In this document: positions 1 to 44,910 of the stretch, in pieces | How the letters are laid out: every line of letters starts with the position of its first letter | How positions within the stretch are numbered: the stretch's first letter is position 1 | DNA from: Bacteroidota bacterium | Lineage (GTDB): Bacteria; Bacteroidota; Bacteroidia; JABEUT01 | Assembly: GCA_013285805.1 (NCBI GenBank) | Contig: JABDGY010000013.1 | Coordinates: forward strand, 3,067 to 47,976 | Reading direction: 5' to 3' | DNA: 44,910 nucleotides | The notes under the pieces: model-generated | Seen by the model: the letters and a program-made list of their open reading frames with translations, nothing else | Told to the model about the DNA's origin: nothing | Database searches by the model: none | Made by a program: the position numbers and the translations under genes

Positions 1-103
1 CTCAGAACTCGTAAAACCACAGCCAGGATGCCGTTTTAAGCAAGTGTAAAGCTTAAATAGGTTTCAAATTTAAGAAAAAAATGTGTGGAGGGAATGTAAA
101 ATA

Positions 104-222
104 AAAAAAGGGAACCCGGATCTTGTAGAAGTCTTTAAAAACCTGCAACTTAATCCCCCTGGTGGGTTCCCAATTCCTTGAAGTATGTTACTACTATGAA
201 GTAGTGTACCTTCCGTCTTTCT
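104..222 (-). ncRNA. Candidate small structured RNA (unidentified)
   Basis: Read on the minus strand, an exact Bacteroidota -7 box TATTTTTG sits at 235-228, so transcription would begin near 220. The predicted RNA first forms an imperfect hairpin (213-177, with paired ACTACT/AGTAGT) and then a larger one. The larger hairpin is closed by a perfect 8-bp stem, GGGAACCC (171-164) with GGGTTCCC (117-110). A run of seven T follows immediately (109-103), as in an intrinsic terminator. Promoter, two hairpins and T-run together suggest a transcript of about 115 nt. I could not match it to SRP RNA (no GGAAGGAAGC-type loop) or 6S RNA (the ends do not pair), so its identity is open. Confidence 0.4.
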
Positions 223-227
223 GAAAA

Positions 228-235
228 CAAAAATA
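228..235 (-). promoter_or_regulatory. -7 promoter box of the candidate small RNA
   Basis: The minus strand reads TATTTTTG, an exact match to the Bacteroidota -7 consensus TAnnTTTG. No gene lies upstream on that strand that would otherwise explain it. Confidence 0.4.
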
Positions 236-454
236 TACCTGAATTAAATACGGTTTAACTAATAATTAAATATTAATCCTATTTCTGAATAAGTACTAAC
301 ACGGCTACATGTATAAGTAATATTAAGATATTTCGGTAGTTTTTTGTTTTCAGGGGTGACATAATCCTTTTTCTGTTATTGAAGTATTGTTCTAAATAGT
401 AATTTCGCTTATAATAGCATCCCTGAATCTATCAAATATTATATCCTGGTACCC

Positions 455-2500
455 ATGAAAATAAAAAGCGCACTCATAGCTACTGCCGTTATTACAACCA
501 CAATAATTTCATGTCATAACAAAGAACAGAATAAAGCCACGGAGCAGGACCCCCTTGTAGCCAACATTGACTCTACTGTAAGCCCGGGCCAGGATTTCTT
601 CCTTTTCGCCAATGGAAAGTGGTTTAAAAATCATCCTATTCCTGCCAGCGAAAGGTCGAACGGATTGTGGCAAATGATTGGCGATACTATTAACGCGCAA
701 GTACATAACCTTTGCGAAACATGTGCCAGCCTTACGAATGCCGAGCCCGGAAGTGCGAAGCAGAAAATTGGTGATTTTTATTTTACGGCTATGGATAGTG
801 TTACCCAGAATAAAAATGGCATTGCTGACCTTAAGCCTGAGTTGAGTAATATAGACAACATAAAAGACCTTGCCGGAATTGTAAAGGAAGCGGCATATAT
901 ACATACTGTTTCGGGCGAGCCATTTTTTGTTTTCGAAGTGGCGCAGGATGATAAGATAAGCAGTAAAAATGTTGTACATATTGAGCAGGGCGGATTAAGC
1001 CTTCCCAACAGAGATTTCTATTTTGATATGGATGCACGTGCTGTATCAATAAGAGAAAAATTTGTTAGGCATGCAGAAAACATGTTTAAAATAATGGGCT
1101 ACGATGATGCCAGGGCGCACAAAGCCGCAAGTAATATGATGAAAATAGAAACTGCACTGGCGCTAACATCAAGGAAAAAAGAAGATACGCGAGACCCGCT
1201 GAAGAACTATACAAAAGTTACGTATAAGCAACTTTGTGCGTTAATACCCAATTTTAACTGGCAGGTATTTTTGAGCGGAGTCGGGCTTACCAATGTAGAT
1301 TCGGCCGTAGTTTGCCAGCCTGAATTTCTGACTGCACTGAACGGATACCTTACAACATTTCCGGTTGATGATTGGAAAGATTACCTGAAGTTTCATTTTA
1401 TACATGGGTTATCTTCTTATGTTGATGACAATACGTTTATGGAAACTTTCAATTTCTATGGCAAAGTACTTATTGGGGTAAAAGAACCAAAGTTAAGGTG
1501 GAAGAGGGCGGTGGAAAAAACTAATTCTGCATTGGGTGAATTGATCGGGCAGGTATATGTTACCGATTATTTGCCTAAAGGAACGAAAGAAAAATTGCTG
1601 CAGATTGGTAATGATATTAAGGCCGTATATGCAGAACGTATTAAGAATCTGGACTGGATGAGTGCTGCAACTAAAGAGAAGGCCTTGCACAAATTAAATA
1701 CTATGATAATGAAAGTGGGATATCCTGATAAATGGAAAGATATGAGTGCGCTTAAGGTCGACAGGCAATCGTATGTAAAGAATGTGATGAACGCTAACAA
1801 ATGGGAGTTCAATTATATGATAGCAAAGTATGGCAAACCGGTTGACCGCACCGAATGGGATATGGAACCGCAAACATATAATGCATATTACAATCCTTCA
1901 AATAATGAGATTGTGGTGCCGGGTTGTAATATTATTATACCGGGATATGAACGCAAGTTTGCCGACGATGCATTGCTATATGCTGTAATTGGCGCTACCT
2001 TCGGTCATGAAATGACTCACGGCTTCGATGACCAGGGTAGCCAGTATGATGAAAACGGCAACCTGAATAACTGGTGGACAAGCGAGGACAGTATTAAGTT
2101 CCATGATAAAACGAAAATGATAGTGAAGCAGTTTAACGGATATGTTGTGGTAGACAGCCTGCATATAAACGGCGAGATGACGCAGGGTGAAAATATTGCT
2201 GACCTTGGTGGAGTTATGTTTGCGTATGAAGCCTTTAAGAAAACAAAACAATACAAGGAAAAACAAATTATTGCAGGATTGAATCCTGACCAGCGTTTCT
2301 TTTTAGGTTATGCCTATTCATGGATGATAAACATGAGGCCCGAGGCACTCGCCAACCAGGTACGCAGTAACGAACATTCACCGGCACAGTACAGGGTTAT
2401 AGGCCCCGTAACCGATATGCCTGAGTTTTTCTCTACGTTTAATATTAAACCCGGAGATAAAATGTGGAGGCCCGATAGCTTAAGGGTGAGAATCTGGTAA
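455..2500 (+). CDS. M13 family zinc metallopeptidase (PepO/neprilysin-like) lipoprotein
   Basis: This is a 681-residue protein, the usual length for M13 peptidases, which cleave oligopeptides at hydrophobic sites. Residues 1-20 form a lipoprotein signal ending in a lipobox with Cys20 (TIISC), so it is probably anchored to a membrane outside the cytoplasm. The N-terminal M13 domain spans roughly residues 40-430 and the catalytic domain the rest. The zinc motif HEMTH is at 518-522, and the third ligand and catalytic Asp are in ENIAD at 579-583. The C-terminal stretch with NEHSPAQYRV and MPEFFSTFNIKPGDKMWRP is typical of the family. It is a single gene, convergent with the DUF6600-like gene. All key residues are present, so it should be active. 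Confidence 0.95.
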   Translation: MKIKSALIATAVITTTIISCHNKEQNKATEQDPLVANIDSTVSPGQDFFLFANGKWFKNHPIPASERSNGLWQMIGDTINAQVHNLCETCASLTNAEPGSAKQKIGDFYFTAMDSVTQNKNGIADLKPELSNIDNIKDLAGIVKEAAYIHTVSGEPFFVFEVAQDDKISSKNVVHIEQGGLSLPNRDFYFDMDARAVSIREKFVRHAENMFKIMGYDDARAHKAASNMMKIETALALTSRKKEDTRDPLKNYTKVTYKQLCALIPNFNWQVFLSGVGLTNVDSAVVCQPEFLTALNGYLTTFPVDDWKDYLKFHFIHGLSSYVDDNTFMETFNFYGKVLIGVKEPKLRWKRAVEKTNSALGELIGQVYVTDYLPKGTKEKLLQIGNDIKAVYAERIKNLDWMSAATKEKALHKLNTMIMKVGYPDKWKDMSALKVDRQSYVKNVMNANKWEFNYMIAKYGKPVDRTEWDMEPQTYNAYYNPSNNEIVVPGCNIIIPGYERKFADDALLYAVIGATFGHEMTHGFDDQGSQYDENGNLNNWWTSEDSIKFHDKTKMIVKQFNGYVVVDSLHINGEMTQGENIADLGGVMFAYEAFKKTKQYKEKQIIAGLNPDQRFFLGYAYSWMINMRPEALANQVRSNEHSPAQYRVIGPVTDMPEFFSTFNIKPGDKMWRPDSLRVRIW

Positions 2501-2558
2501 GGTAAAACGTTTTTCCGGCGCGTACCTTTTTTGCTGATTCGAAATACTAAAACTGTAA

Positions 2559-2590
2559 ATAAAAAGAGCGGGTTGTTCCCGCTCTTCTCT
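2559..2590 (-). terminator. Intrinsic terminator of the DUF6600-like gene
   Basis: The 9-bp stem AAGAGCGGG/CCCGCTCTT (2564-2572 and 2578-2586) with a 5-nt loop is followed on the minus strand by a T-rich tract. It lies 20 nt past the minus-strand stop codon and may also act weakly on the convergent peptidase transcript. Confidence 0.8.
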
Positions 2591-2606
2591 AAGAATTTTA
2601 CAAAGC

Positions 2607-3506
2607 TTACCGATGGCCTCCTCTTTGAGGAAAATCGTGTGCTTCAACAAAACGACCTGGTACTGAATGACCGTCATCGTGTCTCTGACCATCGTCATGC
2701 CTTGGGGCATCATCGTGTCTTGGGGCATCGTCATGGTGTTCAGCAGGGTGGTCATCGCGGTGCATATCAGGGTGGTCATCGTGACGGTATTCAGGTACAC
2801 GCCTGTAATCTTCTACTCTAACAACTGCTACAGGATGGTGCATGTATCCTTCAACTTCAACCCTGTCAGGCCCCTTGAAATAACCGAAACGACGGTCCCG
2901 GTCATAGTCCATACGGTTAATAATAGCTGAGTGCTGAATGAATACAAAATTATGTGCACGGGGAACAAAGAATACCCCGAGGTTGATTTCGCATAGATGT
3001 TCTTGCGGAACAAAACACCACTGTTCGGGCGCAATGCCGTAATCACCGGCAAAGCCAACACTAATGCTGGCACCAAAAGGGAGCGCAGCCCAACCATAAT
3101 AACCGTCGCAGTTTCTCCATGCTACCCATGCAGGGCCCCAGTTTAAATCGGGTATCCAGAACCAGCCATAATTTGCATCATAATTCCATCGTCCATAGTG
3201 GAACGCAGCCCATCCCCAGGGATAATCAGATGCCCACGTCCAGCCATATTGTTCGTTATAAACCCAGTGGCCTGCAGTAACGTAAGGCTGAAAGCCGGGA
3301 GCAACGCTTGGAATAAATACATAGCCGTAATTTGGCATATTTACCCATTGGCCGTAAGGAGCCATCTGGTCATAGAATGTTTGTAAAGTAACCTCAGGAG
3401 CTGCATCGGGAGGCGGAACAGGGGCCTGTGCCCTTATATTCATTGGAAGCACTAATGCTGCAAACAGGGTCAGTAAGGCGATTGTTTTTCTTATTGAAGT
3501 ATTCAT
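2607..3506 (-). CDS. DUF6600-like secreted YXXW/Trp-rich protein with His/Asp-rich tail
   Basis: This 299-residue protein has an N-terminal signal peptide (residues 1-26, ending in RAQA). The body (about 35-215) is very rich in Trp, Tyr and Gly, with recurring patterns such as GHWVYNEQYGWTW and GRWNYDANYGWFW. This matches the DUF6600 family of secreted bacterial proteins of unknown function. The last 60 residues are a low-complexity tail of repeated HDD, DDHP and RHDDGQ blocks, which could bind divalent metal, although that is inference. It shares its strand with the FKBP gene upstream (45-nt gap) and has its own terminator. The function is unknown. Confidence 0.75.
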   Translation of the reverse strand: MNTSIRKTIALLTLFAALVLPMNIRAQAPVPPPDAAPEVTLQTFYDQMAPYGQWVNMPNYGYVFIPSVAPGFQPYVTAGHWVYNEQYGWTWASDYPWGWAAFHYGRWNYDANYGWFWIPDLNWGPAWVAWRNCDGYYGWAALPFGASISVGFAGDYGIAPEQWCFVPQEHLCEINLGVFFVPRAHNFVFIQHSAIINRMDYDRDRRFGYFKGPDRVEVEGYMHHPVAVVRVEDYRRVPEYRHDDHPDMHRDDHPAEHHDDAPRHDDAPRHDDGQRHDDGHSVPGRFVEAHDFPQRGGHR

Positions 3507-3551
3507 GAGGCGAAATTTTAATATGTTATTTTATATGAACGATGGTTATAA

Positions 3552-4481
3552 TTACATCCCGGGTTTAACCTTTACAACACTTATATCGAATACTAACGGG
3601 GTATAAGGTTCTATTAACAGGCCTTGCTGCTGTTTGCCAAATGCAAGCGATGAAGGGAATAATGCTTTTACGCTTTCTCCTTCTTTCATATTTGCAAGAG
3701 CATCATCGATACCAGGTAATTGAGGCTCTTTTTTATATGAAATAAAATAGGTGGTTCTTCCGGCACCATGGTCCGATTGTTCAACTATAGTTCCGTCAAG
3801 TAACATGGCTGTGTATTTTATTTCTACTGAATCTCCTTCTTTTATTCCTTTGCCCTTGCCTTTTTCATCTTTTAAAATATACATACCATCGGCCTCTGGT
3901 TTAGCAGTTACATGGTTATCGGCCAGGTATTTTTTTATTATACTGTCTTCCACCGCTTTATGCTTTTCCATCATAGCCTCACGTTCTTGCATTCTTTTTT
4001 CCCTTTCCGCTTTAGCTTCTTCTTTCGATTCTATTTTTACAAGTTTTACGTTGCACACCAGCATTGATCCAGGCTGAATAGAAGGAGGAAGATTTGTTGC
4101 GTGAAAAGTTTTATGGTAAAGAGAATCGGCGCTAAGCATGAAACTGGCGCTATCGCCAATCGACATCATGGTTATGCCCTGTGCAAGACATCCTTTATAC
4201 GGTTCTTTCAGGTGAAGTCTTATTGTATTGCCGCTATCTGAAGGATTTTTATGCTGGGTAGAACTGAAAATAACAGAGTCCTTTTGAGTTTTCAGTACGA
4301 GCTTTACTTCTGCATAATCGCCCATTTGAGGCTTGGTGCCATTATCGGCATGATTGAAAAAATGGAATTGCACACCGGTAGCTGAATCTGTTTCAAACCC
4401 GCCTTTCGATGGATTTTTGCAGGCCACCATAGCTGTTGCAGCCACTGATAATACAAATAGTTTTTTTACGCGGAATTTCAT
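3552..4481 (-). CDS. FKBP-type peptidyl-prolyl isomerase lipoprotein, two FKBP-like domains
   Basis: I place the start at the ATG at 4481 (MKFRVKKLF), which gives 309 residues. A longer frame upstream would put about 29 unrelated residues in front of the signal peptide. The signal ends in a lipobox (ATAMVAC), so it is a lipoprotein. A degenerate FKBP-like domain (about residues 30-150) is followed by a charged helix rich in Glu and Lys (about 155-200) and a C-terminal FKBP domain (about 205-305, with EGDSVEIKYTAMLLDGTIVEQS and LPGIDDALANMKEGE). The likely role is folding of secreted or outer-membrane proteins. The N-terminal copy lacks most active-site aromatics and may be a chaperone or dimerisation domain. 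Confidence 0.88.
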   Translation of the reverse strand: MKFRVKKLFVLSVAATAMVACKNPSKGGFETDSATGVQFHFFNHADNGTKPQMGDYAEVKLVLKTQKDSVIFSSTQHKNPSDSGNTIRLHLKEPYKGCLAQGITMMSIGDSASFMLSADSLYHKTFHATNLPPSIQPGSMLVCNVKLVKIESKEEAKAEREKRMQEREAMMEKHKAVEDSIIKKYLADNHVTAKPEADGMYILKDEKGKGKGIKEGDSVEIKYTAMLLDGTIVEQSDHGAGRTTYFISYKKEPQLPGIDDALANMKEGESVKALFPSSLAFGKQQQGLLIEPYTPLVFDISVVKVKPGM

Positions 4482-4670
4482 TGAATTAGAATTTAAGGTT
4501 TTACGTATCGGGGTCTTTTTCACAGACAAAATTGAAAAAAAAATGCATATAGGAGTGTATCCGGGCAAAATCTCTTTCAGTATGTTGGTTTTCAGTGGGA
4601 TGAAGTATTTGAAATGGTATTTGAATGATTTATCGTCTAATAGAATGTTGGGTATAAAGTGCTATTTTCC

Positions 4671-4678
4671 TATCTTTG
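4671..4678 (+). promoter_or_regulatory. -7 promoter box, 4 nt before a start codon
   Basis: TATCTTTG matches TAnnTTTG exactly and ends only 4 nt before the ATG at 4683, which implies a leaderless or nearly leaderless message. Confidence 0.6.
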
Positions 4679-4682
4679 GTAT

Positions 4683-5135
4683 ATGAAAAGAATGTATAAA
4701 ACGGGGTTAGTAATTGTGGCAATTGTTTGGCTAGGTTGCTTGTTTAGTTCATGCAGCAAAGGGGCCAACCCCGAAGGCAGCACTCCGGTACCGTATGTTA
4801 AGGTGAACGTGTCAATAAATATAAATAGTTCGCCTTACACAGGGCTGCAAACAATTGGTGGAGTGGCATATGCTACGGGAGGAAACCGTGGGATTGTTTT
4901 ATACAGGATTAATGCGACTACAATTACAGCCTTCGACCGAACCTGTACGTACGACCTGCCTGATAACGGTGGAATTGTTCAGGCTGAAAATAATGGTACA
5001 GCGGTTTGTATTGATTGTGGTTCAACCTATGGTTTGTCGAATGGTAATGTACTTAGCGGCCCATCAACCTTAGGTTTGCAGTTATATAACACTTCTTTTA
5101 ATTCTACTACAGGTAATTTGGTTATTACCAATTAA
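4683..5135 (+). CDS. Rieske-fold-like lipoprotein with altered cluster ligands
   Basis: The protein has 150 residues from the ATG at 4683. A frame extension from a GTG at 4659 would read through the promoter box, so I reject it. The signal peptide ends in a lipobox (LFSSC). The C-terminal two thirds resemble a Rieske domain: FDRTC, then about 30 residues on a CxxCGSTY block, then SNGNVLSGPS and a final beta strand ending in LVITN. In Rieske proteins the ligands are CxH and CxxH. Here the first is Cys-Thr-Tyr and the second Cys-Ile-Asp-Cys, so both His are gone and three Cys remain. Whether any metal is bound is unknown. Confidence 0.65.
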   Translation: MKRMYKTGLVIVAIVWLGCLFSSCSKGANPEGSTPVPYVKVNVSININSSPYTGLQTIGGVAYATGGNRGIVLYRINATTITAFDRTCTYDLPDNGGIVQAENNGTAVCIDCGSTYGLSNGNVLSGPSTLGLQLYNTSFNSTTGNLVITN

Positions 5136-5183
5136 TGGATTGTTCTAGTTAGCTATTGTAATAGTAGAGAAGTGAAAAATCTT

Positions 5184-6785
5184 CTATTGGTTCACCCATT
5201 TGCCATTGGCAACTTTCCTTCCATCTTCAGTAAGCGACCAGATATAAGTGCCGGGTAAGAATGAACTGAAATTAACTTTGTATGTGCCAACTCCCGCAAT
5301 AGGCATTTCCAATACTTTTTTGCCATCGGCAGTAAAAGCAGATAACAGGCATTGCTTTAATGGAAGCGAAGATGTTATAACCACATTAGTTTCATTGTGA
5401 AAAGGATTCGGGCAAACTTCAACTTTCACATACGAGTTATCGGAAACAGAAAGAACAGATGCAGGTATTTTACTGTAAGGAGTAGCATTAAAAAAAGTAT
5501 TCTCTTTACCGGTGCGCAAATCGCTCCACGACACATATAATGCCGAATCGGTAAGGGCGCAGCCCAGGAAATCATCGCCATGTTCAATTAAAACAGGAGG
5601 AGAAACAGAATCGCTTATCAGGAAATTGGGGGTAAAACTGCTGCCGCCGTTAACTGAAGTGGCAGCGTATATTTCAAAAGAAGCGCTATCGCCTTTTCCG
5701 GTGTTACGCCTGTCGCGCCATGCTGCACCATAAGTGCCGTTGGGTGCAAAACTTCCCCATACCAGGTCATGGCATGTATCGTAGGCGCCTTTAATGTCGT
5801 CGTTCACGCGGGTTGGGCCATTCCATGTGGTGCCTACGTCGAAAGTGTTATATGTTACAATATCAGGTTCACCAAAGGCATTAGAAGGCCCTATTAATAT
5901 TAAGTTGTTTGTATCAGTAGGGTTGGAAGAAAGACAAATTCCATCTTTAAGCAAAGAATCTGAGGTAGGAATAACATCAGCAGCGGTGTAATTAATGGCA
6001 GCATGGGTTGTAAATGTTGCCCCGCCATTGTACGACTTAACTAATATAAGCCTTGGATAAGGACTATATAGTGTATAATAAGAGAAGTAAATTCCATATA
6101 ATGTACCATTTGCAGCCACAGTGGTAAAAGCCGTAGCATCGGTTATAACACCTGCAGGAATGCTGTCGTCAAGTTGCTTTATGGGTGTCCATGTAGAGCC
6201 ACTATCGGTTGAATATGTAAACCATGGGTGATGAGGTTGAGGCGTAAAATATGCATTCTGGCTGGTAAGGTAAACCCTGCCTGCATAAGGACCATTGGTT
6301 CCGTCAGCAGCAATCCACGGGCGGTCAATAGGTAGGTTAGCAACCGCATTCCATGCAATGGCTTTAACAGGAGGCTTCCAGTTAATACCACCGTTTACAG
6401 AACGGGTTACCATAATATAGCCCGAATCGCTGGTTTTAAGCCCAGACAGGTCTATGTATGCAAGGTAAACGCAACTGTCTTTGCCAAAGTACATTGTGGG
6501 GTCGGCACAAGTAAATTTGGGATATACGTGAGGAAGGAGTTGTAATGGGCTCCATGTTTTTCCACCATCGAAAGAAGTGCGTGTTGCAATAGCATTTTGT
6601 AAATTGGTAAGTGAAAAATACATCCATGCAGTTACAAGATGCTTAGGGTTTTTCGGGTTAGCGGCCAGGTAGCATTCGCCGTCCCAGTATTTAGAAGTAG
6701 AAAGATTTACATTCTGGGAAAATGAAATGCCGCAGGCAAAACATAGGCATAACGTTAAATAAACGACAATGTTTTTTTTCTTCAT
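5184..6785 (-). CDS. Sialidase/BNR-repeat-like secreted protein with T9SS sorting domain
   Basis: This 533-residue protein has a signal peptide (about 1-23, ending in GISFS). At least six Asp-box-like motifs follow (FDGGKTW, VNGGINW, TDSGSTW, YNGGATF, FDVGTTW, VNGGSSF), which mark a sialidase-type beta-propeller. Asp boxes are structural, and I cannot see a clear sialidase catalytic set, so hydrolase activity is not established. The last 85 residues (from VEVCPNPFHNETNV, ending in GKWVNQ) form a type A T9SS C-terminal domain, which sends proteins to the surface or medium. It lies 24 nt downstream of a lipoprotein gene on the same strand and is probably co-transcribed with it. Confidence 0.85.
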   Translation of the reverse strand: MKKKNIVVYLTLCLCFACGISFSQNVNLSTSKYWDGECYLAANPKNPKHLVTAWMYFSLTNLQNAIATRTSFDGGKTWSPLQLLPHVYPKFTCADPTMYFGKDSCVYLAYIDLSGLKTSDSGYIMVTRSVNGGINWKPPVKAIAWNAVANLPIDRPWIAADGTNGPYAGRVYLTSQNAYFTPQPHHPWFTYSTDSGSTWTPIKQLDDSIPAGVITDATAFTTVAANGTLYGIYFSYYTLYSPYPRLILVKSYNGGATFTTHAAINYTAADVIPTSDSLLKDGICLSSNPTDTNNLILIGPSNAFGEPDIVTYNTFDVGTTWNGPTRVNDDIKGAYDTCHDLVWGSFAPNGTYGAAWRDRRNTGKGDSASFEIYAATSVNGGSSFTPNFLISDSVSPPVLIEHGDDFLGCALTDSALYVSWSDLRTGKENTFFNATPYSKIPASVLSVSDNSYVKVEVCPNPFHNETNVVITSSLPLKQCLLSAFTADGKKVLEMPIAGVGTYKVNFSSFLPGTYIWSLTEDGRKVANGKWVNQ

Positions 6786-6809
6786 GATTTTCCGGGAACT
6801 AAATAATCA

Positions 6810-7373
6810 TTACTGAACCTTAACCCCTTTCATGGTTTTTGTTTCAACTTTTGAATTATCAATAGCCGATTTCTTTACCATTAATCTTGCGCCTTCTCCG
6901 CCGGGTTGTATATAATAGGTTTCATTTTCATATTTAATGCGGCCTATTTTGCCATTTTCTTCGGCTATCCATTCGCTGGCAAATATGCGGTAAACTTCAT
7001 TGGGGGTTGTTACACCGGTAACGCCAAAGGTCAGTGTTTTGCCATCGCCCATTTCAAAACTTATTTCCAGCGAATTCTGGTGAATCTTCGAACATACGCC
7101 GGGGGTACCTTTTTTGAGCATTATTATATGAACGTACTTTCCGTTTACCAGTTTTATTTCTCCCGATGATACTTTTACATCAGCCGAAGAGACTTCCCTG
7201 CGCAATTCCACATCGCGGTCAACATAAAATTGCAGTTTGTTCAATGGAACAGAATCGGCTTCAACCCTTTTTCTTATATCGGTAGTAAAGAAAGACATAG
7301 AGGTGCAGGAAGTAGCACCCATTGCAAATACAATTGCAATTATTGCCAGTATATTCAGTTTGCTTTTAGTCAT
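6810..7373 (-). CDS. Lipoprotein of unknown function
   Basis: I choose the ATG at 7373 (MTKSKLNIL), because the longer frame would add ten residues before the signal peptide. The product has 187 residues with a lipobox at ATSC. The mature part looks like mostly beta structure (ELRREVSSADVKVSSGEIKLVNGKY and similar alternating patterns) with basic residues at the C-terminus. I do not recognise a family. It is the first gene of a likely two-gene unit with the sialidase-like T9SS protein, which suggests a cell-surface role. Confidence 0.7.
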   Translation of the reverse strand: MTKSKLNILAIIAIVFAMGATSCTSMSFFTTDIRKRVEADSVPLNKLQFYVDRDVELRREVSSADVKVSSGEIKLVNGKYVHIIMLKKGTPGVCSKIHQNSLEISFEMGDGKTLTFGVTGVTTPNEVYRIFASEWIAEENGKIGRIKYENETYYIQPGGEGARLMVKKSAIDNSKVETKTMKGVKVQ

Positions 7374-7529
7374 AATATTTGGTTCACTTTTAGTTAGACA
7401 CATTAAAATCCAAAAGGATTAATGATTCCGAGGATAAAGTTAAATATTTTTCTTCAGCTATGCTGTTAAAGGGATTGGCCCTGTTATCCTGCATTTATTT
7501 TCACAACCTGAATCACATATATAAAACCT

Positions 7530-7537
7530 TATATTTG
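7530..7537 (+). promoter_or_regulatory. -7 promoter box upstream of the glutamate synthase-like gene
   Basis: TATATTTG is an exact TAnnTTTG match 25 nt before the ATG at 7563. Confidence 0.6.
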
Positions 7538-7562
7538 CCAGTAAGCTTATATCTTAAATCCC

Positions 7563-9161
7563 ATGCGTAAAGTATTTATCAATTTTTCAATTATATGCCT
7601 TTTAACAATAGGCATAGTGTCATATTTCTGGCATCCATTTTTATGGAGCCTGGTTATAATGGGGCCTATAATACTTGTTGGCATTATGGATATGTTGCAG
7701 CCCGGCCATACCATTAAAAGGAACTTTCCTGTATTGGGAAGAATGCGTTACTGGATGGAAGCCCTTCGTCCGAAGATTTACCAGTATTTTATAGAATCGG
7801 ATACTGATGGCACACCCTTTAACCGCTTAAACCGCAGTGTTATATACCAGCGCGCTAAAAAAGTAAACGATACCACACCTTTTGGTACTCAACTGAATGT
7901 GTATGAAGTGGGATATGAGTGGCTTAATCATTCCATAACGCCGCTCGATTCGCATAAACTAAGCCACGACCCGCGCGTGCTTGTAGGCGGCCCCGATTGT
8001 AAACAACCCTACTTAGCCAGTATATACAACATCTCGGCCATGAGTTATGGTTCGCTTAGCCAGAATGCTATTATGGCCCTTAATTCGGGGGCTAAAATGG
8101 GTGGATTTGCACATAACACCGGCGAAGGTGGATTAAGTCCCTATCACCTTGCATCAGGAGGAGATATTATATGGCAGATAGGTACAGGTTATTTTGGTTG
8201 CCGTAATCAGGACGGAACCTTCAATTTCGATTTGTTCGCAGAGAGAGCAGTGTTGCCTAATGTGAAAATGATAGAGATAAAAATGTCGCAGGGTGCAAAG
8301 CCCGGGCATGGAGGCATATTACCTGCTGCAAAAGTAACTGATGAGATTGCAAAAATCCGCCTGGTGGAAAAGGGGAAAGATGTAATATCACCACCTTATC
8401 ATACTGCTTTCCGTACACCGGTTGAAATGCTTGAATTTATAAAGAAGCTTCGTGAACTTTCGGGTGGCAAGCCCATAGGGTTTAAGCTTTGTGTGGGTAT
8501 GAAGAGCCAGTTCCTTTCTATATGCAAGGCTATGGTAAAAACGGGTATTATGCCCGATTTTATTACGGTTGATGGTGGAGAAGGCGGAACAGGCGCTGCT
8601 CCGCTGGAGTTTTCAAATTCGGTAGGTATGCCATTGAGAGACGGCTTGGCTTTTGTGCATGATGCCTTAAATGGTTTTGCATTGAGAAGGCATATTCGCA
8701 TAATTGCTTCGGGCAAAGTGGCTACCGGATTTGATATAGTAAAACTTTTGGCCCTTGGAGCCGATATGTGTAACAGCGCACGTGCCATGATGCTGGCATT
8801 GGGCTGCATACAGGCATTGGAATGTAATACCAACAAATGCCCTACAGGTGTTGCTACACAGGATAAAAACCTGCAAAAAGGATTAGTGGTAGATGATAAG
8901 AAGACAAGGGTTTGTAATTTTCATAATGAAACGGTAAAAAGCGCGGTGGAACTTATGGGCGCGGCAGGAATTTCAGATACCAGTAAAATGCACCGTTCAT
9001 TTATATATCGCCGTGTTAATGCCGCGGAGATCAAGACATACGCAGAAACCTATCCTTACATTTTAAGAGGTTCCCTTATAGAGCCACCATATCCTGAGCA
9101 ATACCAGTTCGACCTATCTAATTGCAGCGAAGAGAGCTTTGAGCCTTTGATAAAAAGGTAG
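7563..9161 (+). CDS. Membrane-anchored FMN-binding glutamate synthase-like protein
   Basis: The protein has 532 residues. Two hydrophobic segments at the N-terminus (about 4-45) suggest a membrane anchor. The rest is the FMN-binding synthase domain of GltB as a stand-alone TIM barrel, with SYGSLSQNAIMALNSGAKMGG, GEGGLSPYHL, MSQGAKPGHGG, VDGGEGGTGAAP and a gating region near GVATQ. The [3Fe-4S] ligand pattern C-x5-C-x4-C is intact (Cys415, Cys421, Cys426). There is no amidotransferase domain or gltD nearby, so it is unlikely to act as a normal glutamate synthase. Such orphan proteins are common and their substrate is not known. It is a single gene between divergent and convergent neighbours. 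Confidence 0.88.
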   Translation: MRKVFINFSIICLLTIGIVSYFWHPFLWSLVIMGPIILVGIMDMLQPGHTIKRNFPVLGRMRYWMEALRPKIYQYFIESDTDGTPFNRLNRSVIYQRAKKVNDTTPFGTQLNVYEVGYEWLNHSITPLDSHKLSHDPRVLVGGPDCKQPYLASIYNISAMSYGSLSQNAIMALNSGAKMGGFAHNTGEGGLSPYHLASGGDIIWQIGTGYFGCRNQDGTFNFDLFAERAVLPNVKMIEIKMSQGAKPGHGGILPAAKVTDEIAKIRLVEKGKDVISPPYHTAFRTPVEMLEFIKKLRELSGGKPIGFKLCVGMKSQFLSICKAMVKTGIMPDFITVDGGEGGTGAAPLEFSNSVGMPLRDGLAFVHDALNGFALRRHIRIIASGKVATGFDIVKLLALGADMCNSARAMMLALGCIQALECNTNKCPTGVATQDKNLQKGLVVDDKKTRVCNFHNETVKSAVELMGAAGISDTSKMHRSFIYRRVNAAEIKTYAETYPYILRGSLIEPPYPEQYQFDLSNCSEESFEPLIKR

Positions 9162-9234
9162 AATTTCTTTCTGGCGGTTATTGAATAATAAGCTTTTTTA
9201 GTAATGTCTGAGTTTGTTCTCTTTTATGTATTTT

Positions 9235-9351
9235 GCCCCAAACCCCTAAAGGGGCTTTGAAATAAAACCGAGTCATGTTGAGCCTGTCGAAACATATTCA
9301 TTTGACACTTAGACAAGCTCAGTGTGACGGGCCCTTTTAGGGGTTTGGGGC
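9235..9351. repeat. Nested inverted-repeat element (copy 1)
   Basis: The outer arms at 9235-9255 and 9331-9351 pair over 20 of 21 bases (core GCCCCAAACCCCTAAA). Inside them lies a second, weaker inverted repeat: 9272-9295 (GTCATGTTGAGCCTGTCGAA) against 9305-9328. The outer arm recurs exactly at 36985. The element sits between a plus-strand gene end and a minus-strand gene end. Confidence 0.85.
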
Positions 9352-9370
9352 TGACAGGTTCAAAGAGGGA

Positions 9371-10330
9371 CTACTGAATAATAAGCTTTTTAACCGTATT
9401 GTTTTGTTCGTTGCTTATTTGTAGCAGGTAAGTTCCTTTTGCCAGGTTACTTATATTCATTGGTAAAGAATTCTTTCCTGTATATATATCTGTTTGTCCT
9501 CTATAGATTTCTCTACCGGTTATATCTGTCAACCTAACCACTGTATTTTTCGCATTTACAGTTGAATTAACAGACACAGTGAATACTCCATTATTGGGAT
9601 TAGGGAAAATGTCTACATCAGTTGAATTGTTTTGGTATTCATCAATACCTGCTGTAACATTAATGGAATCGATGTCATGAATGTTACGTGGCTCAATCCA
9701 GTTGGCATACTCAAAATGTATGCAACCTGTAATGTTGTACCGTTTACCCGGGGTGTACTTTTGCGGGGTATAAATTATGTTGTCAATGGTGTCCTCGCTG
9801 TTAATTGATTTGGTCATAGTAGAATCATAAAACACCCACCATACTGCACTAGCATTATATCGTAAACAAGTAGCGTCTTTAATTTTTACGAGCATACCCT
9901 GGTATTTTCTGCGTTGAATAGAATCTAAACCTACAACTGTAGCGGGAGTGCGCGCCTGGTTACCATGGCTTACTATAACGAAATTAGAGATAGAATCCAT
10001 TTCGGTTTCATTGTAATATTCTATTACCTGGCCGGTAAAAGTAACGCTGTCACCAACTGCAGGCTTATAGGTCTTATCGTATACATTTATTGCGGCCCAT
10101 TCGGTTGCGTAACTGGTTTGTACGTAGTAACCATAACCGAACGTACCCGTTATAATTCCCCCGGTATTTACATATTGGTTCATGTAGGGAGAATTGGGAA
10201 TAGCGCCAACAGAATCCACTGTGCTGTATTGTATGTTCCATAAGGTAACATTGGGGTAAGTGTAGAACTGGGCTTTTGCTCCGAAAGCTAAAAGCACTGT
10301 AAATATTACAATAGATAATTTTGTTTTCAT
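9371..10330 (-). CDS. T9SS-sorted protein with OB-fold-like region
   Basis: This 319-residue protein has a signal peptide (1-20, ending in GAKA). The middle (about 30-215) has two stretches of the type GDSVTFTGQVIEYY and KRYNITGCIHFEY, which resemble the OB-fold modules found in Bacteroidota exported proteins next to nuclease or lamin-tail domains. No catalytic domain is visible here. The C-terminal 80 residues (from DIFPNPNNGVFTV to KLIIQ) are a type A T9SS sorting domain. It is a single gene with a terminator-bearing gap upstream. Secretion is well supported; the molecular function is unknown. Confidence 0.8.
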   Translation of the reverse strand: MKTKLSIVIFTVLLAFGAKAQFYTYPNVTLWNIQYSTVDSVGAIPNSPYMNQYVNTGGIITGTFGYGYYVQTSYATEWAAINVYDKTYKPAVGDSVTFTGQVIEYYNETEMDSISNFVIVSHGNQARTPATVVGLDSIQRRKYQGMLVKIKDATCLRYNASAVWWVFYDSTMTKSINSEDTIDNIIYTPQKYTPGKRYNITGCIHFEYANWIEPRNIHDIDSINVTAGIDEYQNNSTDVDIFPNPNNGVFTVSVNSTVNAKNTVVRLTDITGREIYRGQTDIYTGKNSLPMNISNLAKGTYLLQISNEQNNTVKKLIIQ

Positions 10331-10515
10331 CTTTTTGTTTTTTTAATAATAATTTATTGAAGCCTTAAAGGGTAGCTTCATTCTTGAAGGTGATAAAAGT
10401 AAAATATTTTTCATGCCAGCATGTTAATGGGAGGTTAAATCAGTTAAGAAAGGAAGATTAGGTGTTGAAACAAAAGCTGTTGCTTAATCAAACCAACCTG
10501 AATCCAAGAGTAAAG

Positions 10516-10547
10516 AAAACACCTTCCATTAATGGAAGGTGTTTTTA
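10516..10547 (-). terminator. Terminator of the beta-barrel gene
   Basis: A perfect palindromic stem, AACACCTTCCATT with its complement (10518-10543), is flanked by A and T runs and lies about 45 nt past the stop codon at 10590. Confidence 0.8.
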
Positions 10548-10589
10548 TACGGCTGATTTAGCTTCAAAAATAAAACTCAATTTTATGCT

Positions 10590-11225
10590 TTAATCTCCAA
10601 AACAAAGAGCAAGACTAAAAATCAGCTCATTCGGTGTTGAGAATGTTGTAGTAGTGCTATTATCGGGTTTGTTAGTGAGCCCCTGGTAAGCCAGCCCCAG
10701 GTTTATTACGCCTAATTCTACATTAGCGCCTACACGATAGCCTAAACCCGATGGATTCGTTGTTATTGAATTATCGTTATTGAAGTTGGCCGTGTAAATC
10801 CAATTATAAACCGGGCCTGCTTCTATACGGATAGGGCCAAGAATTTTTAATCCCAATAGAACCGGAACTTCTACATTTCCATAATCAAACCTGGAAGTAT
10901 TAAATTGGCCATCATTATAATAATAGGTGGCCGTTCCGCCCTCGTAACCTAACAATAGCATAGGCTTTATAAAAAAAGGACCCATGTTAACCCGTTCAAA
11001 TAAACCACCTTCAAATCCCATAATATTATTTCCTTTAATGGTGTTTGTAAACGAGTTGCCTATGTTTGATAAATTAACAGATGACGTGGATGCTCCGAAT
11101 GTTACGCCCGTGGTAAAAGTCTGGGCATTCTCTCCTTTCGGAAGAAAAACCAGTAGTGACACTGCCAGAAGAACTAATGATTTAACCCGAAAGGCCATCC
11201 TGGAAATTTTCATTGGTGTTTTCAT
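10590..11225 (-). CDS. Outer-membrane beta-barrel protein (PorT-like family)
   Basis: The protein has 211 residues and an N-terminal signal peptide (about 1-34, ending in ENAQ). The rest alternates Gly and aromatic residues in strands such as MLLLGYEGGTATYYYNDG, DYGNVEVPVLLGLKI and IRIEAGPVYNWIYTANF, ending in LIFSLALCFGD. This is the pattern of the 8-stranded PorT or outer-membrane beta-barrel family common in Bacteroidota. It is a single gene with its own terminator. An exact minus-strand box TAGCTTTG lies at 11297-11290, about 65 nt upstream. Confidence 0.75.
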   Translation of the reverse strand: MKTPMKISRMAFRVKSLVLLAVSLLVFLPKGENAQTFTTGVTFGASTSSVNLSNIGNSFTNTIKGNNIMGFEGGLFERVNMGPFFIKPMLLLGYEGGTATYYYNDGQFNTSRFDYGNVEVPVLLGLKILGPIRIEAGPVYNWIYTANFNNDNSITTNPSGLGYRVGANVELGVINLGLAYQGLTNKPDNSTTTTFSTPNELIFSLALCFGD

Positions 11226-11424
11226 GATATATAGTTTTATGATTAAGACTATTTCCTTTGCCTGTATTATAGAATCAGATATTCAAAAACAAAGCTACAT
11301 GCTCAAACAAGCATGTTTTCCTCTTATTCGATTAACCTGAATAATTTGAGTGTAAAGGAGGAATAAGATAAATTAAAAGGGGCCATTATTATGTTTAGCT
11401 GTGTATACTTTTGCGTGTACTAAA

Positions 11425-11463
11425 ACAAAAAAGCACTTTGAAGATATTCCTCAAAGTGCTTCG
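11425..11463 (-). terminator. Terminator downstream of tRNA-Arg
   Basis: A perfect 11-bp stem (11431-11441 with 11451-11461, AAGCACTTTGA) is followed on the minus strand by TTTTTTG. It lies 10 nt past the tRNA 3' end. Confidence 0.85.
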
Positions 11464-11471
11464 TATTTCTG

Positions 11472-11545
11472 TGGTCCCGAAGGGAGTCGAACCCCTAACC
11501 TTCTGATCCGTAGTCAGATGCTCTATCCAGTTAAGCTACGGAACC
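11472..11545 (-). tRNA. tRNA-Arg(ACG)
   Basis: The minus strand folds as a 74-nt tRNA. The 7-bp acceptor stem is GGTTCCG with CGGGACC and discriminator A. The anticodon stem TCTGA/TCAGA encloses the loop CTACGGA, so the anticodon is ACG (A34 is probably converted to inosine). The T arm has GGTTCGACTCC. The CCA end is not encoded. It lies 6 nt downstream of the dinB-family gene and shares its strand, so it may also be read from the clpS promoter. Confidence 0.97.
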
Positions 11546-11551
11546 AACAAT

Positions 11552-11986
11552 TTATTTTATAGCGCCTTCTTTGCCAATAAGTTTTCGCATGGTGGCTACT
11601 TGCCCTACATGGTAGCTTTCATGGAAACCCAAAAAAGCCAGTTTCTCTTTTAATTCTGTATCGTTTATTTTTACTACACCTTCCAGTATTTTCTTCTGGG
11701 CATCATCAAACAATTCAAGCAGGGTCTCAAGTTTTTCTGCAGTGCCCATATCCGTCATCATCTTGCTTCCGCGTTCGTAGGTAGCTTTAATTTTATCAGG
11801 GGCTAACGGGGGCATACTCATTAAAGCAAGTATCCCGTTCCGGGTAACTACCAAGTGTCCTATAATCCAGTTTATACTGTTAGCATTATCAATTTGCTTA
11901 ATACTGTCGGCATGGGTTATTCCCTGCAGGTTCATTTTTAGTGCCCTGTCAACCGATGAAAATATTTTTACAAGTTCCGCTGACAT
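11552..11986 (-). CDS. DinB family protein
   Basis: The protein has 144 residues from the ATG at 11986, one nt after the clpS stop codon. A TTG start 12 nt upstream would overlap clpS and is less likely. It is helical throughout with the DinB signature: NSINWIIGHLVVTRNGIL (first His ligand) and FLGFHESYHVGQVATMRKLIG (His-x3-His). These three His usually hold a divalent metal in the four-helix DinB/YfiT fold, whose members include thiol transferases and damage-inducible proteins. The substrate here is unknown. It forms a two-gene operon with clpS. Confidence 0.85.
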   Translation of the reverse strand: MSAELVKIFSSVDRALKMNLQGITHADSIKQIDNANSINWIIGHLVVTRNGILALMSMPPLAPDKIKATYERGSKMMTDMGTAEKLETLLELFDDAQKKILEGVVKINDTELKEKLAFLGFHESYHVGQVATMRKLIGKEGAIK

Positions 11987-11987
11987 G

Positions 11988-12263
11988 TTATTTTTCAATT
12001 GACGCGGTTAATCCCCTTTCACATAAAGCCTCGAAAATGGGCTTTAATTGTTTGGCAGTTCCGCTTTTTACATCGCATTTGCCTTTATAGTGTATAAGCA
12101 TAGTGCATTGCATGGCTTGCTCATTTGTATGGCCGCATAACTCCTGCAACGTTTCAATAACAAAATTGAACGTGTTTACATCGTCATTATGAAGCACAAG
12201 AGTACACTCTGCGCTTTTGCGGGTAAGGTCAACAACTTCCAGGTCGGTTTTTGTAAGGCTCAT
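11988..12263 (-). CDS. clpS: ATP-dependent Clp protease adaptor ClpS
   Basis: The protein has 91 residues from the ATG at 12263, and a TTG seven codons upstream is rejected because it overlaps the -7 promoter box. ClpS delivers N-degron substrates to ClpAP-type proteases. The conserved core is present: LVLHNDDVNTFNFVIETL (the DD of the substrate pocket) and the helix with TMLIHYKGKCDVKSG, where the HxxGK element fits the ClpS signature. It is shorter at the N-terminus than many homologues but complete in the core. It is co-transcribed with the DinB-family gene. Confidence 0.92.
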   Translation of the reverse strand: MSLTKTDLEVVDLTRKSAECTLVLHNDDVNTFNFVIETLQELCGHTNEQAMQCTMLIHYKGKCDVKSGTAKQLKPIFEALCERGLTASIEK

Positions 12264-12281
12264 TTTTTTAAAATCAGGGCG

Positions 12282-12289
12282 CAAATATA
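12282..12289 (-). promoter_or_regulatory. -7 promoter box of clpS-dinB
   Basis: The minus strand reads TATATTTG, an exact consensus box, 18 nt before the clpS ATG. Confidence 0.65.
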
Positions 12290-12306
12290 ATAATTTACAG
12301 GCTTCC

Positions 12307-15300
12307 TTATTTATTTATAAGCAATTGAGCCTCTTTCAGGGAAATCTTTTTACCATTATGATAAGCCACCACAAAGCAATCGGGGAAGCCATCGGTTGCC
12401 AGTTCGTCTTTAAACGCATCGGCTGAAGCATAGTTATCATATTCACCTACCGTATAGCTGGTAATGCCATTATCTTCCTTATGCGGGTGAATGCCCTGGC
12501 TTGCAATTTTAATAAGGTTATTAGCCACATCAAGCGGTATCTGGCCTGAATAGGCGCCTACCTGTACCGAGAAGGTTACTTTACCATGTGCTGTATCAGC
12601 CGGAGTAACAGTTGGTGGCGCATTATTTATAGGTTGGCCTGTCCCTATGGGAGTTACAGGCGTATTTGTTGGTTGGGTTACCGGTTGGGTAGTTGCAGAT
12701 GTATTGTTTGCTCCTGCAGGCGTTGCATCCAGCCCCGGATTAGTGGGAGTGCTTGCTTTTCCGCTGCTTAATAATTCGGCTGCCTGCGGTAATCCAATCC
12801 GGTCGCCGTTGTAATAGGCTACCACAAATGCGTCTTTTATAGGTGTGCGTGACACAATAGCGTCTTTTGCCGCGCTGGCCTTAGGTACAGTACTGTATAT
12901 TCCGCAATTGTAACGTATATATCCATTGGGCGCTTTATAAGAGAATAGGGGTTGCAGGTTATATAATTTGTCTGCCGTTACCGGTTTAAGGAAAGCGCCT
13001 ACCTGCACGGTGAAGAACAAACCTTTAACATCAGTCACCGGTGTTGAAGCTACAGGAGCAGTGGTATTTGTTGAAGGTTGTGTTTCAGGTTGAGTTGTAT
13101 TGTTAACCGGTGGCTGAGTATTTGTTGCGGGGTTATTGGTAGCAATAGGTTGGGTAGTTGCAGCCTGGTTCAATGGTACGCGTTTGCCATTCAGGAATGC
13201 TACAATAAAGGCATCCTTATATCCCAATCCCTGAACTTTAGTAAGAGCATCTTTTGCTTTATCAAGCTCTTTAAAAATACCTGCCGTATAACGCGTAAAG
13301 CCCTGGGTAGTAGTTTCACCGGCTATAGGTTCTAACCCTTTAAATGCAGTTTGTTTTATAGGGTTTCTGAATGCGCCAATCTGTACTTTATATACTAACC
13401 CTTCAGGTAATGGAGGGTTAATAGGTATGGGGTGAGCATTTGAATATGGCGATGCAGGTAATTCCCTTATTACATCAATTGTTTCTGAAGCCGTGGCTGT
13501 ATTTGCCGGGTTATTGGTAGTCGCAACAGGATTACTTGGCTGAGTAGTTGGGTTGCTCGGCTGTGTAGTAGTCGGATTATTATTAGGTTGTGTTTCCGGA
13601 TTATTTGTAGTCGCAACAGGGTTACTTGGCTGAGTAGTCGGGTTGCTCGGCTGTGTAGTAGTTGGATTATTGTTAGGTTGTGTTGCCGGGTTATTCGTCG
13701 TTACAGGGTTACTTGGCTGAGTGGTTGGGTTGCTCGGCTGTGTAGTAGTTGGATTATTGTTAGGTTGTGTTTCCGGGTTGTTAGTCGTTACAGGATTGCT
13801 TGGTTGAGTGGTCGGGTTGCTAGGTTGGGTAGTAGTCGGATTATTATTGGGTTGTGTTTCCGGGTTATTTGTCGTTACCGGATTGCTTGGTTGAGTGGTA
13901 GGGTTACTCGGTTGCGTTGTAGTCGGATTATTGTTAGGCTGTGTTTCCGGGTTATTTGTCGTTACAGGATTACTAGGCTGAGTAGTTGGGTTGTTCGGTT
14001 GTGTAGTAGTCGGGTTATTATTGGGTTGTGTCTCCGGGTTATTAGTGGTAGCAACAGGATTAGTTTCAGGTGTAACATTTTTTAGGTCGGGGTTAACCTG
14101 CAGAAAAATATTCTGGGCTTTTTGTTGTTTGTCAAGCGCAATTTCCAGGTAGTGTTTCGAATTATCAAGGTACATCTGCTTAAGGTAAGGCACTGTAGTG
14201 TTGTCAGCCTTTTGTTTTTCTTTAGCCGATTCATCATAATTGCCTTGTGCGTCCTGCATTAGCAAGTCAGCAGTAATAATCTTATCTGAACTGTTAGTTT
14301 GTTCGGCATTCTTCCATGCTTGCAATTGCTGCTGGTTATTCAGGTACTGTGCACCATTGGCATCGTTAGTATAAGTTGTGGCTATCAGCTTTTGTTCTGC
14401 TGCAGCGTCATCAAGCGAATCGGCCTTGCGGTTGAGAGCCTTAGCCTGTTCAGGGTCTGTGGTATGATGTGCCAGGTCGCGTGCTTCTTCCGCCTGGTTA
14501 CTTAATTGATTGGCCTCATTGGTATAGGTGTTGGCAACCTTGTGAGACTGTGCCGCAGGGCCATTGGTATAATTTACAGTAACAGGTACAGGGTTTGTGG
14601 GCTCATTATTTACCGGATAGCTGTCGGGTTGTGTCTCCGGATTGCTCGGTTGAGTTGTGGTAGGATTATTGTTAGGTTGAGTTTCCGGGTTATTGGTTGC
14701 TACAGGGTTACTGGGCTGAGTTGTAGTTGGGTTATTATTGGGTTGTGTTTCCGGGTTATTAGTCGTTACAGGGTCAGTAGGCTGAGTTGTAGTTGGGTTA
14801 GTAGGCTGAGTTGTAGTTGGGTTATTATTAGGTTGCGTTTCCGGATTATTGATCGTTACCGGATTACTAGGTTGAGTAGTCGGGTTGTTCGGCTGAGTTG
14901 TAGTTGGGTTATTATTAGGTTGTGTCTCTGGATTATTAGTCGTTATAGGATTACTTGGCTGAGTAGTAGTCGGATTATTATTGGGCTGCGTTTCCGGGTT
15001 ATTTGTTGTTACCGGGTTACTAGGTTGAGTAGTTGGGTTGTTCGGTTGAGTAGTAGTCGGATTATTATTAGGTTGTGTTACTGGATTGTTATTAATAGCA
15101 ACAGGATTGCTTGGCTGAGTAGTTGGGTTGCTCGGTTGTGTAGTAGTCGGATTATTGTTAGGTTGCGTTTCGGGGTTATTTGTCGTTACAGGATTACTTG
15201 GTTGAGTCGTTGGATTGGTGGGCTGTGTAGTAGTTGGGTTATTATTAGGTTGTGTCTCTGGATTATTAGTCGTTACAGGATTACTTGGCTGAGTAGTAGT

Positions 15301-18282
15301 CGGATTATTATTGGGCTGCGTTTCCGGGTTATTTGTTGTTACCGGATTACTAGGTTGAGTGGTAGGGTTGCTTGGCTGTGTAGTAGTTGGGTTATTGTTG
15401 GGTTGTGTCTCTGGATTATTTGTCGTTACGGGGTTACTAGGTTGAGTGGTAGGGTTGCTTGGCTGAGTGGTAGTTGGATTATTGTTGGGTTGGGTTTCCG
15501 GGTTGTTGGTCGTTACGGGATTGTTTGGTTGTGTAGTTGGGTTACTGGGCTGAGTAGTATTCGGATTATTAGTTGCTACGGGGTTACTAGGCTGAGTAGT
15601 CGGGTTGCTTGGCTGAGTAGTCGTGGGATTATTGTTGGGCTGTGTTTCCGGGTTATTAGTCGTTACCGGATTACTAGGCTGCGTGGTAGGATTGCTTGGC
15701 TGTGTATTAGTCTGGTTATTATTTACAACAACGGGTGGAGTAAAATTCTTTATATCTTTTTTCAAATCTGCTGAATCGGTAGAAGCAAGAGGTGTAGAAG
15801 GTGAGTTTTTAGAAATACTGTCAACACTATGAGCCTGTGCCATCAGGTTGTTATATTCATCATGCAGTTGTACAAGTGTTTTCTGGTTTTCCTGTATCTC
15901 GTTTTCTTTTTCTTTTTTACTATTGGCCAAATCTCTTGCCTGTTCAAGCATTGCCACTTTTTCATTCGGGTTATCTGTTTTCTGCGCCTGGCTCACATAG
16001 TCATCCGATTCCTGCTGCAGGCGGTTAGCTTCTTTCTGCAGGTCAGAGTCATGCTTTACAACTTCAACAGAATCTTGTTTTAAGTCTCTTGCCTGGGTGC
16101 GTACAAGGTCTCCTGCTGATGGAGCAGGAGGAGGATTGCTCTCGGTTTGCTTGTCGAGGCTATCGCGCTGGGCCTGCAATTTTTTAATAGCCTTTGCTTT
16201 ATCCGGCGATTTAAGCGCTGAATCGAGCCTTGCCGAATATTGAGTGGCTTCATCGGCTTCTTTCTGTTTTACCATGGCCTGGCTTTCCATCTGCGATGCA
16301 AGCTGGAATGCTTCTATCGCTTTCTTACCCGCATCTTTTGAATTTTCCGATAATGCAGTTGCCTTATCAAGGCTGTCTTGTTTTTCTTCAGGGTTAGTAA
16401 TGTTATTGGCATGTTCTTTTATTTCCTGGGCTTCCCTGTCCAGCTCTTGGGAATGGTTCAACTCACTGGAAGCGTATTCAATGGCTTTGCCCGCATCGTC
16501 TTTAGCATTTTGTGCGGCCTCCTGTTGTTCTTTAGCATCGTTACGGGCAATTTTAACCAGGTCTTTACTGCTTACGCCTTTACCGCCTGTGGTATCAATA
16601 CGTACCTCATTCGTATCGCCTGTTCCCGTATCAGGAGGGTTGTTCGGTTGGGTTGAAGGGTTATTAGGTTGCGTTTCCGGGTTATTAGTTGCAACAGGAT
16701 TAGTAGGTTGGGTTGTGGGATTGTTGTTTGGTTGAGTTTCCGGATTATTAGGTTGAGTTGTTGGATTGTTTGGCTGTGTAGTTGGATTATTAGTTGTAGG
16801 AGGTGTATAAACTTTTATAGGCTTGGTTGTGTCAACATTCACTTCCATCTGGGCCTTTTGCTGAATAACATTCAAAGCCAACAGGTAGTTAGAGTCGCTA
16901 ACCGCACCCTGTACAGAATTGGTTATAATAAGTTTGTCAGTTGAGGGTTCATAGGTTATCTGCTGACCAATAGGGGTTAAACTATTTTGAGTAGGTATGG
17001 TAATCGATTCCGATTGTGTTTGATGATTGTTGGTTTCTACCGTAAAAACAAAATGTCCGCCATTAACAAGGTTCATAATGTAGCTGCCGCTATCGGCAGT
17101 TGAATTGAAAACACCAATTGTTTCACCCGATTGAAAGTCTTTTACAGTAATACGCGAGGCCGTAAGCGTTTTCCCATTGTCGCCATACGTTCTTCCTGTA
17201 ATCATAATATTTTCAGGCGGGTGGGGCTGTACATTTATTCTATAAACAGCTATACGCCCGTCGGGTGAAGAGCGGGTAGAGGAGAAAAAGGCTGTCTGGC
17301 CAAGGGTGTCTGCAATAAATAAAATATCGTCCCCGGGCGTATTAATAGGGAAGTCCATATTCACCGGCTGCGACCATGCCCCGGTGGCATCATTATAAAT
17401 CGATTTAAAAATGTCATATCCACCCATACTATTGTGCCCCATGGAAGAGAAGTAGAGAGTGTGTGTGGGTTCATCATAAAACGGATAATCTTCATCGTAA
17501 GGCGTATTAATTACTCCACCAAGGTTTGACGGTTTTCCCCATCCGCCGGTAGGCAATTTATACGCCACGTAAATGTCTTTGCCATTTTTATCGTCATCGC
17601 CATAACTTGAAAAGAAAAGTTTGCTCCTGTCTGGGGAAAGGTAGATGATAGAAGTAAGGTTTTTCTTCTTGTCTGTTTTCGTTTTAAAGTCATCGGGTTC
17701 CACTAGTAATGTTCCGCCATTTGAAGTAAGATCATAAGCCTGGTAATAATTGTCCCTGCTCAGTTCTTTCTTTCTTAATACATCAAGGTCGTGCAGATTA
17801 CTCAGTAACTGCTTGCCATTGTTACACATTTCTATAAGATGGTCTACCGGGTGCTTTTTAAGGTCAGACGAAGAGGCATTTTGCCTGAAATGGTTGTATG
17901 CCCGTATAGCATCATCGAAACGATAATTAAGGTGGTAGGCCCTGCCCAGGTAATAATATGCCAGGTTTTCTACAGCAGGAAGTTTTACCGCATTTTCAAT
18001 ATAATCAATTGGCTTTTTCTTATCAGCCTGGGAAAATAACATACAGGCGCCAAACCGGTAATTGTAATTCGGGTCATCCTGGTGAAGGCTTAATAATTGA
18101 GAATATTCATTAAACGCATTGGTATAGTCCTCATCCTCAAAATATTGGTTGGCTTGTTTTTTTAGCTGAGCTTCATTAGCCGGGCTTTTTTGCGCGGCAA
18201 CCTTGTCACTGATTACCAGTGATAAAGCCAGAAATGTAAGTATTACGGTTTGCCGTAGGTTTATCGGGATACTATATTTCAT
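12307..18282 (-). CDS. Giant PorE-like TPR/PD40 protein with repeat linkers and three SPOR domains
   Basis: The protein has 1991 residues from the ATG at 18282 (a GTG seven codons upstream is less likely). Order, with rough residues: signal peptide 1-31; TPR-like helices 35-165; PD40 propeller strands 190-350 (LSPDRSKLFFSSYGDDDKNG, HTLYFSSMGHNSMGGYDIF); a carboxypeptidase-regulatory-like beta domain 360-430; short Asn/Pro/Gln repeats 495-550; long coiled-coil-like helix 560-845; array of 12 units about 850-1220; helix 1230-1395; array of 6 units about 1400-1600; SPOR domains at about 1627-1704, 1754-1837 and 1900-1990. SPOR domains bind peptidoglycan stripped of stem peptides, often at division sites. 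TPR plus PD40 resembles PorE of the T9SS, but the usual OmpA domain is missing. It probably works as an envelope tether or scaffold. Confidence 0.85.
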   Translation of the reverse strand: MKYSIPINLRQTVILTFLALSLVISDKVAAQKSPANEAQLKKQANQYFEDEDYTNAFNEYSQLLSLHQDDPNYNYRFGACMLFSQADKKKPIDYIENAVKLPAVENLAYYYLGRAYHLNYRFDDAIRAYNHFRQNASSSDLKKHPVDHLIEMCNNGKQLLSNLHDLDVLRKKELSRDNYYQAYDLTSNGGTLLVEPDDFKTKTDKKKNLTSIIYLSPDRSKLFFSSYGDDDKNGKDIYVAYKLPTGGWGKPSNLGGVINTPYDEDYPFYDEPTHTLYFSSMGHNSMGGYDIFKSIYNDATGAWSQPVNMDFPINTPGDDILFIADTLGQTAFFSSTRSSPDGRIAVYRINVQPHPPENIMITGRTYGDNGKTLTASRITVKDFQSGETIGVFNSTADSGSYIMNLVNGGHFVFTVETNNHQTQSESITIPTQNSLTPIGQQITYEPSTDKLIITNSVQGAVSDSNYLLALNVIQQKAQMEVNVDTTKPIKVYTPPTTNNPTTQPNNPTTQPNNPETQPNNNPTTQPTNPVATNNPETQPNNPSTQPNNPPDTGTGDTNEVRIDTTGGKGVSSKDLVKIARNDAKEQQEAAQNAKDDAGKAIEYASSELNHSQELDREAQEIKEHANNITNPEEKQDSLDKATALSENSKDAGKKAIEAFQLASQMESQAMVKQKEADEATQYSARLDSALKSPDKAKAIKKLQAQRDSLDKQTESNPPPAPSAGDLVRTQARDLKQDSVEVVKHDSDLQKEANRLQQESDDYVSQAQKTDNPNEKVAMLEQARDLANSKKEKENEIQENQKTLVQLHDEYNNLMAQAHSVDSISKNSPSTPLASTDSADLKKDIKNFTPPVVVNNNQTNTQPSNPTTQPSNPVTTNNPETQPNNNPTTTQPSNPTTQPSNPVATNNPNTTQPSNPTTQPNNPVTTNNPETQPNNNPTTTQPSNPTTQPSNPVTTNNPETQPNNNPTTTQPSNPTTQPSNPVTTNNPETQPNNNPTTTQPSNPVTTNNPETQPNNNPTTTQPTNPTTQPSNPVTTNNPETQPNNNPTTTQPSNPTTQPSNPVAINNNPVTQPNNNPTTTQPNNPTTQPSNPVTTNNPETQPNNNPTTTQPSNPITTNNPETQPNNNPTTTQPNNPTTQPSNPVTINNPETQPNNNPTTTQPTNPTTTQPTDPVTTNNPETQPNNNPTTTQPSNPVATNNPETQPNNNPTTTQPSNPETQPDSYPVNNEPTNPVPVTVNYTNGPAAQSHKVANTYTNEANQLSNQAEEARDLAHHTTDPEQAKALNRKADSLDDAAAEQKLIATTYTNDANGAQYLNNQQQLQAWKNAEQTNSSDKIITADLLMQDAQGNYDESAKEKQKADNTTVPYLKQMYLDNSKHYLEIALDKQQKAQNIFLQVNPDLKNVTPETNPVATTNNPETQPNNNPTTTQPNNPTTQPSNPVTTNNPETQPNNNPTTTQPSNPTTQPSNPVTTNNPETQPNNNPTTTQPSNPTTQPSNPVTTNNPETQPNNNPTTTQPSNPTTQPSNPVTTNNPATQPNNNPTTTQPSNPTTQPSNPVATTNNPETQPNNNPTTTQPSNPTTQPSNPVATTNNPANTATASETIDVIRELPASPYSNAHPIPINPPLPEGLVYKVQIGAFRNPIKQTAFKGLEPIAGETTTQGFTRYTAGIFKELDKAKDALTKVQGLGYKDAFIVAFLNGKRVPLNQAATTQPIATNNPATNTQPPVNNTTQPETQPSTNTTAPVASTPVTDVKGLFFTVQVGAFLKPVTADKLYNLQPLFSYKAPNGYIRYNCGIYSTVPKASAAKDAIVSRTPIKDAFVVAYYNGDRIGLPQAAELLSSGKASTPTNPGLDATPAGANNTSATTQPVTQPTNTPVTPIGTGQPINNAPPTVTPADTAHGKVTFSVQVGAYSGQIPLDVANNLIKIASQGIHPHKEDNGITSYTVGEYDNYASADAFKDELATDGFPDCFVVAYHNGKKISLKEAQLLINK
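13490..14075. repeat. Coding tandem repeat, 6 units of about 87 bp
   Basis: On the minus strand the units encode a 29-residue block with the core QPNNNPTTTQP followed by SNPTTQPSNPVTTNNPET. Third-base differences between units and occasional residue changes (PATQP for PETQP) show that the units are not freshly copied. Confidence 0.9.
14625..15725. repeat. Coding tandem repeat, 12 core units
   Basis: This is the same unit as the 13490-14075 array, with some units shortened (one or two of the NPTTQPS blocks missing). Because the repeat lacks stop codons in other frames, a 422-residue shadow frame appears on the plus strand. It is not a gene. Confidence 0.9.
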
Positions 18283-18340
18283 AGCCAGCTGCTTCCGGGG
18301 CACAAGTAAACTTTAATGCGGTTAATTTTAGCTAAAACAG

Positions 18341-18348
18341 CAAAGTTA
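18341..18348 (-). promoter_or_regulatory. -7 promoter box of the giant SPOR protein
   Basis: The minus strand reads TAACTTTG, an exact TAnnTTTG match 58 nt before the ATG at 18282. Confidence 0.55.
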
Positions 18349-18385
18349 ATGATTTTGATGGGGCAGAGGGCGAGTTTTTTAAGGC

Positions 18386-19021
18386 TTACTGGGCCTTTTT
18401 CCGGAAAATCTTCAGTTCCGATTCCTGCCTTTTTAACAGCCGTATAATGTTTTTACGGTGCATGAATATAACCATTAAAGGCAGCAAGATTGAAAATGCG
18501 ATGAGCCAGGAATAATGGTTTTTCGATACAGCTAATATCCATAAAGGGAAGCTACTAACCGCTAGCATTGAAGCCAGAGATACGTAATGCGAAACAATAA
18601 GTACAATGGCAAAAACTACCATGCATAATAAAGCTATAACCGGTGAAATACCAATAATAATACCCATGGTGGTTGCCACACCTTTACCACCTTTAAAGCC
18701 TACATAAATAGGGAATATATGGCCCACAATGGCTGCCAGTGCAAGTGCCACTTCAAGGTGAATTCGTGCTCCTGAACCCTGCGGATAAGTACTTAAGGTT
18801 ACTAAAGCTACTGCCAGCCAACCCTTGAAAATATCAATGAGAAGCACTACAGCTCCTGCCTTTTTACCTAAAACCCTAAGTGTATTGGTCGCCCCGGCAT
18901 TACCACTGCCAAATTCGCGTACGTCTTTGGAGTAAAAACGCCTGCCTAACCAAACTGAAGTCGGTATTGAGCCTATTAAATAAGCTGCAATAAATAAGAT
19001 AACATCCTGCTTTTCAATCAT
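18386..19021 (-). CDS. plsY: Glycerol-3-phosphate acyltransferase PlsY
   Basis: The protein has 211 residues from the ATG at 19021. It is an inner-membrane enzyme that moves an acyl group from acyl-phosphate to glycerol-3-phosphate, the first step of phospholipid synthesis. The three PlsY motifs are present: GSIPTSVWLGR at the N-terminus, REFGSGNAGATNTLR around residue 40, and HIFPIYVGFKGGKGVATTMG around residue 105. Several membrane segments alternate with these loops. It lies 60 nt downstream of the primary sigma factor gene but has its own -7 box, so it may be transcribed separately. Confidence 0.96.
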   Translation of the reverse strand: MIEKQDVILFIAAYLIGSIPTSVWLGRRFYSKDVREFGSGNAGATNTLRVLGKKAGAVVLLIDIFKGWLAVALVTLSTYPQGSGARIHLEVALALAAIVGHIFPIYVGFKGGKGVATTMGIIIGISPVIALLCMVVFAIVLIVSHYVSLASMLAVSSFPLWILAVSKNHYSWLIAFSILLPLMVIFMHRKNIIRLLKRQESELKIFRKKAQ

Positions 19022-19041
19022 AAACAAGGCTTTCGCTTATA

Positions 19042-19049
19042 CAAAGTTA
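19042..19049 (-). promoter_or_regulatory. -7 promoter box of plsY
   Basis: The minus strand reads TAACTTTG, an exact consensus box ending 20 nt before the plsY ATG. Confidence 0.6.
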
Positions 19050-19080
19050 AGCATTTATTTAAAACCTTGCAAATAATGCC

Positions 19081-19950
19081 TCAACCCAGGTAGGTTTTAA
19101 GGATTTTGCTCCTTGAATTATGACGCAGCCTGCGAATAGCCTTATCCTTTATCTGCCTTACCCTTTCCGGAGAAATATCAAGTCTTCTGGCTATCTCTTC
19201 TATAAGCAATGGTTGCTGAATTGGTGCCAGGCCGAAATAAAATTTAAGCACATCAGCCTCACGTGGGGGGATAGTAGACAGCGTCCTGGTTACTTCAGTC
19301 TTCAGCGATTCTTTCAGCAATTCATTCTCAGGGCTTACAGCGCTTTCATCGCGCGTAACATCATAAAGGTTACCGTCGTCGTCCTCTCCGCCCAAAGGTG
19401 CATCCATTGATACAGTACGCGCATAGTTCTGTATCGACATTTTCACGTCGGCTTCAGTCATCTTGGTTATTTCAGCAACTTCCTCCGAAGTAGGTTCACG
19501 CCCAAACTCCTGCTCAAGCCTAGATGTGGCTTGGGTAATTTTGTGCATGGTGTTTATCTTGTTTACAGGTAAACGCACCAATCTTGAATTTTCAGCCAAC
19601 GCCTGGTGTATGGTTTGCCTTATCCACCATACTGCATATGATATGAATTTGAATCCTTTGGAAGGGTCAAAACGTTTTGCGGCTTTCAAAAGCCCCAGGT
19701 TACCTTCATTAATAAGGTCCTGTAAGCTAAGCCCGCGGTTCTGGTATTGTTTTGCAACTGATACAACAAAACGCAGGTTAGCCTTGGTTAATTTTTCGAG
19801 GGCATCCATATCGCCTTGCTGAATCTTTTTTGCCAGGTCAACTTCTTCGTCGGGTGTAATCATATCTACCCGGCTTATATCGTGCAGATATTTGTCAAGG
19901 CCCGGCGTTTCGCGGTTAGTTACCTTTTGTGATATTTTGAGTTGTCTCAT
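19081..19950 (-). CDS. rpoD: Primary RNA polymerase sigma factor (SigA/RpoD, Bacteroidota type)
   Basis: The protein has 289 residues, the short form usual for the Bacteroidota housekeeping sigma factor, which lacks the long region 1.1. Region 1.2 begins near DKYLHDISRV. Region 2 contains NLRFVVSVAKQYQNRGLSLQ and FDPSKGFKFISYAVWWIRQ, and region 3 follows with REPTSEEVAEI. Region 4 ends with the helix-turn-helix ISPERVRQIKDKAIRRLR. This factor is expected to read the TAnnTTTG boxes that recur through the window. The start MRQLKIS is typical of the family. Confidence 0.96.
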   Translation of the reverse strand: MRQLKISQKVTNRETPGLDKYLHDISRVDMITPDEEVDLAKKIQQGDMDALEKLTKANLRFVVSVAKQYQNRGLSLQDLINEGNLGLLKAAKRFDPSKGFKFISYAVWWIRQTIHQALAENSRLVRLPVNKINTMHKITQATSRLEQEFGREPTSEEVAEITKMTEADVKMSIQNYARTVSMDAPLGGEDDDGNLYDVTRDESAVSPENELLKESLKTEVTRTLSTIPPREADVLKFYFGLAPIQQPLLIEEIARRLDISPERVRQIKDKAIRRLRHNSRSKILKTYLG

Positions 19951-20026
19951 GACTTGGTTATTGTTTTCGTTAATATTAAACGTATATAAAGACGATTTGT
20001 TACACGTTTTGCTTCACATAAATCAA

Positions 20027-20034
20027 TAGTTTTG
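20027..20034 (+). promoter_or_regulatory. -7 promoter box of surE
   Basis: TAGTTTTG is an exact TAnnTTTG match 16 nt before the GTG start at 20051. Confidence 0.55.
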
Positions 20035-20050
20035 AACATTCTTTAACCCG

Positions 20051-20830
20051 GTGAAAAAACGAAAACCAACTATTCTTGTGACAAATGATGATGGTATTAC
20101 ATCGCGCGGTATTAAAGCGCTTGTAGAGGTAGCCTCCTCATTCGGAGAGGTTTATGTTGTAGCGCCCGACAAACCACAATCGGGTATGGGTCATGCCATA
20201 ACGGTGCACTCGGGCATTAATGTTTCACACTATCATTTTGAAGGTGCTAAGGCTGCATTTAGCTGCACGGGAACGCCGGCAGATTGCGTGAAACTGGCTA
20301 TATACCACCTGCTTAAAGAGAAGCCCGACATTTGTCTTTCTGGAATTAATCATGGCTCGAATGCTTCGCTGAATGTAATTTATTCAGGCACTATGTCAGC
20401 TGCGCTTGAAGGTTCACTTGAAGGCATTCCTTCTGCCGGAATTTCGCTTTGCAATAACCATGTTGATAGGGATTTAACTACTGCGATAAAAGCCACTGAA
20501 AGCATTGTTGAAATGATGATTCATAACAAACCCGATAACAATCTTTGTCTTAATATAAACGTGCCTGATATATTGTTAAAAGATGTTAAGGGCATAAAAT
20601 TCTGCCGGCAGTCGAAAGGAAACTGGCACGAATTTTACGAAGTACATAAGGATGAAGAAGGCAATGAGTTTTTATGGCTGACTGGTAAATTTGAGAACCT
20701 GGAAAAACGTGAAAAGGATACTGATTTATGGGCGCTTGGTAATGGCTACGTTTCAGTTGTTCCGATTAATGCAGATATGACAGCTTTTACAGAATTAGAT
20801 AGAATAAAAGACTGGAAGGTAAAGTGGTAA
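20051..20830 (+). CDS. surE: 5'/3'-nucleotidase SurE
   Basis: The protein has 259 residues and begins at GTG, because no ATG precedes the conserved N-terminal strand. SurE is a metal-dependent nucleoside monophosphate phosphatase. The family signature is intact: TNDDGITSRGI (the metal-binding Asp pair), APDKPQSGMGHAIT, a GTPADCVKLAI loop, and SGINHGSNASLNVIYSGTMSAA. The C-terminus is of normal length. It ends only 3 nt from the convergent flippase gene, with no terminator visible between them. Confidence 0.95.
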   Translation: MKKRKPTILVTNDDGITSRGIKALVEVASSFGEVYVVAPDKPQSGMGHAITVHSGINVSHYHFEGAKAAFSCTGTPADCVKLAIYHLLKEKPDICLSGINHGSNASLNVIYSGTMSAALEGSLEGIPSAGISLCNNHVDRDLTTAIKATESIVEMMIHNKPDNNLCLNINVPDILLKDVKGIKFCRQSKGNWHEFYEVHKDEEGNEFLWLTGKFENLEKREKDTDLWALGNGYVSVVPINADMTAFTELDRIKDWKVKW

Positions 20831-20833
20831 GTT

Positions 20834-22330
20834 TTATGATTCTTTGTGTGGAGCGAAAAATTTCATTTTAGTGAAGCTATAAACCAGCTGGTTCACATCT
20901 TCAGAAAGTTTGAAGAGCAAAACTGCACCGCCATACAATACAACTATGACTGTCGATTTTACTCCAATGTCTACAAATTTATTATGGAAGTTGGGTATTA
21001 GGTAAACTATTCCCCAAACGGCTAACGTTATTAAAAGAACCCATAAACAATCAAGTGTATAGGGCTGCATTTTAAAGTTGTATTGGACAAACCAGAGGCG
21101 CAACAGGTTATATAATACAAGGCTAATCATTGCTGCTATTGAAGCACCTGTCATGCCATATATAGGTATGAATACCAGATTCATTATTACAGTTAATATA
21201 ACCAGCAGCAGGGTAAACCACAGGTCGTATTTATATTTTTTTGAAGTGATGGTGATATGCCCGTTCAGTCCTGTGGCAAGGTCGAAGTATTTGCCAAGGG
21301 CAAGATATAGAAAAGCATATTTGGCTTGTGAAAACTCGGCAGGCATGAATTTGAAAATGGAATCTATATTAAGCCAAAGCCCAAGGAAAAGAATTCCACC
21401 TGTAATCATATTTATTAATGCTGATTTTTTATACAATACTTCCATAGCATTCATATCTCGCTCTTTCCAGTAGCGGGCAATTAGGGGCATAGCTATTTTT
21501 TGCAACGAACGGTAAGGGAACACCATTACAGTGGCAACATAAATAATGGTAGTATAAATACCTGCCTGACTAAGGCTGAGCTTAGAAGCTATCATTAAGG
21601 AATCAACATTATTTATGATAGATGCGCCTAAAATTGAGAGTATAGTGAAGAAGCTGTATACCATTATCATTTTGAAGAAGCGCCTGAAACGTAGGCTTTT
21701 ACCGGGTGTTATGAATAATTGTTTTAAGTAAACCACATAGCCAAGTAAGAATATAGTGAGTAGGCAGTTGCATATTATATAAAGGATAACGAATTGGTGA
21801 AAGTCAACCAGCTTGAACGCATAAAGACTTACGCAAGCCGTTACCATAAGGCGGTTTACAAATTCGTTGAGCACGGTAGCAACTACAGTTTTGAGTAATG
21901 AGCGCAAGTAAGCATCAAGGAAGTTGAAGTATAATGCAGCAAGTGCAAGTGGAATGATGTAATAGTAGTAATCTATTAATAGCGGAGAGTTTTCTCCGAA
22001 GTAGTGCATTACAGCGCCACGAAAGGCAATAAAACAGGCAGATGTAATCAGGAAACCAACCATAATAATTATACCCAGCCAGAAAATAACCCCATGATGT
22101 TTTTTCTCCTTCTCGTGAAAAAACGGGAAGAAGCGCAGCAAACCACTTATCATACCCAACGCGGAAATCTGTGCATAGACAACAGAAATGTTAGTAGCTA
22201 TATTTACTAAGCCTAACTGTTCGCTGGTAAGGAAGTTGGTGAAGAGAAGTATTTTATTGACATAACCTAGCGCCGCACCGGCATACGCTGCAATGGTCAT
22301 TTTTATACTTTCTCTGCGGACAATCCCCAT
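20834..22330 (-). CDS. MOP-superfamily polysaccharide flippase (Wzx/MATE-like)
   Basis: The protein has 498 residues with about twelve to fourteen hydrophobic segments along its whole length, preceded by the short basic start MGIVRRESIKM typical of oligosaccharide flippases. Features of the family are the early GAALGYVNKILLF segment and the central SLMIASKLSLSQAGIYTTI element with an Asp in the preceding helix. It would move a lipid-linked oligosaccharide across the inner membrane. No glycosyltransferases lie beside it, so the polymer it serves (O-antigen, capsule or exopolysaccharide) cannot be inferred from context. Confidence 0.85.
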   Translation of the reverse strand: MGIVRRESIKMTIAAYAGAALGYVNKILLFTNFLTSEQLGLVNIATNISVVYAQISALGMISGLLRFFPFFHEKEKKHHGVIFWLGIIIMVGFLITSACFIAFRGAVMHYFGENSPLLIDYYYYIIPLALAALYFNFLDAYLRSLLKTVVATVLNEFVNRLMVTACVSLYAFKLVDFHQFVILYIICNCLLTIFLLGYVVYLKQLFITPGKSLRFRRFFKMIMVYSFFTILSILGASIINNVDSLMIASKLSLSQAGIYTTIIYVATVMVFPYRSLQKIAMPLIARYWKERDMNAMEVLYKKSALINMITGGILFLGLWLNIDSIFKFMPAEFSQAKYAFLYLALGKYFDLATGLNGHITITSKKYKYDLWFTLLLVILTVIMNLVFIPIYGMTGASIAAMISLVLYNLLRLWFVQYNFKMQPYTLDCLWVLLITLAVWGIVYLIPNFHNKFVDIGVKSTVIVVLYGGAVLLFKLSEDVNQLVYSFTKMKFFAPHKES

Positions 22331-22404
22331 ATATTACGGTAACGGATAAGGGTAACAAAAATGATAAAAACTTTGGTCTCTTAACACTATTTAACGAAGT
22401 TTAT

Positions 22405-22412
22405 TACTTTTG
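22405..22412 (+). promoter_or_regulatory. -7 promoter box of the B12 operon
   Basis: TACTTTTG is an exact consensus box placed about 6 nt before the first base of the riboswitch, so transcription would start with the aptamer. Confidence 0.7.
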
Positions 22413-22417
22413 CGTCG

Positions 22418-22600
22418 TAATGGTTTCCGATGTGTACGCAAGTGCAATAGGAATGAAAAGGGAACCGGGTGTAAGTCCCGGACAGTTCCCGCTGCTGTGA
22501 GCTCTTAAAAAGAGTTTTTGAATTCTACAGCCACTGTTAAGGCGCAACGCCGAGACGGGAAGGCTTCAAAAACGGAGTAAGTCAGAAGACCTGCCAATAC
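22418..22600 (+). promoter_or_regulatory. Cobalamin (B12) riboswitch
   Basis: The aptamer shows the family's conserved blocks: the leading GGTTTCCGATGTG, the central GGGTGTAAGTCCCGGACAG and CCCGCTGCTGTGAG elements, and the B12 box GTCAGAAGACCTGCC near the 3' end. The segment between 22601 and the receptor gene can form additional stems (for instance GAGGAA at 22641 with TTCCTC at 22664), so control could act at either termination or translation. When cobalamin binds, expression of the downstream uptake genes should fall. Confidence 0.95.
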
Positions 22601-22736
22601 AAAAGAAAATTAATAATTCAACGCTTTCGGGTAAAAAGCGAGGAATAGAAGACTATAAATAAGTTCCTCTATTCATTCAACTATCCGTTAAGCGTGTTAA
22701 AACAAACAAATGTTTAACACCTTAAAACAAATTTCA

Positions 22737-24920
22737 ATGAAAAAAAGAGCAGCACTCTTATGGTGCATTGGCATTGCTACTCTTGCGCATGCCCAGAATT
22801 CACAACCTGACAGCCTAACACACTTGCAGGATTCACTCAGGTCGGTAACGGTTACAGCCACACGCACAAATAAAGATGTTATGGATGTGGGCCGCAGCGT
22901 AAGCGTTATTTCAGCAGAACAGATTAAGCAGGCCAATTGCGGTTCGGTAGCTGAGCTTCTTTCGGAACAGGAAGGCATTTTTATAGTGGGTACTGATCAG
23001 AACCCTGGCGCTATACAAAGCCTGTTTATGCGTGGAGCCGATAATAATAATACCACTATTATGATTGACGGTGTTCCTGTTACTGATCCGTCTACTGACC
23101 ATAGTGAAATAGACCTTAATGAATTATCGCTGGCGGATGTAGACAAGATAGAGATTGTAAGAGGTTCACAAGGAACACTTTATGGGTCTTCGTCAATAGG
23201 AGGTGTTATAAATATTATTACCAAAAAGAGGTATACACCCGGGTTGCACATAACCGCTTCGGTTATGGGTGGAGAATTTGGCCCCGGAGGAGTAATTGGC
23301 GATGGCAACATACTAGCCAATTATACTTTTAAGAATGGGTTTTATGTGACAGGTGGGATACACTATGAAGCCACTAAAGGATTGAACGCGACTGTAGATA
23401 CTTTAACTCATCCTAAACACTGGCAATTACCCGATAGCGATAACTATAATAAGATTGAAAAGTTCGCCAAGGTGGGTTTCGTAAATGGTAAGTGGGATAT
23501 ATTTGCCGAATACAGGAATATCATTCAGAACTCTGATGCTGATGGATCGGCCTTTGTGAACCTTGATAGCGCTAAGGACCATTTTGTGCGCGACTCTTAT
23601 CTTGGCGGTATAACTTACAAGGTATCATCAAACTTTAACCTACAGTATACCGGTGGTTATTCACACGATTTCAGGTTGTACACGCAGGGCAGAGATACTA
23701 TTGACGGCTTTGGCGATGTTTCGAAACAGAATGACTTATACATAGGTTCGCGTTTGTACCAGGATATTAAAGCCGAATACAATTATAAAAACTCTCATTT
23801 TATAATTGGTTTCAATTATACAATGGAATCTACGGATGTCATGTCAAATGACTCATCTATAAGTAGTTCATTTGGCAATGCGCTATACCAATCCTCACTC
23901 GATAGTGTTAAGCCCAAACAATCGAACACTGCCGTATATGCACAAGCCGATTTAAACGGAGGGCTTTTCTGGTCGAAACTCGATTCCCTTTCTCTGTTAC
24001 TCGGCGGGCGCTATACCAATAACTCAGTTTATGGAGGTAATTTCAGTTACGATATAAACCCTTATTACCGCGTTAACAGGAATACAATGCTTTACTTGTC
24101 ATATTCCACAGGTTTTACTACTCCTTCTTTATACCAGTTATATGCCCCTAATAAAGATGGTGACTTTCCATCAACATCGTTTACCCTTGGTAATTCAAAA
24201 CTGACTGCGGAAACATCGAACTCAATTGAAATTGGAGTAAAACACAAGGTGTCCGACAAACTTTACTTTACCCTGGCATGGTTTAAGACAGTGGTAAATA
24301 ATTATATCGATTACGTGTACCTGTGGCAGAAAAATGTGCCTACTGATTCACTTGGTTACGGAGATTTTCTTGGCGACAGGTATCTGAATGTCGGGCAGCA
24401 AACTACACAAGGTTTTGAACTGAATATTTTTGCGAAACTATCGAAGAAGCTAGATATGTCGGGCAATATAAGCCTGCTATCGAGCAAGCTGGAATACTCA
24501 AGCAGTACAGTAGATACTATCCAGACACATGGCGCGCAGGTGCAGATATTTGATGGAGGAGGGTTCCTCAATGGTACAAACCTCAGCAATACCAATGGTC
24601 TGTTACGTAGGCCAGGCTCGCTGGGCAATTTTTCAATTACCTATCGCCCGGTAAAGAAACTATCGCTTATGCTCAGGGCAAGGTATGTAGGTTCACGTTA
24701 CGATGCAGAATATGTTTCAACACTAGGTCCTTACGGAGCCGATGGTTTTGTGAACATAGGCGACTATACCCTTGTCGATGCTTTTGCTTCGTATGATATT
24801 ACAAAGAACCTCTTCGCTATGCTTAGGGTAGAGAATGTTTTTAACACTACTTACTACGAAATACAGGGTTATACCACTGTCGGCAGGGCAATTTATCTTA
24901 ATATCAGGTATAGTTTCTAA
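22737..24920 (+). CDS. btuB: TonB-dependent vitamin B12 receptor, BtuB-like
   Basis: I use the ATG at 22737, which begins a clean signal peptide (MKKRAALLWCIGIATLAHAQ); an in-frame ATG at 22710 would add nine residues before it. The product has 727 residues. The plug domain (about 35-150) has a Ton-box-like SVTVTATR followed by IDGVPVTDPS and VRGSQGTLYGSSSIGGVINI. The barrel follows and ends in an aromatic residue (IYLNIRYSF), as needed for outer-membrane insertion. Its place behind a cobalamin riboswitch makes B12 or another corrinoid the likely ligand. Confidence 0.93.
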   Translation: MKKRAALLWCIGIATLAHAQNSQPDSLTHLQDSLRSVTVTATRTNKDVMDVGRSVSVISAEQIKQANCGSVAELLSEQEGIFIVGTDQNPGAIQSLFMRGADNNNTTIMIDGVPVTDPSTDHSEIDLNELSLADVDKIEIVRGSQGTLYGSSSIGGVINIITKKRYTPGLHITASVMGGEFGPGGVIGDGNILANYTFKNGFYVTGGIHYEATKGLNATVDTLTHPKHWQLPDSDNYNKIEKFAKVGFVNGKWDIFAEYRNIIQNSDADGSAFVNLDSAKDHFVRDSYLGGITYKVSSNFNLQYTGGYSHDFRLYTQGRDTIDGFGDVSKQNDLYIGSRLYQDIKAEYNYKNSHFIIGFNYTMESTDVMSNDSSISSSFGNALYQSSLDSVKPKQSNTAVYAQADLNGGLFWSKLDSLSLLLGGRYTNNSVYGGNFSYDINPYYRVNRNTMLYLSYSTGFTTPSLYQLYAPNKDGDFPSTSFTLGNSKLTAETSNSIEIGVKHKVSDKLYFTLAWFKTVVNNYIDYVYLWQKNVPTDSLGYGDFLGDRYLNVGQQTTQGFELNIFAKLSKKLDMSGNISLLSSKLEYSSSTVDTIQTHGAQVQIFDGGGFLNGTNLSNTNGLLRRPGSLGNFSITYRPVKKLSLMLRARYVGSRYDAEYVSTLGPYGADGFVNIGDYTLVDAFASYDITKNLFAMLRVENVFNTTYYEIQGYTTVGRAIYLNIRYSF

Positions 24921-24955
24921 GCAATTAATTATATTTACACAATCAAACAACGCAT

Positions 24956-25510
24956 ATGAAGACAATAATGAAGCCAAGAACAGGAGTATTAGCAATAATG
25001 ATTTTACTTGCCGGAGTATGGAGACTTGCCCTTTCGGGAATACCGGCTCTTGCCGATTTCACTCCCATAGGCGCTATGGCAATTTTCGGTGGCTGCTATT
25101 ATTCTGATAAGTGGAAGGCATACCTTGTGCCCCTTTTAACTCTTTGGCTTACCGATATGATATTAAACGCTTTTATGTACCATCACCCTGCTGTATTTTA
25201 TAGCGGCTTTTACTGGACCTATGGCAGTTTTGCCCTTATGGTACTTGTAGGCTCGTTTATTAAGAAGGTAAATGCCGGAAACTTTATACTGGCATCTATT
25301 GTTTCAGCTTTGCTACACTACATTATAACCGATTTCGGAACATGGGTGGGAGATGGTATATACCCGCATACACAGGCTGGCTTTATTGCCTGCTACGTAG
25401 CTGCCCTGCCATTCCTGAAAAGCTTGCTCATAGGCAACCTTGTTTTCGGTGGCGCTATGTTCGGGGCTTTTGAATGGGCTCAAAGGAAGTACACCGTATT
25501 AGCTGTATAA
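24956..25510 (+). CDS. DUF6580-like multispan membrane protein, putative B12-linked transporter
   Basis: The protein has 184 residues and about five hydrophobic segments. It begins with a short basic stretch and carries the motifs ADFTPIGAMAIFGGCYYSD and LLTLWLTDMILNA, which fit the DUF6580 family of putative transport proteins. It is similar in size to ECF-type substrate-binding S components, but I see no ECF ATPase or T component here. Its position between the BtuB-like receptor and the BtuF-like gene, under the cobalamin riboswitch, suggests a role in moving B12 or a precursor across the inner membrane. That role is inference. Confidence 0.75.
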   Translation: MKTIMKPRTGVLAIMILLAGVWRLALSGIPALADFTPIGAMAIFGGCYYSDKWKAYLVPLLTLWLTDMILNAFMYHHPAVFYSGFYWTYGSFALMVLVGSFIKKVNAGNFILASIVSALLHYIITDFGTWVGDGIYPHTQAGFIACYVAALPFLKSLLIGNLVFGGAMFGAFEWAQRKYTVLAV

Positions 25511-25514
25511 CACA

Positions 25515-26588
25515 ATGGCTTTAAAGGCCTGCTCTTTTCTACCTGCTGCTACAAGCATGATTCAGCAGATGGGGCTTGATGAGTTTTTGTGCGGGGTAAC
25601 TTTCGAATGCCATAGCGATAAGCCCAAGGTGGTACGCTCATATATTGAGGGCAACAACTACACAAGCCTCGAGATTGAAAAGATTGTTTCGGAATCGAAG
25701 CAAATGGGCAAGAGCCTCTATTATATAGATGAGGAACTACTGCAACAGATTGCACCCGATGTTATTTTTACCCAGGATGTATGCGATGTTTGCCAGATTG
25801 GCACCAGTTTTGCGGAAAGGGCAATTCATAAATTAAAGAAGCAACCGCTTGTTATACCGCTTACACCACGTAGCCTTAACGATGTGTACGATAACGCCAT
25901 TACCATAGCCAAAGCATTGGGTAAGGAAGAAGCTGCCTATAAAGTTTTGGCGGTCCTTAAAAAGAGAACTGATTCGATTCTTGATACGCTGAGAAAAAAT
26001 AATGCTCCCTTGAAGCGTGTAATGGTAATGGAGTGGATAGAGCCTATTTATAATTGCGGGCACTGGATTCCTTATCAAATATCACAGGCTGGTGGGGTAG
26101 ATATGCTCTCGAACCCGGGCGGGTATTCCATTATAACGCCTTGGGAAAGGGTAAGGCAGTATAACCCTGAGGTGCTTGTTGTTGCTCCATGTGGTTTCGA
26201 TATTCACCGCGCGGCAAAGGAAATAGATAAGCTGCAGCAATTGGATGGATGGAACGATATCGCGGCTGTAAAAAACTTTGCTGTTTATTTCGCCGATGCC
26301 GACTTGTTTACCTGCCCCAGCCTGCATTTAGTTGACGGAATAGAATTGTTGGCTTATATGTTTCACCCTACTATATTTCCCCCACAGGAAAAATTCAGGG
26401 ATAAGTGTAAACAACTTTATACGGGCAAGAACTGTTCAAAGTGCGGAACGGGTTTTACATGCAGTTCTGCCAATTGCTGGTGTAGCGATATGCCCAATGT
26501 TATGCCCATGAACCCTGAAGAGGGTTGCCTTTGCCCTGATTGCCTGAAAAAAGCGATTGAATTGAAAGTCGTTAGTCATAAGGGGTAA
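25515..26588 (+). CDS. Signal-less BtuF-like cobalamin-binding protein fused to a Cys-rich CWC domain
   Basis: The protein has 357 residues and starts 4 nt after the preceding gene. The periplasmic-binding-protein fold (PF01497 type) begins at residue 3 (KACSFLPAATSMIQQMG), so there is no signal peptide or lipobox and the protein should be cytoplasmic. A CDVC motif near residue 93 is typical of signal-less members of the family. The last 50 residues contain eight Cys in the order CxxC-x5-C-x4-CxC, then CxCxxC, which fits the Cys-rich CWC family and could bind zinc or iron-sulfur. The binding domain retains loops such as WIEPIYNCGHWIP and APCGFDIHRA. A role as an intracellular corrinoid carrier is possible but not shown. 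Confidence 0.8.
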   Translation: MALKACSFLPAATSMIQQMGLDEFLCGVTFECHSDKPKVVRSYIEGNNYTSLEIEKIVSESKQMGKSLYYIDEELLQQIAPDVIFTQDVCDVCQIGTSFAERAIHKLKKQPLVIPLTPRSLNDVYDNAITIAKALGKEEAAYKVLAVLKKRTDSILDTLRKNNAPLKRVMVMEWIEPIYNCGHWIPYQISQAGGVDMLSNPGGYSIITPWERVRQYNPEVLVVAPCGFDIHRAAKEIDKLQQLDGWNDIAAVKNFAVYFADADLFTCPSLHLVDGIELLAYMFHPTIFPPQEKFRDKCKQLYTGKNCSKCGTGFTCSSANCWCSDMPNVMPMNPEEGCLCPDCLKKAIELKVVSHKG

Positions 26589-26647
26589 GCCCCTGGTTGA
26601 CTTTAATTTAAAATTCAACATTCAGAATTTAGCATTAGAAGCTTCAC

Positions 26648-26655
26648 TATCTTTG
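26648..26655 (+). promoter_or_regulatory. -7 promoter box of hldD, 5 nt before the start codon
   Basis: TATCTTTG matches TAnnTTTG and is separated from the hldD ATG by 5 nt, which implies a leaderless message. Confidence 0.6.
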
Positions 26656-26660
26656 CCTAC

Positions 26661-27626
26661 ATGATAGTTGTAACAGGTGCGGCGGGATTTATAGGTAGTT
26701 GTTTGGTGCGTAAGCTAAACGATGAGCGTTTTTTCGACGTCGTTGTTGTCGACGATTTTTCAAACAAGACCAAGGCCCATAACCTGGAGGGCAAGAAATT
26801 TGTACAACAGGTTCACCGCGACGATTTTGTAAACTGGCTGAAGCAGAACCACCGTTTTGTGCAGTTTGTTTTTCACATCGGCGCCCGTACCGATACTACC
26901 GAAATGAGCACCGAGGTGTTCAACAAAATGAACCTTAACTATACTAAGGATGTTTGGAAAACCTGTGTAGAGTTTGGACTGCCATTGGTATATGCGTCAT
27001 CGGCTGCAACATACGGAAATGGTGAACACGGCTATGATGACGATCATAGTATAGTAGCAAAACTACATCCGCTTAACCCTTATGGTGTTTCAAAGAACGA
27101 TTTTGATAAGTGGGCGCTGAAAGAAAAGCAGACTCCCTATTTCTGGGCAGGGCTTAAGTTCTTTAACGTATATGGTCCTAATGAATATCACAAGGGGCGC
27201 ATGGCGTCGGTTATATTTCATGCCTATAATCAGGTAGAGCAGAATGGTGAAGTAAAGCTTTTCCGTTCCCATAACCCTGAATATAAGGACGGCGAACAGA
27301 TGCGCGATTTTGTATATGTGAAGGATGTAGTAGATATCTGCTACTTCTTATTGCACCACAGGCGCGATTCAGGTATATATAATCTTGGTTCAGGTAAGGC
27401 GCGTACCTTCCATGATTTGGTGAACAATATTTTTTATGCACTCGATAAGGAAGTACGCATAAAGTTTATAGATACTCCTATAGATATACGCGATAAGTAC
27501 CAATACTTCACAGAGGCGAATATGAATAAGATTCGTTCTATTGGCTACGACCAGCCTTTTCATACTCTCGAACAGGGGATTCACGATTATGTGAAGAATT
27601 ACCTTGTACCGGGTAGGTATTACTAA
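26661..27626 (+). CDS. hldD: ADP-L-glycero-D-manno-heptose 6-epimerase
   Basis: The protein has 321 residues and is an extended short-chain dehydrogenase that makes the heptose precursor of LPS inner core. The NAD(P)-binding motif TGAAGFIGS is at residues 5-13. The family's HIGARTDTTE, the Ser of ASSAATYG, the catalytic YGVSK pair and NVYGPNEYHKGRMASV are all present. The start is fixed by the Rossmann strand beginning at residue 2. It is a single gene with its own promoter box. Its presence shows a heptose-containing LPS core in this organism. Confidence 0.94.
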   Translation: MIVVTGAAGFIGSCLVRKLNDERFFDVVVVDDFSNKTKAHNLEGKKFVQQVHRDDFVNWLKQNHRFVQFVFHIGARTDTTEMSTEVFNKMNLNYTKDVWKTCVEFGLPLVYASSAATYGNGEHGYDDDHSIVAKLHPLNPYGVSKNDFDKWALKEKQTPYFWAGLKFFNVYGPNEYHKGRMASVIFHAYNQVEQNGEVKLFRSHNPEYKDGEQMRDFVYVKDVVDICYFLLHHRRDSGIYNLGSGKARTFHDLVNNIFYALDKEVRIKFIDTPIDIRDKYQYFTEANMNKIRSIGYDQPFHTLEQGIHDYVKNYLVPGRYY

Positions 27627-27673
27627 CACATAGACATTTACAAAAACTCTATAATTTACTTGGGAAAAGGGTA

Positions 27674-27910
27674 TTATATATTGTTTTCGTGTTGCCGTAT
27701 TTCTCCGTCGGTTTGTTCCTCACCCTCTACCGGCTCTATTTTTGGCTTCCTTGAAAGGAGATAAAACGGCAAGCCAATTATTAAGAGAAGAAAGACGAAG
27801 ATGCACCAACCGGTTGCATTCATCCCTCTCGACTTCGCATCCTTGTATACCCAGTATGATACATAAAGTAATATGCAAAACCCTATAAGCTGTCCTATAC
27901 TTTGTGCCAT
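27674..27910 (-). CDS. Small two-span membrane protein
   Basis: The protein has 78 residues with two hydrophobic helices (about 5-22 and 33-50). A short loop, YKDAKSRGMNATGW, separates them, and an acidic C-terminal tail contains EPVEGEEQTDGE. The arrangement recalls the small phospholipase-D-nuclease-N-terminal (PLDc_N-like) proteins, but similarity is weak by eye. It is a single gene and its function is unknown. Confidence 0.6.
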   Translation of the reverse strand: MAQSIGQLIGFCILLYVSYWVYKDAKSRGMNATGWCIFVFLLLIIGLPFYLLSRKPKIEPVEGEEQTDGEIRQHENNI

Positions 27911-27940
27911 GATTTATTTTGTTTGATATTGTAAAAATAA

Positions 27941-27973
27941 AAAAGCCTCTGACAATATGGTCAAAGGCTTTTC
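27941..27973 (-). terminator. Terminator of the PCMD-like T9SS gene
   Basis: A 13-bp stem with one mismatch (AAAAGCCTCTGAC with GTCAAAGGCTTTT) begins 19 nt past the stop codon and has flanking A and T runs. Confidence 0.85.
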
Positions 27974-27991
27974 TAAAAAATAAAATGAAAT

Positions 27992-28963
27992 TTATTTAAC
28001 TACAGTGAACTTGCCTGTCTTGATAAGGTTGCCGTTGTTATTGTAAAGCTGGTAGAAGTAAATACCATTGCTAAGTGCCTGTGTACTTAATGTATTAATG
28101 CCATCACGTACTTCGGTGCTGCTTATTTTCTGGCCGGTAATATCGAAAACAGAAAGGGTTGCACTACTGTACATGCCTGTAATGCTGAAATTAACTGTCG
28201 TTGATGCAGGGTTAGGATAAACCTGTACGCTGCTTCCGATTACCAATGGCTCATTAATTCCGGTAAGCAAGGTTACGCTGGCATCGTCGACATACAGCAT
28301 ACTGCCGGGTTTCGGCTTGCTGTAAAGCGATGAAGCGCTTATTTCCACTACCATAGTATCAGGTGTTGCAGTACATGCTACAGGAACATTAGCTTGCTGC
28401 CATCCTTTTCCTGCCGTAGAGGCATTGGTTTTAAATACGCCGCCACCAACCTGGGTACGTGAAGTGCCGTTCCATTTGTACAATGCTACAAGGCATTCAG
28501 CGCTATCAACTCCATTGGGAGCATATTGGTAATAGAAGCTGAGCTGGCTTATTTCTGAATTGAACGGAATACCCGATTTGAATGAAGCGCCAGAAAGAGA
28601 TACGGCCAGGTTGCCTGTAATTACCATGCCCAATGTATCCTTAAAGCCATACTTTGAAATATAACTGTATGAAGTTGTAGTTAGCACTACACTTTCTATA
28701 CGGGCTGAATAAGTTCCGCCATGAACAGTATCGGAGCAGCGGGTAACTGATATCGGGCTGCTTCCGACAAAAGAACTGTTAAGAACGTTAAACTCCCACC
28801 ATCCTGTGGTGCCGCTGCCTTTGTTAGGGTCCATTGCCGATGCAGCCAAGCTGTTGGTTGTCCAGATTTCAAAGCCGGGGTTGTAAAGAGTGTCTTGTGC
28901 AGTGGCTACTTTTGCAGTAAACGCAAGTGCTACAGCAGATAAAATAAGTAAATGTTTTTTCAT
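27992..28963 (-). CDS. T9SS-sorted protein with PCMD/carbohydrate-binding-like domain
   Basis: The protein has 323 residues and a signal peptide ending in KVATAQ. The N-terminal domain (about 25-230) begins NPGFEIW, contains HGGTYSARIES and ends in a GSMLYVDDASV strand. This is the layout of the jelly-roll PCMD-type domains found in Bacteroidota surface proteins. The C-terminal domain (about 245-323, VQVYPNPASTTVNF to GKFTVVK) is a type A T9SS signal. An unusually rich 480-bp region lies upstream. The ligand is unknown. Confidence 0.8.
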   Translation of the reverse strand: MKKHLLILSAVALAFTAKVATAQDTLYNPGFEIWTTNSLAASAMDPNKGSGTTGWWEFNVLNSSFVGSSPISVTRCSDTVHGGTYSARIESVVLTTTSYSYISKYGFKDTLGMVITGNLAVSLSGASFKSGIPFNSEISQLSFYYQYAPNGVDSAECLVALYKWNGTSRTQVGGGVFKTNASTAGKGWQQANVPVACTATPDTMVVEISASSLYSKPKPGSMLYVDDASVTLLTGINEPLVIGSSVQVYPNPASTTVNFSITGMYSSATLSVFDITGQKISSTEVRDGINTLSTQALSNGIYFYQLYNNNGNLIKTGKFTVVK

Positions 28964-29443
28964 GACAAAGGGTTTAGATGATTATAATGTAGCAAATATA
29001 TGAAATGCAGGAATGACAATGAATTTTTACAAACCTGTGATGTAATATGTATTTGACTGGCTGCCAAACGTTGCCAAAACTTGCCGTTTTCTGCCGTTTT
29101 CGTGCAGGCACTTTTTGTAAATGGCTGATAATAAATATTTTGTGTTTTCCGCTCATATTTCCGGCTGGCAATCTGTTAAATTTTTTAACCGACATTTTTT
29201 TTTGCCTCATTTTCAGTGACTTGCTCAAAAACCGACAGGATTATGTCGGTTTTGAAAATAGAGTAACCGACATTTTTTTTAATACATTTAACCGCAAAGA
29301 ACGCAGAGTAAAATACAGCGCTAAGGGCGCAAAGAATTTCAAAGAACTTGTACAAAGTTCCGTCAGTAAAAAACAATTTAAAATAAGAATGTGGTTTTCT
29401 TTTCAACAGCCCCCTAAAACCTACCCTATAAATTAATAAGCTT
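28964..29443. promoter_or_regulatory. Complex upstream region of the PCMD-like T9SS gene
   Basis: An exact -7 box TATATTTG lies on the minus strand at 29000-28993. Further out are a helically phased array of TGCC at 29062, 29072, 29082 and 29092; three ACCGACA half-sites, one of which forms the palindrome 29228-29253; and a CGCAAAG-type dispersed repeat at 29290-29335. A plus-strand frame of 129 codons across it has no coding character. Confidence 0.5.
29228..29253. repeat. Palindrome ACCGACA-N6-TGTCGGT
   Basis: Perfect 10-bp arms (AAAACCGACA and TGTCGGTTTT) flank GGATTA. Two more half-sites (29188-29194 and 29266-29272) lie on each side, both followed by runs of T. Confidence 0.75.
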
Positions 29444-29857
29444 TTATTCCATATTTTCCCAGGCAGATTTGCTGCCTTGTTTTATTTGCAGAATGGCATA
29501 TAAAACGCCGATGCCTAATAATCCCAGTGCACTTTGCACTATACTTAAACCAATGCTTAAGTTTATTATAAACGCTATAACGTCAGTTACAATAACACCC
29601 CAGAATCCCCATTTTTTCCATTGAAAAAGCATAACTGCGAAAACGATATTTAGAATGCATAATAACCCTAATAAAGTTATCATACCGGTTGATATACCTC
29701 CAGGTAAATGCTCAGCAATCCATGATCCGCGAAGAAGGTATAAAAATGCGACCACTGAATTGAGAACTATTATAAGTACTAACCATGCGGTTACACATCC
29801 GTGCCTTTGTTTTACAGGATTAGGGTTTTCATTGAGGATGTTGTTTGTGTTTTCCAT
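29444..29857 (-). CDS. Four-span membrane protein of unknown function
   Basis: The protein has 137 residues. A polar N-terminus (MENTNNILNENPNPVKQRHG) is followed by four hydrophobic helices (roughly 22-45, 56-80, 82-105 and 107-125). WKKWGFWG in the middle is a feature of small Bacteroidota membrane proteins related to DoxX-like or TM2-like folds, though I cannot assign one. A -7 box TATCTTTG lies on the minus strand at 29904-29897. It is a single gene. Confidence 0.6.
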   Translation of the reverse strand: MENTNNILNENPNPVKQRHGCVTAWLVLIIVLNSVVAFLYLLRGSWIAEHLPGGISTGMITLLGLLCILNIVFAVMLFQWKKWGFWGVIVTDVIAFIINLSIGLSIVQSALGLLGIGVLYAILQIKQGSKSAWENME

Positions 29858-29951
29858 TTAGGATGTATTTAATGGTGAAATATCGGTCACGTTAACCAAA
29901 GATAGAAATTATATTTTAGGGCAGAGCGTAGCCGGTGCACACTTCTTATGG

Positions 29952-29968
29952 CCCCTCCTTCGGAGGGG
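29952..29968. repeat. GC-rich REP-like hairpin
   Basis: The 7-bp stem CCCCTCC/GGAGGGG has a TTC loop, like the hairpins of the 33015-33230 cluster. It lies upstream of the PaiB-like gene. Confidence 0.65.
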
Positions 29969-29988
29969 TTGGGGAGGCTTTTATTTTA

Positions 29989-29996
29989 TAGCTTTG
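29989..29996 (+). promoter_or_regulatory. -7 promoter box of the PaiB-like gene
   Basis: TAGCTTTG is an exact TAnnTTTG match 4 nt before the ATG at 30001. Confidence 0.55.
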
Positions 29997-30000
29997 TCTT

Positions 30001-30642
30001 ATGTACGACTTACCCTACTATAAAGAAGAAGATAAGCAGGTTATTATTGAGTTTATTCATAAGCACCCTTTTGCTTTTTTAAGCGGATGCGATGAGCATA
30101 ATAAACCTGTGGCTACGCAGTTGCCGGTATTTATAGAAGAGAGGAATGGCGTTCATTTTCTTACGGGACACATTATGCGTAATACCGACCATCATAAGGC
30201 GTTTATGAAGAACCCAGATGTGTTGGCCATATTTACCGGCCCGCACACTTATGTTAGCGCTACATGGTACAGCAACCCCAGCCAGGCATCGACATGGAAC
30301 TATATGAGCGTGCATGCAAAAGGCAAAATAAAATTCCTTGATGAACAGGGGCTGATTGATGTGCTGAAGAAACTCAGTCTGCACTTTGAGAAAGACAGCC
30401 ATAGTTCTACTACTATATTCGATAACCTGCCTGAGCAATATAAGCAGCCGCTCATGAAGGCTATTGTAGCCTTTGAAGTGGAGGTTGAGAGCATTGACCA
30501 TGTTTTTAAGCTGAGCCAGGACAGGGATGAAGCCAGTTACCACAACATTATTAAAAAGCTGAGCGAACAGGGCGGTGATGGTAAAGAGATTGCCGAGATT
30601 ATGCAACAGCGTATTTCGAAGGTGTTTCCCGGAAAAAAATAG
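30001..30642 (+). CDS. PaiB-family FMN-binding (negative transcriptional regulator-like) protein
   Basis: The protein has 213 residues with the split-barrel flavin-binding fold of the PaiB family. It carries the characteristic FLSGCDEHNKPVATQLPVF strand, THE HIMRNTDHHKAF-type helix and the motif GPHTYVSATWYSN with the following TWNYMSVHAKG. Bacillus PaiB represses sporulation and protease genes, but most members are untested and may be FMN-dependent enzymes. The short distance from the promoter box suggests a leaderless transcript. It is a single gene. Confidence 0.88.
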   Translation: MYDLPYYKEEDKQVIIEFIHKHPFAFLSGCDEHNKPVATQLPVFIEERNGVHFLTGHIMRNTDHHKAFMKNPDVLAIFTGPHTYVSATWYSNPSQASTWNYMSVHAKGKIKFLDEQGLIDVLKKLSLHFEKDSHSSTTIFDNLPEQYKQPLMKAIVAFEVEVESIDHVFKLSQDRDEASYHNIIKKLSEQGGDGKEIAEIMQQRISKVFPGKK

Positions 30643-30676
30643 TCGTAATTAATCAAAGGCCCCATAGTTTTATAAG

Positions 30677-30693
30677 TTCACTATATTAGTGAA
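30677..30693 (+). promoter_or_regulatory. Operator-like inverted repeat of higBA
   Basis: The perfect 7-bp arms TTCACTA and TAGTGAA with a 3-nt spacer lie just upstream of the -7 box TATATTTG (30702-30709) of the toxin-antitoxin pair. This is the expected place for a HigA binding site. Confidence 0.65.
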
Positions 30694-30718
30694 TTATTTA
30701 GTATATTTGTTTTAGGAT

Positions 30719-31000
30719 ATGGAACTAAAATTCAGTACGCTTGAGTTGCTTAATTATTATACCGGAAATTTTTCAGGGAAACAAAAGCTGCCGCATGATA
30801 TAATAATAAGGTTTAAGGATAAGATAGACTTTATGATTACCGCGCAGAGTATTAATGACCTTTCAAGAATGCGCAGCCTGAATATTGAGAAGATTGGCAA
30901 TCATTGGAGCGCAAGAGTTAATAAGCAGTACCGTATTGAATTTGATTTTATAAAACCTAACTCATTGGTAATTCTTAAAATATCGAAGCATTATGAATAA
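30719..31000 (+). CDS. higB: HigB-type RelE/ParE superfamily toxin
   Basis: The protein has 93 residues. It has the compact RelE fold with the late motif HWSARVNKQYRIEFDF and ends with ISKHYE, as usual for HigB toxins, which cleave mRNA on the ribosome. Basic residues cluster in the middle (RFKDKIDF). It overlaps the antitoxin gene by 8 nt, with toxin first, the order typical of higBA. The inverted repeat upstream should allow autoregulation by the complex. Confidence 0.9.
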   Translation: MELKFSTLELLNYYTGNFSGKQKLPHDIIIRFKDKIDFMITAQSINDLSRMRSLNIEKIGNHWSARVNKQYRIEFDFIKPNSLVILKISKHYE

Positions 31001-31379
31001 GCAAAAGACATATAAACTCACCAAGGATATACTCCCGAGCCATGCCACGCACCCTGGGGTTCTTTTATTTGATGAAATTGAATACAGGGGAATATCACAA
31101 AAGGATTTGGCTAATACCATGCACATAGCACCGACGGTATTAAATGAAATTATACACGGTAAACGTAACCTTACCGCTGAACTAGCCCTGAAACTTGAAA
31201 AGGCCCTTGATATTGACGCTATTATATGGATGCGGTTGCAGGTAAAGTTTGATATTGATACAATACGTATAAGAGAAAGAGATAAGAAGTACCGTTCGGC
31301 GCCTGTCACCTTAGCCATAGCAAGCGAGCCAAAGGCTAAGTATGCAAAATTAAAAAAGGCCAAAAGGCATTCTAGGTAA
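30993..31379 (+). CDS. higA: HigA antitoxin, XRE family
   Basis: The protein has 128 residues. The HigA signature HPGVLLFDEIEYRGISQ leads into a helix-turn-helix (KDLANTMHIAPTVLNEIIHG) and the typical KRNLTAELALKLEKAL segment. The last 35 residues are basic (KAKYAKLKKAKRHSR), an extension longer than in most HigA proteins. It both neutralises HigB and represses the operon. It is translationally coupled to the toxin. Confidence 0.93.
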   Translation: MNKQKTYKLTKDILPSHATHPGVLLFDEIEYRGISQKDLANTMHIAPTVLNEIIHGKRNLTAELALKLEKALDIDAIIWMRLQVKFDIDTIRIRERDKKYRSAPVTLAIASEPKAKYAKLKKAKRHSR

Positions 31380-31408
31380 ATAAGCACATTGCGCTAGCAA
31401 TAGGAATT

Positions 31409-32176
31409 TTATTCCGTCAGTTTCTTTCTGGTTACCATTTCACTGAAACTTTTTGCCGCATTGGCAAAATCAGATGGCATTAGAATTACCGTAGTGGTAT
31501 TATTGTCAACACCAATTTCCGACAACATTTGCATGCGCCTTAACTCAAGCGCAATGGGGCTGCCTTCCATTTCTTTTGCTCCCTGGGTAAGTTTTATCGA
31601 TGCTTCAAGCTCGGCTTCTGCCTTAACTATACGGGCACGTTTCTCTCTTATGGCTTCTGCTTCACGAGCCATAGCTCTTTGCATGGCTTCCGGAATTTCA
31701 ACGTCTTTCATCTCCACCATTTCAATTTTAATTCCCCATGGTTCGGTTGTAGTATCCACAATTTGCTGAAGTCTTTCATTTATCTGTTCCCTTTCCCGCA
31801 ACACTTCATCGAGTGTATGTTGCCCGATTAAATTTCTGAGAGAAGTAACTGAAAACTGGTAAACAGCTGAATTGTATTCAGCTACTTTAATAATCGCGTT
31901 TTCAGGGTTTATTATTTTGTACCACAGAACGGCATTTACTTTTATGGTTACACTGTCTTTGGTAATGGTTTCCTGCTGTTCAAGATTTACCGTTTTGGTT
32001 CTTATATCAACCTTTTGTTGCGCTTCAATAAGCGGAATAATCCAGTAAAGGCCGGGGCCTTTGATGCCCTGAAAGCGGCCAAGCCTGAAAACTATGGCAC
32101 GTTGGTATTCCTGTGCAATACGCAACCCTGTTAGTAATATTACTATGATAATTGCAATAATTGGTAGTAGTATCAT
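31409..32176 (-). CDS. Slipin (SPFH/band 7 family membrane protein)
   Basis: The protein has 255 residues with one N-terminal membrane helix (1-18) followed by the SPFH domain: EYQRAIVFRLGRFQGIKGPGL, TKDSVTIKVNAVLWYKI and TLDEVLREREQIN. A charged coiled-coil (AREAEAIREKRARIVKAEAE) and a hydrophobic tail follow. Slipins (stomatin and prokaryotic stomatin homologues) form membrane scaffolds and are often paired with an NfeD protease partner, but none is seen here. It is convergent with higA. Confidence 0.92.
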   Translation of the reverse strand: MILLPIIAIIIVILLTGLRIAQEYQRAIVFRLGRFQGIKGPGLYWIIPLIEAQQKVDIRTKTVNLEQQETITKDSVTIKVNAVLWYKIINPENAIIKVAEYNSAVYQFSVTSLRNLIGQHTLDEVLREREQINERLQQIVDTTTEPWGIKIEMVEMKDVEIPEAMQRAMAREAEAIREKRARIVKAEAELEASIKLTQGAKEMEGSPIALELRRMQMLSEIGVDNNTTTVILMPSDFANAAKSFSEMVTRKKLTE

Positions 32177-32528
32177 TTTTATTTAATGGTTTAGTGATGT
32201 TTAATAGACGAATATGTTCTTACCAAATATAATTGAAATTTCTCTTCGCGAAGGACAAATAAAAAGCCTTTAACTATGTATTTAGCCCCATCGGGGCTAT
32301 AGATTGGTAGATGTAAATGAATAATGTAAAAGCACCCGCCGACTACCAAGGTGCAATATCTGCCTTGCTGCACGGCGGGTATGTATTTGGGCTGGTGTAT
32401 CTGTTTCTTGAGTTCGGCGAAGGTTGCACCTTCGTCGCTTTATAATAGTAGCTTTAAGCTACGTAAATATCGGGTCGAAGGCACAGCCGTTCGCCCAACG
32501 TTTGCGCATAAACTACGAGGAACTGGGT
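32177..32528. repeat. Non-coding cluster of five hairpins
   Basis: Perfect or near-perfect stems follow each other: TAGCCCC/GGGGCTA (32283-32299); ACCCGCCG/CGGCGGGT with an inner stem (32334-32380); CGAAGGT/ACCTTCG (32418-32434); GTAGCTT/AAGCTAC (32448-32462); and a GGGTCGAA/TTCGCCC pair near 32473-32501. Slipin's -7 box TATATTTG is at 32231-32224 on the minus strand. No gene is seen. The cluster resembles a composite of REP-like elements. Confidence 0.6.
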
Positions 32529-32924
32529 TTATTCCTTAAACTCTTTGGGGAACCTATTCCTATAGGAATTGTCGAGTCGTTCCATATCTTCTTTGGAAAT
32601 AAATAATTCCAGTAACCCTTTTACACTTTTGTAGATTTCAGGTTTAACCCAATCGGGCATAGCCTTAAGGCTTTCGGGTTGTTGGCCTAAATGCTCATAG
32701 AAAGATACTCCTGCCGCATTCCATAAATCTTTGTCTTTTTGGGTAAAGCACCATTCAGCGAAATCGTAAAATTTTTTCAACTGGGCGATGTCGTTACTTT
32801 TATGGGCTTGCCTTGTAGCAAGCAGTATTTCATTAAAGACTGTATAAATGGAAGTATTGGGGTCCTCAAAATATTGTTTCTGTCCCGGCAGGCACTCTAT
32901 TGCTATTTTTCTCCAGGCACTCAT
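32529..32924 (-). CDS. Small cytoplasmic protein of unknown function
   Basis: I place the start at the ATG at 32924 (MSAWRKIAIECLPG), giving 131 residues. An exact -7 box TATATTTG lies 20 nt further upstream, inside the longer reading frame, which rules out the earlier starts. The protein is helical and mixed acidic, with FYDFAEWCFTQKDKDLWNAA and VKPEIYKSVKGLLELFI. No signal peptide or membrane segment is seen. I do not recognise a named function, although its style fits small immunity-like or housekeeping proteins of unknown role. Confidence 0.65.
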   Translation of the reverse strand: MSAWRKIAIECLPGQKQYFEDPNTSIYTVFNEILLATRQAHKSNDIAQLKKFYDFAEWCFTQKDKDLWNAAGVSFYEHLGQQPESLKAMPDWVKPEIYKSVKGLLELFISKEDMERLDNSYRNRFPKEFKE

Positions 32925-32944
32925 GTAGTGTAAGGTATCTAAGA

Positions 32945-32952
32945 CAAATATA
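32945..32952 (-). promoter_or_regulatory. -7 promoter box upstream of 32924
   Basis: The minus strand reads TATATTTG, and the box ends 20 nt before the chosen ATG. Confidence 0.6.
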
Positions 32953-33014
32953 CAGGAATAGTAGTTGATTTTTATTCCGGCCTTACAGGCCTTCAATTTC
33001 ATTTTTATTAATAA

Positions 33015-33232
33015 ACGATGGGCTTCACCCATCGCTGTTATATGTTGCCCTTTCAGGGCAATGATTAATGTGTTTTAGCCCCGAAGGGGTGCAATAACTT
33101 AACAAGGGGTGAATCCCCTTGCAATAAGAACACTTAAATTAAGTAAGCCCTGAAAGGGCGGAATAATTTTTAGGGTAATGGGATTACAGGTTACAAACCT
33201 GTCTTATTTATGCCCATAAGTCACAGACTTGC
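33015..33232. repeat. REP-like array of seven short hairpins
   Basis: Seven stem-loops with 4-7 bp stems and 3-5 nt loops lie head to tail: CGATGGG (33016-33034), TGCCCT (33046-33060), CCCC/GGGG (33079-33089), AAGGGG (33104-33120), GCCCT (33147-33159), ACAGGTT (33186-33202) and AAGTC (33218-33230). Several are followed by similar short trailers such as GCAATAA or GGAATAA, so they look like diverged copies of one unit. No coding frame explains them. Confidence 0.7.
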
Positions 33233-33249
33233 GGGAGCGGGGGGATACA

Positions 33250-33282
33250 ATGAAAAAGGGCACAATAATTTGCGCCCTTAAA
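33250..33282 (-). terminator. Terminator of the two small membrane-peptide genes
   Basis: A ten-position stem with one mismatch (33256-33265 with 33270-33279; outer AAGGGC/GCCCTT) is followed on the minus strand by a T run. It starts 25 nt past the stop codon of the 33304-33456 ORF. Confidence 0.8.
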
Positions 33283-33303
33283 ATACGGATAGAACAAAAT
33301 GCT

Positions 33304-33456
33304 TTAGTCTATATCGTGGGAGAATCTAAAACCTATTCTCCTCATTGGTTCTATAGGAACAGTGCTATATTCACGCTTTTGTTCTACGTTATTTATTTGA
33401 ATGTTTACTGTTATCGATAGAATAATGACGATAACAACAATAATCATTATACTCAT
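33304..33456 (-). CDS. Small single-span membrane peptide (50 residues)
   Basis: The ORF encodes 50 residues: MSIMIIVVIVIILSITVNIQ as an N-terminal membrane helix, then a polar tail with EQKREYSTVPIEPMRRIG. It is followed after 25 nt by a good terminator on the same strand and preceded by a second small ORF of similar build 60 nt upstream. No family is recognised. Candidates are a regulatory membrane peptide or a type I toxin-like peptide, with the first more likely because the tail is long and charged. A small frame on the opposite strand overlaps the terminator and is less likely. Confidence 0.5.
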   Translation of the reverse strand: MSIMIIVVIVIILSITVNIQINNVEQKREYSTVPIEPMRRIGFRFSHDID

Positions 33457-33516
33457 TTTGGGAGTATTAAATAATTAATAATTAGTTGATTTTAAAAGTG
33501 GTTGAAATGAAAAATC

Positions 33517-33654
33517 TCAATTACGATTCTTGAAATTATATTTCCCAATTTTCAAGTCAATAAGTTTCATCGCCTCATAATTCAAGAACCTTAATGGGTC
33601 GATGACCTGTACAGTGAGGAATACGACTATTATTATAATAACATTGAAAATCAT
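33517..33654 (-). CDS. Small single-span membrane peptide (45 residues)
   Basis: The ORF encodes 45 residues: MIFNVIIIIVVFLTVQVIDP as a membrane helix and a tail of 25 residues with NYEAMKLIDLKIGKYNFKNRN, which is basic overall. An exact -7 box TACATTTG lies 5 nt before its ATG (33667-33660). With the 33304-33456 ORF it would form a two-gene transcript that ends at the terminator at 33250. The two proteins share length and layout but little sequence. The function is unknown. Confidence 0.45.
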   Translation of the reverse strand: MIFNVIIIIVVFLTVQVIDPLRFLNYEAMKLIDLKIGKYNFKNRN

Positions 33655-33756
33655 ATAGACAAATGTACTAAATAGAAAAAATGAACCCCAGTAAAACTAT
33701 CCCTGTTTATAAAGACTTGTTAACAATAATCCTCAACTGAATAGTGGTGTTTATTT

Positions 33757-34518
33757 CTACCTATACATAGGCAAAGAAAATAGATAATCTTCAATTCCTT
33801 GCCAATTAATTTTCCCATGCCATTTTTCATCATCCGACCAATACTTGTCAGATGGTCCAACATAGACCATGTTCATTAAATCGAATTGGTCGTTCTTTCC
33901 GACCATAAAATCGTTAAAGGTCAAGTTATAATATAATGTTGCCCTGCTTAAGTAGTATAATTTAAATTCATCAATTAGCTTTTGATTCGCTAGTATATCC
34001 TCATGTGAGATATCAATGTTTAGCTCTCTTCCAATTTCTTGTCTTGTATCTTTTAGGGCGGAAGTTACTAGTATATTGATGTCCTTTAATTGCTTTTTTA
34101 AAAGTAGATCTTCTCTATTTGCTTTTGTCTGTTCGTCCAAAGTTGATTTAAATTTGTCTTTCATTGATTTATAACCTTCATTAATCAACTTCTCATTATC
34201 TGCAGAGAAATCATCTTTTATTATTTTACTTAAGTAATCTTTACTTACTTGATGGTGTTTGACGTGCTTATGGTAAACTTTGGAAGATATGTATTGATAG
34301 GGTAGGTATTTTATATAATACGGTGCTAATTTTTGGATAAGTTTACACGTCTTAATAACAAGTTTTTTCCCTTCACTAGTCTTTCTCTTAGGCGTAATTA
34401 ATAATTCCATTACATTAAGCGCAGTCAAGCACAATGGGAGTCCTTTAATTCTATTATAGCTATATTTTCCTTCAGCTATATTGTACCAAATATTAGTATC
34501 TGTAATTATTCTATTCAT
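33757..34518 (-). CDS. PIN-like domain protein, possible ribonuclease or toxin
   Basis: The protein has 253 residues. The N-terminus has the PIN start pattern IITDTNIWYNIA (Asp7, Asn9) and an acidic residue in MELL (Glu38). Near the C-terminus the cluster NDQFDLMNMVYVGPSDKYW-SDDEKW supplies the remaining acidic positions (Asp210 or Asp213, Asp229 or Asp230). Between them is a helical insert of about 150 residues, rich in Lys and Ile, so the domain is twice the usual PIN length. PIN proteins are Mg-dependent RNases and many are toxins. The gene is AT-rich compared with dnaK. It lies 62 nt downstream of a 54-residue ORF, with a terminator between them. Identification is by motif only. Confidence 0.6.
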   Translation of the reverse strand: MNRIITDTNIWYNIAEGKYSYNRIKGLPLCLTALNVMELLITPKRKTSEGKKLVIKTCKLIQKLAPYYIKYLPYQYISSKVYHKHVKHHQVSKDYLSKIIKDDFSADNEKLINEGYKSMKDKFKSTLDEQTKANREDLLLKKQLKDINILVTSALKDTRQEIGRELNIDISHEDILANQKLIDEFKLYYLSRATLYYNLTFNDFMVGKNDQFDLMNMVYVGPSDKYWSDDEKWHGKINWQGIEDYLFSLPMYR

Positions 34519-34522
34519 AAAT

Positions 34523-34551
34523 CAAAAACCCCCGCTGTTTCCAACGAGGGC
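34523..34551 (-). terminator. Terminator hairpin downstream of the 54-residue ORF
   Basis: The minus strand reads CCCTCG, a loop, and CGGGGG followed by five T. It sits between the 54-residue ORF and the PIN-like gene and has nearly the same sequence as the hairpin at 34758. Confidence 0.65.
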
Positions 34552-34580
34552 CTATATGGTTAAATGTTTTTACCTTTTAG

Positions 34581-34745
34581 TTAAGTATAATTTTTTTTGT
34601 TTGCAAGTTCTTTAGTTATATCTATATAATGCTCGCCCTTAGTTTCCGGGCTTTCTTTGTTATTTGCAAGAACCAGCTGCTGGCGGAGCTTTAGGCTCGC
34701 AATGCGCATGGCCTCTAAATATAATTCAAGCTGTGTTTTTCTCAT
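34581..34745 (-). CDS. Small helical protein (54 residues) of unknown function
   Basis: The ORF has 54 residues, beginning MRKTQLELYLEAMRIASLKL and ending in LANKKNYT. The first half is a strongly amphipathic, basic helix. There is no signal peptide. It is bounded on both sides by nearly identical terminator hairpins, which supports a separate transcript. The PIN-like gene follows on the same strand. A small antitoxin or RNA-binding role is possible but unproven. Confidence 0.5.
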   Translation of the reverse strand: MRKTQLELYLEAMRIASLKLRQQLVLANNKESPETKGEHYIDITKELANKKNYT

Positions 34746-34757
34746 TTTAGTTGAGAT

Positions 34758-34790
34758 TAAAACCCCCGCCTTTTACAGCGAGGGCTTTTG
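34758..34790 (-). terminator. Terminator of dnaK
   Basis: The 7-bp stem CCCTCGC/GCGGGGG (one G-U) is followed on the minus strand by TTTT and begins about 55 nt past the dnaK stop codon. Confidence 0.75.
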
Positions 34791-34841
34791 TAGTTCATCG
34801 TTCATCGTTTAGGGTGAAGCGTGCTTTGCTCTGCTTCACTC

Positions 34842-36767
34842 TTACTTTTTGTCGTTCGGCACTTCTTCAAAGTCCACATCCTTCACTTCATCGTCTTTTT
34901 TGCCTTCGGTGCCTGGGTTAGCGTTTGCATTTGCGCCCGGTTGTTCCGAAGCTCCGCCGTTCTTTTCCTGTGCAGCCTTGTACATTTCTTCCGATGCAGC
35001 CTGCCATGCAGTGTTAAGGGTAGCAGTTGTGGCCTCTATTTTAGCCATGTCTTTTTCTTTATGCGCGTCTTTCAAATCGCTGAGGGCTTTCAATATGGCT
35101 TCTTTCTTCTCTTTCGGAAGTTTTTCGCCATAATCTTTCATTCCCTTCTCAGTCTGGAAGATAAGTGCATCAGCAGCATTGAACTTGTCAATGTCTTCTT
35201 TTGCTTTCTTATCAGCTTCAGCATTTGCCTGTGCTTCTTCCTTCATACGCTTTACTTCAGCATCGCTCAATCCGCTGCTCGATTCTATGCGTATGTGTTG
35301 GCTCTTGCCGGTTGCTTTATCTTTTGCCGACACATTCAGTATACCGTTGGCATCAATATCGAATGTTACTTCAATTTGAGGTATGCCGCGTGGTGATGGC
35401 GGAATGCTATCAAGGATAAAGCGGCCCAGTGTGCGGTTATCTTTTGCCATAGGGCGCTCGCCTTGCACAATGTGTATTTCCACGCTGGGTTGGTTGTCCG
35501 CCGCAGTCGAGAATGTTTCCGATTTGCGTGTAGGTATGGTAGTGTTGCTTTCAATAAGCTTGGTAGCTACACCGCCTAAAGTTTCAATACCCAGTGAAAG
35601 AGGAGTTACGTCGAGCAGGAGAACGTCTTTTATTTCGCCTGTAAGAACGGCGCCCTGTACTGCTGCACCCACTGCCACGGCTTCGTCGGGGTTAACACCT
35701 TTTGAAGGCACCTTGCCGAAGTATTTTTCTACTAAGGCTTGTATGGCAGGTATGCGGGTTGAACCACCCACTAAAATCACTTCATCAATTTCCGATACTT
35801 TAACACCGGCATCTTCCACTGCCTTTTGGCAAGGAGGTAAGCAGGCCTGTATAAGCTTATCGCACAGTTGTTCGAATTTAGCCCTTGTTAAGGTTTTAAC
35901 CAGGTGCTTGGGTATACCGTCGACCGGCATAATATAAGGCAGGTTAATTTCGGTAGAAGCAGAACTTGAAAGTTCAATCTTTGCTTTTTCGGCAGCTTCT
36001 TTTAAACGTTGAAGCGCCATAGGGTCCTTGCGCAGGTCGAGGCCTTCATCTTTCTTAAACTCATCGGCCAGCCAGTCAACTACTGCCTGGTCAAAGTCGT
36101 CGCCGCCAAGGTGTGTGTTACCGTTGGTCGATTTTACTTCAAATACGCCTTCACCCAGTTCAAGTATCGATATATCAAATGTACCGCCGCCTAAGTCGAA
36201 CACTGCAATTTTCATATTCTTATGCTTTTTGTCTAAGCCATAAGCCAATGCAGCTGCGGTAGGTTCATTAATTATACGGCGCACCTTTAAGCCTGCAATT
36301 TCGCCTGCTTCTTTGGTGGCCTGGCGCTGCGCGTCGTTAAAATACGCGGGTACGGTAATAACCGCTTCGGTTACTTCATGCCCAAGGTAATCTTCAGCTG
36401 TTTTCTTCATTTTCTGAAGTATCATAGCCGATATTTCCTGTGGGGTATATTTACGGTCGTCTATCTGTACACGCGGGGTATTGTTTTCGTTTACCACGGC
36501 ATAGGGAACCCTCTTCATTTCGTCGGTTACCTCACCGAAGTTATGGCCCATAAACCTTTTGATAGAGTAAACGGTCTTTTTGGCGTTGGTAATGGCCTGG
36601 CGTTTTGCCGGGTCGCCGACTTTTCTTTCGCCGTTTTCAACGAAAGCAACGATAGAGGGGGTTGTGCGCCTGCCCTCGCTGTTGGCTATTACTACAGGCT
36701 CGCTGCCTTCCATAACTGCCACGCAAGAGTTGGTTGTTCCTAGGTCTATTCCAATGATTTTGCTCAT
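34842..36767 (-). CDS. dnaK: Chaperone DnaK (Hsp70)
   Basis: The protein has 641 residues, full length. The nucleotide-binding domain starts [20 protein letters not shown] and carries [11 protein letters not shown] and [11 protein letters not shown]. The substrate-binding domain includes the linker [19 protein letters not shown], and the lid is followed by a Gly/Asn/Ala tail and the acidic end [12 protein letters not shown]. It folds proteins with DnaJ and GrpE, neither of which is encoded here. It is a single gene with its own terminator, preceded by an AT-rich repeat region. Confidence 0.99.
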
Positions 36768-36781
36768 TTTCTTTTAGTTTT

Positions 36782-36885
36782 AAAGTTTATAAAGTTCGTT
36801 TTCTCAGTTTGTAAAGTTTATCAAGTTCTTAAAGTTTATAAAGTTTGCTGGACTTTTAGCTTTATAACTTTATGAACTTTCAACT
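36782..36885. repeat. AAAGTTTATAAAGTT repeats upstream of dnaK
   Basis: Three direct near-copies (36782-36797, 36811-36828 and 36829-36847) and an inverted pair (about 36860-36885) lie just upstream of the dnaK start. The region has no exact TAnnTTTG box and would form hairpins if transcribed in the dnaK leader. Confidence 0.7.
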
Positions 36886-36984
36886 GAATACTTATCAATA
36901 ACTATGCCAATGCCATGCCACCCCTTTATAATGTAATTATGGCAGACGGTATGACAGGGGTATGACAGGGCTATTATAGGTATT

Positions 36985-37076
36985 GCCCCAAACCCCTAAA
37001 GGGGCTTTGAACTGTAACCTCACCCATGCCCTCTCCTGTATGGAAAGGGATTAAAGACCCTTTAGGGGTTTGGGGC
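36985..37076. repeat. Inverted-repeat element (copy 2)
   Basis: The arms at 36985-37003 and 37058-37076 pair perfectly over 19 bp (GCCCCAAACCCCTAAAGGG and its complement). The left arm is identical to the one at 9235, but the inner sequence differs. The rest of the gap up to 37165 shows no gene. Confidence 0.85.
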
Positions 37077-37165
37077 TAAAAGAAAGGGGATAAAGGGGGG
37101 CTAAACACCCATAAACCTCTGATTTTTAGGGACAGAAAATCGGTATAAAATAGGGGTAAAAGGAA

Positions 37166-37173
37166 TAAATTTG
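37166..37173 (+). promoter_or_regulatory. -7 promoter box of the sensor kinase gene
   Basis: TAAATTTG matches TAnnTTTG and ends 16 nt before the ATG at 37190. Confidence 0.6.
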
Positions 37174-37189
37174 CACCCTATTTAAAGCG

Positions 37190-38389
37190 ATGCTCCTTTT
37201 GAGTTTAATTAAGCGCCTTGGCGATCTGGGTATAAGGAAAGAATACCTGCCCTGGGAAAGGTATGTTACCCGTGTGCTTAATTATATGACGTTGGCTTCT
37301 ATATCTGCTCCGCTAACCATAGTTTTAATTTACATATTCTTTGGCAAGTACGAACTGGTTGAAATGCACCTTATAGCCCTTATTATTCTCCCCATAATAT
37401 TTATACTTAACGTGCGCTTAAACTACTTATGGGGGCTTTATTCCTTTTTTATAATAGTAGCAGGGTTTATGTTTTTCTTTTTTCAACAATTGGGTAATAG
37501 CAGCAAGACATACCTTTATATAGTCCCTTTTGTTATTGGCTTGCTTATGCTGGTTAACCGCCCCGAATTAAAAAAGCATATGGCTATTCTTACCGTTCTT
37601 TTTGTTGCTTTTATTGGTACGTATGTTTTTGGTTATTTTCATAATTGGTTCGCTGATAGTCTTCCTCCTGCAACACTAACTATTACGCGTATTATTAATA
37701 TTTCATGCAGTTCGGCCCTTACCATTGCCCTTACCTTAATTCTTATGCAGCAAAATTTGCGGCAGGAACACGAACTGAAAGAACTGATAAAGCAGAAAGA
37801 AACCTTACTGTCGGAGGTGCACCACAGGGTAAAAAACAATATGGCCATTATTTCAAGCCTGCTCAATTTGCGTTTGGAAGAAACCAATTCGGATGAAACG
37901 CGTGAGGCGCTTGAAGACACCAAGAACAAAATTTATTCCATGGCCCTGATACATAAGAAAGTGTATGGCGGCAAAACCATGCAGGATGTCGACTTCCAGG
38001 AATATGTATCGGAACTGGCGGGCGACCTGGTAGGTTTATATAGCCGTAACCGCGATATAAAACTGGATGTTGATGCCCGAGATTGTATTCTGCAACTTGA
38101 TACCGCTATTCCGTGCGGCTTTATAATAAATGAGCTGATTACAAACTCATGCAAATATGCTTACCGGCATGGAAAGGAACTGGAGCTAAAGGTGAATATG
38201 AAACATAATGGCAATTATTTCGACCTGACTGTTACCGATAACGGTCCCTGTTTCGACTTTGAAATACTGAAAGCCAAAAATACCCTTGGCATGAACCTGA
38301 TAGACATGCTGAATAACCAACTCGATGCCACTTATTCGTTCCGTAAAGACAATGGCCTTGTGTATGAAATGAAATTTGCGGTGGCGTAA
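37190..38389 (+). CDS. Membrane sensor histidine kinase (HisKA_2 family)
   Basis: The protein has 399 residues. About six hydrophobic helices occupy residues 25-190. A short coiled coil (ELKELIKQKETLL) leads into a HisKA_2-type dimerisation domain with the phosphorylation site EVHHRVKNNMAIIS (His211 or His212). The ATPase domain follows, with INELITNSCKYAYRHG (N box), VTDNGPCFD (G1) and LGMNLIDML (G2). No response regulator is adjacent, so the partner is unknown, and no extracellular sensing domain is evident, so the signal is probably sensed in or near the membrane. Confidence 0.92.
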   Translation: MLLLSLIKRLGDLGIRKEYLPWERYVTRVLNYMTLASISAPLTIVLIYIFFGKYELVEMHLIALIILPIIFILNVRLNYLWGLYSFFIIVAGFMFFFFQQLGNSSKTYLYIVPFVIGLLMLVNRPELKKHMAILTVLFVAFIGTYVFGYFHNWFADSLPPATLTITRIINISCSSALTIALTLILMQQNLRQEHELKELIKQKETLLSEVHHRVKNNMAIISSLLNLRLEETNSDETREALEDTKNKIYSMALIHKKVYGGKTMQDVDFQEYVSELAGDLVGLYSRNRDIKLDVDARDCILQLDTAIPCGFIINELITNSCKYAYRHGKELELKVNMKHNGNYFDLTVTDNGPCFDFEILKAKNTLGMNLIDMLNNQLDATYSFRKDNGLVYEMKFAVA

Positions 38390-38411
38390 TAGATGCCCCC
38401 TTATAGGGTAA

Positions 38412-38490
38412 TAATGAACAACGAATATTGAATGATGAATGTCGAAGTATTAAGAATACTTCAAAAATCTTAATTCATAAATCCTAAATC
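38412..38490. repeat. Dispersed-repeat relic with inverted repeat
   Basis: This AT-rich stretch contains the palindrome GAAGTATT-AAG-AATACTTC (38444-38462) and reiterated AAATCxTAAATC words. Similar words (AAATTCAACATTCAG) recur at 26609-26635. It fills the gap between two convergent genes. Confidence 0.5.
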
Positions 38491-38501
38491 TTAAATCCCG
38501 T

Positions 38502-38969
38502 TTAGTGATGGTAGGGTTCCCCTTTCAAGATTGTCATGGCCCGGTAAAGCTGTTCTAAAAAAAACAACCTTGCCATTTGATGGTTGAAGGTAAGCTTCGA
38601 TAAAGAGATCTTCTGGTTGGCCCGTTGGTAAACTTCAGGGGCAAAGCCAAAAGCGCCTCCTATTAAAAAAAACATTTTTTTACCTGGCATATTAAGGTAT
38701 TTCTGCATCTGGTTGGCCAGTTCCGGTGAGGTAAATTCTTTGCCTTTATCGTCCAGTAGTATAAGTAGGTCAGCAGAATCAATCTTTTTTAGTATTTCTT
38801 TGGCCTCGGCCTGCATAATGGCTTCTTTGCTCTGGCCTTTTTTCTTTAAAGAAGGAATAAGCATGGTATCGAATGAAAGATAGTGCTGCAGCCGTTTTTC
38901 ATACAGGGAAAAACCCTCTGCCAGGTACTTATCTTCATGGTCACCAATGGTTAGTAGCGTTACTTTCAT
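38502..38969 (-). CDS. rlmH: 23S rRNA (pseudouridine1915-N3)-methyltransferase RlmH
   Basis: The protein has 155 residues, the normal RlmH length. It is a SPOUT-class enzyme that methylates pseudouridine 1915 of 23S rRNA in assembled ribosomes. The SAM-binding trefoil knot is visible in LILLDDKGKEFTSPELA and FLIGGAFGFAPEVYQRA. The C-terminus LYRAMTILKGEPYHH is diagnostic. The start is MKVTLLTIG. It is divergent from nadC. Confidence 0.97.
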   Translation of the reverse strand: MKVTLLTIGDHEDKYLAEGFSLYEKRLQHYLSFDTMLIPSLKKKGQSKEAIMQAEAKEILKKIDSADLLILLDDKGKEFTSPELANQMQKYLNMPGKKMFFLIGGAFGFAPEVYQRANQKISLSKLTFNHQMARLFFLEQLYRAMTILKGEPYHH

Positions 38970-38979
38970 CAGATATCAG

Positions 38980-38996
38980 TATTTTTGGCAAATATA
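38980..38996. promoter_or_regulatory. Interleaved divergent promoters of rlmH and nadC
   Basis: The plus-strand box TATTTTTG (38980-38987) and the minus-strand box TATATTTG (38996-38989) are adjacent. The minus box overlaps the A of the nadC ATG (38996). Confidence 0.65.
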
Positions 38997-39880
38997 TGGC
39001 ATCTGTTAAAGACATATTCCACACGGCAGAGTTTAACAAGAAACTCGATGAGTTTATTGAATTCGCCCTGCAGGAAGACATAGGCGAGTGCGACCACACT
39101 TCTTTTGCTACCGTTCTGGCCACTACACAAGGAGAGGGTAGGTTGCTGGTGAAAGATAATGGAGTGATTGCCGGCATTGAAGTGGCTCAACGCATTTTTA
39201 AAAAGATAGATAACACCATTAAGGTACAGGTAAAGATTAAAGATGGGGCAAAAGTCAAAAGAGGCGATATAGCTTTTATTGTAAAAGGCCCAGCAAGGTC
39301 GCTGCTGACAGGTGAAAGGCTGGTGCTGAATTGTATGCAGCGCATGAGTGGTGTGGCTACCCAGGCCAATGAACTGATGCAGCTTTGTAAAGGCACCGAT
39401 GCCAAAGTACTCGACACCCGCAAAACCACACCCGGTATACGCCTGCTTGAAAAATGGGCTGTACATTTAGGCGGTGCTACTAACCACCGATGGGGATTGT
39501 ACGACATGATATTGATAAAAGACAACCATATAGAATGTGCTGGCGGAGTTAAGCAGGCTATTGAGTCGACCCTTGCATATTTAAAACAGAATAAGAAAAA
39601 ACTCGCCATAGAAATTGAGGCATCGAGCATTAAGCAATTGAAAGAAATACTGGCAACGGGCGGGGTGCAACGTATATTGCTCGATAATTTCACGCCTATG
39701 GAACTGGTTAAGGCCATACGGCTGATTAACGGAAAATATGAAACCGAGGCATCGGGTGGTATAACCCGCGAAAACCTTGGCGATTTTGCCCATTCGGGGA
39801 TAAATTATATTTCGGTAGGTGCGCTTACCCATAGTGTTAAAAGCCTCGATATGAGCTTAAAGATTTTCCCGGTGGCATGA
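38996..39880 (+). CDS. nadC: Nicotinate-nucleotide pyrophosphorylase (carboxylating)
   Basis: The protein has 294 residues from the ATG at 38996. A longer frame upstream runs through rlmH and is not used. It converts quinolinate and PRPP to nicotinate mononucleotide in NAD synthesis. Motifs: LQEDIGECDHTS at the start, LTGERLVLNCMQRMSGVAT, TRKTTPGIRLLEKWAVHLGGATNHRWGL (substrate and PRPP site), and the barrel strands IEIEASS and EASGGITRENL. It overlaps the GNAT gene by 4 nt. Confidence 0.97.
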   Translation: MASVKDIFHTAEFNKKLDEFIEFALQEDIGECDHTSFATVLATTQGEGRLLVKDNGVIAGIEVAQRIFKKIDNTIKVQVKIKDGAKVKRGDIAFIVKGPARSLLTGERLVLNCMQRMSGVATQANELMQLCKGTDAKVLDTRKTTPGIRLLEKWAVHLGGATNHRWGLYDMILIKDNHIECAGGVKQAIESTLAYLKQNKKKLAIEIEASSIKQLKEILATGGVQRILLDNFTPMELVKAIRLINGKYETEASGGITRENLGDFAHSGINYISVGALTHSVKSLDMSLKIFPVA

Positions 39881-40302
39881 GTGGAATAATTTTCAGAGTA
39901 CCAACTGATGCTGAATTCACGGAAGTAAAAAAGTACGTAGAAGCATTCTGGCTCGATAATGAGAATATGCTTAAGGAGCAATTCAGGATTTTGCTTGACG
40001 ATGGAAAGCTTGTGGCCTTTGGCAGACTGAGAAAAAACAGCGATGCTATTGAGTTATGTTCTCTTGGCGTGCTTGAAGAATATCGGCATAAGGGCATGGG
40101 CAGTACTATGGTAAAACATTTGCTCGATATTGCCGGCGCCGATGTTTATGTGGTTTGTGTTATACCCGGCTTTTTTAATAAGCAGGGCTTTGTACCTGTA
40201 ACTGATTTCCCAGCCTCCATACAAAAGAAACGCGACCTATGCGTGAACCACTACCATGTGGGTATACCCTATGATGTAATGAAATATACTAATAAAGCCT
40301 AA
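39877..40302 (+). CDS. GNAT family N-acetyltransferase
   Basis: The protein has 141 residues. It has the GNAT core: a first strand with FRVPTDAEFTEVKKYV, the central strand SDAIELCSLGVLEEYR, and the acetyl-CoA loop RHKGMGSTMVKHLL. The C-terminal half follows with DVYVVCVIPGFFNKQGF. The acceptor is unknown. The gene starts in the ATGA overlap with nadC, so the two are translationally coupled, and a link to NAD metabolism is possible but not shown. Its stop codon overlaps the stop codon of the convergent FUSC-like gene. Confidence 0.9.
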   Translation: MSGIIFRVPTDAEFTEVKKYVEAFWLDNENMLKEQFRILLDDGKLVAFGRLRKNSDAIELCSLGVLEEYRHKGMGSTMVKHLLDIAGADVYVVCVIPGFFNKQGFVPVTDFPASIQKKRDLCVNHYHVGIPYDVMKYTNKA

Positions 40303-40799
40303 GCTTTCTCCCACCACTGGCGGAGCTTCATGTAAACAAAACCCAGTCCTAAAGCCACCAGCGAGCCATATAGCACTTCTCCTGTGCGGCTAAGAGCAGT
40401 GGTAAATGCTCCTTTCAATAGTGCATTTTGAAATATGGCAGGGGCTATTACTATCACCACAGTTACAGGCGCAAGTTTCCAACTCGATGGGTATTTTTTG
40501 AATGATGTACTTATTATTACCGAAATCACTATGCCTGTCATTAGTGCCCAAACGCTTACGCCAATCAAGTAAAGGCAAATAAGCCCTAATGCACAGCCTA
40601 CAGTGGTGTTAATCAGCCGCGAAATGGCGTTGGTCCTCAGTATTACAAAATCAGGGTCGGAGACAATAATTACAGAAATAAGCGCCCATACCTTGCTTTT
40701 ATCGTTTATAGCATAAAGCGACCACCAGGCAATGGCGCAGCCCAGCATTATACGCAATGCAAACGAAAACGACTGAATGCGAAAGGAAAAGTATTTCAT
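40299..40799 (-). CDS. FUSC-family-like membrane protein
   Basis: The protein has 166 residues with about five hydrophobic segments. SFALRIMLGCAIAWWSLYAI and the later RTNAISRLINTTVGCALGLI fit the first half of the FUSC or aromatic-acid exporter fold, which is twice as long in full exporters. It ends in a basic KLRQWWEKA. The substrate is unknown. It overlaps the GNAT gene by 4 nt at the 3' ends. Confidence 0.75.
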   Translation of the reverse strand: MKYFSFRIQSFSFALRIMLGCAIAWWSLYAINDKSKVWALISVIIVSDPDFVILRTNAISRLINTTVGCALGLICLYLIGVSVWALMTGIVISVIISTSFKKYPSSWKLAPVTVVIVIAPAIFQNALLKGAFTTALSRTGEVLYGSLVALGLGFVYMKLRQWWEKA

Positions 40800-40823
40800 A
40801 GGGTAAAATTAAAGTTTTCAAAG

Positions 40824-40831
40824 TATATTTG
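40824..40831 (+). promoter_or_regulatory. -7 promoter box, 5 nt before a start codon
   Basis: TATATTTG is an exact consensus box 5 nt before the ATG at 40837. Confidence 0.6.
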
Positions 40832-40836
40832 TATGT

Positions 40837-41577
40837 ATGAAAAACCCCTTTTCAAGATATTGCCATATCCTGTTTTTTTTCTCAATACTTTTTACAGCCC
40901 AGGGCCAACAGCCTTATTTTAAAATTGATACACTTACTTTAAAACCTGAGGGGTTGTCCTTCCCCATTCTTAATAATGCGGCAGATAGTTCAGCCTGCAG
41001 AAAAATAAACCATGTCCTGCAGCTTTCAGAATTGCATTTACTTTTCGGCCAGCAAAAGAAAAATGCATTTGAGAAGATTACCAGCAAGAAGGCGAACCAT
41101 TACGTGTCGGGCATGTCATTTAAGATAGCCACCAATAATAGCAGGATGTTTTCTGTTTCATTTTCTGAATCGGGTGATCCGATTGTGGAGTGGTGGAGTA
41201 CTTATTACAATTTTAATTCAGTAAATGGAAGCACAATTACCTTAAGTAATTTATTTAATGTGAAAGGCTACGCAGATTTCAAGAAAATGGTAAATGAACA
41301 GCGGACGAGCCAGTTATTGAAGTTCCTTAATTCCGGAAAGGATTTTATCGTGGTTAATTATAAGCAACAGTTACTGGATAATTTCCAAAAAGATGACCTC
41401 AGCCATTTTATTATGAAAGATAGCTCGGTGGTTATATATCTGAATGGAATGAGCGTTAATAAATATGATTTCCTCTACCTGAAGAATAATATAGTAGGTA
41501 TAATTAACCTTTCGGAGTTCAGGAATCTTTTGAATGAGTATGGCAAATCACTCTTCGGAATAATAGAAGGAAAGTAA
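40837..41577 (+). CDS. Secreted protein, weakly DUF3298/RsiV-like
   Basis: The protein has 246 residues with a signal peptide (1-27, ending in FTAQG). The mature part begins YFKIDTLTLKPEGLSFPILN and continues with a pattern of alternating strands (ITLSNLFNVKGYADFKKMVNE). This order of an extended beta sheet followed by a helical DLSHFIMKDSSVVIYL segment resembles the DUF3298 domain of RsiV-like proteins, but the match is weak. It is a single gene. Confidence 0.55.
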   Translation: MKNPFSRYCHILFFFSILFTAQGQQPYFKIDTLTLKPEGLSFPILNNAADSSACRKINHVLQLSELHLLFGQQKKNAFEKITSKKANHYVSGMSFKIATNNSRMFSVSFSESGDPIVEWWSTYYNFNSVNGSTITLSNLFNVKGYADFKKMVNEQRTSQLLKFLNSGKDFIVVNYKQQLLDNFQKDDLSHFIMKDSSVVIYLNGMSVNKYDFLYLKNNIVGIINLSEFRNLLNEYGKSLFGIIEGK

Positions 41578-41646
41578 TTGTTAACGTTGTTATTAAGATT
41601 TCAAAAGAAGTCCGTCTTTTAATAGAGATTCAGAGGGGTATCTTCC

Positions 41647-41654
41647 TATATTTG
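41647..41654 (+). promoter_or_regulatory. -7 promoter box of recN, 4 nt before the start codon
   Basis: TATATTTG is 4 nt before the recN ATG, which is fixed by the conserved N-terminus. Confidence 0.65.
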
Positions 41655-41658
41655 TTTC

Positions 41659-43314
41659 ATGCTTCGCGCTTTACATATCCGTAATTATGCCCTGATTGAC
41701 ACTATTGATGTGGCATTTCCCGATAATATGGCCATTATTACGGGCGAAACGGGTGCGGGTAAGTCTATTTTACTGGGCGCCCTGTTTCTATTGCTTGGCC
41801 AGCGTGCCGAAGCTGAGCTGGTGAACGACAAAACCAAGAAATGTATTGTAGAAGGCGAGTTTGTAAGCAAGCACCCCGAAATAAAGAACTTCTTTACTCA
41901 AAACGACCTTGATTACTCACACGAGATATTAATCAGGCGTGAAGTATCGCCCGAGGGCAAATCAAGGGCATTTATTAATGATACCCCCGTTACGCTTACG
42001 CAGATAAAAGCGCTTGCTTCAAAACTTATCGATATTCATTCCCAGCACGAAAACCTATTGCTGAATGAATCGGGTTTCCAGCTATCTGTAGTTGATGCCT
42101 ATGCTGCCCACCAGGTGTTGTTAGATGATTATAAAAAGCAGTTTACACGATACAAGACCATAAGCAAAGAATTGGAATTTCTGATTATTCGTGAGAGTGA
42201 AGCTAATAAGGAAAGAGATTATTTAGAGTTCCAGGTAAATGAATTGGTTGAGGCTAAAGTTGAAGCAGGAGAGGAGAAAAAAATTGAAGAGGAACTCGAC
42301 CTGTTGAGCCATGCCGAGACTATTAAGTCAGCTTTGTTATCTTCTTCCGATATACTTATGGCGGGGGATGGTAATGTGGTTGCTGCATTGATAGAAGCAA
42401 GGAATAAGCTTAACAGTGTAGCGAATTATAATGCAGCTCTTGCCGAATTAGTGCAACGAATCAATGCCTCCATTGTTGAATTAAAAGATGTATCAGCCGA
42501 GGTAGAAAACCTTGAAGAGAAAATAAGCCACGACCCGCAAAAGGCCAGTACATTATCTGAAAGGCTCGATGTTATTTTGCGCCTTACCCAAAAGCATAGG
42601 GTAAATACCGCTGAAGAGCTACTTAAAATACAGGAAGAGTTAAGCGGAAAGCTTGATAACATATCAACCCTTGAAAGCCAGATAGAACACTTACAGAAAG
42701 AGAAAGATGCTTTGCAAGCAGCATTGAATAAAATGGCTGCCCGCTTAAATGCAGGAAGAAAGAAAGTGGTGGGTAAACTGGAAGATGATATAATGAAACA
42801 CCTAGGCGATTTGGGTATGCCTAATGCAAGGTTTAAAATAGATTTACAGCCTTTAGCTGAGTTGTCGTCTACAGGTACAGACGGGGTACAGTTTATGTTC
42901 TCGGCTAATAAGGGAAAAGACCTTAGGGAAGTTGAGAAAGTGGCATCGGGTGGTGAGTTATCGCGTTTAATGTTGGTTATAAAAGCCCTGGTTGCACAGC
43001 TAACCGATATGCCAACCATTATATTCGATGAAATAGATACAGGTGTATCAGGCCAGGTAGCAGGGCAGGTTGCTGAACTGGTATTGAAAATAAGTTCAAG
43101 CATGCAGGTAATTATGATTACCCACCTGCCGCAGATTGCCAGCCGTGGTAATACTCATTTTATGGTGTATAAAGAGGATAAAAAGGATAAAACGGTTACG
43201 CGCATAAAGCAGTTATCAAACGAAGAGCGGGTAGAAGAAATAGCCCGTATGATAAGCATGGGCAAACCGGGAAGTTCTGCCATTAAAACGGCTACAGAGT
43301 TGCTGCAAAAATAG
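41659..43314 (+). CDS. recN: DNA repair protein RecN
   Basis: The protein has 551 residues, the usual RecN length. It is an SMC-like ATPase for double-strand break repair. The N-terminus MLRALHIRNYALIDTIDV leads to Walker A (GETGAGKSILLGAL). Two coiled-coil arms (about 155-215 and 270-365) flank the central zone. The C-terminal head has the ABC signature ASGGELSRLMLVIKAL and Walker B IIFDEIDTGVSG, followed by QVIMITHLPQIASRG. All catalytic elements are intact. Confidence 0.98.
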   Translation: MLRALHIRNYALIDTIDVAFPDNMAIITGETGAGKSILLGALFLLLGQRAEAELVNDKTKKCIVEGEFVSKHPEIKNFFTQNDLDYSHEILIRREVSPEGKSRAFINDTPVTLTQIKALASKLIDIHSQHENLLLNESGFQLSVVDAYAAHQVLLDDYKKQFTRYKTISKELEFLIIRESEANKERDYLEFQVNELVEAKVEAGEEKKIEEELDLLSHAETIKSALLSSSDILMAGDGNVVAALIEARNKLNSVANYNAALAELVQRINASIVELKDVSAEVENLEEKISHDPQKASTLSERLDVILRLTQKHRVNTAEELLKIQEELSGKLDNISTLESQIEHLQKEKDALQAALNKMAARLNAGRKKVVGKLEDDIMKHLGDLGMPNARFKIDLQPLAELSSTGTDGVQFMFSANKGKDLREVEKVASGGELSRLMLVIKALVAQLTDMPTIIFDEIDTGVSGQVAGQVAELVLKISSSMQVIMITHLPQIASRGNTHFMVYKEDKKDKTVTRIKQLSNEERVEEIARMISMGKPGSSAIKTATELLQK

Positions 43315-43334
43315 GGGCGGGGCTTTAATTCTGT

Positions 43335-43342
43335 TATATTTG
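43335..43342 (+). promoter_or_regulatory. -7 promoter box of fabI
   Basis: TATATTTG is an exact consensus box 21 nt before the fabI ATG. Confidence 0.65.
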
Positions 43343-43363
43343 CCTCTATTAAATCCATAATCT

Positions 43364-44179
43364 ATGTCGCACAATTTGTTAAAAGGTAAAAGGGGCATTA
43401 TATCAGGCGCCCTCGATTCTAATTCTATAGCATGGAAGGTAGCTGAAAAGGCTCACGCTGAAGGCGCAACCTTCACGCTTACCAATGCACCCATAGCTTT
43501 GCGTATGGGCGAAATAAAGAAACTGGCCGAGGCTACCAAATCGGAACTTATACCCGCAGATGCCACCAATGTAGATGAACTGACCGTGCTTTTCCAGAAA
43601 TCGCAGGAGGTGCTGGGTGGAAAGATTGACTTTGTATTACATTCTATTGGTATGTCACCCAATGTGCGCAAAAATATTCCATACGATGCCCTTAACTATG
43701 AATTTTATGCCAAAAGCCTCGATATATCGGCTATGTCGTTGCATAAAATGCTGGCAACAGCAAAAAAACTCGATGCCATTAATGAATGGGGCAGTGTAGT
43801 GGCCCTTTCTTACATAGCTGCTCAACGCGCATATCCTTTCTATAACGATATGGCCGAGGCAAAAGCCATGCTCGAATCTATTGTACGCAGCTTTGGCTAT
43901 CATTATGGCAAAGAGAAGAAAGTCAGGGTAAACAGCATATCGCAGTCACCTACCAAAACTACGGCAGGTAGCGGTATAAAAGGCTTTGAAGATTTTTACA
44001 ATTTTGCTAATGCTATATCTCCGTTGGGCAATGCCAGCGCCGAATCATGCGCTGACTATTGTATTACCTTATTCTCCGACTATACCCGTATGGTAACCAT
44101 GCAGAACCTGTATAACGATGGTGGTTATTCTACCACAGGTGTTAGTATGGAAGTAATGTTGGGCAATACAGCGAAATAA
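43364..44179 (+). CDS. fabI: Enoyl-[acyl-carrier-protein] reductase FabI
   Basis: The protein has 271 residues. It catalyses the last step of each fatty acid elongation cycle. Motifs: KRGIISGALDSNSIAWKVAE (NAD site), LHSIGMSPN, and the FabI catalytic pair Tyr-x6-Lys in YNDMAEAK, preceded by SYIAAQRAYPF. The SPTKTTAGSGIKGF loop is normal. Other short-chain dehydrogenases lack the long Tyr spacing seen here. A barrel-protein gene follows 26 nt later on the same strand and may share the transcript. Confidence 0.96.
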   Translation: MSHNLLKGKRGIISGALDSNSIAWKVAEKAHAEGATFTLTNAPIALRMGEIKKLAEATKSELIPADATNVDELTVLFQKSQEVLGGKIDFVLHSIGMSPNVRKNIPYDALNYEFYAKSLDISAMSLHKMLATAKKLDAINEWGSVVALSYIAAQRAYPFYNDMAEAKAMLESIVRSFGYHYGKEKKVRVNSISQSPTKTTAGSGIKGFEDFYNFANAISPLGNASAESCADYCITLFSDYTRMVTMQNLYNDGGYSTTGVSMEVMLGNTAK

Positions 44180-44205
44180 ATAGCGGTTTCCACCGTTTTA
44201 ACTGA

Positions 44206-44904
44206 ATGAAGTGTAAATACATTATAACGCTGCTCTTTTTTATTGGGATATTATTCCCTGCCACTTTAAATGCCCAGGATGTGATTAATGAAACTCCGGG
44301 AGGTAATGGTGTTACTAAACCGGAGCCATTTTACAGATTTGGTGTGGAGGGCGGGATACAGATTTCTTACCCGGAAAGGGATGGGGCTTTTAAGACCAAT
44401 TTTGTAGGTATTTATTCTTTTGACGGAGGGCTTACAGTTTCTGTAACAAAACGATTTTATACAGGTATAGATTTACGTTTTTGCCAGTTTGCTACAGGGG
44501 TTAACCCTAAATACGATACTATTAAAACCCAGATGATTTGTTATATGGGCGGCCTTAAACTGGGTTACCATAGCTCTATGGCAGAGAACTTTATGTTTAA
44601 CGGGACATTGTCATTAGGTGAAGGATATGTAATGTTTAATGGTGTACCTGCAGACGCTCCTAAAACCGGGTATAACCAGCAAAGTGGGTATTTTAATGTT
44701 TCGGTGATGGAGCTTTATAACGCATTTGAAGGAGCGTATATAGGCTTTGAAATATCATTCACATATTTAAATTATAATCTTAACCCTAATAGTATAGGGT
44801 TCCAGAATTATTATAATTATAACAATTCTGACGTGCAAGGCGCTACACGTTTTATATCCTGGGGTTTTGAAGTGCATTATTGCCTCGGGAAAAAGAAAAA
44901 ATAA
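44206..44904 (+). CDS. Outer-membrane beta-barrel protein of unknown function
   Basis: The protein has 232 residues with a signal peptide ending in LNAQ. The mature part shows alternating strands with Gly and Tyr or Phe (FYRFGVEGGIQISYP, FNGTLSLGEGYVMFNG) and ends in a strand with an aromatic residue followed by a basic tail (WGFEVHYCLGKKKK). It is likely a small outer-membrane barrel of the PorT type. The stop codon is 6 nt from the window edge. The function is unknown. Confidence 0.65.
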   Translation: MKCKYIITLLFFIGILFPATLNAQDVINETPGGNGVTKPEPFYRFGVEGGIQISYPERDGAFKTNFVGIYSFDGGLTVSVTKRFYTGIDLRFCQFATGVNPKYDTIKTQMICYMGGLKLGYHSSMAENFMFNGTLSLGEGYVMFNGVPADAPKTGYNQQSGYFNVSVMELYNAFEGAYIGFEISFTYLNYNLNPNSIGFQNYYNYNNSDVQGATRFISWGFEVHYCLGKKKK

Positions 44905-44910
44905 TTGATG

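Follow-up and report, generated by a model that had tools for sequence, protein, structure and literature searches.

The window, i.e. the whole stretch of 44,910 nucleotides analysed here (a Bacteroidota bacterium, contig JABDGY010000013.1), contains a cobalamin riboswitch followed by three genes, the last of which codes for a BtuF-fold protein fused to a CWC-like domain. We use BtuFc as our own name for the apparently cytosolic BtuF-fold family to which the first part of this protein belongs. The features that matter here are, in window coordinates:

22404..22612, plus strand: cobalamin riboswitch RF00174 (cmscan, 100.5 bits, full model 1-189)
22710..24920, plus strand: BtuB-like TonB-dependent receptor, 736 aa (Pfam barrel 142.4 bits, plug 86.5 bits)
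24956..25510, plus strand: DUF6580 membrane protein, 184 aa (PF20221, 183.1 bits)
25515..26588, plus strand: BtuFc-CWC fusion protein (ORF, 357 aa), the main finding
25521..26399, plus strand: BtuF-fold (class III substrate-binding protein) part, residues 3-295 (Foldseek and profile search)
25608..25610, plus strand: invariant C32, following predicted strand 25-29
25782..25793, plus strand: invariant pair C90-D-V-C93, following predicted strand 83-87
26190..26192, plus strand: invariant C226, following predicted strand 220-223
26433..26543, plus strand: CWC-like domain with eight Cys, residues 307-343 (cysteine pattern; stand-alone CWC beside unfused BtuFc)

The order riboswitch-BtuB-DUF6580-BtuFc, all on the plus strand, agrees with the operon proposed in the first-pass annotation, with BtuB and DUF6580 lying directly 5' of the fusion gene. 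The ADP-heptose epimerase gene downstream is, as far as can be told, unrelated to BtuFc-CWC. For the window BtuB the best NCBIfam match is TIGR01779 (TonB-B12), at 187.7 bits and under the cut-off of 599.7 for that model. DUF6580 is presumed to be an inner-membrane corrinoid transporter; since a profile of 26 DUF6580 sequences gave no match in the PDB at E-values up to 10, this role is deduced from gene context. Elsewhere in the window (12307-18303, minus strand), a 1998-aa protein contains many mid-protein repeats of the type NNPETQPNNNPTTTQPSNPTTQPSNPV, and the length of this tract may vary between strains.

Pfam assigns the binding domain of the fusion protein to PF01497 (60.3 bits against a curated cut-off of 27.5, residues 72-263). 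PF14375 (CWC) is placed on residues 307-345 with 14 bits and does not reach its curated cut-off of 24, but the tail has all eight cysteines of the pattern (307, 310, 316, 321, 323, 338, 340 and 343), which bears out the earlier reading of a CWC-type domain. At E-values up to 1, the Pfam scan returned only these two families and PF13942, with no MMACHC family among them. No second copy of BtuFc-CWC was found in the window's own genome, which is 60% complete.

The frame of the fusion gene is closed by a stop codon five codons before the ATG, leaving no room for a missed signal sequence upstream. Among 80 BtuFc proteins, the most hydrophobic 14-residue stretch of the N-terminal 35 residues reaches 1.63 on the Kyte-Doolittle measure; for six lipoprotein BtuF proteins of relatives, the N-terminal 45 residues give 1.99-3.04. 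By this hydrophobicity measure, none of the 80 BtuFc proteins has a stretch resembling an export signal or lipobox. The initial observation that the substrate-binding fold begins at residue 3 without a signal peptide is confirmed.

The structure of the window protein was modelled with AlphaFold2 together with 59 relatives (pLDDT 84.6, pTM 0.81; a single-sequence model reached a pLDDT of 36.4). The CWC part is poorly modelled, with block means of 37-75. Foldseek matches the model to class III binding proteins, with 4n01 as the best hit (E = 5.3e-15), and detects the BtuF proteins of Vibrio cholerae (5ysc; E = 4.1e-14, TM-score by target 0.74) and Escherichia coli (1n2z; E = 5.0e-11). By sequence profile search, the nearest solved protein is again V. 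cholerae BtuF (5ysc, E = 3.3e-18).

To see how widely these features are shared, we collected homologs in two ways. Among 247 genomes of the phylum, 72 contain matches to the window protein at E-values up to 1e-5; some of these cover the CWC tail alone or are weak partial matches to the binding domain, and full-length BtuFc was counted by eye at 41 places (E up to 2.8e-30). A scan of named genomes yielded 363 relatives, the best 80 of which were examined as close loci. The latter sample is heavy in Pedobacter, so counts of close loci do not represent independent events.

Nineteen positions are identical in all 40 sequences of an alignment comprising the window protein and 39 homologs: T13, L25, G27, C32, P81, T86, Q87, C90, V92, C93, P118, E173, W174, P177, W184, P186, C226, G227 and F265. 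A 34-sequence BtuFc alignment returns the same set, in which the E-W/P/W/P residues are invariant alongside four cysteines (C32, C90, C93 and C226). All four are conserved in 80 of 80 sequences (the window protein and 79 of the best 80 of the 363 relatives, excluding L165, which has no start in its contig) and in all seven plasmid-borne homologs (two from Thermus and one each from Qipengyuania, Haloferax, Cyanobacterium, Alicyclobacillus and Embleya). Post-strand loops of this kind face the cleft between the lobes in the class III binding-protein fold. Going by predicted secondary structure, the four cysteines should therefore line the cleft, with a probable split of three to one between the lobes. 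Judging from the homologs detected, the BtuFc family is widespread and present in both Bacteria and Archaea (one archaeon sampled); the search patterns used found no viral relatives. The first-pass annotation had singled out the absent signal peptide and the CDVC motif, which corresponds to C90-C93. Both are indeed present, but they recur family-wide and are not oddities of the window protein. In public records, members appear under the names 'cobalamin-binding protein' and '(Fe3+-hydroxamate) ABC transporter substrate-binding protein'. The missing signal sequence and the separate BtuF of several relatives cast doubt on the importer label.

BtuFc is not the binding protein of an ABC importer. 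At five Flavobacterium loci (L145, L150, L153, L154 and L156) and one Aquibacillus locus (L157), genes labelled by clustering as a binding protein and two ABC-transporter components are divergent from BtuFc. Pfam confirmed a second PF01497 protein at L145, L150, L157, L160 and L212, and FecCD at L150 and L157, where the separate BtuF is present. The BtuF proteins of L145, L150, L156, L157, L160 and L212 all have lipoprotein-like starts according to a script, and their sole cysteine is the one in the lipobox region. FecCD matches occur in 6 of 15 genomes carrying BtuFc. Four of the eight BtuFc genomes that are at least 90% complete (G138, G080, G007 and G069) have no FecCD permease by a search that was positive in 13 of 14 control genomes; none was found in the window's own genome either, a weak result given its 60% completeness. 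In two carriers of the fusion, G255 and G249, the FecCD gene is part of a different cluster that includes a binding protein (PF01497, 98.1 bits in G255). As BtuFc fails both tested features of BtuF, namely the export signal and work with BtuCD, we do not file it as BtuF. For the window's clade a cytosolic location, the reading adopted at first sight, is well supported; that several relatives encode a second, lipoprotein BtuF close by adds to this.

Next we considered the genomic context. Within 7 kb of BtuFc, 69 of the 80 close loci (best 80 of 363) have at least one B12-type marker, defined as CobU, CobS, CobT, CbiA, DUF6580, BtuB or a DUF71-type PP-loop gene; the remaining 11 have none. The most frequent are DUF6580 (54 loci), the PP-loop gene (54) and BtuB (53), followed by CobT and CobU (28 each), CobS (27) and CbiA (4). 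BtuB, DUF6580 and the PP-loop gene are softer markers than the Cob enzymes; with the strictest set (CobU, CobS, CobT and CbiA) the count is 33 of 80. CWC, fused cases included, is found within the same distance at 29 of these 80 loci. An ORF-based count found B12 neighbours at 64 of 74 loci, with six loci unscored. Representative neighbours checked with Pfam were CobU, BluB-CobT, CobS, a phosphatase, a CbiA-type protein and PF01902, the last label being confirmed in three examples. The clusters of relatives hold genes for corrinoid uptake as well as for the lower ligand. The PF01902 PP-loop ATPases in B12 clusters are of two kinds, starting like LWTGGKDCNLALY or with WSGGKDS, which may act on different substrates (L137:1472-2161, L146:7284-7973, and L142:7309-7986 and 9655-10365; L142 has both kinds). 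A Sir2-like gene, labelled from its sequence start, lies near BtuFc at 28 of 74 scored loci (L168-L216, mostly Pedobacter, e.g. L191:8955-9635).

Cobalamin riboswitches are present at eight of nine further loci of the window's clade. In six of these, the riboswitch precedes BtuB on the BtuFc strand; at L150 the BtuB that it precedes is located downstream, and at L157 it precedes the BtuF genes and lies on the other strand. The contig of L137 begins inside BtuB. No riboswitch above threshold was found at L101 (G359) or at the Nitrosomonas locus L149. Among the six annotated plasmid homologs, three are adjoined by ribonucleoside-diphosphate reductase genes. On the Alicyclobacillus plasmid, a riboswitch of 100.8 bits is followed by nrdA-nrdB-BtuFc on the same strand. 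On the two Thermus plasmids, the reductase genes are divergent from BtuFc, and the weaker riboswitches in between (35.4 and 33.6 bits) share the reductase strand, opposite to BtuFc. The riboswitch-bearing loci indicate that in several lineages BtuFc accompanies genes that serve when B12 is short. At the three plasmid loci (L130, L131 and L135), reductase genes, cobalamin riboswitch and BtuFc occur together, as if B12-free back-up enzymes and BtuFc travelled as a set.

Of 15 BtuFc genomes, 14 encode PduO (PF01923), the exception being a genome that is 65% complete, and we therefore rejected BtuFc as the missing adenosyltransferase; BtuR (PF02572) was found in none of the 15. A role in storing excess B12 seems unlikely, as expression under a cobalamin riboswitch would be turned off when B12 is plentiful.

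The second part of the window protein leads to a partner that is more often encoded separately. Each of 18 aligned CWC sequences (18 of 18) has all eight cysteines, following the pattern C..C, C, C.C, C.C..C. With PF14375, the stand-alone relative of G084 scores above the cut-off (26.7 bits), and those of L187 (19.9) and L101 (18.2) below it; the CWC of L141 is not among the matches at E-values up to 0.1. The window tail is matched by the stand-alone CWC of G359 with a BLAST E-value of 1.8e-15. An HMM of the other CWC subtype gives the window domain 10.7 bits compared with 10.6 for the best of 998 shuffles; being no better than shuffles, it leaves kinship to that subtype to the cysteine pattern and intermediates. 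Comparison of the six fused genes suggests that the CWC part is under purifying selection (pN/pS of 0.215 compared with 0.126 for the BtuF part, synonymous sites being near saturation). Stand-alone CWC proteins with a C-terminal DUF5522 (71-72 bits) are encoded at L187:8939-9316 and L141:7983-8345.

The fusion was searched for beyond the window. It does exist in other genomes, but as far as examined it is peculiar to the window's genus, where it occurs in 6 of 11 genomes (G000, G249, G250, G253, G254 and G255), several of the 11 being 52-86% complete. In the same genus, G252 has an unfused BtuFc, G247 a CWC gene alone and three genomes no match. Four of 79 named BtuFc proteins are fused, and by contig they belong to four of the same six genomes. 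Between BtuB and BtuFc-CWC or CWC, two genomes of the genus (G253 and G247) have an ABC-F-like gene with two ABC_tran stretches and a C-terminal domain (L099:8616-10505 and L106:6494-8383). Outside the genus, CWC is a separate gene, often next to BtuFc and frequently overlapping it. At nine of 17 measurable loci, CWC is in frame +1 and its start overlaps the BtuFc stop by 8-20 bases, and at one locus the overlap is a single base; these values are upper bounds because the CWC start was taken as the first start codon of its frame. It follows BtuFc after 2-15 bases in five cases and after 63 bases in one, and at L141 it lies 6 bases before BtuFc. A contig of G359 (L152) carries BtuB, DUF6580, BtuFc, an overlapping CWC, CobU, BluB-CobT and CobS in this order, likely the state before fusion. 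Phylogenetic analysis placed five of the six fused proteins in one well-supported clade (99/99), with the sixth branching nearby. All six are together in only 4% of bootstrap trees; on these sequences, a single origin of the fusion would be compatible with the supported branches. Nitrosomonas and Bacillota BtuFc sequences are placed among those of Bacteroidota, suggesting that the BtuFc gene moves between phyla.

CWC is not confined to B12 clusters. In several genomes, it neighbours a gene for an FGGY-type kinase, and no B12 gene is apparent (e.g. L125). A PF14375 scan matched 68 of 247 genomes, most of them from one family (f18), whose CWC genes were seen mostly in non-B12 settings of this kind. 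At L108, L109 and L118, CWC accompanies MetE (confirmed by Pfam) or BtuB behind cobalamin riboswitches, and BtuFc is absent. The L108 cluster (4306-10986, minus strand) has CWC between MetE and a release-factor-like baeRF gene, and then BtuB and the BtuR adenosyltransferase, all on one strand with one cobalamin riboswitch in front.

The picture changes at larger evolutionary distances. We examined 25 loci with distant BtuFc members from inside the phylum (29-36% identity), which retain the cysteines. A strong B12-type neighbour is present at three of them: DUF6580 at L268, DUF6580 and a BtuB-like match at L271, and a PP-loop gene at L274. Besides these, there are remote BtuB-like matches about 3.5 kb away at L262, L267 and L269 (31-32%) and weak ones at L039 and L050 (E of about 6e-6). 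Of 24 scanned distant loci, one (L271) has a riboswitch. No consistent partner gene recurs at 31 distant loci, five of which have no central ORF. In the phylum sample, DUF6580 adjoins BtuFc at 10 of the 41 full-length places, as counted by eye, including four remote ones of 28-31% identity (G211, G195, G147 and G199). Since distant members are mostly without B12 neighbours, the core activity of BtuFc may be wider than B12.

Taken together, the riboswitch and the neighbours at 69 of the 80 close loci support well the B12-salvage part of the initial proposal, and for the window's clade a cytosolic role of BtuFc in B12 salvage is in our view very probable. That BtuFc binds a corrinoid is likely. 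Our preferred reading goes further: BtuFc would handle corrinoids in the cytosol, its cysteines acting on the cobalt or on the upper ligand and CWC serving as a partner; we tentatively give this reading a probability of about 0.45. Under this reading, scarcity of B12 would lead the riboswitch to release the cluster. BtuB would carry the corrinoid over the outer membrane, and DUF6580, or BtuCDF in other species, would presumably carry it over the inner one. In the cytosol, the BtuF-fold domain would take up the corrinoid and the four invariant cysteines could engage the cobalt, the likeliest modes being thiolate ligation or a reduction that strips the upper ligand. The PduO adenosyltransferase and CobU/CobT/CobS could then receive the corrinoid. 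As a partner, CWC, which is a domain of the same protein here and the product of a neighbouring gene elsewhere, may supply thiols, metal or electrons. A broader version, which seems to us somewhat unlikely, takes BtuFc to be an ancient cytosolic family of Bacteria and Archaea whose binding-protein fold became an enzyme. In this version, imported corrinoids would lose their upper ligand at a thiolate or Fe-S site formed by the cleft cysteines, with CWC, fused in the window's genus, acting as redox or metal partner, and BtuFc would be a bacterial equivalent of the unrelated CblC. Weighing against the preferred reading are the distant members mostly without B12 neighbours, the 11 unmarked close loci and the modest share of full-length places (10 of 41) adjoined by DUF6580, and the four cysteines could instead hold a metal or an Fe-S cluster.

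It might be argued that BtuFc is a carrier only, binding B12 or cobinamide after import and passing it on without chemistry, the cysteines serving binding or stability. The evidence from B12 gene clusters applies equally to this possibility, the fold is that of a binding protein, and production when B12 is scarce, as implied by riboswitch control, fits a scavenging carrier. However, the four cysteines are retained without exception in both close and plasmid-borne homologs, and plain binding seems not to need them, as the six lipoprotein BtuF proteins have no cysteine outside the lipobox. We therefore regard a pure carrier as unlikely. Another possibility is a cytosolic protein in which the four cysteines hold a metal or an Fe-S cluster, with a non-corrinoid ligand, and which was recruited to B12 clusters for a redox or metal step. 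It would be in line with the four invariant cysteines, probably distributed three and one between the lobes, with the distant members mostly outside B12 loci and with the reductase genes beside three of six annotated plasmid homologs. Yet those reductase loci themselves have cobalamin riboswitches (strong in Alicyclobacillus, weaker in Thermus), and the nearest solved relative by sequence is the B12-binding BtuF, making this option quite improbable. Finally, the grouping of BtuFc with periplasmic binding proteins in Pfam and by fold might suggest an ordinary periplasmic BtuF of a BtuCD importer whose signal sequence had been missed, but we rejected this as extremely improbable in view of the closed frame and the separate BtuF genes near BtuFc in other species, along with N-terminal hydrophobicity below that of the BtuF lipoproteins in all 80 proteins and the four near-complete BtuFc genomes without FecCD permease.

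Binding-protein folds are regarded as parts that work outside the cell. To our knowledge, little has been described of how bacteria process imported cobalamin on its way from the inner membrane to the adenosyltransferase. With its missing signal sequences, four invariant cysteines, B12-controlled clusters and coupling to a cysteine-rich partner gene, the BtuFc family offers a concrete candidate for this processing, and hosts that can be cultured, among them Pedobacter and Flavobacterium, make it tractable. Our literature search, which mostly did not extend to subscription papers, found no paper on the BtuFc family, a cytosolic BtuF-type protein or the CWC fusion, nor on DUF6580 or DUF5522. The consulted parts of PMC5481537, PMC10878165, PMC9600662 and PMC3541065 describe no cytosolic BtuF-type protein.

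Among known systems, BtuF (PDB 5ysc, 1n2z) is the most similar to BtuFc: the fold is alike, it is the closest solved sequence, the B12 gene context is shared and the GHW motif of V. cholerae BtuF aligns with BtuFc. The differences are the absence of a signal peptide or lipobox, the four invariant cysteines and, in several species, the coexistence with a lipoprotein BtuF, to which the window protein adds the CWC tail of its genus. The upper ligand of imported cobalamin is processed by MMACHC/CblC and by BtuM, a solitary cobalamin transporter and membrane protein in which decyanation is carried out by a cysteine. BtuFc may be functionally analogous to MMACHC/CblC but by Pfam is not its homolog. 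A BtuFc cysteine as cobalt ligand would be an analogy to BtuM, with no homology claimed. The DUF71-B12 PP-loop protein is an unrelated neighbour of BtuFc and no homolog. For the DUF71-B12/COG2102 PP-loop proteins, a role in B12 salvage has been predicted from gene clustering (de Crecy-Lagard and others, PMC3541065), and in the consulted part of that paper BtuF is named solely as a transporter subunit. PF14375 CWC proteins share the eight-cysteine pattern with the window tail and its stand-alone relatives. One CWC protein of the Sulfurospirillum cobamide cluster, SMUL_1567, is placed between CbiA and precorrin-2 dehydrogenase by a table in PMC7755780. Going by that table entry, the likeness is one of corrinoid gene context, and the CWC of the window is distinct in being fused to BtuFc.
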